Origin: Margaritispora aquatica
Taxonomy: Eukaryota > Ascomycota > Leotiomycetes > Helotiales > Discinellaceae
Assembly: GCA_007644065.1 (NCBI GenBank)
Contig: VJWN01000007.1
Span: forward strand, 310,001-374,000
DNA: 64,000 nucleotides
Direction: 5' to 3'
Made by a program: the position numbers and the translations under genes. Every line of letters starts with the position of its first letter. The stretch's first letter is position 1. The notes beneath the pieces were generated by a model, which was not told the origin of the DNA, made no database searches, and saw only the letters and a program-made list of their open reading frames with translations. Below, piece by piece: positions 1 through 64,000 of the stretch.

Positions 1-210
1 CAAATTTCCATTCTTCGTAACGCAAGAAAATCCGCCTACGAGTGGAGTAGGAGCTGCGACGAAGGAGGAACAGAAAGAGCTAGCTCCTTCTATAGAGTTA
101 TAGAAGCACCTTTCGAGGTTGTTGCCGTTATTATTACAGTTAGTGGTGAAGGCGGGATGTAAGTAAGTTATAGCCACTAAAAGGATGGAGGTAAGGATTG
201 AAGTCCTCAT
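1..210 (-). CDS. Small secreted cysteine-rich protein, N-terminal part (cut by window edge)
   Basis: This partial gene reads from an ATG at 210 down to position 1 as 70 open codons and continues outside the window. It starts with a signal peptide (basic residue, hydrophobic core rich in Leu/Ile/Ala/Val, ending near PAFT). The mature part has the pattern C..ERCF, SSFC, a conserved APTP stretch, then GGFSC and TK. The same pattern opens the genes at 37065 and 39749, so this is a third member of one family. The function is unknown; the family is likely secreted. The promoter shares elements with the two paralogues (338-357 and 438-454). I see no intron in the visible part. Confidence 0.8.
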   Translation of the reverse strand, partial: MRTSILTSILLVAITYLHPAFTTNCNNNGNNLERCFYNSIEGASSFCSSFVAAPTPLVGGFSCVTKNGNL

Positions 211-337
211 CTTAGTGAAGGTGTGGTGGATTGAGAGATGGTGAACAACAAGTATCAAGAGATAGAATAACTCGAAGCATAAGGTTTTTCTTGTATCCAT
301 CAAGAAGCTTAAAAAGCAAAGAATGTTGATGTCATTC

Positions 338-357
338 ATGTCTTGGTGGAAATTGAT
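338..357 (-). promoter_or_regulatory. Shared promoter element 1 of the secreted-protein family (copy 1)
   Basis: Read on the minus strand, this 20-mer fits the consensus ATCAATTTCYACCAMSACAT. Near-identical copies stand at 36926-36946 and 39559-39578, each about 120-170 bp upstream of the ATG of a family member. Here it lies 127 bp upstream of the ATG at 210. It may be a transcription factor site or part of the core promoter or 5' leader. Confidence 0.6.
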
Positions 358-437
358 CTGACACATTTCCGATTCCCCTTTTCGGAAGTCTGATATCTGA
401 ACACTAACTCGTCAACAATCAGAGCCTCACAGCAAAA

Positions 438-454
438 GGAACTGTGGTTCAGCC
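438..454 (-). promoter_or_regulatory. Shared promoter element 2 (TGAACC-CAGTTC type), copy 1
   Basis: On the minus strand this reads GGCTGAACCACAGTTCC. A close relative (TGAACCCCAGTTCT) lies at 39449-39466, the same side of element 1 and at similar spacing (about 80 versus 93 bp). Other relatives lie at 36112-36130, 36257-36274 and 36679-36696, and an inverted one near 36875. Confidence 0.4.
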
Positions 455-950
455 CTCAGACTTTTGACTTGTGAAATGCAGCGGGGTAATAACGTCTTCC
501 TAACCTCAAATATCGAGTTTCAGCGATACTTCGATCGATAGTCTACGCTCTTGTAAATCGCCAACAATTCCGATCGACGTCGCTAGTACCTTTCGCTTAT
601 ATCCACACTGGCACACCACACCTCCAAGGTAGAGATGTATTATCATGAAGTCACTTGAGTCGCCCAAAGCACTCGAAGCATTTGCACCACTTCACTTCAA
701 CGAGAGCTTGGCTGTTATTACCTCTTTTCTTCACTCATACTCGAACCGAATCTGAGCTTGAGGAAACGTACACACGAGAAACTTGGTCTCCAAGGTAAGG
801 TTGCGACGAACGTAGTGGCATAAACACATCGATTGCTTTAGACGAGTCTGTAGACCAAGCTAGACAGGATATGCCGCACAATTCCTAACTTTAAGATACA
901 CCCATATTCTACACCTATCTACCTACAAACACTCTTGTCTTGAGCATGTA
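455..950. other. Intergenic: distal promoter of the secreted gene and 3' flank of CAP
   Basis: I see no open frame with coding character here. The stretch holds the distal upstream region of the minus-strand secreted-protein gene and the 3' untranslated region of the CAP gene, which ends at 951. Confidence 0.5.
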
Positions 951-2804
951 TTAGCCAGCATGCTCGACGATCTCGCTAACGACCTTGCCACCCTCAATAT
1001 ACGTCCTGATCTGCTCAGGTAGCGGACACTCCTTATAATCCTCATCCTCGGCACCAGTGGATTCAGGAATGTTGAGGTTGATGCCAGAGCATTTACTGGA
1101 AAAGACCTCAGTGCCAAGGGAGTCCTTGCCAAGATATATCGTGGCGCCATCCACGGAGTCGAGGAGGATGGTGGGTAGGTTGCCCATCACTTGAAGGGCG
1201 AAATTAGAGGATTTAATGACGTCGATAGAAGAGACGAGGGAGTCGATGATAAGTGACAGGCGAGGGGAGTTGTCAATGGAGATGGCGTTTGCTTTACCCT
1301 TGACGATGATGGTAGTCTTATTGCAACGACTGATTAGGATTGACTGTGAGATAGTGGCCTCGATTGTGATTGGAGTACTATCGCCATCATAGTTTTCCTA
1401 GCCTGTTAGCTTGCTTAAATTTGATTAGAGACTGAAACTTACGATCATCCATTTATTGCAATCCAGCTTCTTAACTGGTGGCTTCTTTGTCCTCATTCCT
1501 TCAGGCTTTGGCTTCTTTCCTGGAGGTGCAGGACTCTTCCCACGAGTAGAATTGACACTAGACTGACTCTCACTTCGAGTTGGGACAGTAGCACCTGCTC
1601 GTAGCGATGGGTTCTTGTGCGTCATCTGGTCGGCAGTAACTTTCTTGAGGCCCTTTGTGACTGCTTCGCCCTTGTTCAATTCGCTAAACACAGCTCCGAT
1701 TCCACCTGCATCTGCCACTGGAGCTTTTGGTGCATCATCAAATCGCATTGGTGGTGGAGGAGGTCCTGGTGGGGGAGGCGGTGGTGGAGGTCCTCCGGCC
1801 GCCGGCGCAGGTGCTGAAGGTGAAGCTGAATCCAAAGCTTTCAGTGCATCTTCTGCGTTCATACCTTTGGGATTCCATGGAATTCCCTGTGGAAAGGTTG
1901 ATCGCACGTACTCAGTCAGCTCCTTGAATACCTGGTAATATGATCGTACCCATTCGACTTGCTTAGGATCCCTTTACTAAGTCAGCAAGAGTCTTCTGAA
2001 CCAGAGGGTATCCTCACTTTTCCTTGAACTCCTTCAACACGCGATTTCCCCAATATTGTGCAGATCCGAGACACTCCTCCACATGCTTGTGTGGCTTTGG
2101 ATCCATCGTAACCCACGCCAATACATTTATGCTTTCTGAGACAGCGCTGAGCTGATTGAATTGTGCACTGCTGCGATTGGCGTCCCGGATATCACTAACG
2201 GCTGTGATGGACTCTTGCAGAGGCTTGAGGAGTTGCATCAGAATTGGACTATCCATTCCGAGCTTCTTTGACTTAGTAGTGACCAGGATAAACTTCCTTT
2301 GTCCTGCAAATGCGCGCAATACACTCGAGGCCTAACTTCTTGTCAATCTTGCCCAACCATCTCCCAATATAATCTTACCTGTTCGGAAAGAGGCCCCCCA
2401 ATCTCATCACTCAAGTTGACATATTTCTTGACTGGCCCGGTAATGAATGTATCAAAATCCGTCACAGATTCAGGTAGGATTTCCACAATAGGCTTCGGAG
2501 GTTCGACGACAGCTCGTGGAGCTGGAGGTGGAGGCAGAGGACCCGTCGGGGCAGGCGTAGGACCAACACCATTAATCTTTGGTAATTCGATTGTCGACGC
2601 TGCCATATCCTCCAGCCTGGAGGTAGCAGCCTCGAGCCTACGCACAATACCGGTCAGTTCGGTTCGCGACATAGACGGTAAGAAGACATCGTCCAACTCC
2701 ATGATTGAGAGCACGGTAGATTATGGTTTTTTGAGGTTGAGGGAAGCAGCATCACAGTACCGTTTGATCAGAGTAGTTAAATTATGCATGTTGTTGGCGG
2801 CCAT
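951..2804 (-). CDS. SRV2: Adenylyl cyclase-associated protein (CAP/Srv2)
   Basis: CAP recycles actin monomers with cofilin and, in yeast, links Ras to adenylyl cyclase. The five-exon model is 2804-2761, 2637-2379, 2331-2018, 1971-1443 and 1397-951, giving 530 residues against 526 in yeast. The start is set by the conserved N-terminus (MHNLTTLIKRLEAATSRLED). It requires splicing 2638-2760 with a CTGAC branch point; a later ATG at 2702 would lose it. Next come the helical folded domain, a proline run (about residues 255-275), a WH2-like actin-binding segment (LKKVTADQMTHKNPSLR) and the C-terminal beta-sheet CARP domain starting at KWMIENYDGD. The protein ends in IVEHAG. All splice phases agree. 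It sits head to head with the MAK32-like gene. Identification is secure; start and exon ends are inferred from signals. Confidence 0.93.
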
Positions 2805-3243
2805 GGTGTCGTTCCTTGCAGGGAGTTGGATGCCAGGTGTTCCAAGTGAGCGATTAATGGAGTGATTGACGTGCCTTGCGTCTGGTTGCGTTGCGCTTTG
2901 AGCTCTATCTGTCGAGAGAGCTTATGTTCTGGTGACGTGTGGCGATGGGAGAGGTGGTGCGTTGGTTGCTAGGTGTTTCAGCAATCTGTAGGGAGGGCGA
3001 GAAGTTTGAAGATATAATCTGGCCGAGTTCTGTTGCCTGATGAGTATTTGCGCAAAGAGAGAAGAATTCCTAGGATAGCTGGATAGCTTATTGTTTACTT
3101 GTAGGGAGCGGTTTCTCTCACATTCGGAGTGGAGCATTATGCCGACCTTCCCCAGTATGTCTTGGTATTGTTTTGATGCCTGGTTCATGAGGCTCAAAGG
3201 TTTTTATAAGGGGTTCCGGCTGCATCTCGGGCACAGACAAATC
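2805..3243. promoter_or_regulatory. Divergent intergenic region between CAP and the MAK32-like gene
   Basis: This 439-bp gap separates two divergent starts and must hold both promoters. I can point to no individual site. Short frames in it show no family signature. Confidence 0.5.
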
Positions 3244-5402
3244 ATGCAGAACATCTCGACAGATACTCTTAGTGAGACGCCTTCAGGACGACATGAGAAA
3301 ATAATGGAACCAGATATCGACAATAACATGGTGACTATACGACACGAGCTCCCTCTAGAGCAGGAAGTGGATTTCTGTACTATGGGAATGTTTATTCTGG
3401 GTAAGAATCTTTTATTTTCATGTTTGTTTACTATTACGTTTTGCCTGGTTGTTTTATAGAGCTGCCTTGTGTGACAAACTAGTACCCATGCATGAGGTAT
3501 GTTTCCACCTGAGCAAGGCAACGATACGAGAGTCTTGGTCCTGTTGATGACGAAGTCGTTGTTCATGATATCAAGAGTAAGATTTTCAAATTCAGAGCAG
3601 AGTTTGTTTTTATCCATATTGCGGTCAGTGAGATCAGTGGGGTGTGGAGACGGTTGGAGCGAACACAGCATATTGATGCACTTGGCACTTCAACAAAATT
3701 CTTCACCGTGGAAAGTTAGCTCATGAGACTATTATATACGAAGATGATGTTAGCTTTGTTTTAAACATGGTGTGGTCCGATTTCATTCAAGTCTCTCGAT
3801 TATTCACATAAGTTCAAGACTGACTCAATATAGATGAGATTCACTACCTTCCACCCAAGCCATCTGTATACAATGTCCTTGGAGGTGGAGGAACATACTC
3901 TGCCCTGGGTGCACGTCTCTTCTCCCCAGCTCCATTGAGCAAGACAGTATCGTGGATTGTTGATGCAGGGTCGGATTTTCCACCTGAGCTGGCGGCGCTG
4001 ATCGACTCGGTAAGCTCCTCATACTCTTACATATGATCACCGATCATTCTAACAGCCCATATTAGTGGAATACATCATGTCTATTCCGAACAGATCTGGG
4101 CCGACTCACCACCCGTGGCTGGAATGGTTACGATGCTGCTGAGAATCGAGGTTTCAAATACACCACACCAAAACTTCGCTTGACGGATGCAGATCTCTCA
4201 CCCTCTCTCTTATTCTCGAAATCATTCCACCTACTATGCAACCCGACGAGATGCATTCAACTTTGTACATCCATTCTCAGACGACGCAAAGCACTTAATC
4301 CATCAGCGCCGAAACCAATCTTCATATGGGAGCCTGTACCAGATCTATGTGTCCCAGATGAGCTCCTCAATTGTACAAATGCACTACCATATGTTGATAT
4401 TTGCGTAGGTTTTCCATCCAATTTCTGCACTTGAACAATACAAAAACTCATCTCTACCCTACCTGAGACTAACAAACTTCCCCACCCCTACAGTCACCAA
4501 ACGCAAACGAACTCGCCGGCTTCCTGGGAGACAGCGAACTCGACCCTTCAACCGGTCTAATCTCAACAAAATTCATCGAAGGCGCCTGCGAGCAACTCCT
4601 CTCCTCCATGCCTCTACAATCCTACACCCTCGTAGTCAGGTGTGGTGCGCAAGGCTGCTATGTCGCTAAGAACGGCGGCAGCACCACTAACACCGCTGCC
4701 AACAAAGCAAAGAAGAAGAAGAAATCCCGCCCAGCGAATAGACCTAGAGGTGGATTGACGCTCGATATGGATATGTTCGCCTTGTTTGCGGATTGTAGCA
4801 CTGAGGACGACAACTCCGGGACAGCGACAGAGGCCAGAGCCGAGATCGAAGTTCCAAACTTCAGCGCCGAGAACGAACGAAGATTCGAGCGCGATGAGCT
4901 GGATATCGAAACGGGTGTAGAGAAGTGGCTACCTGCTTATTTCACGGCTGAGGATAGTGCAAAAGAGAAAGTGGTGGATCCTACGGGTGGTGGGAATGGG
5001 TTTTTGGGCGGCATGGCGGTCGCGCTTGCGAGGGGACGTAATGTGGTTGAGGCTGCGGCATGGGGCAGCGTTGCAGCGAGCTTTATGATCGAGCAGGTTG
5101 GTGTGCCTGTTTTGTCTTCACCTGTATCAGAGTTTAAGACTGAGGTGGAGGCGAATGCGGATGCTGAGATGGCATCGCCATTGTCCACTGGTCCTACTGT
5201 TGATGTTTCTGTGAATGAGAAAATGGGAGCTGAGATGGTGGTTGAAATATTAGATGAGAAACGTGGAGAGCAAGAGAAAGCGACAGAGACAGCAACGAAT
5301 AACACAGTGATGATCGAGGTCAAAGATGGAGTAGAGCTGTGGAATGGAGAGAGTGTTGAGGCGAGGTTAGAGGCCTTTAGGGCGAGGTGTGGACCGTGGT
5401 GA
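3244..5402 (+). CDS. MAK32-like PfkB-fold carbohydrate kinase family protein
   Basis: Four exons (3244-3400, 3834-4009, 4066-4404, 4494-5402) join in phase to give 526 residues. The start could instead be the ATG at 3304; both have A at -3. After a short variable N-terminus come MGMFILDEI and a GGGGTYSALGARLFSP nucleoside-binding region. Then follow WIVDAGSDFP, TTRGWNGY, an SPNANELAGFLG segment and the C-terminal DPTGGGNGFLGG motif. That last motif stands where ribokinases have GAGD; the usual catalytic Asp is replaced by Asn, as I recall for Mak32-type proteins, so activity is uncertain. A charged insert (lysine run, then acidic) lies around residues 255-330. Yeast MAK32 is needed to maintain the M1 killer dsRNA; the cellular substrate is unknown. 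The first intron (433 bp) is unusually long for this genome. Confidence 0.8.
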
Positions 5403-5984
5403 TGTCTGTTTTTGTGACGTTTGGCTGGATGGATGAATGTCATGAATGGATTGGGCGGATGGGATGGGATAGGATGGGATAGACGATATGGTGGTGGAAC
5501 GGAATCGAGCTGGAAGTGGGAACACCCATACAGACAACCCACACATGCAACACAACGATACAATATCAGCTGTGAACCGGAAGCAAGAGATGAAGAGGAC
5601 CAGCGAAGAGGTAGATATTGATGAGGAAATATCTCTACTCAATCATACATAATTTGCATCAGTGGAGTACACAAGGAGGCCAGCATCATTGAGTACATAG
5701 ATCTCGGTATTCCTATAGACACCTGTGTGGAATATCATCATTATCCATACTTCATTGGACTTTCTACGTAGGAACGTGACGACATTAATACCCCAACTTG
5801 ATATAAAACGAAAACAAGACGCCTGCATCGTTCGCTAACCCTTCATTCCATCCACCCAATCCTCTCTTATCATTATTCTCTCATCTCTCGTTGCACACAT
5901 ATTCTCAGTTGAGCCTAATCGACCAGACCAAGCTCAACGTCTCTCTCAAACCACCTACCTCATCTTACCAACGGGAAGTGAGAT
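5403..5984. other. Convergent intergenic region
   Basis: Here the 3' ends of the MAK32-like gene (plus) and MCM3 (minus) face each other. A GGGATGGGATAGGATGGGATAG tract near 5460 is a short direct repeat. I see no gene. Confidence 0.5.
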
Positions 5985-8781
<2,797 letters not shown>

Positions 8782-9032
8782 GGCTGTGATTGAAGGAGGG
8801 AGGTGTTGATGTTGAGAATTATGATCTGAAACTACAAATCTATTAGAGTGAGGGGCTTGATTTCTATCCAGATCGCGTTGTCGCGGTTAGGACGCGCTTT
8901 TCGCGTTGAGTGCTTGCATATGGAGCTAGTCCCAATACGAGGTGAGCTCAGCATCGCTTCAAAGCTTACTAAGTTCATTATTTCGTCTACTCTCACCATC
9001 ATCAGTGAATATTTCAATTTCCTGCATAGGTT

Positions 9033-9934
9033 TCATCTATTTGGTCTAGCTAGATAATTAAGACGATAAATAGTTTTTACCACTGACATGGCTGTCCTGC
9101 GTTTTCCCTCTTCTCTTGTCACGAAATTGTCCGTTGATATGATAGCTTCACCTATCGAGCAACTCTCTAACAGTTCACCGGCATAGGCAAAAAGAGCTGC
9201 TTCGACAGACAGTGATGCCCTATGTTCATATTGTCTCTTGAGATTATCACGCATGCCCTCTTTAGTCTCCAAGGCCATTCTGCGTGGATCATATTTCGTT
9301 TCTGGATACACAACCATTTCATAGCACTCGAAATCAAGACACGAATTAACCTTTAATGTTAAGGCGATCGTAAACATGTCGACAAAGCGGCATTTGCTCT
9401 CTTTACGCTCATCTTCGTCACGCCCCAGCCTGCGAAGCCGTTAAAATCGTCTTCTGGGAGCTCATTGAACAGAGGAGCAAGCGCATGTATCAAACGCATT
9501 GCTAACACTTCAGTTTTCTTGGGCATATCTACGCTTCCTAAATTCCTCATCGTTTGCTATAGCGTGAAGCGGAGAAAGATCAGACTCCTCAAAGCAAACG
9601 GTCTGGCTTACTTTCAGCCAGCAGAATCCCGTCTTTTATACAAATCTAGCGACACAACGCTACATTTTGCTAAGGCTCTTAATACAACTTGTGGATTTGT
9701 CTAGGACACCAAATCCAACATCTCATAGGACAGATCGATAATTCCGGCTAGAATGCGACGTAAGACGGCCATCACAAGGTCGTTTAGATGCCTACCTACA
9801 ATAGATTTTGAGAGTTCCGGCAAATCACAGCTATCCTGATGACAGAGAAACTGCTTATTATCAGCGAAGACATCAGCGAACTGATGAACCAATAGTGACA
9901 AGCAGTATGATTCTTGAACTTTTGATATCACCAT
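9033..9934 (-). pseudogene. Frame-broken remnant of an uncharacterised fungal protein gene
   Basis: Coding-like segments follow one another on the minus strand but in shifting frames. 9934-9701 gives a helical segment with VGRHLNDLVMAVLRRIL. Around 9590-9515 comes SDLSPLHAIANDEEFRKRR. It runs into a stop, while the adjacent frame continues with VLAMRLIHALAPLFNELP. From about 9410 a third frame carries RFVDMFTIALTLKVNS to the stop at 9033. No GT-AG pair joins the first break (near 9525), where the frame resumes within a few bases, so it looks like a small indel; the second break (9415-9375) could also be an intron. The piece order fits, from memory only, an expanded family of fungal hypothetical proteins. 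An intact multi-intron gene is the alternative; function unknown. Confidence 0.5.
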
Positions 9935-10163
9935 ACGCCACTTGGATCTGTCACTTTACTTCTTCTGCAAAGCAAATCTCGCTTCTCTCTTGATTCAGGA
10001 TGTCTTTCTACAACCTGTGACTTCGGAGCCGCCGTGGAAACAATCATCGATGTTATTCATGTATTGATGGTTAGCGTCAAGTGTAAAGACGATGATGGCC
10101 CTCAATTTTTCTTGAATTTGTTCCTCATCATACTAAAATCTCGAGACTATGGAATTCGTGTTT

Positions 10164-12200
10164 TCAGTCCCATCTCAGTATAGAGGGCTCGGTGAAAACT
10201 TCATTCTCTCTTGATTCAGTCCCCAAGGATCGGGTTGTCGGACCATCGAGTTGTTTCTTGTCGCCTGGTTTTGTTTTCTCTGGAGCCTCCTGTTGACTAG
10301 CCGTCTCTTGCATCCCGGCAATCACGTCAAACTTGTGATTGGTATTGCTACCCTTTGCCACGCCTTCAGAACCATGCGAGGATTCATAACGCTCTAGCAG
10401 CTCTGCTATACTCACATGTCCATTTTGCCTCGCCCAGTATGTCGCTGTTCTCCCAAATTTGTTTTTAACTACAGGATTTGCTCCTTTTACCAGCAACAAC
10501 TCTACTATATCGTAGTGCCCTCCCATAGCCGCAATGTGTAGTGCCGTTCTACCCTTCTTGTCTTTCCCCTCCACGTCAGCCCCATTCTTCACCAGAAGCT
10601 CCACGATACTTAAGAACCCATGCCCAGCGGCTACTCCTAGCATTTTGTCGTCCGATCCAACATTGAGGTTGAATTGGATACTGTGCTCCAAAAGGAGCCG
10701 TACAACATCTGTTGCGCCCTCTGATACCGCTTCTACGAATGCTGCTTGTAAGAATTTTTTTCCGGTCGAGGATTCTCCAGCTCCACGATCTAAGAGGAGT
10801 TTCACAGTCTCCGGATTCTGGGAAGTGATTGCAAAGTAGACAGGAGTCCTGCCCTCTTCGTCAACCATATTGATATTGGCACCTCTTTCAAGCAACAATT
10901 CCACCACTTTCGTATGCCCGCGTTGAGCAGCAACATGTAGTGGTGTCCTCTTTATCATATTGGGAAGATTGACGTCAGCTCCATAGTTGAGCAGATTCCG
11001 AACCACTGATATATGTCCCCATTGAGCAGCTGCTCCTAATCCTTTATTCGCTTCGGCACCATAGTTCAAACACAGCCCTACTATCTCCTCGGATCCCTTC
11101 TTGGCAGCATATTCCAGAGCTAAGTCAGCATCTCCGCCTGCATTCAAAAGTATCTTCAAGATATTCTCTCTTCCCACCTGAACAGCGATCACCGAGACGT
11201 GACCAGGTTTCACCCCAACACTCAGCAGCATTTTGACAATCTCTTCATTCCCCCTCCTCACTGCCCTCGATAGTGGCGAATGAACATTGAGCATATTTCG
11301 ATCCCGCAACAAGCTCCCGTCCTCGAGCAGGAGTCGCACTATTTCACATTGATTGGCATCGATTGCACGGCACAGTGGAGACACGACATCCATTTCCCAT
11401 TGCACGGCACTGCTGACCCCTTTCTCAAGGATGAGTTTCACGATCTTTTCATCTCCTCTCGCAGCAGCACAAGCAAGCGCATCCTCGCGAGAACGGGAGT
11501 GGTATTTCGTGACAATCGGCCACTTCGTCAACAGCACTCTAACGATTTCGACATGCCCCTCACTCGCAGCATAGCTCAATGCTTTGTTATCTCCCAGCTG
11601 GCCTTCCGTCACTTGATCGATCAGCATCTCGACAATGGCTAAGTGGTTGCACCGGGCTGCGATTGCTAGTGCGGACTGCTCTTCTTGGTCTGGAATTACT
11701 GATGTTCCACATGCACCCATTCGCACGAGGTATCGTACTGTAGGGTTATGTCCGTTAGTGGCAGCCCAGAAAAGAGCAGCGTCTTTCTCCGCAAGACTCC
11801 CGCTTTGTGGCCATGATGTGGCGTCCCAGCCACTCTTGAGAAGTGAGGCGATGATGCTCGCTTCGTCATCTCCAGCCTTTCTTCGCTCTGGGGCTTGAGT
11901 GTTTTCATGTTTGATGCGCTCTGCATCACTTAAGTAATAGAGCGCTGCTTCCTCCTCTACATCATGGGGAATGGAGACAAGTGGTTCGACATGACTTGGC
12001 GAAGCGAGGGTCTGAACTGCAGTTTGTGGCTGAGAGTGGGATTGGATAGTAGATAGCTCGAGCCGAACTTGTTGTAGCTCATTCCGAAGAAGATTAATCT
12101 GGTCTTGATCGTAAGATGGCGGTTCCTCAAGAGGGGTTGGGCCGGCTTGAGGAGGGGGTTGTCGTGATCTTGAGCGGAAAAGCTTTTTGAAGTTTCGCAT
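10164..12200 (-). CDS. Ankyrin-repeat protein
   Basis: This is a single uninterrupted frame of 678 residues. The N-terminus is basic (KKLFRSRSR), followed by a proline-rich stretch and a short coiled coil (about residues 35-55). From about residue 125 to 610 the protein is an array of roughly a dozen ankyrin repeats. The clearest have the full consensus, for example TPLHVAAQRGHTKVVELLLERGA and TALHIAAMGGHYDIVELLLVKGA; the N-terminal repeats are degenerate. The C-terminal 65 residues are polar and probably disordered. I see no HET, NACHT or other effector domain and no membrane segment. Such proteins bind partner proteins; the partner here is unknown. Confidence 0.85.
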   Translation of the reverse strand: MRNFKKLFRSRSRQPPPQAGPTPLEEPPSYDQDQINLLRNELQQVRLELSTIQSHSQPQTAVQTLASPSHVEPLVSIPHDVEEEAALYYLSDAERIKHENTQAPERRKAGDDEASIIASLLKSGWDATSWPQSGSLAEKDAALFWAATNGHNPTVRYLVRMGACGTSVIPDQEEQSALAIAARCNHLAIVEMLIDQVTEGQLGDNKALSYAASEGHVEIVRVLLTKWPIVTKYHSRSREDALACAAARGDEKIVKLILEKGVSSAVQWEMDVVSPLCRAIDANQCEIVRLLLEDGSLLRDRNMLNVHSPLSRAVRRGNEEIVKMLLSVGVKPGHVSVIAVQVGRENILKILLNAGGDADLALEYAAKKGSEEIVGLCLNYGAEANKGLGAAAQWGHISVVRNLLNYGADVNLPNMIKRTPLHVAAQRGHTKVVELLLERGANINMVDEEGRTPVYFAITSQNPETVKLLLDRGAGESSTGKKFLQAAFVEAVSEGATDVVRLLLEHSIQFNLNVGSDDKMLGVAAGHGFLSIVELLVKNGADVEGKDKKGRTALHIAAMGGHYDIVELLLVKGANPVVKNKFGRTATYWARQNGHVSIAELLERYESSHGSEGVAKGSNTNHKFDVIAGMQETASQQEAPEKTKPGDKKQLDGPTTRSLGTESRENEVFTEPSILRWD

Positions 12201-12565
12201 GGCGGTACGGTGCTACACCCGCGAACAGGTCAAACGTACAGAATGTCGCTGTCGTGAACTATATCTCAAAGCGTGAAGTCGAGGTGTCTTTAGATTTTGA
12301 GTCGTAATGCTAGCGTGTAGGTATAACATCCGGGTAATAATGAGATAAGAGGTTACACTGCCTTGCGCCTCATATTTCTCTCTACCAATGATGTTTTTAC
12401 CAAGCTTTACGAGAGGTGAGTGATGACCAATCATAGATCTGGCTCCAAAATCTTCAAATCTTTCCGATTGTTCTCGCTTGGCAAGCTAGGCCACTCATCT
12501 ACCATCCCGAGAAAGTGTAATGTGAGCTTGCGAGGAATTCATAATCACAGCTCGTAGCGTCGCCA
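12201..12565. other. Intergenic: ankyrin gene promoter and 3' flank of the rhodopsin-domain gene
   Basis: This 365-bp gap contains no coding-like frame. It should hold the upstream region of the ankyrin gene and the terminator region of the minus-strand gene ending at 12566, or be shared between them. Confidence 0.4.
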
Positions 12566-13994
12566 TCACTTTGAATTATCCATTTCTCTAACGCTCTCAA
12601 CCCTCACACTCTTGATAACAGTAATAATTGCCCTCAACTCTTCACCCTCCTCCCTCTCACCCCCTACCCTTTCTCTATTGGTATCTGCTGTCATTCCCCC
12701 GAGTATATCCTCCTGACTTTCGTTTCCCATCTCTTCGTCCCCAATTCTGACTGTCGAGATAACCGTATTAACCCCTCCGCTGCTATTACCCAGTGCGCTT
12801 GCCCATTTACCCTTCGCGCTTAATGGGTATGAGTTGTTCACCCGTGACGAGGCTTTGCTTTTCGTGCTTGATGCCGGTGATGAGATTCGGAACAGGGAAG
12901 AGAGGAATGGTGAGAGTCGGATGAATGTGAGGAAGGATGGGATGCAGAAACAGATTGTGATGGCGCATATCTCGATCGCAGACCAGTTGAGCTGTGTTGC
13001 TAAGAGTGCTTTATCATGTTAGCGTCGAGACATATAGCAGTGAGAGGATTAAATTACATGTTATATCTGTTGAAGTGCTTTTAATCAAGGTAATCCGAAT
13101 AATGCTCATAATGCACACCCTTCGCTTGGTTAGTCCCAATCCTGTAATACGTGAAGAATACTCACACAAGACCCAACGAAAACATGGACATGACGCAAAC
13201 TTTCTGCCAGCGCGTAATGCTCAGCGAGCCGAGCAATGGAATCGGCAGACAGAACAGCACGAGATCCGTCGCTAATTTGGCTCCAAACGAAGCGTAGAAG
13301 AATGCGATCAAGTTCAGACATGTTCCTGGTGTCTCGAAATCCCATGATTTTCGAAGCGGTGTGCACTGCAGGCACACCACTATTGTTTCTTCGATAAGTT
13401 GGAGCACAAGGATGGTGGCGAGGCAGAAGTTGATGCGTCGGCTCAGGATGGAGGGGAAGAGCGAGAGGAAGAAGAAAACGAAGGCGAGTTTTCCGGCCAC
13501 AAAAGAGAAGATGTATGCCAATTCGGTTACGAAGTTGACCTAAACAGATTAATGATTGATTTTTCCAGATCATAAGGAACCTTACCCGTAGTATCGTCGT
13601 TAGATCTTCTATGGTAACAGTCTCGATATGCCTCCCAAGTCCATATTTGGTCACTGTACTGATTCAGTCTTGAATCTCCTAGGAATTACTGATATCTCAA
13701 AGTACTTACAGACACTATTGATTATACAAACCACCATCGCAAAGATCTACTTGGGTTAGCATAACATCACGCCTTTGACTAAAGTTGATCTCGCTTACAT
13801 ATCCAAGCACAGCAAATACTGAGAAAACATGTCAGTCTATCTATTCAACGACATCTGAAGGGAGCCATACCATCGTCCCAATACGGTATCTTGCTCAGCT
13901 GCCATCGTGTATACAGCTTCACGCTGATACAAATTGTAGTCACTGCAATCAACGAGATATTGCAAGCGAGAACTTGTGCCACGCCAGCATCCAT
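12566..13994 (-). CDS. Fungal rhodopsin-domain (PTH11-like) integral membrane protein
   Basis: Seven short exons assemble in phase to 375 residues: 13994-13871, 13818-13799 (20 bp), 13746-13710, 13653-13586, 13539-13166, 13119-13058 and 13008-12566. The product has about seven hydrophobic helices: VAQVLACNISLIAV, FAVLGYIFAMVVCIINSV, TELAYIFSFVAGKLAFVFFF, LATILVLQLIEETIVVCL, LIAFFYASFGAKLATDLVLF, SMFSLGLVVCIMSIIRITLI and IEICAITICFCIPSF. The Tyr-Trp-Asp-Asp pair after helix 1, the WDFETPGTC loop with two cysteines and the Trp-Ser-Ala-Ile-Glu before the last helix are hallmarks of the fungal rhodopsin domain. There is no CFEM domain. The tail of about 120 residues is polar and presumably cytosolic. 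PTH11 relatives act as surface sensors; ligand unknown. An ATG at 14003 is an alternative start. Confidence 0.82.
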
Positions 13995-15683
13995 ACCTAG
14001 CATAGACCATGTATCGTCTGAAGACTGGAGACGAATATGAAAGCGAGAACAGTATGCAAAGCTACCCTTTGAGAAAAAAGAGCATCTCGCCTGGAAGATT
14101 GAGACGGAGAATGTCCAGATAAAGTAGGTCCTTGGTGTGGGGTGAGGTGGCCCAACACAGGGACCAACGCAGTGCGCCATCCACAACCTGAATCAACCGG
14201 ATGTTCCAACTCGGAGGCATCGCCGCGTAAAGTTCCAACCATGCAAAGGATTTCAAAGCGTTCAGTCAATGCTAGTTCTCATTAATCAACTATGGGAATT
14301 TACGATGCAGATCTCGATTTAAGGTTTCTCTAGTCTGTGCGAGTGGCTGTCCGCAGGCATGAGCGATTGATTTAAGCTCTTGTCTAGCTTTATCTGGAAT
14401 TTCAAAACTCCCGACATGTCTGAGAGGTTGTGGGGTTAGTTCTGGAAAGGTGGTGTTTCTCGACCTCAGACATGTCAATGCCGCTGAAGCTTGATATGCC
14501 GTGTTCCATGACTCGCTTAGGTCTCTCAGATATCATTCGGTGTTTGCCATTTGGAGAACAGTGCATTTTCATGGTGGACATTTATCATTTGACTAAGCCT
14601 AATTCTAGGGAATAGTCTATTCGTCACATATTCGCGTTTGCTCCAACTGTTGCAGAATAAACACAGTTCTGGTACATTTCACCTTTCTCTATGACAGCAA
14701 GCAAGCTCTACTCACTAATTTTCTAGCCATGTCAAGAAGGAATAGCTTGCTTATATTCTTGACACTCCCGAGTTCTCCTTACATGGCTGCACCGAATTCA
14801 GTCAAATTGCTGGTTATCGCTGAATGATGGGAGTCAGAAGAGAGGATATGAGAAGGTTTTTTGATGTAAGAGCACAATCGTTCTAGCTAGAATCAAAGCT
14901 GTCTTCCATGCATTACAAGTGAACATCGCGGTGCGAGTGGTGAAGAAATACATGTGTCATCAAAACCTAATTATTCACGTGTTGGAATATATGAGGACTT
15001 TGGGTTGACGTCTGATCCGTTGTGTTTCACCGTTCGAATTGATTCTCTAATATATCTATCAAGTTTTCCTGACGCTTGTGGGGCTTTTTAGGTCTTTCCA
15101 ATTGCAGCCTGCTCATCTGATTGTTATACAGCGCTCATGATTCCTTCCGGCTCGCTCAACATAAGTTTTCAGGAAGAAATAGTACTGAGGTTTTATAAAA
15201 CTAGATGTAGGGATACTTAAGAAATGTACGAAAATAGATTCAATCACAAATTCAGAGTCTGAAATTGTTCTTACGCACAGCTTCCAATGCAATTGGTAAT
15301 AATTGTATGCTACTCGAAATCACTGTCTCTCTATCTATGAATCAGAAATGAGGATAGTGAGGAATCACTTATTACTTCATAATCTTTGAATTTGTTTGAA
15401 TAATTCTACACTACATAATTCGATGATTTTTGAAAGCAAGACGGTAACATCTCGCACAATAACATTTAATCATAACTAAATTTCAAAGCAATCACGGAGA
15501 TAGTTACTAGAATACTGTAGAATGCTTCAAAATTACAAACTATAAAGACGGCTTTCCCTGCACAACCAGACCTCCACATTGCCCCAGAAATTCTTTAGCT
15601 ACGAGATCAATTAATCCTACAAATACGTGATCCTACACATCTACCTACTCTATCACCACAAGAACTTCCGAAATCAATCTTTG
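13995..15683. other. Long intergenic region
   Basis: About 1.7 kb lies between the divergent rhodopsin-domain gene and the orphan ORF at 15684. It becomes AT-rich from about 15200 onward. No frame above about 60 codons has coding character, and I recognise no repeat or mobile element. Confidence 0.5.
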
Positions 15684-16202
15684 ATGTCTTCCTTTGAAAA
15701 TAATTCCATTCGGAAACGAAAGCGAGAAGAGCCGGTTCAACAGCGACAAGAGCCTACTCATCCTGAAGCAGAATACCAGCCTCTCACAAAATTAAGTCAC
15801 TATATATCTTGCCAACAATTGCCAGAATTGATACGAACTAGAGATCAATTGCGAGAGTTGGAAGATGCTTTTCGGGTGCTTGATGCAAGGGAACGCGAGA
15901 GACAATACCAGCCAGGACCTATGTCTAATCGCCAGCAACAACAAAGAGCAGCAGACCGTCGTCAGCGCGAGATCCTACTAGAAAAGCACGCCGCACACAC
16001 GAAACGCATGGCTTATTTGAAAGATGAGTGTGAATATCATGCTGCATTTGAGAACCAAGAGCCTGTATGCTTGGCGGATGGCGTTCAATACAGTCGTATC
16101 GTGGATATTGAGACACATCATAAATACCGTATCAATGGCCTTAATTTTTACACCAATCGGCTCAAAGAAACTATCGAAGGCGTTGATACCAGTCGCAGAT
16201 GA
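15684..16202 (+). CDS. Orphan 172-residue charged helical protein
   Basis: I do not recognise this protein. I start it at the ATG at 15684 (MSSFENNSIRKRKREEP), 19 codons inside the longest open frame, because the upstream codons read like a leader. The N-terminus carries a KRKRE cluster that could be a nuclear localisation signal. The middle is strongly helical and charged (about residues 45-120), with a Gln run and RAADRRQREILLEKH, suggesting a coiled coil. The C-terminal 50 residues are more globular. There is no signal peptide or membrane segment. It lies alone in AT-rich DNA, so it may be lineage-specific. Confidence 0.5.
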   Translation: MSSFENNSIRKRKREEPVQQRQEPTHPEAEYQPLTKLSHYISCQQLPELIRTRDQLRELEDAFRVLDARERERQYQPGPMSNRQQQQRAADRRQREILLEKHAAHTKRMAYLKDECEYHAAFENQEPVCLADGVQYSRIVDIETHHKYRINGLNFYTNRLKETIEGVDTSRR

Positions 16203-17065
16203 TGGATTCGATATTTTGGTTGTGGAGAATTGATATTATGAATTTGCTACAAATGTGCAAGAAGACAAGCACGTCGTGTTGAAAGGGGGAGGGAATAGTA
16301 CCGAGTTTATCATACTGAAAATAACAAATTCTTGCAAGCGATGTATTTGGCAATGTAATTCTGTTTTGGGGGGGAAAGGTGGAGAGAAGGAGTGATAAAA
16401 GAAATAGGATGTTAAGTAGGAGAGCGATTGGAACCAAATTAATGTCATGCCGTGTTTAAAACTTGATCATTTTAGCATCAAGTATAATGATAAAACAATA
16501 ATCCCTAAAGTTATTTTCCCTAAGATTGCTTATAACTTTCTTTTTCTTCACTCTCTTTCTCATGAACCACGGCTGTATTTTTCATTGCAATGTTTGACGC
16601 AAGCGACAAGCGAGTACGCCATGGTCACGTAAGAGAAACTGAAATTATGTCACTGTTCTTCACCAATATTGCTCAAATTTCATTATTTTGAAGGAATTCA
16701 TGACATTGCTGTGATATTTCCTGTCTGTGGATAATATAACATGAGCGTGAAGGTAGCGTTGCGAAAGATATATATTACATCCTGAACTAAAAAACTTCCC
16801 AATAAGGAATAATTGTAAAATCCTGCACATACTTCTGATTTATTTTCATTGTACAATTGCAGGCAGTAAATTTTAAACTGAACATACTCATAGAAACATA
16901 TACATACCAAAAGCCAGCCTAAGGATTTTGAGAAAAGAATTCCACCAAATGCTCCTTCCTACTGTTTCATTCTCTAGCTCAGACATATTCCTTGCTCCTT
17001 GTCAATTTTCATCACTTCCACAACCAAGTACTTCAAGTTCCGTCTAGCATCAAGCTCAAGATCAA
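16203..17065. other. AT-rich intergenic region
   Basis: This stretch holds the 3' flank of the orphan gene and a CT- and CA-rich leader before the interrupted frame at 17066. I see no coding frame. Confidence 0.4.
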
Positions 17066-17647
17066 ATGTCTGCATCATCAAACCAAAATCAGATCCCAGC
17101 CAGTGACCAACACTTACAAGACCCCTCCCAGCAAGCACAATACCAGCGAGATTCCAACGGCAAATAACAATATTCTACGCAACAACAAGACTTCCACTGA
17201 CCCACCGAAGAAAGCCAAATTCAGACCGATGGTTGGACATCACGCCATAGTTATGGCATTGTGTGGAGTGGCTTCACAACGGCTCTGTTGCACCGAGAGG
17301 GCGAGTACATAAGCAGAACCCGCAAGGAATGGAAGTTGTGCATTTCCAAGCATATTGGCGACACTGCTCGACTCGATACTGAAGACACATCTAGTTGGTG
17401 AGGCTTAGCTGGTCATACTTGGAGTTACGAGGACAACAAAAGCTTCAACAAACGAGCTCACCAGTATGCGTCATACACAAGGAACTTGGATTTCGATACT
17501 GATAAACAAATGGAAATGCTGGCTGGAAGTTATTGGTGGGTAGGAAGGATGATGTCTCCCTTGAGATATGGCGTGTACTATCTTCGAATAAGTTTTGCCA
17601 AAAGGAAGAATTGTAAGAAAGCGTCAGGCGAGGAGGTGGAGTGGTAG
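17066..17647 (+). pseudogene. ORF interrupted by three in-frame stop codons, no frameshift
   Basis: From the ATG at 17066 to a TAG at 17645 one frame runs for 193 codons. It is broken only by TAA at 17165, TGA at 17198 and TGA at 17399. The stretches between are 33, 10, 66 and 81 codons, rich in Gln/Asn at first and then globular (SYGIVWSGFTTALL, KEWKLCISKHIGDTARLD, MEMLAGSYWWVGRMMSP). Each stop is one C-to-T change away from a sense codon (CAA, CGA, CGA), as expected from RIP-like or deamination damage in an otherwise preserved gene. No splice pair removes the stops. The product is unknown. A chance open frame is possible but unlikely given the protein-like composition. Confidence 0.5.
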
Positions 17648-19233
17648 AAAGAGAATAGAAGGTTTGCGTATGTTTAAACTCTCTCAATTAAGAGGCTAGC
17701 AGAATTGTTACCTCCCGTTTCATATGCTTCTCAACATTCAGAATTTTGTAGTGTGAGCTCAGAAGTTTCCTTGATTGTGTTTTGCTCGATGTATCACCTC
17801 AGATCCGTTGATTAGAGTGATTCAACATGATCAAAATATACAATATGAACTCTTGAAATGCTTTCGTGACTACATTTATATGGTAGTTCAACAGATCTCG
17901 TTGCAATGATACGCCGAGACGCTGTAACGACAATGAGATTCAGATAATGTGATACGCCGAATCGGATGTTGACCAAAAGCAGAGGACAGCAATTCAGACA
18001 AATGACAGGATAACTATGATTCAACTACGCTACCTTTATTTACACCATCTCTTAGAAATTTGCTTCTCTCGCTTTTATGTGTAATAAATAAATGCTACCA
18101 AACCATCGTGGTTAACGATGATACGTTCGAACATTTGCCCGTTCCCATTTGAGAAATGTTTAAACTGACTTCATACCAAGATTACTGCGATTCTTAGATT
18201 TGTTGAATGTATCAATCCTCCGCTGATGATTTAGAAGTTCATGCATACACAGGAAAGGAATTTCACGACTAGGAAACGGAATACAGTTCCTATTTCCAAA
18301 TTTTCACATCTCGTTATACTAATGTAAGTTAGGAAAATTTGAGAAATATATCTCGAGGAGCTTCAGCACATTGAACTCTAGGATATGGTAGTGATTCTTA
18401 GAAGTATCAAAGAAGATTGCTTCGTAGAAGTTGGTCCTAATGTCGGCTCGCGGATAAACCTCGGGGGTAAACTCAGGGGTGATCGACTGATTGTAAGCCA
18501 CATTAGATTTGAAATCAGGCAGTCTCAGTTATTGGAAGGAGAAACCGAGATTAGATGCACTGTAGAAGCCTTATTTATAATTTGTAATCAGCGAGCTAGT
18601 GCTGAAAACGCAGCTGGGAATAAAACAGCACGTCACGTTTCACCTTCAGTCCAGCGTATATTTAGATCAGTCCTCACAGTTCTCCAAGGAAGTCCCTTCC
18701 ATTTGTATGGTAGCTTCTACTCCAGTAAGATTGTATAATACAGGAGCACGTTTAACCAGGGCTCAAGCACCGATAAGATTACTGGAGAAAGCTGTCTCAA
18801 TCGTACGAATCCTCTTGAGGGGGTATGCATGTTGATGGAATCAAAGAATCTGCAGAGTCTTCAGAACCAAAAGCTTAGAGCGATTTATAGGTAACGAATC
18901 AAGTCTTCAGGATTCATAGTGGCAAAAGATAACATCATCAAGCTTGTTGCTATAGACCCTTGATCCGATAATGTTTAGAGCTACCAGATATTTAAATCCC
19001 TAAACTCGCGAAGGTTTCCAGCCTTATGTACAACTCAAGTGGTCTCTATTTCCTAAGTACCAAACGAAAGACCCATTGATCCCCGTGTCGATGGATAAAA
19101 GAGAGCGCTAAAGTCACTCAAGTGTCTTTGTGGTATCGTATCAGATAGTAACTATTCGAAGCTGGTATGTGTGCCTGATGTTCACCTCCACTGACCATAT
19201 GCAAACTTCGTCTTGCCAATGCCTTCATGAATC
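17648..19233. other. Intergenic region without a supported gene
   Basis: About 1.6 kb of mixed, mostly AT-rich sequence. A 117-codon plus-strand frame at 18385-18738 has no recognisable motif and is overlapped by minus-strand frames, so I do not call it. No repeat or mobile element was recognised. Confidence 0.4.
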
Positions 19234-20253
19234 TCAATCCGAAACCTCTGCCTCCACGATACGGATTGAGTTCAAACGCCAATCTTCACAGTATTCAAGT
19301 GGTGTTCCTTGCATTCTCGAGATAGTATCTGGTCCAGTTGGGTCTATCACACTACACGTTAGTAATTGCAGTATTATAAGGAATTCATCAGTTTCCATAC
19401 TGAAAAACGCGTGTTCAATAATCCGTTGGCGTTGTGTAACCAAGTCGTCTCTGATACCGCGTAAATGCGCAATTATCGCGTCTTCTCGTGCTTGCCATGA
19501 TCCATCTCCGTTGTCCAACTCGTCGCAATTCATCATTGCCTGCCCAGATAGCAGATTTGCTGCAGTATTGCTAGGTGGGATGAAAGTTATGTTCTTTGCG
19601 GTCGAAAGTCTCTTGTCGCTAACGACCAGCAAGATCTCCTTTACTTCAAGACGCTGGAAGTTGTCCATGAGATACTTGTGTATTTCGGTCTCATATTCCT
19701 CTCGGAAGGACGAATGGTCGATCACTGTGTTGAAGCACCACCACTCGTAGCCAATTGCTATAGTCTTGAATTGTCCTTTGGCATACACGCAAGGTCGTCC
19801 ACATCTATCTGTCTTCTTGGTTGCAAGATAATTGACCAGCGTTGCGATGGGATCGTAGATCTCCTCTGGAGACTCGAGATCTACCAACCACAGTGTGTCT
19901 ACTCCCGGCACTGTGTAGATAGGCTGGGCGGGTATATGCGCAAAGTTGGCGACATAAGTTGTGGGGCCGTTCATGCGATATGTGCAGCGAATAGTGTAAT
20001 CATGGAACTCCTTGAGAAATCGTAAGCCTTCTTTTCGGACCTTTTTGCAGATATGGAGGATAGTCCAACGTCTGGCTGTCGTTGCGAATTGTATGTCGAG
20101 AAACAGATCCCCGGTCTTTTCGTCACGGCCTTGCTCAAAAATGTACTTCTGGATGCCAACGACGCGAGGCATTCTCATTGCGCGCTTCCAAATCTTCCAC
20201 TGGATTTCCAAAGGAAGCTCAGGAAACATTGTGAACTCCCTGAGTTGGCTCAT
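19234..20253 (-). CDS. 2EXR domain protein
   Basis: One uninterrupted frame of 339 residues starts MSQLREFTMFPELPLEIQWK and continues IWKRAMRMPRVVGI. The pattern F-x-x-FPELPxEIQxxIWxxAMxxPRVV at the very N-terminus is the signature of the 2EXR family, abundant in filamentous ascomycetes and of unknown biochemical function. The rest follows the usual plan: a helical segment (ILHICKKVRKEGLRFL), then a middle part with FNTVIDHSSFREE and a long C-terminal region. The length is typical. There is no signal peptide or membrane helix. The gene stands alone, flanked by AT-rich intergenic DNA. Confidence 0.8.
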   Translation of the reverse strand: MSQLREFTMFPELPLEIQWKIWKRAMRMPRVVGIQKYIFEQGRDEKTGDLFLDIQFATTARRWTILHICKKVRKEGLRFLKEFHDYTIRCTYRMNGPTTYVANFAHIPAQPIYTVPGVDTLWLVDLESPEEIYDPIATLVNYLATKKTDRCGRPCVYAKGQFKTIAIGYEWWCFNTVIDHSSFREEYETEIHKYLMDNFQRLEVKEILLVVSDKRLSTAKNITFIPPSNTAANLLSGQAMMNCDELDNGDGSWQAREDAIIAHLRGIRDDLVTQRQRIIEHAFFSMETDEFLIILQLLTCSVIDPTGPDTISRMQGTPLEYCEDWRLNSIRIVEAEVSD

Positions 20254-21892
20254 ATTTTAAGCTTGCTATATGTTATCAATCAGCACCCTCCTTCAAAATG
20301 CAGAATGGAGGAGTCAAACCATATGGAGGTTAAAATTGGATCAAAAGTTTGATTTTTCAGCTCAAGTTTCATTTGGCGTGATGAGAAATAATTGCCATTT
20401 GAAATTGAAGAAAATAAGCGACTGCCTCCATACCACGCTAGCTCGATACACGCTAGGCTAGCCTGTTTCATGCCTATAACTTTCTCTTGCCTAGGAACAG
20501 AAGTGAATTGTCGATTGAGTATACATTGTTTATATATAGAGTTTATGTCCTAGCCGTTAAGCCTAGCAGATTCCCCACTAGATCCTAAGAATTTTTCGTA
20601 CCAGGTAGGATAAGATAAGTCCACACCTACTTTATTATATCCGCGAATAATATAAATAAAAATGGTTCCAAAGTTGCAGAGATTATTAAAGTGCGCATCT
20701 GCAGAATCTACAGTAGCTGAATATATTACGAGCAAGTGGACCCACAGCTGCGTTATGTCCTTTAATCTAATTCTTGCTCGAGTTATTAGTAGGATAGATC
20801 CGTAGTTCTTATGCAGTAATGTCGGTGCGCCGTTTTAGTTGTTAGATTACGAATCCTGTCCATCAAAATGGCAATCATAAATAATTATGGGGATGAGTCT
20901 GACTTGTGTCATTAAGTATTTCTATTGATAGCAACTTGTTATAGGAAATCTAAGATATGGCTACTTTACTAGCTTATATATAGGTTTGAAATGGATCCTC
21001 TAATGTACACAAACACCGATTTTACAAACACAGAATTGAAATTTCGGTTGTTTTCAAAATTGATCATTAGTGTACATCAAAGAAACCTATACATAGCTGG
21101 AGATAAACTGTGATTTTTGGGCTTCTAATTAAGTGGCGCGGTTTTGTTTAGCTATTCATGAACTCTGGCAATCATCGGACAAAAACATAGATCACATTAA
21201 TTTCTCATCTGACTAAGTTGGTCAGCTCTAATGAACTGCCAGTGTCATAAGCTCAAGCTGTCAAGACAAGAAATCTACCGCGAGATATCATCGTCACCAA
21301 TTGCTTGATCTCATTGACAAGAACAAACGGAAACAAACACCGAGAACTAGCGCCTTAAATTCAAGAACATCAACTCTAGGCACAGGATGTTTGATATAGA
21401 AAAACTCTCTCATTTGAGATCGGTTTTGGGTTGTCATTCTCGAGGAGACAAGGTCCTTCTGGATGAACAATGGGAGAGGTATCACAGAGTTCTATTCGTC
21501 AACCCATTGTCAGTGCCATTTTTTCCGGTCCCGCTGTAATAGGCAGCATGGAATCCACAAGCGAGCGGATGTACAAACCAATGTTACATCTCATAAGCAG
21601 TCTAGGGAAACATTCGGAGCTGTGAGATTGCCTAGTGGTTCACAGACTCTGATGTCGGCAATAATGATATACATCTCACGCTTCATCACAAATACTTCCA
21701 TGTTCTCTATAGTTCGCTCGTCCGTTGCTCATAGAGTCTCATTGTTGTAGTACTGGCGGATATAGTTTTAAATTTGTCGTATGACCGCTGTGACTCATAG
21801 AAAGGCATATGTTCAAAGCAAAATAAGAAAGCTAAGCATAAGCAGAAAGCTTGCCGAAGGAATTGGAGAGGAGAATAAGCCGTGAAGGTTGA
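20254..21892. other. AT-rich intergenic region
   Basis: About 1.6 kb with no coding frame of substance. The part at 20550-20830, with many CTAG and TATA words, has the feel of a degraded repeat, but I cannot assign it to any element family. Confidence 0.4.
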
Positions 21893-22395
21893 TTATTTCT
21901 CAACAAAGGCATCCAGCTTCCTCTCATCATAGCAATCCTCCTCTACTAGTCTGGTCCACATCGTATCGTCGGCCTCCTCGTCGACCCCACATTGCCCATC
22001 AACGCAGCAGTGACCCTCATCATGACTTTCTGTAACCTTGATGATGGTGGGCAATTTTGTGATCATGAAGGGGGATTTTCTCCATGGATTTGCAGGATCT
22101 TTCCATCTGTTACATTTCGCTCAGTTAGTTGGACGTTCAAACCCGTAAGGGTCCTCAGATGAAGAACAAAGAGCACATACTCAGCTTCGCTGCCTGCATT
22201 CACAATTTTCACCTGTCCAGCTCTCGCACTCAATTTCTTCGTAATGAGTGGTTCAGCGCGTCGGCAGTCTCCGCACCATGATTGTCCATCTGAGGCCCGC
22301 GGTGAAGCATACACGACGAGAAAAGTTGGCTTTCCGTGCGACTCAAGGAATGATATAATCGTAGCTGGCGATTCTGTGGAAGCTTGGAGTGCCAT
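21893..22395 (-). CDS. Thioredoxin-fold protein, TXNDC17/DUF953-like
   Basis: Two exons (22395-22181 and 22106-21893) join in phase to give 142 residues. The start at 22395 has A at -3 and G at +4; the frame upstream lacks an ATG. The active site WCGDC lies at residues 40-44, with both cysteines present (41 and 44). It corresponds to the WCxDC motif of TRP14/TXNDC17, a cytosolic disulphide reductase. After the splice come WKDPANPWRKSPFMITKLPT, with the cis-proline typical of the fold, and IIKV. A C-terminal extension (about residues 105-142) carries a CCVDGQC cluster and acidic residues not present in the human protein as I know it. The role is probably thiol redox control; its substrates cannot be read from sequence. 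Confidence 0.85.
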
Positions 22396-24451
22396 TGTGG
22401 TGCTTGTTTTTGCTAAGGTTGTCACGGGAAAAAAGTTTGATGAAATTGTGAGGTGTGGATCACACTCCTCTCCAGCCAGCCTCCGGATAGGACATCGTTG
22501 AAGTTACATCGTCACACATCAAGATCATGGACACAGCTTTATCAAAGCATAAGCTGAGAGCCTCGAATGCATCGACGCTGCAGAAGATCTGCAAAGCTGC
22601 GCGGTCCTCAGTAGGACTGCCGGTAACAGTTGACTCTGCGGTTAACATACATTGTAACCCATGCGTTTCCCTGATGTATCTCAAGAGTCTGTCAATGACA
22701 AACTAGACTACACAGAATACTACTTCCCTTTCGTAGCTCGAGCTACCATCGTGAAAATGCGCACATCGAAGAACCCTGGTTCGATGACTACAACGGCTGG
22801 GCAATGTGAGGGTTTGTACTGGGCAGGGTAGAGATGAAGAATCGCAAGCAACGAAAGCCGGACAGCTGCACAGTTGAGTCAGAGCAGATAATGTTGGAAT
22901 GCTCGAGGTACTCTAAATTGACTATTGACTCTGCCAACGCCTTGGGGGCGATGAAGCTGCGGCAGGTGGCGTTCAATCAATCAAAGTCTGGATCAGTGGA
23001 ATAGGATCTGCTATGCCAAACACGAAATGCTCCTGATCTACTATACATCAACACGACGCTTTATGCTTGATGTCAGTAGTGTGAGCATACGACGAGAATA
23101 ATAGGCCACTAAAGAATGATTCCCCGTGAGATTTATATCTCCTAGGACTTCTCGTACACCTGCAAGACGCTTAGTTCTATCGAGTAATGATTCGACTTAG
23201 ACCAACTCATTTACTTCTACTACGTGGACTCTCGCTGCTCTTCTTTGTGACGAGATTTCTTAATTGATATTCCATGAAACCCCTTGTTGGCGATTTTTAA
23301 AGCAATTACCACTGAAGCACTGGTCACGCAAAACATCCGAATGATGGGGACTGGAGGACAGTCTCAAGAGAGGCACAACTACAATACTGGAGATCTTTAC
23401 TCAACTGGTTGAAAGATATCGAAAGGAACTCGGAAAGCTATATATCTAGTGATTCAGACAGATCTCAAGTAGTATACCTCACATTCAGAGATATTGCCAT
23501 GTGCTGTTCAGAGTTACCCTCTTGATGGGGCCCAACTTGATAATTTGGTTAGATAGGTGGACAAGCAGCCTCTTCTGTATCAGAATTCAGCCTTGGGATA
23601 TTTATCTAGTTCTTTTACTTAGTAGCTCACATTGTCAATGTTATTCTCTTCTTGTTCCACTTCTCAGACGTCATACCGCCTCTCTCTATATATTACCCTC
23701 ATCCCGATTGAGTTTGTTAAGTTCGTATGAATGAATGCATTGAGGTGGACATGGATGGGCAAGGATTACCCAAAACTCCTTGATGTAAAGTGTCTCTTGG
23801 CCCATGAAATTGATCCGAGTACCTAGGAAGCTCCTTGAAGGTTTCGATGTATAATTGCGCCATCACTCATGGCGATCAAGACTATGAGGCTTCCCACCGT
23901 GTTGTTCTGCCGAGCCGAACGGCACGGGGCCGGGAGGGACCCGGGAGATAAAGCCCAGTCATGTGACCCGGAGATCATCTAGAACGGGATGCCTCCATCC
24001 TTGTGATTTTACGCCGTCTCAAGCCCCTTTTCTCCACGCTCTCATCCCACATGCTCGCGCGTCAAGGTTAATTGATGACTGCAATGTGACGAGAGAATAT
24101 TTTCCAATGCCAAATCATCATATCAACCTTTTCGGCACTCGATGCCCAATATCGGGCAATGATTTCTATCGTCAATTGCAGGGGCCATCTGGCGCGTGCA
24201 GAAACACGTTGCTCCACCCATCTCAAGGGCATCCACATCCGAACAACGCATTTCTATTGCTGTTCGATGATCTGTCGCATAACCCATAAACCCAACTGCT
24301 ATGCATCCTATACTACAGCCAAATATACCTGGTTGGCCTGTCCCGTCAGGAACGGTAAGTCATTTCAAAATTAAAGGTAAAGATCTCAAACTTCTTCCTC
24401 AATTCTTTCCATTTCTCGAGTTATTGTATCACCACCATCATTTGCCAAACC
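22396..24451. other. Intergenic: upstream region of the giant gene
   Basis: About 2 kb separates the divergent thioredoxin-like gene and the giant repeat gene. Two minus-strand frames of 60-75 codons at 22460-22976 look mildly protein-like but lack convincing splice junctions. Stretches before 24452 are CT- and CA-rich, as in fungal promoters and leaders. Confidence 0.4.
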
Positions 24452-27400
24452 ATGGCACCGCCGTCTACTCACCAAACACGGCCACCATTGGCGAGCCGTC
24501 TACGAGCATCATTTGAGCTTAAGCGTTCAAAGTCCAGGAACAAGGGACATTCCCACTCAGATTCACTGTCTGAAGACATTGTTAGCCCTACGGCAGAGTC
24601 CAATGGGTCGCCCAACATACCGAATGGATTCCTCTCAGGTCCTGGCGGACAAGATGGAGATACCTTGAGAATTGCGATTGATCAAGCCATTAGTAGCGAT
24701 GCCTTTCAAAGCGCAATTGCCGCGCATCTTGCGAAACTTATCAAACCTTCTATAAAGTCTGCCCTGGACACCATCCAACCATTGGTGGAGGCAGTATACA
24801 CACACGAAATTCTTCTCCGCAAAACGAACCAGAATGTGGAAGATGCATTGGAGCGGATAGAAACAACGACGAATGCCTCACGGAGAGTCTCGAGGATAGA
24901 TCCAGATGGAGGAGGAGAATTGGGAGAGCACAGAATAGCGGAGGAAGTTCCGGCGACACGCGAGATACCTGCAGCTTCAGCGAATCCGGATCTTAATCAC
25001 TTCAAGCAATTGCTGGAAGATCACAACACACACAATACATCGACCTTGGCTGGTCTCTCAGCATCGATAGAGAATACTAATGCGAAGATTGCAGAGGTAG
25101 CGGAGGGAGTCGCAGATATCAAGGGCACTTTCGGACCAGGGATCGAGACACTAACAAAATCCACGGAAGAATCAAGCACGACAATATCCGCGTTGCAGGC
25201 ACAGCTTGATCAACTGAAGACAGACGTTGCCCAAATCTTGGAAGCAGTAGGATCTGATCTTGGAAAGAATGTGCAGGCAATCCATGAGCGGGGAGTTACG
25301 GCGACAGATACCTCGGTTTCATCTGAGCATATCACCAAACTGGACGCTATTTCAGCTGATATTGCTGCCTTGAAGGAGCATCCCGATACCATGGTCAGAT
25401 TTGACTCTATTTCGACGGAGTTGGCATCATTAAAAGACGCTGTCCAGGGTAGCGGTACTGTTAGTAGCGAGGGATTCGCTAGTGTTGGAGCTCAGCTAGC
25501 TAGCGTCATCTCTGCTATTGAAGGTCACACTACGGTGCTAGGTGAAATCAAGGAGAGCCCACCTCATCCTGAACTGGTTGCTGCTATACAACAATCCAAC
25601 GATTCGCATGCACTACATAGCACATCTCTGGCGGAATTGAAGGAGAGATCAGTAGGGGTATCACCAAGCGCAGAAGTAGGAAGTTCTGTGGATAATTCTG
25701 AAGTCCTGAGTGGTCTCAGATCGGATCTTGCTGCATTGAAAGAGAATATTGAGACTGGCTTGAATTCGCATGGTGAGAACTTGACTGGTCTTGGCGCTAA
25801 GATTGATACCATCTCGAGCACGATTGAAGGACACCAAGCTTCTGATACTAGTGCAGAGATCTTGGCAGCTGTGCAGCAATCAAACGAAAGTCATATTAGC
25901 CATGCCACTGCGTTAGAGGGTCTCAAAAGTGGAGATGGGGACTCTGCGGGTGCTTTGGATCTTGCACCACTACATACTGAGGTTTCTGGCATTGTGTCTG
26001 CTTTAGCCATGCATTCGACCATCCTAGACGAGATTAAGGTCGCACATACCACACATGCATTGGCATTGGACGACATCAAGTCAAGGACCTTGGAGCATGG
26101 CACTATGTTGGAGGAAATTCGATCACCTGGCCTGCCTCCTGTGGCACCTCGGGGATTCCCTACACCTGACGCGTCGAATTTGGCTGCTCTTGAGATTCAA
26201 GTTGGTTCCATAGTTACCACTCTCTCGACACATACTGCAGCTCTTGCTGATATTGGATTTAAAGTTGGTGCCAGCAATGCTTCGACTCTTTCTGCAGACA
26301 CTGAAAACCCTTCGCTTGGCGATCTTACTACCGTCCTTGAGATTCTTGATGCACATACTGCTATTCTTAACGAGATCAAGGAGGACGTCTCCGCAGAAAT
26401 TTTGACTGCAATCCACAATATTGACCAAAAACAGGAGAATTGTGCAAATTTACTTGTTGAAGTCAGAGAGGGCGATGTCAGCGAAGAAGTGTTGACATTG
26501 CTGCACGGTGTTGGCGAAACTGCAAACAGTCATGCTACTGACTTGCAGAGCCTCCGAGAGGTAGTACAGGCTTCTCATGGTACACTAGAGGAACTCAAGT
26601 CTAAAGACGTTGACGTCACAGCACCAACAGCAGTCGATTTGAGTCCTCTCGAAGCTCAAATAACAGCCCTGCACTCCCTTCTCTCAGAGCACAAGGAAAC
26701 TTTGGCGAGTATCAAGGAAGCAACAGCTGCATCCCATGATCTCCATATTTCACATGGCTCATCTTTGGAGGAAATCAAGTCGCGCTCTCTAGAACCAGCT
26801 GCAGTTCCTGATATCGTACTGCCAAGCTTTGGAGGCATCGAATCGAAACTTGACAATCTTGCCTTAGCCTTGGATGAGCATAAAGAAACCCTCTCCTCAA
26901 TCAAAGACACGACAACTGCATCACATGATTTACACATTACTCATGGGTCCTCTATTGACGAGATCAAATCCAGGTCTCTTGAGTCTGCGCCACCTGTGAC
27001 AGAAGTGCCAAGCTTCGAGGGCATTGAGGCAAAGCTCGACAGTCTTATTGCTAGCCTAGATGAGCACAAGACTACCTTGGCCGTTATCAAAGAGTCTACA
27101 ATTGCCTCTCAGGAATCACATGCTTTGCATACAGCCGCCTTCGATGATCTCAAGTCACGTTCGGTGGAGCCAACGCCAGGCACGAACATGCCAAGCTTTG
27201 AGGGCATGGAGAGCAAAATTGACACTTTGATTTCTACTTTCGATGAACACAAGTCGACACTTGCTTCCATTAGAGATACTACAAGCGCATCGCATGATTT
27301 ACACGCCTCTCATACAACATCCTTGGATGAGATCAAATCTCGGTCCGTCGAAGCTCCTGACTTTAGTGCATTTGAGTCACAACTAGGCGGTATCGTAACA

Positions 27401-30400
27401 AGTTTAGAGGAACATAAGACCTTGTTAGGAGCAATTCAAGAGTCGCATAATGCACAGACTTCATCATTGGATAATATCAAGGCGAATTCAAGTGAGCCAG
27501 CTCCAGCAGCCGACTTCAGTGGACTGGATGCCCAATTAGCCGGAATTGTGGCAAGCTTGGAGGAGCACAAGGTCATGCTTTCAACGATTCAAGAACTGCA
27601 CACCAGCCATGCTACATCACTCGATGAGATAAAATCTAGATCAGTCGATGCAGCACCGGTGGAGGCACCAGGCCTCGCTGGCCTGGAAACTCAGATTGGT
27701 GGAGTTATTGCTAGCCTGGAAGGGCATAAGACAATTCTCTCCTCTATTCAGGAACTTCATGGAGCTCAAGCATCATCCATCGACGAGCTGAAGGCCAAGA
27801 GCATTGATCTAGAGCATGTCAATGATATCTTAGCTAGTTTGGAGGAACACAAAGTCTTGCTTGCCACAATTCAGGAGAAGACTTCAGCTTCACATGACTT
27901 ACATATCGCTCATGGAACATCGTTGGATGAGCTAAAAGCTAAGAGCGTTGATCCGGAACATATTGGCAGTATCTTGACAGGTTTAGAGGAACACAAATCA
28001 TCTTTGGCCACAATTCAGGAAAAGACCTTAGCATCACATGATTTGCATGTTGCACATTCAATTTCGTTGGATGAAATCAAATCACGTTCCATGGATTCCA
28101 CATCTGAGGCTCAACCTGCTGCTAATATTGAAGGACTTGAATCTCATATTACGGGCATTGTCGCTGCCCTGGACGAGCACAAGGCTATCTTGTCTGAGTT
28201 GAAGGATACTACTGCAGGATTAGCAGAAAATCACACTGCTCACACAGCCATTCTTGGCGAAATTAAGGACAGTAATGTTCAGTCAAATGAGTCGCATGCT
28301 TCTCATGCAGTTGTTTTGAGTGAGCTCAAAGCTGTTCCGGCACCTGCATCGCCAGATCTGTCAGCTATGGAGGCACACCTGAATATAATCATCACAACTC
28401 TTGAGTCACAGACAGAGACTTTATCATCGCTAAAAGAAGGTCCAAGCATTGCCGAGGTGCATGAGACTATCAAACAATCCCATGAATTGCTCACTACTAA
28501 CCATGAACTCCTTTCGTCACACAGCACTTTGTTGTCAGAGATCAAGGAGAGCAATTCTCATGAAGACATCACCTCTTCTCTCGTCGAAATCAAAACTCTA
28601 ATCACTGATTCCAAGTCAGAAATCGGTTCACATGGCGAATTAGTAAAAGATCTTCACTCTTCAACAAAGGAATCGCACTCCAGTCTCACTACTGCCATAG
28701 CTGCACTAGCAATTGGTGGTACCGCCGGTGCAGGTGCCACCGCATTGCTTACAGATGACAACGATTCCTCTTCTGATGTAATGTCTGAGCTCAAGATCGT
28801 TCGATCAATTGTCGAAGGCAGCAAAGAAGACATCGAAAGCTTGAAATCTCAGCTGGATGCCCATAGCACCACAGTAACAACCAGCTTGAGCTCCTTGGGC
28901 GACGATATCAAGACTGAGATTGGTACAAGTGGAGCAAGCACAGTCGAGGCAGTGGCTGCTGTACATGGTGATGTCAAATCTATTGATCTCGCTCCGATCC
29001 ATACTGCCATTGGACAGCACGGCACTGACGTCAAGGGCATGGCTGTGCAACTTGAGGGAATTGATGGCAGCGTGAAGGCTATTGATCTCAGTACTATTCA
29101 TTCTGTCCTCGAGCAACATGGTACAGAGGTCAAAAATCTTGCTGTCCAGCTTGAGGGCATTGAGGGAGGTGTTAAAGGTCTTGATTTGGCACCAATCCAC
29201 GCTACTCTGGAGCAGCATGGCACTGACTTTAAAACTCTCAGCACACAAGTCGAAGAAATGGACGGAAATGTGAAGGCTCTGGATCTCACTCCACTACACG
29301 CTAGTCTCGAGCAGCATGGAGATGAAGTCAAAGGTCTTGTTACTCAGCTAGAAACCATTGATGGGAGTGTAAAGGCTATCGATCTAGCTTCAATTCATTC
29401 TGCCCTAGAACAGCATGGAACCGCGCTCGAACAACACGGGGCCAATGTTCAAGATATCTCTACGCACCTTGAGAATCTAGACCTAGCACCTCTTCATGCT
29501 GCACTTGAGTTACACGGTGCAGGAATTGATGGCATTTATACGCAACTTGGTAGCCTCGATGGCAGCGTCAAGGAGACTGGCTCCCACGTTCTCGCTCTCC
29601 ACGACGGCGTCCATTTCAACGAGTCTGGGATCCAGCAATTGCAGTCGCATGCCATCTCGCGCCAAGTCGCTCCTGCAGAAGGGGCTTGGTTCAAGAGAGA
29701 CAAATCGCCATCTCCAGTCTTAGAAAAGAGCAATCCAGCTGGTCATAAGGATAAACATTCCTCGATTCCCGCTGCCTTGGCTGGGGTTCTGGCTGGTGGT
29801 GTAGCCGTTGCTGGTGCAGCTGCTTTGCTCTCTGACGATGATGAAAAGGTCGATGAGGAGCAGCCCGATTTTGAGTCTAGTCTAGAGGAAAGTATTGTTG
29901 AAACAGCAGTTGAGGCCGAAACTCCCACAGAACAGGCTGCTGAACTCTCTCCTATTGTTGAGGAGAGTGAATCGCTAGTAGAGGATGACAGTACTGGCGA
30001 CAAATCCCTGGGTTCTGCACCTGCTATCCAGGAAAGTGGATCACCAGCTGCTATCGATAGTAATGCGGAGGAGGTCGTTCATGAAGCTCCTGTTATCGAG
30101 GATAGTGGATTGCCAGCTGAGGCCGATAGCCCTAGAGAGAAAGCTAGTGTTGTTGCTGAGAGTGAGTCGCCAGTCATGGTTGATAGTCTTGAGGAGGTCG
30201 CCGATTCTTTACCTGTCACAGAGGAAGGCGAGCTGCTGTCATCGGAGGACGAAGTGCCGGCGGTTGATGTAGGTGAAGAGACAAACGCCGATGAGCCTCA
30301 AGAAAGCGTTGAAACTTCTCCCATCGTTGAAGAGAGCGAGCTCCCAGTTCAGTTTGATATGTCAGGAGACGATATCATTGAATCTGCATCTGTCCACACA

Positions 30401-33400
30401 GAGGGTGAATTGCCAGCTGAGGCCGATGCTTTTGAAGAAGAGGCTGGTGAGTCCTTGACTGTTGTGGAACAGAATGAGCTACAAATTGAAGGTGATACTG
30501 CCAGAGAGGAACTGGATGCCACATCAGCTGTGGTAGAGGACAACGGGCCGTTAGGATTAAAAGTGGTCGAAGAGGGGTCGCCCAAGGCCGAGTCAAGCGA
30601 AGAAACGAAGGTCGATAATTCTCCATTTGAAGAATACGATTCGGATCCCATAGGCAAAGAAAGTTTACCAGAGGAGATCCATGAGAGTAAGACCATCGAC
30701 GATACGCCTCCTGCCGAACCAGAGTCCCCAATCGCAGAAGCAATTGAAGCCAGTGATGACATAGAGCTCTACGAAGAGCCTCTTCAGAGTGAACATGCAG
30801 GCGAGCCTGATTCTAACGAGGATTTAACTCCAATAATTGATGGGGAGCACTCTGCTGAACTGGAAGAATTGCCTGTGGTTGCCGAGATAGTGGAGGATTC
30901 AAGTCTTGGAGATAATGAAATCGGAGATGATGCTCAATCCCAAGTCGCCTCCGAAGCTCAGGATGAGATCATTGAAGCCAAGGAGGTTGCTGAGCCAGAA
31001 TCAACTCCACCGGTTGAGAATGATGCTTTGCCAATTTCATTTCCAGACGCTGGGATTCAGGAAGACAAAAGTCTCGACGAAGCTGACACAAAAGACGAAC
31101 TATTGGGCGAAGATGAGATTGTCGACTCGAAAGAAGTCATTGAGCCAGAGCCAACTCTACAAGATGAGGCGTCAACTGAGTCACAAGAATTGGATTCGAC
31201 TGATGAGACACATGAGGATCCAAGCATACAAGCTTCAGACGCCAGAGAGGATTCATCTTTTCAAGAAGAGGTGATTCAGCCCAAGGAACCCACTGAATCA
31301 GAACCAGAGTTCTCCGAATCATCTCACGAAACTGACGGGAAGACACCTACTGACGCTGGAACCTTGCATGCGGTTGAGGAAGACCATCCGCTGCCAGAAA
31401 CCCTGGATGACTCTACGAGTTCTCCCGAAGACAAATCATCAGCACTAGATGAGAAGTCGGAGGAAGCTGAAGTGGATACCAATCTAGATATTCTAGACGG
31501 GCCATCAAGCCCAGAACCGGCTCAGGAAGATCTACCAACAGTTGAAATATTGCCAATCCTTGATCCCGTACTGGAAGATGGGCAGAACAGCATTGACGAC
31601 TCTGACTTGAAAGAAAATCCCCAATCCAACGATGAAGATTTAGATCTAGATTCCGAAAGTCTAGAGCTAGTCGAAAACGATTCAGTAGATGAGCCATCTG
31701 CTGGCATGGAAGTTGAGGAGAGCTCTGATGTTCGAGGCCAGACCGAAATCTCGGAAATGTTGGATTTACCAAGTGACGAAGATGTTCCAGGCGTTTTGAG
31801 TGTGCAGCACAATCTCAATGTGCCACAAGAGGTAGCACATTTGGATTCGGGCCCTGAAGAGATCCAAGATCCAATTGACCAGCTAAACGAGATATCTTCT
31901 GTAGTGGCAGACACTTTACCAACTGACAACACAACTGATACAGAGGAAGAAGTATTCAGCAACTCACCCGCTGATCAAGACGACGACACAGTGACTTCCC
32001 ATGAACCAGCAAATGAGGAACCACATCTTCAAGGCCACGAACTCGAAATCGCTAGCAGTGAGAGTGAGTTACCATTATTGGATGAAGAGAGTCTTCCAGT
32101 CGACAAAAAACTGCCAGCAGAACACCATGAAGACCAAGAAATTTCAGACGACGACGAACCAGATGTGAAAGGTTTACCATTGGACGAAAACCACTCAATA
32201 GCCGATTCCAAACAAGACAAAGGAGAAATTGACTCTCAAGGATTGGATGATCTAGCACATGATACATCAATTGGCGGAATTGAAGACCCCTTCTCCGATG
32301 CACCAGCATCAGATTCCCTTCCTCCACACCCTCAGGTACAATCATTTTCATACACATCCCCTCTTTCAAATTTGTCTCATATGTCAGAGTCTTATAACCA
32401 AGAACCCCAATTGAGAGAAACAGCATCATCACAGCTAGGGTATACACATGAAATAAATTCTCCTGGCTTCGAAGAGCAGGAACCTGTTTCCTCACCTTTC
32501 ATCGATTCAACTCGGGACCTTGTCTCTGGAGAACAATATCCTCAAACACCATCCCGCAACCCCTTCCCTATACACAGCTCACTACCTCCCTTCACCTCGC
32601 AATCACCTTACCCGACATATCAACAAACACGACAGCAATCTAGTTCGCAATCTTACCCCATAGATGGACACGAAGTCGGAGCAGACGTCGAGTCACTACC
32701 AAGCTCGCCAGCTGCCAATTTGCCCCAATTATCGCAATTTTCAACAGCGGTTCACAGCTCAGAAGCAGATTATAGCCAGCAACACAAATCGAGTCGACCT
32801 ACGAGCGCTTCTTCCGGTTTCGCATTTGACTCATTTTCACATGATGTAGTATCACCAATAGCCGATGCTGACCACAAACCGTCCTCGCCTGACATGGAAG
32901 ACTTTGACTTTCAGCCAAGAAATTTAGACCTCGAGTATGGGAGATCCTCTAGAGCATTGCCTGAGATACCAAAAACACAGGCGTTTGAACCTGTGGCACG
33001 ACAAGGAGAGGGCTATTCGAGAAGATCGACAATGGAAGATCATGCTGCACCCACTTCGGCTCCAGGAGCAGGCTTTTATGCCCCTTCTGCTACAGAAAGT
33101 CACTGCTCTGTCTCAGAGCATACCAACGAAGATACCGACCCATTCGCACCAATGTATGATGCATATTCGCCAACTGATGTAGTGAATGATTATGCAGATT
33201 ACACACCATCCGCTTATGGTCAAACACCTGGAGCAGGAAGGGATGCATACTTTGATGGTATCCCCGAAACTCAATCAATATCCATCAGTCGGCGACAAAC
33301 TGATGAGAATGATATTGCGACACCAACTACTATCCCGCAGCATGACCAATACTTCGAAACAGCACCTGTACCAGACTTATACAGCTCACATCGTAGCATC

Positions 33401-34552
33401 AGCCCACTTGCTGCGTCACGTTCTCCGCCTCCAATTCCACAGCACTCTAGCTATCTATCTCACGTCGACCAACAATACACCCAACAAGAAACAGACCGGC
33501 CTAACTTTACAGTTCCAGTCCAAAGCTCTCAATACGCACAATACGCCGGTGAGATCTCATCGGCTGAACCTAGCCCCTACAGCCAGGACGGCCTTTTAGA
33601 ACGAGAGTATAACCGCACGGACACACGTCAAACTCACAACGCTCGCTCTCCAAGAGATAGTGATATGTTGTCTTCAATTCAAGATCGTTATGCAAGTAGT
33701 CCTGAGCCAGAGTATATTGCTCCAAGAGACGAGAGATACATGCAAGAGTTAGTACCTGGACAACGTCGAGAATATGTTCCTTCACCTATCTCAAATGCCT
33801 ACGAGTTTCAATACGAGGATGAAGATGAAGCGGAAGAAGACTATTCGCCTCCAAACACAGGTAGCTTCCAGCAGTCGTTTAGTTCTACCAATCCATTTGC
33901 TGCACCGGCAACTCAGCCAGCATTCCCTACTTTGACTCCAGGAAGAGGCAGAAGGCAGCCAGAGAACTTCATGAGTCCCATCAGGGATGAGCAACAGGAA
34001 GAATATTATCCCGAGGATGCGGCAAGTGTGCAGCAGCGCTTTGTACCCATGGATTTACCACAGGGACGCTACAGGGGCTCTATAAGTCCAGCGAGAAATG
34101 AACAGAGTAATCGTTTCTTCGCCGACGATATGACTGCTACGGGAAGTCTACCTAGGGAACTGCCACAGAGAAGTTACGAACAGGATTTTGCCAATTCGAT
34201 TAGCAATGCGCGATTGTCAGAAGTTTATGATGGCGAAGAGTCAGGGGTACACTTTGCTGAGGCCAGGGTTCTGCAGCGACAGCTACCCCAAAGAGAGGTC
34301 TCATCGAGGGGCGTACGGCAGACCGGGTATGGAGGGTTTGATGAATCAGTAGTGCCAAGACGTGATGTCCAAGACGCCGGATATGGCGGCTTTGAGGTGC
34401 CAGAGGTTCCGACGAGCTCGAGGAGAGGTGTAGACCCACCAGTTACTCGCTCTTCGCAGCGGGGGATTTATGAACAATATGAAGAGGAGGAGGAGGAGGA
34501 GGAGGAGGAGGAATTCGTGTCACATACTGAAACTGGTCGATCACGAGATTAG
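24452..34552 (+). CDS. Giant repeat protein, 3366 residues, coiled-coil and disordered
   Basis: A single intronless frame with a good start context (accATGG). The layout has five parts. (1) A basic Ser/Lys/Arg N-terminus, then helix to about 140. (2) About 150-1410: degenerate repeats of 51-62 residues with the core SLEEHKxxLxxIQExHxxHxxSLDEIKSRS. (3) Two Gly/Ala-rich hydrophobic stretches (about 1413-1435, 1770-1795), each followed by LL-(S/T)-DD and flanking a block of 33-residue repeats (LxPIHxxLEQHGTxVKxL). (4) About 1800-2640: a very acidic Glu/Asp/Ser/Pro region. (5) A polar tail rich in Tyr, Gln, Arg and NPF/DPF motifs, ending near a Glu run. This plan suggests a long tether or scaffold. 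Leashin-type septal or cortical tethers are the nearest known idea, but I see no diagnostic match. Confidence 0.85.
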   Translation: MAPPSTHQTRPPLASRLRASFELKRSKSRNKGHSHSDSLSEDIVSPTAESNGSPNIPNGFLSGPGGQDGDTLRIAIDQAISSDAFQSAIAAHLAKLIKPSIKSALDTIQPLVEAVYTHEILLRKTNQNVEDALERIETTTNASRRVSRIDPDGGGELGEHRIAEEVPATREIPAASANPDLNHFKQLLEDHNTHNTSTLAGLSASIENTNAKIAEVAEGVADIKGTFGPGIETLTKSTEESSTTISALQAQLDQLKTDVAQILEAVGSDLGKNVQAIHERGVTATDTSVSSEHITKLDAISADIAALKEHPDTMVRFDSISTELASLKDAVQGSGTVSSEGFASVGAQLASVISAIEGHTTVLGEIKESPPHPELVAAIQQSNDSHALHSTSLAELKERSVGVSPSAEVGSSVDNSEVLSGLRSDLAALKENIETGLNSHGENLTGLGAKIDTISSTIEGHQASDTSAEILAAVQQSNESHISHATALEGLKSGDGDSAGALDLAPLHTEVSGIVSALAMHSTILDEIKVAHTTHALALDDIKSRTLEHGTMLEEIRSPGLPPVAPRGFPTPDASNLAALEIQVGSIVTTLSTHTAALADIGFKVGASNASTLSADTENPSLGDLTTVLEILDAHTAILNEIKEDVSAEILTAIHNIDQKQENCANLLVEVREGDVSEEVLTLLHGVGETANSHATDLQSLREVVQASHGTLEELKSKDVDVTAPTAVDLSPLEAQITALHSLLSEHKETLASIKEATAASHDLHISHGSSLEEIKSRSLEPAAVPDIVLPSFGGIESKLDNLALALDEHKETLSSIKDTTTASHDLHITHGSSIDEIKSRSLESAPPVTEVPSFEGIEAKLDSLIASLDEHKTTLAVIKESTIASQESHALHTAAFDDLKSRSVEPTPGTNMPSFEGMESKIDTLISTFDEHKSTLASIRDTTSASHDLHASHTTSLDEIKSRSVEAPDFSAFESQLGGIVTSLEEHKTLLGAIQESHNAQTSSLDNIKANSSEPAPAADFSGLDAQLAGIVASLEEHKVMLSTIQELHTSHATSLDEIKSRSVDAAPVEAPGLAGLETQIGGVIASLEGHKTILSSIQELHGAQASSIDELKAKSIDLEHVNDILASLEEHKVLLATIQEKTSASHDLHIAHGTSLDELKAKSVDPEHIGSILTGLEEHKSSLATIQEKTLASHDLHVAHSISLDEIKSRSMDSTSEAQPAANIEGLESHITGIVAALDEHKAILSELKDTTAGLAENHTAHTAILGEIKDSNVQSNESHASHAVVLSELKAVPAPASPDLSAMEAHLNIIITTLESQTETLSSLKEGPSIAEVHETIKQSHELLTTNHELLSSHSTLLSEIKESNSHEDITSSLVEIKTLITDSKSEIGSHGELVKDLHSSTKESHSSLTTAIAALAIGGTAGAGATALLTDDNDSSSDVMSELKIVRSIVEGSKEDIESLKSQLDAHSTTVTTSLSSLGDDIKTEIGTSGASTVEAVAAVHGDVKSIDLAPIHTAIGQHGTDVKGMAVQLEGIDGSVKAIDLSTIHSVLEQHGTEVKNLAVQLEGIEGGVKGLDLAPIHATLEQHGTDFKTLSTQVEEMDGNVKALDLTPLHASLEQHGDEVKGLVTQLETIDGSVKAIDLASIHSALEQHGTALEQHGANVQDISTHLENLDLAPLHAALELHGAGIDGIYTQLGSLDGSVKETGSHVLALHDGVHFNESGIQQLQSHAISRQVAPAEGAWFKRDKSPSPVLEKSNPAGHKDKHSSIPAALAGVLAGGVAVAGAAALLSDDDEKVDEEQPDFESSLEESIVETAVEAETPTEQAAELSPIVEESESLVEDDSTGDKSLGSAPAIQESGSPAAIDSNAEEVVHEAPVIEDSGLPAEADSPREKASVVAESESPVMVDSLEEVADSLPVTEEGELLSSEDEVPAVDVGEETNADEPQESVETSPIVEESELPVQFDMSGDDIIESASVHTEGELPAEADAFEEEAGESLTVVEQNELQIEGDTAREELDATSAVVEDNGPLGLKVVEEGSPKAESSEETKVDNSPFEEYDSDPIGKESLPEEIHESKTIDDTPPAEPESPIAEAIEASDDIELYEEPLQSEHAGEPDSNEDLTPIIDGEHSAELEELPVVAEIVEDSSLGDNEIGDDAQSQVASEAQDEIIEAKEVAEPESTPPVENDALPISFPDAGIQEDKSLDEADTKDELLGEDEIVDSKEVIEPEPTLQDEASTESQELDSTDETHEDPSIQASDAREDSSFQEEVIQPKEPTESEPEFSESSHETDGKTPTDAGTLHAVEEDHPLPETLDDSTSSPEDKSSALDEKSEEAEVDTNLDILDGPSSPEPAQEDLPTVEILPILDPVLEDGQNSIDDSDLKENPQSNDEDLDLDSESLELVENDSVDEPSAGMEVEESSDVRGQTEISEMLDLPSDEDVPGVLSVQHNLNVPQEVAHLDSGPEEIQDPIDQLNEISSVVADTLPTDNTTDTEEEVFSNSPADQDDDTVTSHEPANEEPHLQGHELEIASSESELPLLDEESLPVDKKLPAEHHEDQEISDDDEPDVKGLPLDENHSIADSKQDKGEIDSQGLDDLAHDTSIGGIEDPFSDAPASDSLPPHPQVQSFSYTSPLSNLSHMSESYNQEPQLRETASSQLGYTHEINSPGFEEQEPVSSPFIDSTRDLVSGEQYPQTPSRNPFPIHSSLPPFTSQSPYPTYQQTRQQSSSQSYPIDGHEVGADVESLPSSPAANLPQLSQFSTAVHSSEADYSQQHKSSRPTSASSGFAFDSFSHDVVSPIADADHKPSSPDMEDFDFQPRNLDLEYGRSSRALPEIPKTQAFEPVARQGEGYSRRSTMEDHAAPTSAPGAGFYAPSATESHCSVSEHTNEDTDPFAPMYDAYSPTDVVNDYADYTPSAYGQTPGAGRDAYFDGIPETQSISISRRQTDENDIATPTTIPQHDQYFETAPVPDLYSSHRSISPLAASRSPPPIPQHSSYLSHVDQQYTQQETDRPNFTVPVQSSQYAQYAGEISSAEPSPYSQDGLLEREYNRTDTRQTHNARSPRDSDMLSSIQDRYASSPEPEYIAPRDERYMQELVPGQRREYVPSPISNAYEFQYEDEDEAEEDYSPPNTGSFQQSFSSTNPFAAPATQPAFPTLTPGRGRRQPENFMSPIRDEQQEEYYPEDAASVQQRFVPMDLPQGRYRGSISPARNEQSNRFFADDMTATGSLPRELPQRSYEQDFANSISNARLSEVYDGEESGVHFAEARVLQRQLPQREVSSRGVRQTGYGGFDESVVPRRDVQDAGYGGFEVPEVPTSSRRGVDPPVTRSSQRGIYEQYEEEEEEEEEEEFVSHTETGRSRD
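26640..28180 (+). repeat. Degenerate tandem repeats coding 51-62-residue units
   Basis: Within the giant gene a unit built around EEHKxxLxxIxExxxxSHDLHxxHxxSLDEIKSRS recurs about ten times or more. The first two units I measured end to end are 51 and 53 residues. The DNA has drifted more than the protein, so the repeats are old and under protein-level selection. Confidence 0.75.
28970..29520 (+). repeat. Tandem 33-residue repeats (LAPIHxxLEQHGT type)
   Basis: Five or more units share DL(A/S/T)xIHxxLEQHGTxVKxLxxQLExIDGxVKAI. The unit I counted is 33 residues. The block lies between the two Gly/Ala-rich hydrophobic segments of the giant protein. Confidence 0.75.
34484..34512 (+). repeat. GAG/GGA microsatellite coding poly-Glu
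   Basis: A run of GAGGAG units near the 3' end of the giant gene encodes about ten Glu residues. It is a likely site of length variation between strains. Confidence 0.85.
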
Positions 34553-36925
34553 GTTAACCTTTCTGGATCTCGTGACCGATGGTCTTAATGATGCTCAACC
34601 ATCATTTATCACGGAGTTGTACTTTTGAGAGAAAGGTTTGGAGTTAAAGGGAGGCTTACTTGCCATTCAATGTTCTTTGTTCTGCAGATAGTGGCGTTCG
34701 AATGTCTTTATTTAGCTAAGAGGAGTGGGTAGTTGGCGTCAAGTGTGGAATTTTAGAGGCATCGTGTGTGTTGTATTTATGCCGTAGGAGTTCGGTCGCT
34801 TGTTTGTTGAAAGTTTTCATCTTTGCTTAAGGTTAGAGTGTAGATCTATTGTTTATTATGCTATATTCAGACATCCATCTTTGTCTGCAAGTGTGACAAT
34901 TCCTCTCCATTTTACAGCTCTCTATTCCCCTAATCGAACTCTTAAGACACAACAACAACGCCATATATCACGCTTGAATCGCTAATAGTACAAGAAGTTC
35001 AGGGAAGCTTTTAAACGAAAGAAATAAAAGCAACTAAGCTTAAAATCCCTTTTCACTAATCGTTGGCTGACTTGCTTATTGGTGACCCTGCAGGGGCTAT
35101 CTACCATGATATGGCGCAAGGAAGACTTGGTTGTCTCTACATGTCTTTAACATTGTTTTCTTTACTTTAACATGACAGCGAATGAGACATGGAAGTTTTT
35201 CACCACTGGTTTTCTTTTCTTTCGTTTTTCCCACTTGTCTCAGAATAGCTTCATCACATGTCCAAGCTCTCAAGCACTTTTAACAGGTTACCCCCTACCT
35301 ACACCCCGTATCCTTGTCAAGTTTGGACTCATGTAGTCATCTCAAGTCTTGGGTACGAAGTACCGTATCCATCGTTTATAACAAAGTTGTCAGTTTATGG
35401 GTGGATAAGATGGTTGTATCTTAGAGTTGAGAGTTGGGGCTTAGGCCAGCACACTATCTTGACTTGACATGAGGCATGACTTAATTAGTTCATAGACTTG
35501 TCCACAGTAGAGCAATTGATGCGTTTTACCACTAGGTCTATCCATCAAGGGAAATGTCTTTGTATTTGGTTGTTGGCCTCGGCTTGGCCGAACATGAAAA
35601 TTGGTGAGAATTGTTAACTTTACGATCAGAGTCCATGCAATTTAATGGCGAATCGCAAGAGCGCAAGTATACGGTTTATAGATATATCCACCTACGAACG
35701 TGCTTTTTACCCTTTTTGCCGGAGATGGTGAAACTTTCTTCAAGAGATGGTGGCTTGACGCCTCGAGTTCCGAGGACACCGCGTAGCACAAGCGCACGCC
35801 ATGGCGAATTCCTTGGGCTCGAGATCTTGCATGATGAAAAGAAATGAGGTTTGTCTTGATTTAGGTTTCGGTCACAGGACATGGCTGAGATACTTGTTGG
35901 CCCCAGAATTAAATCTCCTATTTCTGGAGCCGACGAGTTCTATTCTTCTGTGTTCTCTAAACCGTCCGTCTCTGTTGTGTGGTATTTAGAGCTAGTTCCA
36001 TATAGTTATTGGTACTGCAGAAAAACTCCTGAGATGTGCAAATGAGGTGATGATAGTATGTGGATTATAGCTGTGTTGGACTGGTATACCTACTCTCTTT
36101 CTCACAAGTGTGAAGTATGAACCCCAGCTTCTTTGACATGAAGTCGGCTTGCCAGGTCGGAGTTGAGGCTTCAGGCTTGTGAAAGGAGCGATTACTGAAC
36201 TTTCAACGCTTGAAAACTTCATCCCTATATCTCTCTGCTCACTTTTCACAAAGCTAAAGTCTGAACCCTAGTCTCAGTCTATCAATGGGCTTATATAGTA
36301 GAGTTTAGGTCTCAGACTTCAAACTTGTGCCCTGTGAGGAAGTTGGACAGGAAATAGACTGTATGAAATCATATGCTAGAGAACTGAGGAACCGGGGTTC
36401 ATTCAAGTCAAAGAGTAATCGATTTAAGTCCAGAGCATGATCCTTGACATCTATTTTGGTTTTTGTTTTGTCCTTCAAAACCTAGATTTAACACCGTCCA
36501 CCATTACTGTCCCAGCATAAGAAAGGCTTCACTGCGAAAAGACTTGGGTTCAGATTTCAGACATACACATAACTGTTTGGTGGATAATGATCAGCCGGTA
36601 TGCATCAGAAAAGAGTTCGAAAGAAAGCAAATGCAAAACGTATCAACCAATACATAAGCTTTCATCTTCGTAAGTCGGATGTCTGAATCCTAGTCTGGTA
36701 GACTTGCTTTGGAGTGAAAACACATGGATTTGGAATTCAGAATTGCAAGACACAAGAGTGAGGTCTCCATAGACTAAACACTCAGATAGCCATCAGATAT
36801 TCCGAAAAAGACTCCAAAGATTACTGAAGCTGCATATATCAACAGCAGTGTGTAGGTAAGTTGGGGTGGATTAGGGGTTCAGTCTTTAGAGTCGTAAAAA
36901 TAAGCGAGTGCCGCCAGTGCATTGC
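34553..36925. other. Long intergenic region with recurring TGAACC-type elements
   Basis: About 2.4 kb without a supported gene. Its right half contains 18-bp relatives of RAGTNTGAAYCCYAGNYT at 36112-36130, 36257-36274 and 36679-36696. It also has an inverted GGGTTCAG near 36875, and GAGTTGAGGCTTCAGGCTT near 36163 (relatives near 40815 and 41460). These lie upstream of the secreted-protein genes. Confidence 0.5.
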
Positions 36926-36946
36926 ATCAATTTCCACCACCAACAT
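36926..36946 (+). promoter_or_regulatory. Shared promoter element 1 (copy 2)
   Basis: This ATCAATTTCCACCAC-CAACAT block matches the copies at 338-357 and 39559-39578. It lies 118 bp upstream of the ATG at 37065. A TATATAAG box at about 36975 lies between it and the gene. Confidence 0.6.
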
Positions 36947-37064
36947 ACAGTTCAACTTTTCAAGCCTTACCGTCTATATAAGAAACTCGCTCTGCCCTCT
37001 ACAGTCAGTTCATCACACCATACTCAGCCTTCATCATCTTTAAATCCACCACAGCTTCACCAAA

Positions 37065-37951
37065 ATGAAGTCTTCAATTCTTGTCTCCGTTCTCTTTGCA
37101 GCTTACCTACAGCCCGCGTTCGCTGCCGCGGCCTCCTGCAACATCGCCAACAGCAACATCGAAAAATGCTTTAGCAAGGCAGCCCCCGCTGCTAGCTCTT
37201 TTTGTTCTTCTTTCGTTGCAGCCCCTACTCCAGTGGTAGCTGGGTTTGACTGCGTTACAAAGCATAGCGGAGAGATATATGCCTCGTCAAGCATAGCCTC
37301 GCTCTGCAGCTGTTATAGCGCCACCGCAGTCTCTTCAGTAAAGACTTCGACATCTGCTGCCACTTGCTCGGCGAGTGTTTCTATCTCCGTGACAACATCG
37401 TACATCACTGTTGTACAAACTGCCACTACCACTGCCCCAACGTAAGTATTTCTCAATTATCAACATTCTAGCGAAGTATTGCCAGCTAACAGCCTCTGTG
37501 CAGCGTCACCGTTACCCAGGATTGCAGTTCCTCTACTTCTACTTCCACCTCCACCTCCACCATGATTACCTCTACCTTCACCTCAACCAAGATTAGCTCT
37601 ACCTCCACTTCCACCACGAGTACCACATCGGTGCTCCCTGTCCCCACTCCAGCTTCACTTTGGATAACGACCTACACGGCGCACATGTGTACTATGAACT
37701 GGATGACGGATGGGGGCCAACATCTTGTTGAGGGCGTTTGCAAGACGTTCGGAGCCGGAAGCGTTGCATACCAATCATTTGTGCCGGGTAATCTGTGCAG
37801 TTCAGATGCTACGGCAGCAAGCTGTACCCTGAGTCTGTATAATGATTATAGTTGCTCGAGTCTGATGCTTGCAGGCACACCCTCTACAGAGGGTGCATGT
37901 CTTAGCAACTATAGTTCCTTCGGATCGGCAAAACTAACTTGTGGCTGTTAA
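37065..37951 (+). CDS. Small secreted cysteine-rich Ser/Thr-rich protein
   Basis: Two exons (37065-37441 and 37504-37951) give 274 residues. A signal peptide (MKSSILVSVLFAAYLQPAFA) precedes the family motif seen at 1-210 and 39749: C..NIEKCF, SSFCSSFVAAPTP, GFDCVTK-SGEIY, then LCSCY. The middle is a Ser/Thr linker, in part encoded by TCC/ACC microsatellite-like DNA, and probably O-glycosylated. The C-terminal domain has regularly spaced cysteines (MCTMNW, GVCKTFG, GNLCSS, SCTLSL, YSCSS, GACLSN) and ends in TCGC. There is no GPI signal. The gene is likely extracellular and possibly effector-like, but no function can be read. Confidence 0.85.
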
Positions 37952-39558
37952 GGTGACAAGCCGATTAACACCGAGTGGGCGCGCTTTCCTCCCCGTCTCT
38001 TTTCCGCTCAGAACCGATATTTTCGTGATGTTATCAGAGCAGAAGGCGAAGGAAGCCACCTTCACAAAGATGAATGGCAGGTCCGTGGCGGATGGATAGA
38101 GAAAATCCGGTCTTGATTGTGCGCAACGATGAGCGTGGATATGTTGGTTCTGATGCGGCTCGCTCAAGTTCTATGTTTAAAACTCATTTGGCTAGGATTT
38201 CTGGACATGTGATGTCGAGTAAATTGGGAGGACTTCACCTAGATACAAGGTTGTGAATTTTGGGTACTTATAGGTTCTGATATGAAAATGGGGTTCCCAA
38301 ATTGTTTTATATTCTTCTCTGCTGGTGTCTTGCAACAATCTCGCTCAGAATTTAGCCATTGGACTTCGCCTCTCAAGTTTTCAATCACAACCCACAGTTT
38401 CTCTTCGCACTATTCGCTATCTCATTCCTCATCTGGGTGTTTGCCAGTCTTATTTCTCACTATTCCTATTTGCTTGCTTAAGTCCAAGCGAAAAGAGCTA
38501 GTCACCAGTAGCCGAAAGCTGAGTACGGTAACAGACATCATGCATTCATATTCGTGTGTTACAGCTGTACTCTTCACATTAAGGAAATCGTAAGCCTAGG
38601 GGTCTATCGGATTTATATCTGTCACCATCTTAGTGGCTCCTCCACCTCTTTGGACTCCCTCGGCAACTTGGCCGAAATAATGGTTCCTAAACCATATACT
38701 TGGCGGAAAATTCCAGCTCAGAGTTAAGGATGCTAGTAATAAGTATAGTACGTGTTTTCATCACAGTTTTACTCTATTTTCTCCTCTTTACTTTAAAGTA
38801 TCCAATATTTATAAGTTTATAATAGATAAAAAAGAATACAGTTTGAGAACTTCTATTTACCATTACTCAAATCTTTCAATTCTCAAACTAGCTTTAGACT
38901 ATTTTATAACCTTAATCCCTCAGTCTCTTGCCTAGCTAAAACCGCGAACTATTTTTTTACTTGAAAGATGATTTTGTATGAACTACTTGTTCTTGATTCG
39001 CCTCACCTGACTTAGTAAACTGTACTTTACCATACCCCCCTCCATATATGAAGAGTAAAAGAATCCGAGCTACTGACTACTTGCCAAGAAGGAGATGGTC
39101 GACGAAAGTATCGCCGTAGGAGTATGATTTTTTCATTTTTCATCTCCGGTGTCACTCTAGTTTCTTCGGAGATGCTGGCTGATTGATGTAGGACATCGAC
39201 GTCTCAGGTTACGAGAACCTCTTGTTGTGCCTGCAGCAATATACCGTACTCTACTGTTCAAACATTTATCTTCCAATCATTCTATTATTCATATTCTCCT
39301 GCTCGCATTTTGTGTGATATTTAAAGCTCTTATTATCGAGTGGTCAGTACTTTTTGCTTTGTTTTCAGACACTCTCTCGCCACACTTTACGCCAGCTGGT
39401 CACTTTACGCCAGCTGATAAATATTTACTTGATTTTTCCATCAATATGAAGTTTGAACCCCAGTTCTCTGAAAGCAAGGTCATTTATGGTAGAGGCCCTG
39501 CACTAGGGTTCGCATTTCAGAAGAGAAAAGGCGAGTAAGTGCTTGAGTGATACATCGC
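37952..39558. other. AT-rich intergenic region between two secreted-protein genes
   Basis: About 1.6 kb between tandem paralogues. The segment 38700-39000 is very AT-rich. No supported gene is present. A TGAACCCCAGTTCT element lies at 39449-39466, just upstream of element 1 at 39559. Confidence 0.45.
39449..39466 (+). promoter_or_regulatory. Shared promoter element 2 (copy at the third paralogue)
   Basis: This GTTTGAACCCCAGTTCTC-type element stands 93 bp upstream of element 1. That mirrors the arrangement at 438-454 and 338-357. Confidence 0.4.
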
Positions 39559-39578
39559 ATCAATTTCTACCAAGACAT
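39559..39578 (+). promoter_or_regulatory. Shared promoter element 1 (copy 3)
   Basis: ATCAATTTCTACCAAGACAT differs by only one or two bases from the copy at 338-357. It lies 170 bp upstream of the ATG at 39749. Confidence 0.6.
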
Positions 39579-39748
39579 GTCTCTATTTATCTCAGACCTC
39601 GTTCCTTACCAGCTCAATTCATTCAAAATCAGATTCTTTGTATCTGAAGCTCTGCTCTCTGTAAACTATACGAGAGACAGTAGATCTTCTTGCATCATCC
39701 GACAGCTTTGCTCTTGTTATTCGCCACTCTACAGTCCGCTCCTCAAAG

Positions 39749-40543
39749 ATGATGTCTTCAATGTTTACCTCCTTCTTTCTCGTGGCTATTCTTTACTTAT
39801 CCCCCGCCTTCGCCGCTAGCTGTAAAAAGAATGGTAATAGCCTCGAAAGATGCTTTAATAAGTCACTCGAAGGGGCTAGCTCCTTCTGTTCTCCCTTCGT
39901 TACAGCTCCTACTCCCGTTATAGGTGGTTTTGACTGTCTTACGAAAAAGTCTGGAGAATTGTATGTCTTCTCTAGTGTATCTTCAATATGTAGCTGCTTG
40001 GGCGTTACCACAGCTACTACACCAGCGGCTACAACGACAGCCCCTTCAGTCGCTACTGCAACTGCAGCTTGCTCACCACCAGCACCAAGCGGCGATCCCG
40101 CCACGATCACTGTAAATATTTTCTCGGACCCCGACTGCTCAAACTACCTACCTACGATTACTCTTGTTGAAAACATCTGCCTAACCTTCTCGGCTAGAGC
40201 CATCGTGTACGACACGTTCACAGTTGGGACTCAGTGCGACAGCGGTTTTGGCGATGGTGCAGCCACCGGCAGCCTCGTAACATTATTTTCTGATGCGGTT
40301 TGCACGACTAGTATGGACATAGGTAGCAGCATGCCAATTAATACTGCCATGTGTGTGATCCCCGATAGAAGAGCAAGTGCAATCGGCAATTATGACTTGC
40401 AGTTGTCCAACTGGAGGATAGATGGAGGAAACGCGGTCCCAATCATATACAAGCGAAGGAGTGCTGTTGTATTGGTTTTAGATCGATTTACCTGCTATGC
40501 ACCCTTGGCCAGAGTTTGTTTCATACAATTTATATTAATTTGA
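39749..40543 (+). CDS. Small secreted cysteine-rich protein, paralogue with altered C-terminus
   Basis: An intronless frame of 264 residues. A signal peptide (FFLVAILYLSPAFA) is followed by the family motif: SCKKNGNSLERCFNKS, SSFCSPFVTAPTP, GFDCLTKKSGELY, ICSCL. A short Ala/Thr linker replaces the long Ser/Thr linker of the neighbour at 37065. The C-terminal domain keeps cysteines in DPDCSN, NICLTF, TQCDSG, VCTTSM and AMC. The last 50 residues have no counterpart in the neighbour and end in hydrophobic ICFIQFILI-like residues. The true stop may therefore have been lost, or a 3' intron missed. Local duplication with the 37065 gene is likely. Confidence 0.8.
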   Translation: MMSSMFTSFFLVAILYLSPAFAASCKKNGNSLERCFNKSLEGASSFCSPFVTAPTPVIGGFDCLTKKSGELYVFSSVSSICSCLGVTTATTPAATTTAPSVATATAACSPPAPSGDPATITVNIFSDPDCSNYLPTITLVENICLTFSARAIVYDTFTVGTQCDSGFGDGAATGSLVTLFSDAVCTTSMDIGSSMPINTAMCVIPDRRASAIGNYDLQLSNWRIDGGNAVPIIYKRRSAVVLVLDRFTCYAPLARVCFIQFILI

Positions 40544-41753
40544 GAGGTATTTGATCTGAACATGAGTTTGGTAATGTTGGGATATCCACTGGGTGGTCGT
40601 AAAAATGTGGCATCTTAACAATGCTTTAGGGACTGCATAGGCAAATGAAAATCGTTGGTCGTAATTAAATATATCACGCCTGGATGTGTTGCAATTATTC
40701 TGGTCGCATTCAAAGTTAGCCTTGATTGCTGATATATTAGAAATCTAAAATTCTTTAGCCTTGACTTTGCCATTACTTCTATCAAATTGAAGCGTTGAGT
40801 TTTCGGTTTGGTAAGTTGAGGCCTGAAGCAACTCATGTATTAAAAAATTGGGCAAGTGAGTATACAGAATCTACAGCTTTTCGAAGAAAGAGAGACTGTA
40901 TAATGGGAAAAAACGGTATAGACTCTCTACAGTACTACTGTGTGTAGTACGAAGGTGGCTTCTCACGACTGTATGTAGTGATGGTAGAGGTAATGGGAAG
41001 AGTTAGCGATATGCTTCTTTTGAGAATATTAGTGTTTCGTAATTATAGATCGCAAAGGGTTGAAAGGAAGGGAATAGGCAAGTATAGGTGGGGCACGATA
41101 GCAGTTAAGAGTTCACAAGTGGAGGGGATTTGGCGGGCGAACAAAGTTAAGCGTAGAGAGTAGGATGAAAGCAAGTGTAGATATAAGCAGTTGACACTAA
41201 CTGTTCGGTTATTTGCAACTCGAAAAAATAGAAGCAGCAAGGCAAGAAGAGACTACGTATTATTTTAGCTCATCGATGATCACCGATCCTATTGCTGACA
41301 ATTCTTTGGAAAAGACAGAAATCCATACACAAACCACACATATACATCTACCTAATTGCTTCTTTTGATAGAATGAAAGAAATCTCTAGTTCAGGAACAC
41401 ATCCAAGTTACGTTACCGAGGCCTTTCATATCTCGTTCGTCATTTCTGGTTGAATGTGGAGTTAAGGCCTCAGGCTTAGACCTTGACTTGGTTTTTATAC
41501 TCTCCCGCTCGTTAAGCTTCGGTAATGACATCTAGAGTGACCCCATGTGTGGAGTAAAAGTATAGAGGCCATCTTTGAAGGCAGCTAGTGGTCAATGCAA
41601 CATAGGGAATAGATCTGTCACCTGTGAAATGGGAGGAGCTTGAACTGTTATTTTGCCATGCTTAATCCAATTTCAATTAAACCCTTACCATACCTGATCC
41701 TGCAAAAGCTGAAATCGTAATCTCTCTCACTTCAACACGTTGAGATCTCCACT
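40544..41753. other. Intergenic region
   Basis: About 1.2 kb between the secreted-protein gene and the 3' end of the aldo-keto reductase. Short relatives of the GAGTTRAGGCCTCAGGCTT word occur near 40815 and 41460. No gene was supported. Confidence 0.45.
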
Positions 41754-43169
41754 TTACTCCACAGCATCCTTCTTCGCCTTCCACTCTTCCAACTCAGCCG
41801 TATCTCTGTAGTTCCAACTCTGAAATTTCTCAGGCATCGCACCACCCTTCAGCTCACCCCTCGCTGTCTCCAAGAACGCTCTAACCTCCTTCTCACCCTC
41901 CCCTCCACCCTCCAACAAACCCTGCACCTTCCCCAAAGCGTCCCAATTCTCCTCCAACCACTTGATCCTCTTTGTGCCAGGAATAGGAATGACGTCCTCT
42001 CCTTGTGCCATCAGCCAAGCCAATGCAAGCTGACTGACTGTGCAGCCATACTTCTTTGCCAATGCGCCGAATCTGTCTGTGATCTCCGCGTTTGTGGAGG
42101 CATTCTCGGGAAGGAAGCGAGGCATAACCTTGGTGCGCATGTCCTTGTCGTCGTTCTCTGGGGATAGTGGAGTGCCAGATGCGAAGGTTGCAGTTAGTGT
42201 GCCGCGGTTTAGAGGCGTGGCTGCGATGAGGGCGACACCGAGAGAGCGGCAGGTGGCAAGGAGGTCGGTACCTGAGGGACCTTCGATGTCGAGGACGAAG
42301 GGAGAGTAGTCGACTTGTGCGGCTGCGACATGGGCGATCTTACAGGCGCGGATCAAGGTTCGAGAGGAGATAGCAGAGAGGCCAATGTGCTTGATTTTCC
42401 CTTCGCTGGATGACATAACCGTTAGCGAGAAGTTATGACATAATATTTGAATCCCGAGGTGAGGGATAACTCACGCCTGCAATTCCTTCAAAGCTCTCAT
42501 GGTCTCCTCAATCGGCATCTCAGGGTTAGGGTGGTGTAAGTAGTCTGTAATTTGTTAGCTATCATCCTCTAAATGCGCAGAAAGGAAAAAGAAGTGCGTA
42601 CACAAATCGATATACTCCACGCCCAAAACCCTCAAGCTCTCCTCACACGCCTTCTTGCAATACTCATAAGAGCTATCAAGCTCAAACGTCGCTCCGCCTT
42701 TCACGAAGCCAAATTTAGTAGCGAGGAAGATATCGTTTCTCTTCCCTGTACGAGCGAACCATTTTGCAAGGAGGGCTTCAGAATCACCGTACAGACTGTT
42801 GCGGAGCTTTGAGTTAGTCGACTTTGTCCACTCTACTTCTCATGATGGTTGATCTGGGCTTGTTTGTGTGTCTTGTAGTAGGATCGATGTGATGGGAAAA
42901 AGAAACCAAGGAGTCTTAGAAAGAGGACGAGGGACAAGAGGCAAGAAGATGAAAGAAACGAGAAAGACAAACTCAGCACTATCCCAAAACCTCGCCCCAA
43001 TCTCCCACGCTCTATCCAGAATCGCGAAGCGCTCCTCGTCAGTCAAAATGGCGCCATAAACAGCATAGCTCATACCCATCAGGCCAAAGCCCAATTGAGG
43101 GACGAGGGGTCCATCTTTGCCGAGAGGGACGAGCTTGATGTTTGAGTTTGGGGTGGTGGTGGTAGCCAT
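41754..43169 (-). CDS. Aldo-keto reductase
   Basis: Four exons (43169-42973, 42795-42602, 42544-42475, 42405-41754) join in phase to give 370 residues, the usual length for this (beta/alpha)8 NADPH-dependent carbonyl reductase family. The catalytic tetrad is visible: Asp63 (FWDSADLYG), Tyr68, Lys93 (ATKFGF) and His134 (YYLHHPNP). The strand after it reads KIKHIGLSAISS. A later segment, GCTVSQLALAWLMAQGEDVIPIPGTKR, contains the cofactor phosphate-binding loop. The motifs resemble yeast YakC/pyridoxal-reductase-type enzymes, but the substrate cannot be told. The first donor is GTTTGT, a weaker match than the others. No secondary-metabolite genes are adjacent. Confidence 0.9.
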
Positions 43170-44519
43170 TGTTGAATGGATGTTTTGAGCAGAAGGTTGA
43201 TGTTGGGGATCGTTGAGCTGAGTATGAATCGAGCTTTCAACTTAATGTTGGAAGGTCGATGGATTGATTGAAGCGCTGAACTGGAGACTATGAGTTAGAA
43301 GGCAGAGATGAGATGATGATGAAAAAGAGCAGCGAAACCAACTTTTCTCCAGGAGAACGAAGACCTTTATACACCAAACCAGTCTTTCATCAACAAACCC
43401 ACCAAATCAGAAAATCACCCGTTCTCCCCTCATCCATCATCCATCAAACGGTCCTCATCACTAACTCTATCTTCCGGCCCCGTACACATCCATCCAGCAC
43501 CCACCACCAACCTCCGGATCTCCACATCTCCATCCATAGCTCCCTCCATCCCAGCCAAGAAATGGTACCAAGTGACGGCCATTCCAAGCATACCTCATGT
43601 ATCCTCCACACAACAAATTCGAGACGTCCGCTCCAGCTCCGTTCCTCCGTCGTAGGTCCGTCATACCTCCACCAGCTCCAGCTCCAGCTCCAGCTCCACT
43701 TTCACCCCATACATCTGTACCCCGAGAGCGCAGTGTAACAACGACAAACGGCCATCGTCTCCTTCAACCATATCATACGATCGGAAGTCTTCTTGCGTGG
43801 TATGTGTGTTCTCGTTCGACGACAAAGTTGAGGCCCGGACAGACGTCAGATGGAAATAGTGGGGTCACAATTTGGAAGCGAACCAATCATGCAGCACGAT
43901 TACCCCACAAAAAGGAAGAATCCAACCCATCCAACGACCCATTGAAAATCGAAGACACTTTCTCATCCAGACATACGAAGAAACAGAATGGTGACAACGA
44001 TAAAACAGAGTTACCCAGAGAGACTTCCCACCAGGGAGGTCTACCTAACTTCAGGAGATCTTCTCACATATCACTCAACACGGCCACAGCACTCCGAAGA
44101 AACCACAGGGTATCGCAAGCATAATGATCATAAACTTCATTCGCAAGGTAATAGCAACTGGAGCACTAGCAATTAAAGAAAAACCGCAATGCGAGACTAC
44201 CAATACAGCGCAAAGTCTCTATTTCAGCAGGCCAGCCACAACATCCACCAATCTCGCCGATTGCATCCCGTCTCAACAACCCCAACCATCATACGCATGT
44301 AAGCCAGAAGGAACCCAAAACGCTACACTTTTCCCCGGTATAACAAGGAAAATAGCTGTCGCTGTTATTCCCTCGTCATCATGATGCCATTATACCCACA
44401 CACAGAGCTTGTCCGTGTCCTCGAATTCATACGTTCGTTCTGTGACCCATTTGTACGTGCACACCTCATTTCCAAACGAGTCAATTACCAGATTACATTC
44501 GTGGCGCTCGATCGAAGAT
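43170..44519. other. Intergenic region with overlapping uncertain ORFs
   Basis: This 1.35-kb region lies upstream of the reductase and downstream of the Pom33-like gene. It is open in several frames, notably plus 43597-44124 (175 codons, Pro/Ala then charged) and 44124-44384. A CAGCTC hexanucleotide tandem repeat lies at about 43668-43698. I cannot choose a coding frame, so no gene is called. Confidence 0.4.
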
Positions 44520-45643
44520 TTATGAGGTCTTCTTAGGTGGTGCAGTGTTGACGTACTTGCCAGCATCGGTTGCGTCATGGAAAGTCTTTGCTCCAGACTT
44601 GATACCCGCCCAAACTTGTCGTGCAGCTGGTGGGGTAGATTGAGCACCGACCAAACTGTCAACTCTTGCCTCCAATTGTTTGAATTGACCCTGAACAAAG
44701 CTGGATTGGGCATATCGGGAGCGCAGGAAAGCGGTGTAGATGGCAATCAAGATCCACGAACCCTTAGCGAAAGTGATGGCAGAGAGGAGAAGACGACCCC
44801 AGAGGAGGATCTCAAGGATGGCAACAAGACCCATGGATGCATCATAGTACTCCTTGACAAACTTGCCAATCATATCGGCGTATGGGTTGGCCTTCATGGT
44901 TGGCTTGGCACCTGGTGCGGGGCCAGCTGGGGCGGTCTGGACAGCGGGCTGGATAGTGGGGATCAAGTTGGTGCGGGTGTATGTTGCGACGTGGAAGACA
45001 GAGTAGACGCCGAATGGGAGCATCGCTAGAGGGTATTGAGGAGCGAACAGCCAGACGAGTGCCATAGCTGTAGGAAGTCAGTATTGGTTCCACTGTGTCC
45101 TGATTATAGAGACCCACCGAGATATTGAACATTCTCGTCAGTTGCAATCGCCATAGGGCTTTGAGCTGGGCGGCCTCCACTGTTTCTTGCTCTTGCGCGG
45201 AAAGCTTTGTAAACCACGATTCCATAGGTCACCGCAGCCGAGACAAAGGCGGTGCGGTAAGAGAACCTGGCCCATCGAGAGTAGTAGTTGAATGTGATGT
45301 ATGAAAGACCATATCTAGCAATGCAGAAGAGGAGCGTCAAATGTCTGTTTGGCAAAAGTTAGTCTCGAGTATCCTCTGTAGATCATGATTGACGGCAAGG
45401 AACAGCGAGCTAAATCCTGGAACTGGACACCGCTCGCCCAAGCTCCTGCTCTATCCACGAAGTCGCACGCCTCTGAGTAGAAGAAAGAATTCGATTTCAC
45501 ATACCCGACGAACCAAGCAACTGTAACTCTGATTAGTACATATCTCTTTGAGCTCTGCGGCATATATACATACATTGTAGAGTCTGGGCGAGCTGAATGA
45601 GTCTCTGCTGCAGTGGCAGAGCGGCGGATGGTGGGGGGGCCAT
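44520..45643 (-). CDS. Pom33/TMEM33-family ER and nuclear-pore membrane protein
   Basis: Four exons (45643-45574, 45520-45505, 45344-45118, 45067-44520), including a 16-bp microexon, give 286 residues. The protein starts MAPPPSAALPLQQRLIQLAQ, then FAWFVGHLTLLFCIARYG and NYYSRWARFSYRTAFVSAAVTYG. It continues with ALVWLFAPQYPLAMLPFGVYSVFHVATYTRTN and an ASMGLVAILEILLWGRLLLSAI helix pair. This membrane layout and the FRVxY-like ends of helices match the TMEM33/Pom33/Per33 family, which sits in the ER and nuclear envelope and assists nuclear pore assembly. The C-terminal 90 residues, with RSRYAQSSFVQGQFKQLEARVD, fit the amphipathic membrane-binding tail. Phases agree throughout. The microexon is unusual but needed to keep helix 1 in frame. 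Confidence 0.82.
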
Positions 45644-46508
45644 TGTTGATGTTAATTGCAGATGCGCTGGAGTAAACTAGCAGAATATATCCGAGTTAAT
45701 TCGTATTTGGAGAGGTGTTTTGTTGCAGACAGCAGTTATGTTGATGTGTCGTGTGCGAAGAAGAAAGGTGGAAGATGGTGGGTGGTGCGAAGCTCTACTG
45801 AAATGGCTGGTTAGCAAATCCTTGTTCGTCCCACTACGCTGCCACACACCAAATCCAGAAGCAGCCGCCTGAATTCGGATTCATTCATTATTAGCCTTGA
45901 GGAAACCTATTTCACTCACAATTGAATTGAATTGAATTCTGAATTCGAGTATGAACAATCAATAACAGCTAAACTCATGGAAAATATTATATATGTAGAT
46001 CCTCGACTTGGATCCCCAAAATCAAATGATTTTCTTAGTTTCCTCGCTCTGACGTGCCTTGATTCGAGTGCTGAAGCCACATTGCGTTTCTAGGCTTGCC
46101 CATCGTCATAGTTGTGGCTGAACTTACACTTTCCGCCATCATCACATGTCGATGCCAGGGTTCAGGCACCCCTCTACAGATATTGGGGCACTGATGATCG
46201 AATGGAGAGTTAGGAGAATTATCGTATCAAATCAGGTGTCTGGTAAGACACGGCTGTTCCACCGTGATAAGAATCATAACAGGGTATAGGAGCTGAACTT
46301 GGAGAAACCTGGAAGATACACAAGAAGAGCCTGTTAAAGAAAATGATGGTAGAGGTGGTGGATATCAGTGTAGAAAGCTTGTATCAAGTATTCATTCCAA
46401 TAGTGGTATCACCCTTCCATCAACTCCTTCCTCCCAAACTCCGATTTATGCTTGTCCGGTATAATATACAGATTCTTGACTTTACATCTATCATACTAAC
46501 GCAGCGCT
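45644..46508. other. Intergenic: Pom33-like promoter and Ctk2 3' flank
   Basis: An 865-bp gap. A short GAATT repeat lies near 45921-45945. No coding frame stands out. Confidence 0.45.
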
Positions 46509-48081
46509 CTATCGACGTATCCGCTTATTGTTGTTGTGATAATACCCTCCTCGATCGTGGCGGTCACTCCGGGGATAGCCTCGAGGACCTAGATCTTTCC
46601 TCTCTGGTTTGATCTGTTCCTCCACTTCAATCTCATACTCCTCGTATTCGACCTTGAAGAACTCGGATACGGTCTCTTTTTCCTGCTTGGCTTCCGCAGC
46701 ATCGAGCATAAACCTAATCGTTCCATCTTGACCTCGTGCTCCAACTCCCTTCCTACTTGATCCGGCTGATCGAGGACTCAAATTGGCTGGCGAGTGATCC
46801 TTTCCATTATGGCCGTTTATACCATTGGTTCCATTGGTAGCCAAACGAGCATCAGCTGGACTGGCTGGTGTGACTGGTGTCTTTGGAGTTTTGACATTTA
46901 GCTTGTGTCCGTTTGTCTTCAATGGCTCGTGCTGCTGAGTATATCGGGTAAGAGGTGGGTGATTGTCAACTTCCTGGTTGAGTTTTAGTCGTATTTGGAG
47001 AAATCTCTCGACAGTATGGTTAGCACCAACTATGGTACACCGCTGAAAATGTGTGTAAAGATCCAAGAGATCCAGAATAGCTTCGATGACTTCTGCCCTG
47101 TTTGTACGCCACTTTCGATATTTGGGTGATCGCTCGCCATGGATTGCTGATTCCTGCTTCTCAAGGAGGATTGTAGCTAGTTCGATACATGCAAATGCCA
47201 TGGCGGAACAGCTTTGCTTGATGGGCCCAAAGGTTTTGTAGAAATCAATCATGATGTTGTATGCGACATTGGCTACCTCTTTCTGGATTCCGGCTTCTTT
47301 TGCAAGTTTGATGAGATGTTTTTGAGGATAGCGGACACGGAAATCGAAGTTAGAGGCCTCGAGCATCAGACGTTCGAGCCCGATGGTGATTTTGGAAGAA
47401 CCTTCAAAGAGCTGTTCTAATTAGCCAAGGGACAAATATCAACCCATTGAATGACCTACCATATCATCAGGGCTCAAATAATCTGCAGGTGAAACTTTGA
47501 GGTTATGCGCCGCGCATAGGATCTCCCTTGATTTCTTTAATGTATCCTCAATCTTGCATGCTGTGAGCAGAGCCGCAGCTGCTGCGTCTTGAAATTGGTA
47601 TTCATTGTCTCTGTGAGCCAGACGGAACTTGTGAAAGTAGCTCACAGCTGTGTCGAAGGTACGGATAGGTCTATAGCTATCAGCGTGTGCTACAAACAAC
47701 CCCTTCAGAGACTCACAGTTGCAAATGTATCCGCACATCGTTGATCCACTGTACGCCTTGTAGTCTGAAGTGATCTTCTCTGGTCGGGTTCGTGCCTATA
47801 GCGACTAGTTGCCCTTGAAGTTGCTGCTGGAATATGTATTGCTGCGAAACGTGGATGTACGAAGCGTGGGGTCCGACGATGTTTGTCTCTGGAATTGGTG
47901 CTGCTGGAGCAGGTTGGGCATTAGCAGGTGCCATATTGAGATGCACCTGAGGATGTGATTGCAGTACTGAAGTTTGCCCTTTGCCTCGTCTTCGATTTGT
48001 TCGGCGTCGACGTGATCCAAGGATTCGGAGCGCGGAGAAAACTTTCTCCGCAGTGTCCTGGTCCATATTAGGTAATGACAT
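46509..48081 (-). CDS. CTK2: CTDK-I complex cyclin subunit (Ctk2 / Lsc1-like)
   Basis: Three exons (48081-47717, 47670-47460, 47411-46509) give 492 residues. This cyclin activates the Ctk1-type kinase that phosphorylates Ser2 of the RNA polymerase II C-terminal domain. After a Pro/Gln/Ala-rich N-terminus, the first cyclin box begins near YIFQQQLQGQ. It shows VQWINDVRIHLQLPIRTFDTAVSYFHKFRL, DAAAAALLTACKIEDTLKKSREIL, then the hallmark LMLEASNFDFRVRYPQKHLIKL of this subfamily. The second box contains AFACIELATILLEKQ. The tail is low-complexity (NGTNGINGHNGK), then acidic, ending in an Arg/Tyr/Asn-rich stretch. CTK3 is not in the window. Confidence 0.87.
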
Positions 48082-48403
48082 ATTGCTGGTTCTGTTGGGG
48101 TTTTGGAGAGGAAAGGCTATTCGTACTGCCAGTGTTTTGAAGATAAATTCGACTTCGTTTTAGAGACTGTCCATTGAATGTCAAGGTAAGTGGCGATAGA
48201 AAGTCCAAAGATAGGTATTGTTCCTACCAATATCTTGCAACGACCCAGCTCAAGATGAGAAAAGCTCCTGCCCGAAGGCCTTCAGTGAAAAATATTCATT
48301 GCATGATGTAGTGGTTGCTATGCGTTTCCCATAACTAAACATTCCTTAGAATCCCTAAACGCCATGCTCCAATAATCCTACAAATATAGCTTCATAAGTA
48401 GTA
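48082..48403. promoter_or_regulatory. Intergenic: Ctk2 upstream region
   Basis: A 322-bp spacer between the Ctk2 start and the end of the thioesterase gene, both minus strand. It should hold the Ctk2 promoter. No individual site is called. Confidence 0.4.
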
Positions 48404-49423
48404 CTATAAGTCTACCTTCGTCTCCTCTACTGAAGATACCTGCGCTTGATTAAATGTCTTTCCCATGGGCCCATAGTAGCTTGAGAAAACTTTCTTCAAA
48501 ACCTTCTCACTGATGCTCATATGTCCTCCAGGCGTGGTCTCAAAGTGCAATGCTCCTTTCTTGTCCAGAGTCTTCAATCCCAACCAGTCTTCCGTATACA
48601 TATCTCTCTGCCTCAACTCTGTGACTTCAGTTCCATTGACCTCAAAAAACCAACCAGACTCCTTGGGTATCACAGTGGTATCATCCTCAAAAACGTACAT
48701 GACGAATTTTTCGAGCTTCTCGAGATTTGCCTTGTATTTCTGATTCTTTAGCACACGCTCGTTGTTGATATCCGCCAGAAAGTTCGAGTATTCTAGAAAT
48801 GAATCAATCTGTGCAGGATCTCTGTAATACTGCGCAGGCACCAGCCTAGACTGGATGGCGGAAGTCCAGGTATTGCGCTTGAGTAAGGTTTCCGCACCCT
48901 TGCAGAGCCAGTCCGTCATCTTACATTGCTGGAACTCCGATATACCATTGTGTTGGCTGCCAAATGTCACCAAGCTTCTGACAGGTGGGAAGTTGCATCG
49001 TTCGATATATCCTCTGAGAAACTGGCCACCCTGCGAGAAACCCAGCGCGTCTACAGCTGGTGCCGTAGATAAAATTGGATGTGCAGCAAGGTCGGCGCAT
49101 ACTTTCTCAATCTGTACTGTCAGGTTACCAAAGAATGTTGCGGTGCGATCAGCAGAGGCATCCTCGTCAAGCCGTATTATGTAGGTAAGTGTGCCTGGAT
49201 TCGTTTCTTCGGCCAGTGCAGCGACATCCGCTAGACCGTCGGCGTCGTATTGGTCTCCCAAGCCATGCCAGATGATGAGAGGAAGAGGTGTGTCGTCGTC
49301 GTTCTTGTTGTTAAATCTTGTAGTTGATTTCGAGAGGGTGGCGGGTGATGGGATTGGGAGGATGAGGGAGATGACTTGAGGTGTAAGGGTGAATAGGAGG
49401 AGGAGACTGGAAAATCTCGCCAT
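48404..49423 (-). CDS. Palmitoyl-protein thioesterase (PPT1-like)
   Basis: This enzyme removes fatty acyl groups from cysteines of proteins in the vacuole/lysosome. A single exon gives 339 residues from the ATG at 49423. The longer frame upstream reads as leader, and the chosen start opens directly into a signal peptide (FSSLLLLFTLTPQVISLILP). The alpha/beta-hydrolase motifs are all there: LIIWHGLGD (about residue 50), nucleophile Ser130 in GFSQGG, TFGSQHNGI, and the Asp/His partners expected in the EDWLGLKTLDKKG and GGHMSIS segments. NLT and NGT are possible N-glycosylation sites. The length is close to the human enzyme (306) with a longer N-terminus. The assignment is firm at family level. 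Confidence 0.92.
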   Translation of the reverse strand: MARFSSLLLLFTLTPQVISLILPIPSPATLSKSTTRFNNKNDDDTPLPLIIWHGLGDQYDADGLADVAALAEETNPGTLTYIIRLDEDASADRTATFFGNLTVQIEKVCADLAAHPILSTAPAVDALGFSQGGQFLRGYIERCNFPPVRSLVTFGSQHNGISEFQQCKMTDWLCKGAETLLKRNTWTSAIQSRLVPAQYYRDPAQIDSFLEYSNFLADINNERVLKNQKYKANLEKLEKFVMYVFEDDTTVIPKESGWFFEVNGTEVTELRQRDMYTEDWLGLKTLDKKGALHFETTPGGHMSISEKVLKKVFSSYYGPMGKTFNQAQVSSVEETKVDL

Positions 49424-51057
49424 ATTTCCCGATTTCCAATGCTTAAGTGTTGTTCCAGTATAATTGAAGATTGTTGCTGGATGATGTTTACTTGTTGCTC
49501 GACCTGTTTGATGTCGACGATGATAGGTAAGACTCAAGAGCTTCCCATGGCAAGGATGTTGATTTGTCAGCAGCCAACTCTATTTCATCCTCTCTCTCGG
49601 TTTTCTTCCCTGGACTTAAAATAATAAGCGCACATTAGCCAGGAAAGTTACTTGCTCACTGTTCGATGTCTCTCGCAAAATTACCAACTACTACATGTGT
49701 TCTTGATGGAGCTATTTTGGGGTAGAAGAGCAAAGGGCAGTAAGAATGCAGAGCTTCAACATTTCGCTATTCCTCTCTGAGGTGAAAGGTACATATCAAT
49801 ACAATATTACTTCACTTCGGCCAGTACGTGGAAGATCTTAAAACGTAATGATGATACGACGGACACGCACTCCCGCACTATTTTCCTTCTGTCATTGTGC
49901 CTTTATACTATTTGAAGTGTGAGATATCCCTTGGAAGCTCCAGGAGGCTTTCTGGCATAGTTCCATTTAAGAAACGAATTTTGACATTCGTTGCACAGTT
50001 GAGATACTGATGACACAGGATGCAGCATTCATCAATTCTGCCACACATTGGTGATTTGAAACGGAAGTATCACATGCAATTGCTCATTTACCTTGTTCGT
50101 CACAGCACTCTTCTTCAAATTCCTATGCATATCTCTGCAACGTCACCATCTTAGGAGGAGGTGGGAAAGGCAGTCATTAAACACAGCTTCGTCAACAATT
50201 TGCATCGCCTTCATGGCCTCCTCACATGAGAAGATTCCGTATGTCCTTCGTAGGTTGCTCAACCAATATCGACGTATAAATTCAACACCACCAATTCGAG
50301 CAGGAGGATAAGATATCACGCAGAGCCATCGCCAACACATTATGTCCTCTTGTAAGTCTCCTCATATGGCATATTTGCGTGGTGATGCAAGATTTCGCAT
50401 GCGTCTTGCAAGAAACTTGACAGGCATCAATTTAAATGCTAAAATTCCTCAATCTGAAGAAACGGAGATCGTCATCAAGTATAGCTTTACTAACACTTTA
50501 CATCCTCAACTTGACTCTTTACAAATATCGGTTCTGTGATGATGTTCCTTTGCGTTGGGCTGGCATGAGCAAGTAAGATACGAAAGAATTGCCACTGAAG
50601 TGCATTCTATCAGCGCATTCGTAACCATCAAGACTACCAACTACCACATGCCTTTCTATCTAACATGAGAGCCGACATTAACCTGTCTGACGATGTTACA
50701 TTTTGGTCTGGAAGCCTAGGTAAGTATGGAGCGCAATCTGCAGTTATGTTCTAGCTAAGGTGAGTTTGGATAGATAGAGCAGAAAGGACTAGATCAGAAT
50801 ATTTGTTCGAGGTTTTTCATTCTCATGCCAACAATCTTCCCTAGTCTAGTTGTGAAGTCTTCTAAGAAGACCACATTACCTGTCCAGTTTCCATTATTAC
50901 CATAAGACGCCCCGAGAACACGCACTTGCCTGACATGCACAGAGATATAGATCATCAATTGATAATCTTCAATCCCTTAGTTGCCCACCAGATCCACAAG
51001 ATGGTACTCTTTTTTCTCTCGCGTTTTTCCTATAAAGGAGGTGTTGTCTCGCCAGCT
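49424..51057. other. Intergenic region upstream of the thioesterase gene
   Basis: About 1.6 kb with no supported gene. Two CAACTA words (near 49684 and 50639) are at background density here, unlike the dense cluster that begins at 51058. Confidence 0.45.
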
Positions 51058-51068
51058 AGTTGTTCTTA

Positions 51069-52378
51069 CTAGTAGATGGACATGTGTGAGTCGCCTTCTT
51101 CAGTAGAATTGGCTGCCTGGACTTGTAGACTGCTATTCAAAATGCGATCCGCAACTTCCTTGGACACTTTAGCTCGAATAATGGTAGTTGATTCATCGAG
51201 TAGGGTTTGAGGTGCATTGACGGCTGTCGAAAGAGCCTGAATTGTGGTCAACTGCTCACTAGTTGTGGCTCCCGACAACTGTCGTAAGAACTCGGCGGGA
51301 TCGCTCAGTTGAGAGGCGATAGGGCCGTTATTCTTCGCCTTGACCATCATGCCAAGGACCAAGCTCCCTCCCAAATCCAACAAGTTGTCACGTTCAGTGG
51401 CAATGTCAGCGACACCTAGTTGCTCGTGAGAAGCTGGGCTGCTAACACCTCCATCCAGTCTGCCTTGCTTTTTGCTCTTGAATGTGAAGATTTGACTGAT
51501 TCGCTTTTTAACAAGTTGGAAGCTAGAGAGCTGCTTGTCTTTCTTAGGGACATGCAACGAGTTGTCAGATGCCTTTGCCGACACGGTTCCAGTATCAGAC
51601 ATACCTCCCATTCTCGTGTCCTGGGAACGGGTCTGGCTAGTTGCAAGTTGAGCACGATCGTTCAACAAGGTAGGTTCTGTAACCGCGATTGCAGTAGTTG
51701 GTGGCATCAAGACACTGGAAGGTGTTGAGCCAGCTCCTTTGATGTTAGTTGTCAACAAGACATCAGAGGGTGGTAATGCATATTCTTCGACATTAGTTGT
51801 TGACGAGCCACCTGAAGTTCGTGAGGCAGTTCCTCCAATACTGGCTGGCGGGTCGATAACCAGTTGAATACCAGTGACCATCTTAGAGCTGTCCTGGACA
51901 AGATCGATGTTGGATCCAGTGCCAACAACTTGAGCTGCCTGGGAAAGCACATCCTGAACGCCAATAGTAGCATCTGTGCCGGCCAGTTGCGCTGAAGTAA
52001 CTTCTTCATATGCAATCTGAGTAGTTTGCGAAAAGATAACAGGAGCTTTTGGCATCTCAGGAACCGCAGCACCGACAAAGCTAGCGGTAGTTGTAGGTGA
52101 GTTCTGAAACTGACCATTGAAAACTCCAAAGAGTTGTGATGGTGAGAATGTTGCTCTGGGATGACTCTTTCCTTGATAGTTGGTCTTTCGAGCGAAATTG
52201 GTAAGCAAAGAAGAGGACCCCGCGCTGGTTGTGTCGTCAAGTTGCATCGAATCGTCGACCTCACCCTTGATCTCCGAAATGGTGTGAATATTCCCAGCTC
52301 TAGCTAGTTGCGGACGTGTCTTATGGTAAGAAACAACAGATCCATCGGGTGTAGTGAGATCAATTATTTCATGCGACG

Positions 52379-52409
<31 letters not shown>

Positions 52410-53305
52410 GATAACAACGACAGCCTTTTGAGGATTACCATTATTTTCATCCGCCTGATGGATACCAGAACCACCACTAGTTGCGCCAGAGACACCAGTA
52501 ACAATCCTTGAAAACCCTGAGGTATTTTTGGCGACAAATTCTGACACAAGACGAATATTGTCCTCGTCTTTAAGAAACTCTCTGATAGAAGCGATATAAG
52601 CTTGATGGCCATTGCTAGTTGTCAAGTCATGACCGGTCAATAGCCGATGGTTGTTGGCCATATCAATTTTGAAAAATGCCTTCAAAAACCACACAGGCTC
52701 ATATCGGAACTTAATACTAGCAACCCCGAAAACAGAGTCACCAATGAGATTGACTCTGCCTTTATTGTGGTTCACTATGGAACCATCAATGGTAATTGCA
52801 GGCGAGCCAACCGATCGACGACTTCCGCAAATCTCGCCGTTGAGGTTCCATTCGCTACCGTTATAGCACTGGCGGACTTTATGTTGGACCCCAAGGAGCA
52901 TCATGAGAGCTACCACCGCGTCTTCATAGAATTGAAAAGCAGGGTATATCTGATACCAGTTTTCCTTCGTGACGCCGGCGACTTTCGATAGTCTCACTAG
53001 TTTAGGTGTGAGCCAGTAGTTGTTCCCATCACCGTGACCGTCTGCAGGCTGCCAGGTCTGGAAAACTGTGTTTGGATCACTTTGCACTTTTCGTGCAGCT
53101 TCGATCTCAGGCGAGGCCTTATTTGTGTGACGGCGTCCAACATGCGGTGGGGCTGCTGGCAATGGGGGTAATCTGTGATCGATGGCGAAGACTGGGGCTA
53201 GTTGCAAAATAACAACTGCACCTATGTTGTATTAGTAAAAAGTTATATGACTAAGATTGGAAAGAAAAACTTACCACTCCGGGGATCACGCTGTGTAATT
53301 GACAT
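51069..53305 (-). CDS. Gene A: uncharacterised 727-residue protein with poly-Asp tract
   Basis: I do not recognise this protein. Two coding exons (53305-53275, 53221-51069) give 727 residues; the short first exon reads MSITQRDPRS and joins in phase. Residues about 60-215 look folded (YWLTPKLVRLSKVAGVTKE, AVVALMMLLGV, Cys-Tyr-Asn-Gly and Cys-Gly-Ser-Arg-Arg loops, then FRYEPVWFLKAFFKID). Residues about 280-310 hold VVVIDDDD, a run of about ten Asp, then HEIIDLTTPDG. The two hydrophobic-acidic patches resemble SUMO-interaction motifs. The middle is Ser/Thr/Ala-rich and probably disordered. Near residue 590 is a basic patch (KKRISQIFTFKSKKQ), and the C-terminus is helical. It may act in the nucleus. 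Its mRNA carries dense CAACTA hexamers. Confidence 0.75.
52380..52410 (-). repeat. ATC/GAT microsatellite coding poly-Asp
   Basis: Ten consecutive TCA/ATC units on plus encode an Asp run in gene A. The tract is a likely length polymorphism. Confidence 0.9.
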
Positions 53306-54124
53306 ATTGAACAAGATCGGTCCTTAGTTGCCGAGCATTTGTCTTCAATAGTGTACGGTGGACCTGTTGAGAAACTACTTCCGTTGATTTGATAGTTGTT
53401 CGAAAATTGAAATACTGTACAGATCATAAGTTAGCTTGGTATCAATCCAAAGCAAAACGAACTAACCTCGACCGTGGCCACAAGTAGTTGCAGAACACTG
53501 CTGAACCAGTATAGGCGCGATTATGGACCCTTAGGTGGTGGAGGTTGTCTTGTGATTCCTAGTTGCGCACTTTCGATCTACATTGTATAAGGTCAGTTTC
53601 AAAAATCTGCAAAACAATTTCTGAGCGTCATTGTACAACTCACGTTGAATAGAACAAACCCCAAAAGACAAAAGACTAACTTACAACGGTACCTTCCAGT
53701 TAACTGGTTTCGCCGGACTTAGAATAAGAAATCTGAATATAGGATGTATGGGTGGTTGTAGTCGTCCTAGAACTCGCAATTGCGCAAGACGATCTGTATA
53801 GGAGGTCAGCTTTGCGTATGATTTGAATATGCAAAATCACTCCTGCCCAACTTGTGCTGCGCACCAAAATGAAAACCAATCCCAAGAAATGATAGAATAA
53901 CTCACAGCCGTAGAATTAGATGACTAGTTGCGTCGTATTTGGAGAAAGTTCCCAGTTGTAAATTGTGTGCGTGTTGAGAAATTGTCTTCCGCAAGTGGGC
54001 CTGTGCAGACGTACAAATCGTAGTGCCAATTAGGCACTGCGAGTTGTGTAGTTGCGATTTTGTAGCCAAGCTATGGGATTTTGTTGTTTCTGCAGATCGG
54101 ATTGTAGAAAAAAAAAGGTAGTTG
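53306..54124 (-). other. Gene A 5' untranslated region with three probable introns
   Basis: No frame here continues into gene A, yet consensus splice pairs occur: 53905-53794 (GTGAGT to TATACAG), 53684-53607 (GTAAGT to TTGCAG) and 53466-53415 (GTTAGT with a GCTAAC branch point to GTACAG). CAACTA copies at 53325, 53393, 53485, 53560, 53935, 54049 and 54119 all fall in the predicted exons or upstream of the first donor. The transcript therefore probably starts near or beyond 54.13 kb. Confidence 0.5.
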
Positions 54125-57100
54125 TGAGGTGATAGGGAAAGGTGGGAGAAGGCTCGCGGATGGAATTTATACAGGCGTTCTGGCGAGGAAAAATAAATCG
54201 CCAAACAACAACAAGGCTCTATCCCAATATTTTCGTGAGGCTGAATTGGCTAAGATGGTTAAATGGCACATCATGGGATCAATATGAGGAGGCTTTTATA
54301 TTATTTATTGCATGTTAACTATCATCGATGAGCATATTTGCTCGTACCTTCAAAAAAGGCAGCTAATCTTAAAATACGCAAAACTTCAGATAGACAGGTA
54401 ATTGTGGAATATTTCTTACTAGTCTCACGGTGACCAACGGTTTGAATGAAGACTGGCTATGTTTAGTAGTGTTGAACCATAACTTCGTTGTGAATGAATA
54501 AAGTCTTGATTTCCATATCTCTTTTACAGAAAGGAGCAAATGTTTGCAAATAGCAGTAAGGGCACGAACTATTGAAAGCTTGCTCGAGGAGTAATGAAGA
54601 ACACCTTCATGTCTCCCTCACAGCGTGGCCTAGGAGCAAGACATATGGAGGTGTGAATCCAACCACAAAAATAACGTGAAAATCGGTAAAATGGAGGAAG
54701 GCTGCATTTCTGCTTGCCAAAGGCCACAAGCCCAACGAGAAAATCACCAATAGATACATTTTCGTGTTACATACAACAATCATGAGCACTATGCCACATG
54801 GAAGAGTTACGACATATGGATGTTTTAAAGCAACATGTATATGCTCAGCCCAGTGGAGTGTATTTGCCCTCCAAGCAGGGTATCATATCCTACTATTCCG
54901 ACTCAATATCTATGCGAGTGTCATGATACAGTGCTGTTGTCGAGCAAGGAATTCAAGACAGGCTCTCAAGTGAAAATGTCGTCGAGACTCAGGTTCGCTT
55001 ATTTAAAATGCGAAGCCTTGACCCTGTAGCTTTGCTTCCAACATCATTTGCGTGCCACATTCCTTACGTACACCACCAATATACCCTAGATATATATCTA
55101 TTTTGTTTTAAATTGTGACTTTACTTGCTTTACATAGATTTTAAAGTCTAGGGACTCGCTATACCTATAAATGACCCGGTCATGGAGGACTGCATGCAGC
55201 AGGCAGGAATTAGGGATCAGTACTGTTAGTCCTTGCCTACATACATTTTGTCTAATCTCTGGAGAAGCTCAAGAAGTTATAGTACGCGGTGGAGTCTACG
55301 GATGTAAGTACTTACCTTAGGCGAAGAAAGAGTGACTTATCTTGACACAAGATAGAGTAAATTGCCTTCGTCTTATGTCCAAGCTTGGTAGACAGAAGGG
55401 CAGCGATAGAGCTACCTCTATAATAGCGTTCTCAATAAGGGGCATCAGACGCGTTTAATCCTTCTAGATTTCATGACCGACGCTTACAATAGGAAATGGA
55501 AAGCTTCAAGGGTATTTTGTCATTGATGTGGTTCTTGGTTATGTCTTATTCTATTATTGTTTGTGCAATTGTAAGTATCATTTTACTTCAAGGAATTCGG
55601 CAGGGAAATGTCTGTTTTGATAGTCAAGATCAGAAAGCAAAAGACATGTGAGCTTCAATCCAATAAAGAGATGAAGAGTCTTTGAGAAGAGAATATTGCA
55701 ATTCTGTGCATGAGACTGACCACATCCAGTAGCTGGTAAGTTCGCATCACTAGAATCAGGCTGAAGGAACTATGGATATCAAGCTAAGGGGAGCATGATG
55801 AAGACCTCTTTTCTTCTCAGTCAATAAATCCTGCTTCGCTACGTCAGGAGATAGTTCAGAACAGTTTAAATAATCTAGAAGAAGAAACATGTCGTTGAAG
55901 ATGAAACGAGGTTGGGGAAATGTTCAATTGGAAGCAGTTTTGATATCCGCTTTTCGAGGGCTAGCTGCTCTACCTTTGATGGTTCTGAGATACGGCATCA
56001 GAGGTATTTGTAGAAGCCGATCTTATCAATGAACTAAGATGTGACAGCTCCAAGCTATCGACTTCTTCGCTCAAGTCCGTAAGGGATGTGAAGAGCTGAA
56101 GAGCTGCAGATTAGCAGTAGCTTTCGAATGCGGGCAATAGAGCGATCAATAATGACATGAAGAACCTTGCGTTCTTGAAGTTTACATTGCAGTCCCATGA
56201 GAATTGTATACGGCCTTTAACATGACCAAGTCTTCGCCAGAGTATCCGAACGAGAGTTTTTCCATGAACGAAATCTCGGCGATGTTGTAAAGATCTCTGA
56301 AGCGACAACGACAGAAATGGCAGTGTTGTCTCTCTTTGGCCTGCCAATCTCTTCCACAAAGTGGTCGTATAAGGAAGAAGGTAGACGTCGCAGAAATAAT
56401 CCAAAGCGATAAAACCACTTCGACTGAACTTGCAGCAAGGTTTTGTGGTCGAGACTCAAGGATAAAAGTAGAGTTCTCTTGTCCACCTACCTTACCATCG
56501 GTGGGGATCTCCTGTTAGAAGCCGCAAGGGCTTAGAAGGAACATAAAGGGAGGTTCCGTAGTCGAGGCTCAACCATCGGGTAGGTTCCTTTGGTCCAAGG
56601 TATTCCTCATCGAGGAAACCTCTCTTGGTAGAAGCAGCCCACATAGGGTGGAAATTCCTAAGACGCAGCACAAGTGATAGCTATCAGAGCACGCACGACC
56701 TCCAACTTCGTCTCTTCTTTAGCATCGTGCGCTAGCTGGGGCATATTATCTTGATTCTCGATAGCATATTCCGATGGCGGGTTCCACGCATTCAATCATT
56801 TTTTGGAGTACGTTGGCCGGGTTAACAACCATGCTTCTGATAATTTCGTTAGCTAAGCTAGGCGCAAAAAGGCTGGTCAGATGAGATATTGCTAATGGTG
56901 AGACTGTATTGCTTCTTACTACTGATTTCTGGCGGACAAGCTACCCTGAGGGGTGATTTGGCTCGAAGGTCTGTCTTGCCATAATACTGCAGCAAATGTG
57001 CGTCAAAGTTTAGGCTACAGTAAAATACTCTATAGGGTCGGGCTTGAGTCTATAACACAGGCAGTGTACTAGTTTCTGGATGAAACGAGGCTGTGATCGA

Positions 57101-57325
57101 GGGGTGGTGCAATGCCGAAGAGGTTGGTGAGCCAGATATTTAGAAACACTGTCGCGCTAAGAGATCGTGATAGGGGGGCAATGGTAAGACATAGAACCTT
57201 ATTAAATGCACACACACAAGATAATAAGTTGTGGGTTCATCTGTCCTCTTCTTTAAGCAGATTCATGGAACCATACTTCATTTCCATCTCCGCTGAGAGC
57301 TCCAAAACAATTCCCTTCAAAGTCG
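54125..57325. other. Three-kilobase gap between genes A and B
   Basis: I see no supported gene. Short frames on both strands overlap without motifs, and no intact mobile element is evident. The hexamer that saturates the flanking genes is absent. Confidence 0.5.
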
Positions 57326-59257
57326 TCAAAATTGTACAATCATTGCAACTACCTCTTCTCCAGCCCTTGACACTTGGACACACATTCTTCTTGCCTCTTT
57401 ACATCCTACACATCCCTCCATAACAGAAATTTCATCAGAAAGCCAGTGGCTAGTTGTTAGAATCGACCGCAAACATAGATTCAAAGTATCGCTCGAATCG
57501 CAATACTCTTGCCAGTATTGATAGTCGCATTCGTGTTGCTTTGACATGATACACAAACACTCTTCCAAAAGCGCCAGCGATGTTCCAGGACCTAGTTTGA
57601 CGCTTTTAACAATACTACTCATGCCTTCACACAAAGACACGACGACTTGATCGACCACAAGCTCTCTAACTGGAGAAACTACTCGTTGTCGCTTGGCATT
57701 GGGCGCTGGTACCGGATGGCTATCGATCAAGGCATTGGAGCGAGGCGATCCTCTGTCGAATGTCCTGTGACTAGTTGATGACAGAACAGAGGCCTTTTTG
57801 GCCACAGCCACACGGGAGTCGGGTAGGGACAAGATCCTAGAATGGCCTGCCGTTGTACTTGTAGCTTGGGAGGAGAGGGTCTTAGTTTGATTCGCTTGTA
57901 ATACTGCTCGTATATCCTTGTGTGGCTCGATCTTGGCAAGGGATGCCAAAGTAGTTATGCGGGAAGCGTCAATTGAGTGCAATGAATCAGCTTCCGTGGA
58001 AAAGGTTGGACTAGTTGGTGTGGCCAACTTCTGTGGCACTTGCAGACTAGAGATATGAGGGCCAGATATATTCGCAGATTCTCTATCTCTTTCTAGTTGT
58101 ACGACTTGCGGCCGATATATCTGCCCATACTCACTTTCCACGGACGATTTTGGTGGCGATTCCAGATGTTTTATTTCCTCTATTTGTTATTGTTGGTTTT
58201 AGTTTTCGCCATACTCGAGAGGGAGACTCACTTTTCTGTGTAGTTGACCGCAAATCGACCTTTTCTCGGTCTTTGTTTGCCTTGATAATGCAGTCTCTTT
58301 CAATCTCCAGGTCAACGACACGTTTTTCGGACTTCCACAACAGAATCAAAAATGTTGTATTTGCTTTCGACGACCTTTCCACTTCCACGATTTTTGCGTC
58401 AAGCTTTGTAACTAGTCCGTTAGATTGATCCTCAGCAATTCGACATCTCTCTCGTAGTTTGTCGACCCATGATTTGTGCTCAGCAAGTTCTCCAGTATGG
58501 TCCTTCGCCTCTTTCTCTAGTTGGGCTATTCGCCTTGCCTTGGAAGAATTCTCTGCACGTAAGCTAGTCAACTCATTTAGTTGTATGCGCTGCGTGTATT
58601 GCGAGTTTTCGACAAGACGAGTGGCATCCAGTAGTTTGGTGAGTTGATCTTCGACGACCTTGTCCAATGTCTCTTTCATGGCTTGTTGCAGTGTATTCCC
58701 TTTTTGAATCTGGGCCGAGATCTCTTTGTTCTGTTATTTGTTAACCACAATTTCTTTTAACTGAACAAACTTACCTGTGTTACTAAGTCTTGCTCGTAAC
58801 TCAGTGATTCGATTTGTGTCTGGAGGTTTTCCTCCTTCTTCTTCAGTCTTTCACGAGTAGTTGCCCAAATTTCTTCTTCTTTTTGACGACTTATGGCTAG
58901 TTCTCTTATCAGATCTTCCTTTTGGCTTTGCATTGTAGATTGGAACAAGATCCTTTCATTATCAAGCGCTTCTCTGTCCTGGTCTAGTTGTCGTGATTTC
59001 TCGTCCCAATCATCATAGATTTCGTTTGCATTGTTGACAAATGCTTTAACATTTGCATCTAAAGTCTCAATAATACCCTGTAGTACTGTACACAAGTTGG
59101 CATAAGCCCTGAGAACGGTATGGATATTGTCAACTGTAGAAACACCTAGTTTTGTACAATACCGATCGTATTCGCTTTCGATTGCATGTACTTGTTGTAT
59201 AGACTTTTGACGATGAGAATTTAGTCGAGCAATATGGTCTGCACCGATGTTATCCAT
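57326..59257 (-). CDS. Gene B: 611-residue coiled-coil protein
   Basis: I do not recognise this protein. Three exons (59257-58775, 58730-58232, 58179-57326) join in phase; the introns are 44 and 52 bp. The N-terminal half is mostly coiled coil (DEKSRQLDQDREALDNERIL, TTRERLKKKEENLQTQIESL, KARRIAQLEKEAKDH). Around residues 330-460 it turns Ser/Thr/Pro-rich and basic. The C-terminal 150 residues (SPVRELVVDQVVVSLCEGM onward) look folded and contain many cysteines, including VMEGCVGCKEARRMC. There is no signal peptide or membrane helix. It is divergently paired with coiled-coil gene C across 270 bp, suggesting co-regulation. Its exons carry ten sense CAACTA hexamers or flank them. Confidence 0.75.
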
Positions 59258-59527
59258 GATAGTTGTTGATGATTAAATGTTCATTGAAGTTAGTGATAAT
59301 CCGTTTCTTTTGTTGGTATTAGTAGAAGTTCAAAGGTTTCAAATTAGGAAGGAAACGCCAGCTCACTGTCCCAGTTTCTTACTTCTATAACCACTCCCAA
59401 GGTCTTTATATTTTTCTCTCTAAAACAATCCAAACATCTTTGCTTTTCTACAACTGGATTTGAATTGCTGTATTATCGAATTTTAATTCAAACAACTAGA
59501 ACATTTCCCTTTAGCCATACTCAGATC
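59258..59527. promoter_or_regulatory. Divergent promoter between coiled-coil genes B and C
   Basis: This 270-bp region separates the two ATGs. The sense hexamer points leftward at 59261-59266 (gene B leader) and rightward at 59493-59498 (gene C leader), so the two transcripts begin between these points. Pyrimidine-rich stretches near 59395-59450 precede gene C. Confidence 0.6.
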
Positions 59528-62500
59528 ATGAGTTTACCTGTACCGGGACCAAGACCGGACCCAGCTTTGGCGGCACAACAATTCTGGGACCAACACTTGC
59601 CAGCCCGACAACTTCGAGTTGAAAAAGGTTTTGCAACTATTAGAACCGTGAATCAGAGGGTCTTGGCTGTAGTTGGTCAAATGGACTTTTCAGTAGCTCA
59701 GTGGAAAAAGCTCGACCAACAACGCCAAAGAGGGGTTGATTTCAAACAACAACACCAAGAGAAAGTCAACGCAGTGCTTGAAATTCAAGGTAAATTAGTT
59801 CAAAGATCGAGAAACCACTGGCTGACAGTCTACAGAGAAAATCAAAGCTCTGCCCGCTGCCTCGCAACCAATTCTAGACAATGGAAGCCTCAACCCAAAC
59901 TTCGAACCTGTTTCGGAACAACTACTCGAAGCTGCATTCTCACTAATTGTCTACGCAATTACACAAAATCCATCTCTGGACATTCCCTCTGATTTACGAC
60001 AACTGTTATTGGCTAACGTCTTCCACGATGCGGAGGAACCAACAACTAATGTCTCCCTACCCAAACCTGGCTTTTCCGACGTACAAGCATCCAACTCCAA
60101 TACTACTCCGAATATGCCTACTCGATTCAGTTTCAATAATGCTGCGAAACTAGTAGCAGTAAAACAGCGTATAGCTGTAAGGGAAAAGAGGATCAGTTCG
60201 CTACGAAGCCAACTAGACGAGTCCTCTTCAGAAAACATCAACAGTCTTCACCGTACCTTGAATACAGCAGCATCATCTTCACAAAGTGATTGGCAGACTT
60301 TGTACAGACAAAAAGAAAAAGAGTATGGAATTGTGAAGCAACTACTCGTGGAGGAATGCAAACAGCATAAAGACATCTTGAAACAAATGGATACTGATTC
60401 AGGAGGCGCTCTGACAAAGAATGCTTGGAAAGTCAAAGCTGTATGGGCAGAAGTTCGCAGACTTGAAAAGGCTTTGGAAGAAGAACGAAAGGCGACGATT
60501 GCACGCCCACTCCCCAATACCATCAATGCAACTAGCCGGGTAAAAGAACTCGAAAGTCAATTGAATGCCGCCAAGAATCGACTTCGTACCCAAGAGAATT
60601 TGTTGGGTGAGATGATGGACAAACAGACTGCGAAAGCTATTGAATACGCCGATGCATTGAAGACAACTAAAGCAGATGCTAGTCAACGAACAACACACCA
60701 AATCACAGTCCTGAAAGGTCTTCATAAAGCCACACTCGACACACTTCACCAGAACTTCGAAGATGCAACTAAGGGCATGAAAGGTCAAGTTGATGATCGC
60801 GATAAACAACTCAAGGTTCTGCAAGCCAATCATGTCGCCGCCATCAAACGCCTCGAGAGTAAACAACAAAGTACATTGAAAGAGCTACAACTACAGCACG
60901 ATCAAATCGAAATTGAGCTCCAAGAGCGTGTCGGTCGTGAGTCTGAATTCCGGAGCGATTATGAGACTGCAACGCGAAAGATGTTCGACGATCTTGAAGC
61001 ACAACTAGACAAAAAAGATCACACGCTTGAAGGTCTGCAACAAGGCATTGCTCAAATGAATCACCAATTGGACCAGAAATACATTCCAGCTATTGGAGAG
61101 TTGCAACAATTTTCAATGGCACTATTGTCAGAGAATGGTCAACTAGAGAATGAAGTTGATCATTTGTCTGATCAGTTGCATTATATCACAGCCTCGGCAC
61201 TACGAACATCCTCACATCTCATGTCTGCCAACCATCGTCTGTCCATTGCCACCAACCAGAGAAACCGTGCATTTCGAAACCAAGTTCGTACAACAAAGTC
61301 AAAGCAAAAGCTTAGGACAGCTTTTGGAATCGCCTCTGATTTGCTCGTTGAAACCGCAGTGGAGAATACTCGACTTCAACGCCAAAGCAAAGTCGTATCT
61401 TTGCGTGCAACTACTCTTGCCAGCGAGAGAAACGAAATTCAAGGAGAGCTTCGGATTGTTAAAGATAAGCTCACATCAACTAGCAATGAGCTTATTACGA
61501 GGACTCTGGAAAGAGATAGGGTGCAAGGGGAGCTTACCTCAACTAGCAATGAGCTTACTACCAGGACGTTGGAAAGAGATAGTGGACGAGGTGAGCTTAT
61601 ATCAACTACCAATGAGCTTATCACGAGGACTCTGGAAAGAGATACGATACAAGGAGAGCTTCAGAGTGTACGGGGTAAGCTCACGTCAACTAGGGATAAG
61701 CTCACTAGCAAGAAATTGGAGAGGGCCAAAGTACAAGGAGAGGTTCAAATTATGCAATATAAACTTACGTCAACTAATAACGAGCTCACCATCAGGACTT
61801 CAGAGAGGACTAGAGCTTATGAACAGCTTCGAGCTGTACAAACCGAGCTTACGACAACTAAAGATGATCTTCTCTCTAAAATACAACAGCGAAATCAAGC
61901 CATGGTATCCCAAGCATCTGCAGATCAAAGTCATAAGCGAGTTAAACTGGCTTTGGAGACTAGTCAAGCGGCATCTTTGATACTCGCTCGCGATAGAGAT
62001 GTCTTGAAAGACCAGATCCAACGTGCCACCACAGCTTTCATCAAGGAAAAGACTCATACTCATAGTCTAACAGTTAAGAATCTCGCCCTCACAGCAGAGG
62101 TCACTAATCAAAGGGACGAGCTTGAGATCCTACAACAAAACCTTACAATCACAGAACATCAACTAGCCCTCACTGCTGCAAAACACGACAAAGCATTTCA
62201 AGAAGTAAAGCAACTACTGGCTTCAGAGGAAAAAGCTCGCAACCTTTCGCTTCAATATCTTCGCGAAAGAGAACAAGCTCGAGAGGAAGTTAGCAATACG
62301 ATGAATAAAGGGCAGAGAGCACTAGTTGTGGCACTTCAAGAACTACTTCCTGTTTGGTATCCCACCAACATCTTGAAAGAGGCCGCTACAATCCTCATCG
62401 ATGCACCTACTCACAAATCATTCGAAAAGTGTACATTTCCCGAGTTTATGTTCCGAAGTCGGTCTCCAAACAACGTGATCTACTGCTTCCCTGTATCAAT

Positions 62501-63224
62501 GTATGCTAGCGCGATTATGCTTTTCGTCAGAATCCATCGCCGTCAATTCGGAGACAACACGCTTCAACTAGTGTCTGCATTGATTAATGGTGTTGAAACT
62601 TGTACCGAAGTTTCGACAATATACTTGTTAGTTGGTACGATACAACGGTATATGGGGATGTTGGCCACATTGGAAACCACGACGGACTGGACTTTTTTGT
62701 CCTTAGCGATACTTGAACTATGTCATCGGATGTATGAACGTGTTCCAGGACTCCAAGCAGCAGCCAGCCGTTTCGATCTCCTGTCACGACTACAACTATC
62801 TATATCTGGAGCAGTAGCTACAACACAGATTAAGCCATTGTTCAAAGTGCGACTCTCTTTGGAGTTCATCAACACGCTTTTTGATGTTTACCAAGCTGGA
62901 TTTCTCGCTCATAAACTTGGTGTATTTTGTACAACTACTGGTTCAGATGTTGTATTGTTTATGGCTGCCAACTGTCGCGAGCTTACTTTGATCCGGAAGA
63001 CAATGTTTGTTCGCGAGGATATCCAAATTGGGGAGGTGACATATCTTGTCGATGAAGGACCCGGATTTGAGCGACTAGTGATCTCGGTGGCGGCGAAGGA
63101 TAGAGATTGGTGGGAGGACTACGTGGAAGTCTATCAGGGAACTAGCGCAACTAGCAAGAGGCAACTAGAGTCTATATACTCTGGTGCCTATTTCCGTGTA
63201 CTAGAACGTATTGGTACATTTTGA
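59528..63224 (+). CDS. Gene C: 1216-residue coiled-coil protein with C-terminal globular domain
   Basis: I do not recognise this protein. Exons 59528-59789 and 59836-63224 join in phase. Residues 1-140 are helical (MSLPVPGPRPDPALAAQQFW). Residues about 150-915 are almost continuous coiled coil, including near-perfect 21- and 28-residue repeats at about 622-765 (TSTSNELITRTLERDRVQGEL). Residues about 920-1216 form a different, folded domain with hydrophobic helices: LLPVWYPTNILKEAATILI, FPVSMYASAIMLFVRIHRRQF, TIYLLVGTIQRYMGMLATLE and LGVFCTTTGSDVVLFMAANC. It ends YFRVLERIGTF. This plan suggests a structural or tethering protein with a binding head. It shares with A and B the sense-strand CAACTA loading (27 copies). 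Confidence 0.78.
61456..61870 (+). repeat. 63-bp and 84-bp tandem repeats inside gene C
   Basis: CAACTA copies here start at 61477, 61540, 61603, 61687, 61771 and 61855, spaced 63, 63, 84, 84 and 84 bp. That is 21 or 28 codons, exact multiples of a coiled-coil heptad. Each unit encodes a version of LTSTSNELITRTLERD-x-x-QGE. Confidence 0.85.
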
Positions 63225-64000
63225 TACATGGATAGAAGCGATTATACAACTAGAATAGAGTGGTTTTGTGGAACTGTATATAATGCAGAGCAATTTAACC
63301 GTTCATTGTCAATCATCTCCTTTGGTTGTTCTGGTTGTATACAATATATAATATGCATTACCTATCCACAGTTTGGATAATGAAAGAGGACATTGAGTAC
63401 TTTTCAGCTCCGAGTTCTATTGTGACATCCCACTTAATTTGGGTGTTGTCACTTCGAGTTCAAGTCAAAGAAGTCTAATGAATAAATGCTTTTATGAGAG
63501 TTTATTGGAAAAAGGCAAATGCCAAATTCATGTGGAAAACTAGCAAAAACATTAGCGAATTCGTAATTGGGCATATACAAGGTATTGTACCTAGGTTGTT
63601 TTCGTGTCACTGTTTGAGTCAATATTAAAGGAGGTGAAGTTTAGTCTAGGTTATATTTCACTACGAGACCATTTTATTCTTGGTGTTCGCGTCTGTTGAG
63701 TACCGGTCAAAATTGTGTCAGACGGGCCATTTTATACGGTTCATCAGATTTTCAGGACCTCAGGTCAATATCTCAACTCTTCTAGTATTTGCTATTTGTG
63801 TTCATACGTTGCTGTTCTCTTCTGGGGTGTGGGGCAAGCACTGCACTTAGAGCATGTCCATAACCAAGCTTCAAATGAATTTATTGTGAAAGAGATGGAA
63901 ATAGTATATGTCAGTGGTATATCCTATAAATATACTTCAGTCTCTATATTATGTTCTATTGGCATGAGAGTCATGCTGATTCAGCAAAGAAGAGGGCGGG
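63225..64000. other. 3' flank of gene C
   Basis: One last sense CAACTA at 63247 lies just after the stop of gene C. Beyond it the sequence is AT-rich with no supported gene to the window end. Confidence 0.45.

What the first reader, a model, noticed from the sequence alone, without database searches (positions are those of the whole stretch)
51058..63252. Sense-strand CAACTA hexamer saturates three adjacent genes
Seen: about 59 sense copies against 4 antisense in genes A, B and C and their UTRs, and about eight copies found in the other 51 kb. Chance predicts about three per strand in this 12 kb. Orientation follows transcription on both strands, copies fall in all three codon phases and in UTRs, and I find none in the defined introns. 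That argues for a nucleotide-level signal acting in mature RNA. Known analogy: clustered UNAAAC hexamers (DSR) in fission yeast meiotic mRNAs, bound by the YTH protein Mmi1 for selective RNA removal. Inference: these may be tagged transcripts under a comparable control, or members of a selfish or stage-specific gene class.
Basis: partly seen in the sequence, partly recalled or inferred. Interest (0 to 1): 0.93.

Follow-up and report, generated by a model that had tools for sequence, protein, structure and literature searches.

The report
Hexamer-saturated orphan gene cluster in fungus
A cluster of fungal genes of unknown function is filled with one six-letter word (CAACTA), nearly always in reading direction and not found at such density elsewhere in the genome, as if their messages carried a private molecular tag.

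Summary
In window genes A, B and C, CAACTA occurs 61 times sense and 3 antisense. The cluster continues beyond the window to genes D and E1-E5 (C47:360.8-414.4 kb): 132 sense copies against 5.6 expected in nine predicted genes, E1 and E2 being weak. Whole-genome pair and triple searches, which sample gap sizes, find no comparable locus in 42 Mb.

The signal acts at nucleotide level: it exceeds synonymous shuffles (86 copies; mean 19.8, maximum 31 of 300), distorts codon choice and protein sequence, fills the predicted leader of A and stops at the edges of these genes.

A and C have no database relative, while an adjacent gene has 3175.

Best reading: a multi-copy RNA tag read by an unknown binding protein. 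It works like fission-yeast DSR but is not DSR. The only relative of A found, A' on another contig, seems to carry a different sense hexamer, TTAGCA, suggesting locus-private tags; this rests on one gene. Absence from introns was not confirmed.

The parts
50847..54200 (-). Gene A, predicted transcribed region: 24 sense and 0 antisense CAACTA in C47:360840-364250; CDS exons 53275-53305 and 51069-53221 (727 aa); 3' flank copies at 51057 (starts 12 bases before the CDS end on the + ruler), 50978 and 50847
53306..54190 (-). Predicted 5' leader of A with seven hexamers (54119, 54049, 53925, 53560, 53485, 53393, 53325); it holds four ATGs when unspliced, so 'untranslated' is a prediction; splicing within it is my reading of splice-like sites
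57326..59290 (-). Gene B, coiled-coil-like by eye, 10 sense and 1 antisense CAACTA; 3' exon structure uncertain (model of 534 aa, or the open frame continues to 57326)
59480..63260 (+). Gene C, 1216 aa, coiled-coil-like by eye, CDS 59528-59789 and 59836-63224; 27 sense and 3 antisense CAACTA including 5' flank (59493) and 3' flank (63247)
61468..61900 (+). Degenerate repeat units (63 to 84 bp) in gene C, delimited by eye; six successive units each carry an exact CAACTA (61477, 61540, 61603, 61687, 61771, 61855) while flanking codons differ
54251..57325 (.). Interval between A and B: 0 copies on either strand (0.8 expected per strand); the enrichment is confined to the genes

Best explanation
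CAACUA (with a preference for A before it and G or C after it) is a reiterated, sense-oriented recognition word in the transcripts of one linked cluster of genes of unknown function. A sequence-specific RNA-binding protein, not yet identified, occupies these transcripts from leader to 3' end and fixes their fate as a set: retention, decay, localisation or translation. Shown here: concentration at one locus, sense orientation, restriction to these genes, selection at nucleotide level strong enough to bend codon choice and protein sequence, and spacing more even than chance. Inferred: that it acts as RNA, that a protein reads it, and that the outcome is co-ordinated repression or release of the cluster, for instance outside and inside the sexual cycle.
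For: 132 sense copies against 5.6 expected in nine genes, while the 18 single-mismatch words together give 198 against 103.9. Coding copies 86 against a synonymous-shuffle mean of 19.8 and maximum of 31 in 300. Gene by gene, CAACTA in A, B, C, D, E3 and E5 exceeds the best hexamer of each of 42 control ORFs (21 of the 42 had no hexamer with five copies). QL dipeptides 13.3 per 1000 residues against 6.1 from composition; 40 of 74 QL are written CAACTA against 4.9 expected; in the next phase 50 of 106 against 8.1. Seven copies in the predicted leader of A. Spacing CV 0.68 against 0.92 simulated (P 0.0005); 3 gaps under 30 nt against 12.8 (0 of 2000), as expected for separate footprints. Intervals between tagged genes at background: 24 kb with 4 and 6 copies against 6.3 per strand. 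Six of six repeat units of gene C, taken by eye, keep the exact word. No tandem array explains the copies in E1-E5.
Against: No expression, RNA or binding data. Hexamers are not predicted to be more accessible than same-composition 6-mers (P 0.42). Four copies fall in predicted introns. E1 and E2 carry nearly as many antisense as sense copies (6 and 3; 5 and 5; two of the five in E2 belong to the overlapping end of E3). E4 lies within the control range and E1 and E2 gave no CAACTA result in the per-gene test. The regular repeat units of C and D were not taken out of the spacing test, which also ignores codon phase. Gene models are my own. Minor clusters exist elsewhere: 7 sense and 0 antisense in 10 kb on C2, 8 and 3 on C8 (L020, L017, stretches fetched because they had pattern hits). 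No reader protein was identified.
Confidence: 0.5

Rival explanations
1. Co-transcriptional or DNA-level signal: the word is read on nascent RNA or on the non-template strand (early termination, chromatin nucleation, licensing against silencing), so that mature mRNA is irrelevant.
For: Sense orientation and restriction to the genes fit equally well; four copies lie in predicted introns; the cluster abuts an AT-rich, RIP-like block, a place where silencing matters.
Against: The word is not a palindrome, and density is kept through CDS and 3' flank. Nothing run here separates nascent from mature RNA.
Confidence: 0.2
2. Selfish gene complex (meiotic-drive type): the tag marks the complex's own messages so that they escape or exploit the host's RNA surveillance. 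This is a claim on purpose and can be true together with the best explanation.
For: Linked genes at one locus, A and C without database relatives while the adjacent conserved gene has 3175; adjacency to a RIP-like block.
Against: No population or cross data; ORFs that look like ordinary genes to me lie between the two tagged groups (not searched for relatives); no known domain in the Pfam scans.
Confidence: 0.15
3. A mutational or insertion process writes CAACTA (a 6-base insertion keeps the frame) without function.
For: Six bases preserve reading frames; copies occur in more than one phase.
Against: Intervals of the same region are at background; strand follows each gene; the exact word persists in six diverged repeat units; spacing is over-even.
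Confidence: 0.1
4. Protein-level cause: recurrent QL and TT peptides or codon usage of coiled-coil proteins create the word.
For: QL is enriched in these proteins.
Against: Synonymous shuffles do not reproduce it; CTA writes 40 of 62 Leu codons after CAA but 70 of 479 elsewhere; copies in the predicted leader and flanks; two phases with different peptides.
Confidence: 0.03

Closest known systems
[quoted passage not shown]
   Same: A reiterated hexanucleotide in transcripts, several to many copies per gene; passages of PMC5807050 report activity above 5 motifs and degradation at eight or more. Selected as sequence rather than as protein.
   Different: Another word (TNAAAC near background); one 54-kb locus instead of dispersed meiotic genes; tags run through leader, CDS and 3' flank and distort protein sequence; YTH matches exist on C45 and C49, but nothing ties them to the tag.
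STAR-domain binding sites (ACUAAY, NCUAAC; HOW and relatives)
   Same: Short word including ACUA; passages of PMC12868882 describe CUAAC motifs in bound mRNAs.
   Different: Here CAACUA is invariant with G or C preferred next; ACTAAY gives 19 sense against 6.9 expected, CAACTA 132 against 5.6.
Periodic An/Tn clusters of Caenorhabditis germline genes (recalled, not looked up)
   Same: Gene-wide sequence pattern beyond the protein code in a special class of genes.
   Different: Recalled as a DNA-level, intronic, not strand-specific pattern; here one exact sense word.

Membership tests
DSR/Mmi1 selective-removal system | Clusters of UNAAAC in the transcript | tested here: not met
   TNAAAC 29 sense, 7 antisense, 21.3 expected over nine genes
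DSR/Mmi1 selective-removal system | More than about 5 copies of a hexamer per target RNA | tested here: met
   5 to 27 sense copies per gene, of another word
DSR/Mmi1 selective-removal system | A YTH-domain protein in the genome | tested here: met
   Four matches over the PF04146 cut-off, at two places, C45 and C49
DSR/Mmi1 selective-removal system | Targets dispersed over the genome | tested here: not met
   7 of 10, 11 of 67 and 17 of 60 pattern hits lie in one 54-kb locus
DSR/Mmi1 selective-removal system | Binding by the YTH protein and exosome-dependent removal | not testable with these tools
   No RNA or protein data
STAR-protein target RNAs | ACUAAY as the enriched word | tested here: not met
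   ACTAAY 19 against 6.9, far below CAACTA 132 against 5.6
Tandem or microsatellite repeat | Head-to-tail arrays explain the copies | tested here: not met
   Only short arrays in A-C and D (largest with the word: 3.1 units in C, 2 units in D); none in L012, which holds E1-E4 and most of E5
Fungal meiotic-drive gene complex | Transmission distortion in crosses | not testable with these tools
   No cross or population data
Fungal meiotic-drive gene complex | Linked lineage-specific genes | tested here: inconclusive
   A and C without database relatives (only the candidates sharing most words were scored); the other seven were not searched

The most novel reading that the evidence does not exclude
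Locus-private RNA barcodes: gene sets of this fungus each carry their own hexamer through their messages, with a co-evolved reader (the A family is the one protein common to both tagged loci found), so that a locus can recognise its own transcripts. CAACUA marks the C47 cluster and UUAGCA marks the A' gene on C2.
Probability: 0.2. Interest if true: 0.97.

Novelty: new variant of a known kind. Interest (0 to 1): 0.83.

Why it matters
A word strong enough to reshape codon choice and amino-acid sequence across a set of neighbouring genes, and concentrated at one locus, implies a trans-acting reader under strong selection and a form of co-regulation written inside transcripts rather than in promoters. 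It can be tested directly by recoding. If the second hexamer in A' is also real, fungi may use locus-specific RNA self-labels, which bears on how selfish or stage-specific gene complexes are recognised, silenced or protected. The signature (local sense-hexamer excess over synonymous shuffles) gives a simple scan for such loci in any genome.

Tried and rejected
Codon or protein cause: rejected. Tandem repeat as general cause: rejected. RNA accessibility of the hexamers: no difference. Structure prediction of the A domain (with A') and of a 293-residue piece of E1: mean pLDDT 34.7 and 42.2, unusable, so no fold search was made. Pfam scans of pieces of the nine genes: nothing above a cut-off. Shared upstream words: 7-mers in at most 6 of 9 upstream stretches, no control run, not pursued. 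Pairing to 18S rRNA: the 18S in L033 contains TAGTTG, but the flank preferences do not match its flanks; judged by eye and dropped. Paralogy among the nine genes: best protein match E 0.002 over 38 residues, not convincing. The AT-rich block beside E5 was first taken for a centromere; two 91% identical 430-bp repeats starting 6.6 kb apart make a RIP-mutated LTR element likelier. Literature: no held paper has CAACTA with motif and fungus, or CAACUA with RNA-binding, as whole words; CAACUA as a substring is in 595 papers, 15 listed, one read in passages. Searches were seen as listings, with passages of two papers.
Full report
OBSERVATION. The window is C47:310001-374000 of an unnamed 42.36-Mb genome in 49 contigs. 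Its rDNA spacer looks Helotiales-like to me (recalled). The conserved gene beside gene A has, among the 120 relatives listed, mostly names that I recall as Leotiomycetes. About 1.8 were expected in the three genes, and no single-substitution word comes near it (the highest being CAACAA, 17 against 5.6).

EXTENT. Stretches beyond the window showed that the cluster continues. Genes, from my models: A (C47:361069-363305 plus leader), B, C, then D (397735-399496), E1 (404744-406221), E2 (406402-407550), E3 (407752-410008; two C2H2-like fingers by eye, Pfam zf-C2H2 at 15 bits, below its cut-off), E4 (410607-412310) and E5 (412586-414326). Sense/antisense counts over stretches that I delimited: A 24/0, B 10/1, C 27/3, D 22/2, E1 6/3, E2 5/5, E3 18/2, E4 12/1, E5 8/1. 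E1 and E2 are weak; two of the five antisense copies of E2 lie in the end of E3, which overlaps the counted stretch (positions). Total 132 sense and 18 antisense, expected 5.6 (3.9 with the narrower background). Intervals inside the locus are at background: 0 and 0 between A and B, 4 and 6 in the 24 kb between C and D (6.3 expected per strand), 2 and 1 between D and E1. Seven arbitrarily chosen 10-kb stretches of other contigs hold 0 to 6 copies per strand (L022-L028).

GENOME-WIDE. A triple pattern gave 10 hits: 7 at C47:363-410 kb, 2 in a simple repeat on C3, 1 on C23. A second triple gave 3 hits, 1 of them here. Pairs with one longer word gave 67 hits, 11 of them here, and 60 hits, 17 of them here (54 kb is 0.13% of the genome). 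These patterns sample gap sizes, so a weak single gene elsewhere can be missed; one search listed only the first 100 of 185 pair hits. Two other places, C34:265.4 kb and C2:1772.5 kb, appear in both pair lists. Stretches fetched because of pattern hits show minor clusters: 7 sense and 0 antisense in 10 kb on C2 (L020), 8 and 3 on C8 (L017). None approaches the locus (22 in 2.7 kb of D).

NUCLEOTIDE-LEVEL SELECTION. With proteins fixed and synonymous codons shuffled within each gene, 86 coding copies compare with a mean of 19.8 and a maximum of 31 in 300 (this call used the main coding blocks, and one short exon of C was out of frame in it). In a per-gene test with 42 control ORFs of the same genome, the best hexamer of any control reaches log10 P -3.2; 21 of the 42, mostly shorter, had no hexamer with five copies. 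CAACTA reaches A -5.6, B -4.0, C -8.4, D -4.5, E3 -4.3, E5 -4.1, but E4 -2.9, within the control range, and E1 and E2 gave no CAACTA result. The word bends proteins too: QL 13.3 per 1000 residues against 6.1 from composition (controls 4.0 against 3.6); 40 of 74 QL written CAACTA (4.9 expected); in the next phase 50 of 106 sites (8.1 expected). Seven copies precede the predicted ATG of A; that leader holds four ATGs when unspliced, so its being untranslated is a prediction. Nine copies lie in 1478 bases of 3' flanks and 21 in 1888 bases of 5' flanks whose limits I drew, partly along the hexamers. Six of six repeat units of gene C, delimited by eye, hold the exact word.

FORM OF THE SIGNAL. Flanks prefer A at -1 (69 of 132) and G (52) or C (45), not T (10), at +7. 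After masking CAACTA, GACTAG (17 against 2.1) and ACTAGT (17 against 2.3) remain, possibly weaker variants of the site. Spacing in CDS is more even than random placement: CV 0.68 against 0.92, P 0.0005; gaps under 30 nt 3 against 12.8 (repeat units were not removed and codon phase was not modelled). Predicted accessibility is not special (P 0.42). Intron exclusion is not established: 4 copies in 1131 bases.

ORPHAN STATUS. Searches with the main open frames of A and C scored the 7993 and 7991 candidates sharing most words, among 5.8 billion proteins, and found none at E 0.001. The adjacent palmitoyl-protein thioesterase found 3175 of 7996, many of them fungal, so the database holds relatives of this fungus. 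The other seven proteins were not searched there.

A SECOND WORD. The only relative of A found in the genome is A' on C2 (29% identity, E 1.5e-6; BLASTP of the part after an in-frame stop, E 5e-4; no further relative). A' does not carry CAACTA. Its strongest sense word is TTAGCA: 9 copies in 1.9 kb, 0 antisense there, two of them after the stop codon, no tandem array. In a scan of 2.5-kb windows its log10 P is -8.3; of 384 background windows the lower ones come from two stretches with tandem arrays (L021 and L002), and the next is -7.0. In the synonymous-shuffle test, on 568 of 652 codons, it reaches -4.7 against a best of -3.2 in 42 controls. TTAGCA is not enriched in the CAACTA genes (4 against 4.4), and pair hits show no further TTAGCA gene next to A' (2 of 42 hits are in A', none near it). 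This is one gene, the kinship is distant and the word was chosen after looking, so it is a lead, not a result.

MECHANISM. Orientation, confinement to genes, leader and flank copies and even spacing fit a multi-site recognition word for an RNA-binding protein. Whether it represses, retains, localises or licenses is open. The nearest working model is DSR/Mmi1: passages that I saw give the motif as UNAAAC and the copy-number dependence (PMC4077057; PMC5807050). Word, distribution and degree of coding distortion differ, so it is not filed as DSR.

VERDICT. Observation confirmed and extended; a nucleotide-level, transcript-oriented signal is supported; DSR membership is not; function is inferred.

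Noticed in passing
L009/L010, C47:377.8-386.4 kb: Degenerate noncoding repeat around GCACGG (consensus like TATTAATTCATGCACGGCGT): 19 plus and 10 minus copies, mostly in one orientation up to 382.4 kb and mostly in the other from 384.6 kb, between the two tagged gene groups.
   Followed up: partly
L029/L030, C47:415.5-426 kb: AT-rich block (GC 8-32% in 500-base steps) next to E5, holding two 91% identical 430-bp repeats starting 6.6 kb apart; probably a RIP-mutated LTR element.
   Followed up: partly
L038:4809-4811 (C2:1224.8 kb): The A-like coding sequence of A' is interrupted by an in-frame TAG; decay, an unseen intron or mRNA editing cannot be told apart.
   Followed up: no
window 24452-34552: Single open frame of 3366 aa with many repeats of a motif like SLEEHK.
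   Followed up: no
L021 and L002: Tandem arrays (26 units of GTGATGG, 8 of TACC; a CAACTA/CCACTA repeat) give strong one-strand hexamer excess: the main false positives of a naive hexamer scan.
   Followed up: yes
L020 and L017 (C2:1768-1778 kb, C8:785-795 kb): Minor one-strand clusters of CAACTA (7 and 0; 8 and 3 in 10 kb) outside the main locus; genes there not examined.
   Followed up: no
L033 (18S rRNA): The 18S segment reads GGAAGTAGTTGCAATAACAGG, which differs from the form that I recall as conserved in fungi; from memory, not checked.
   Followed up: no
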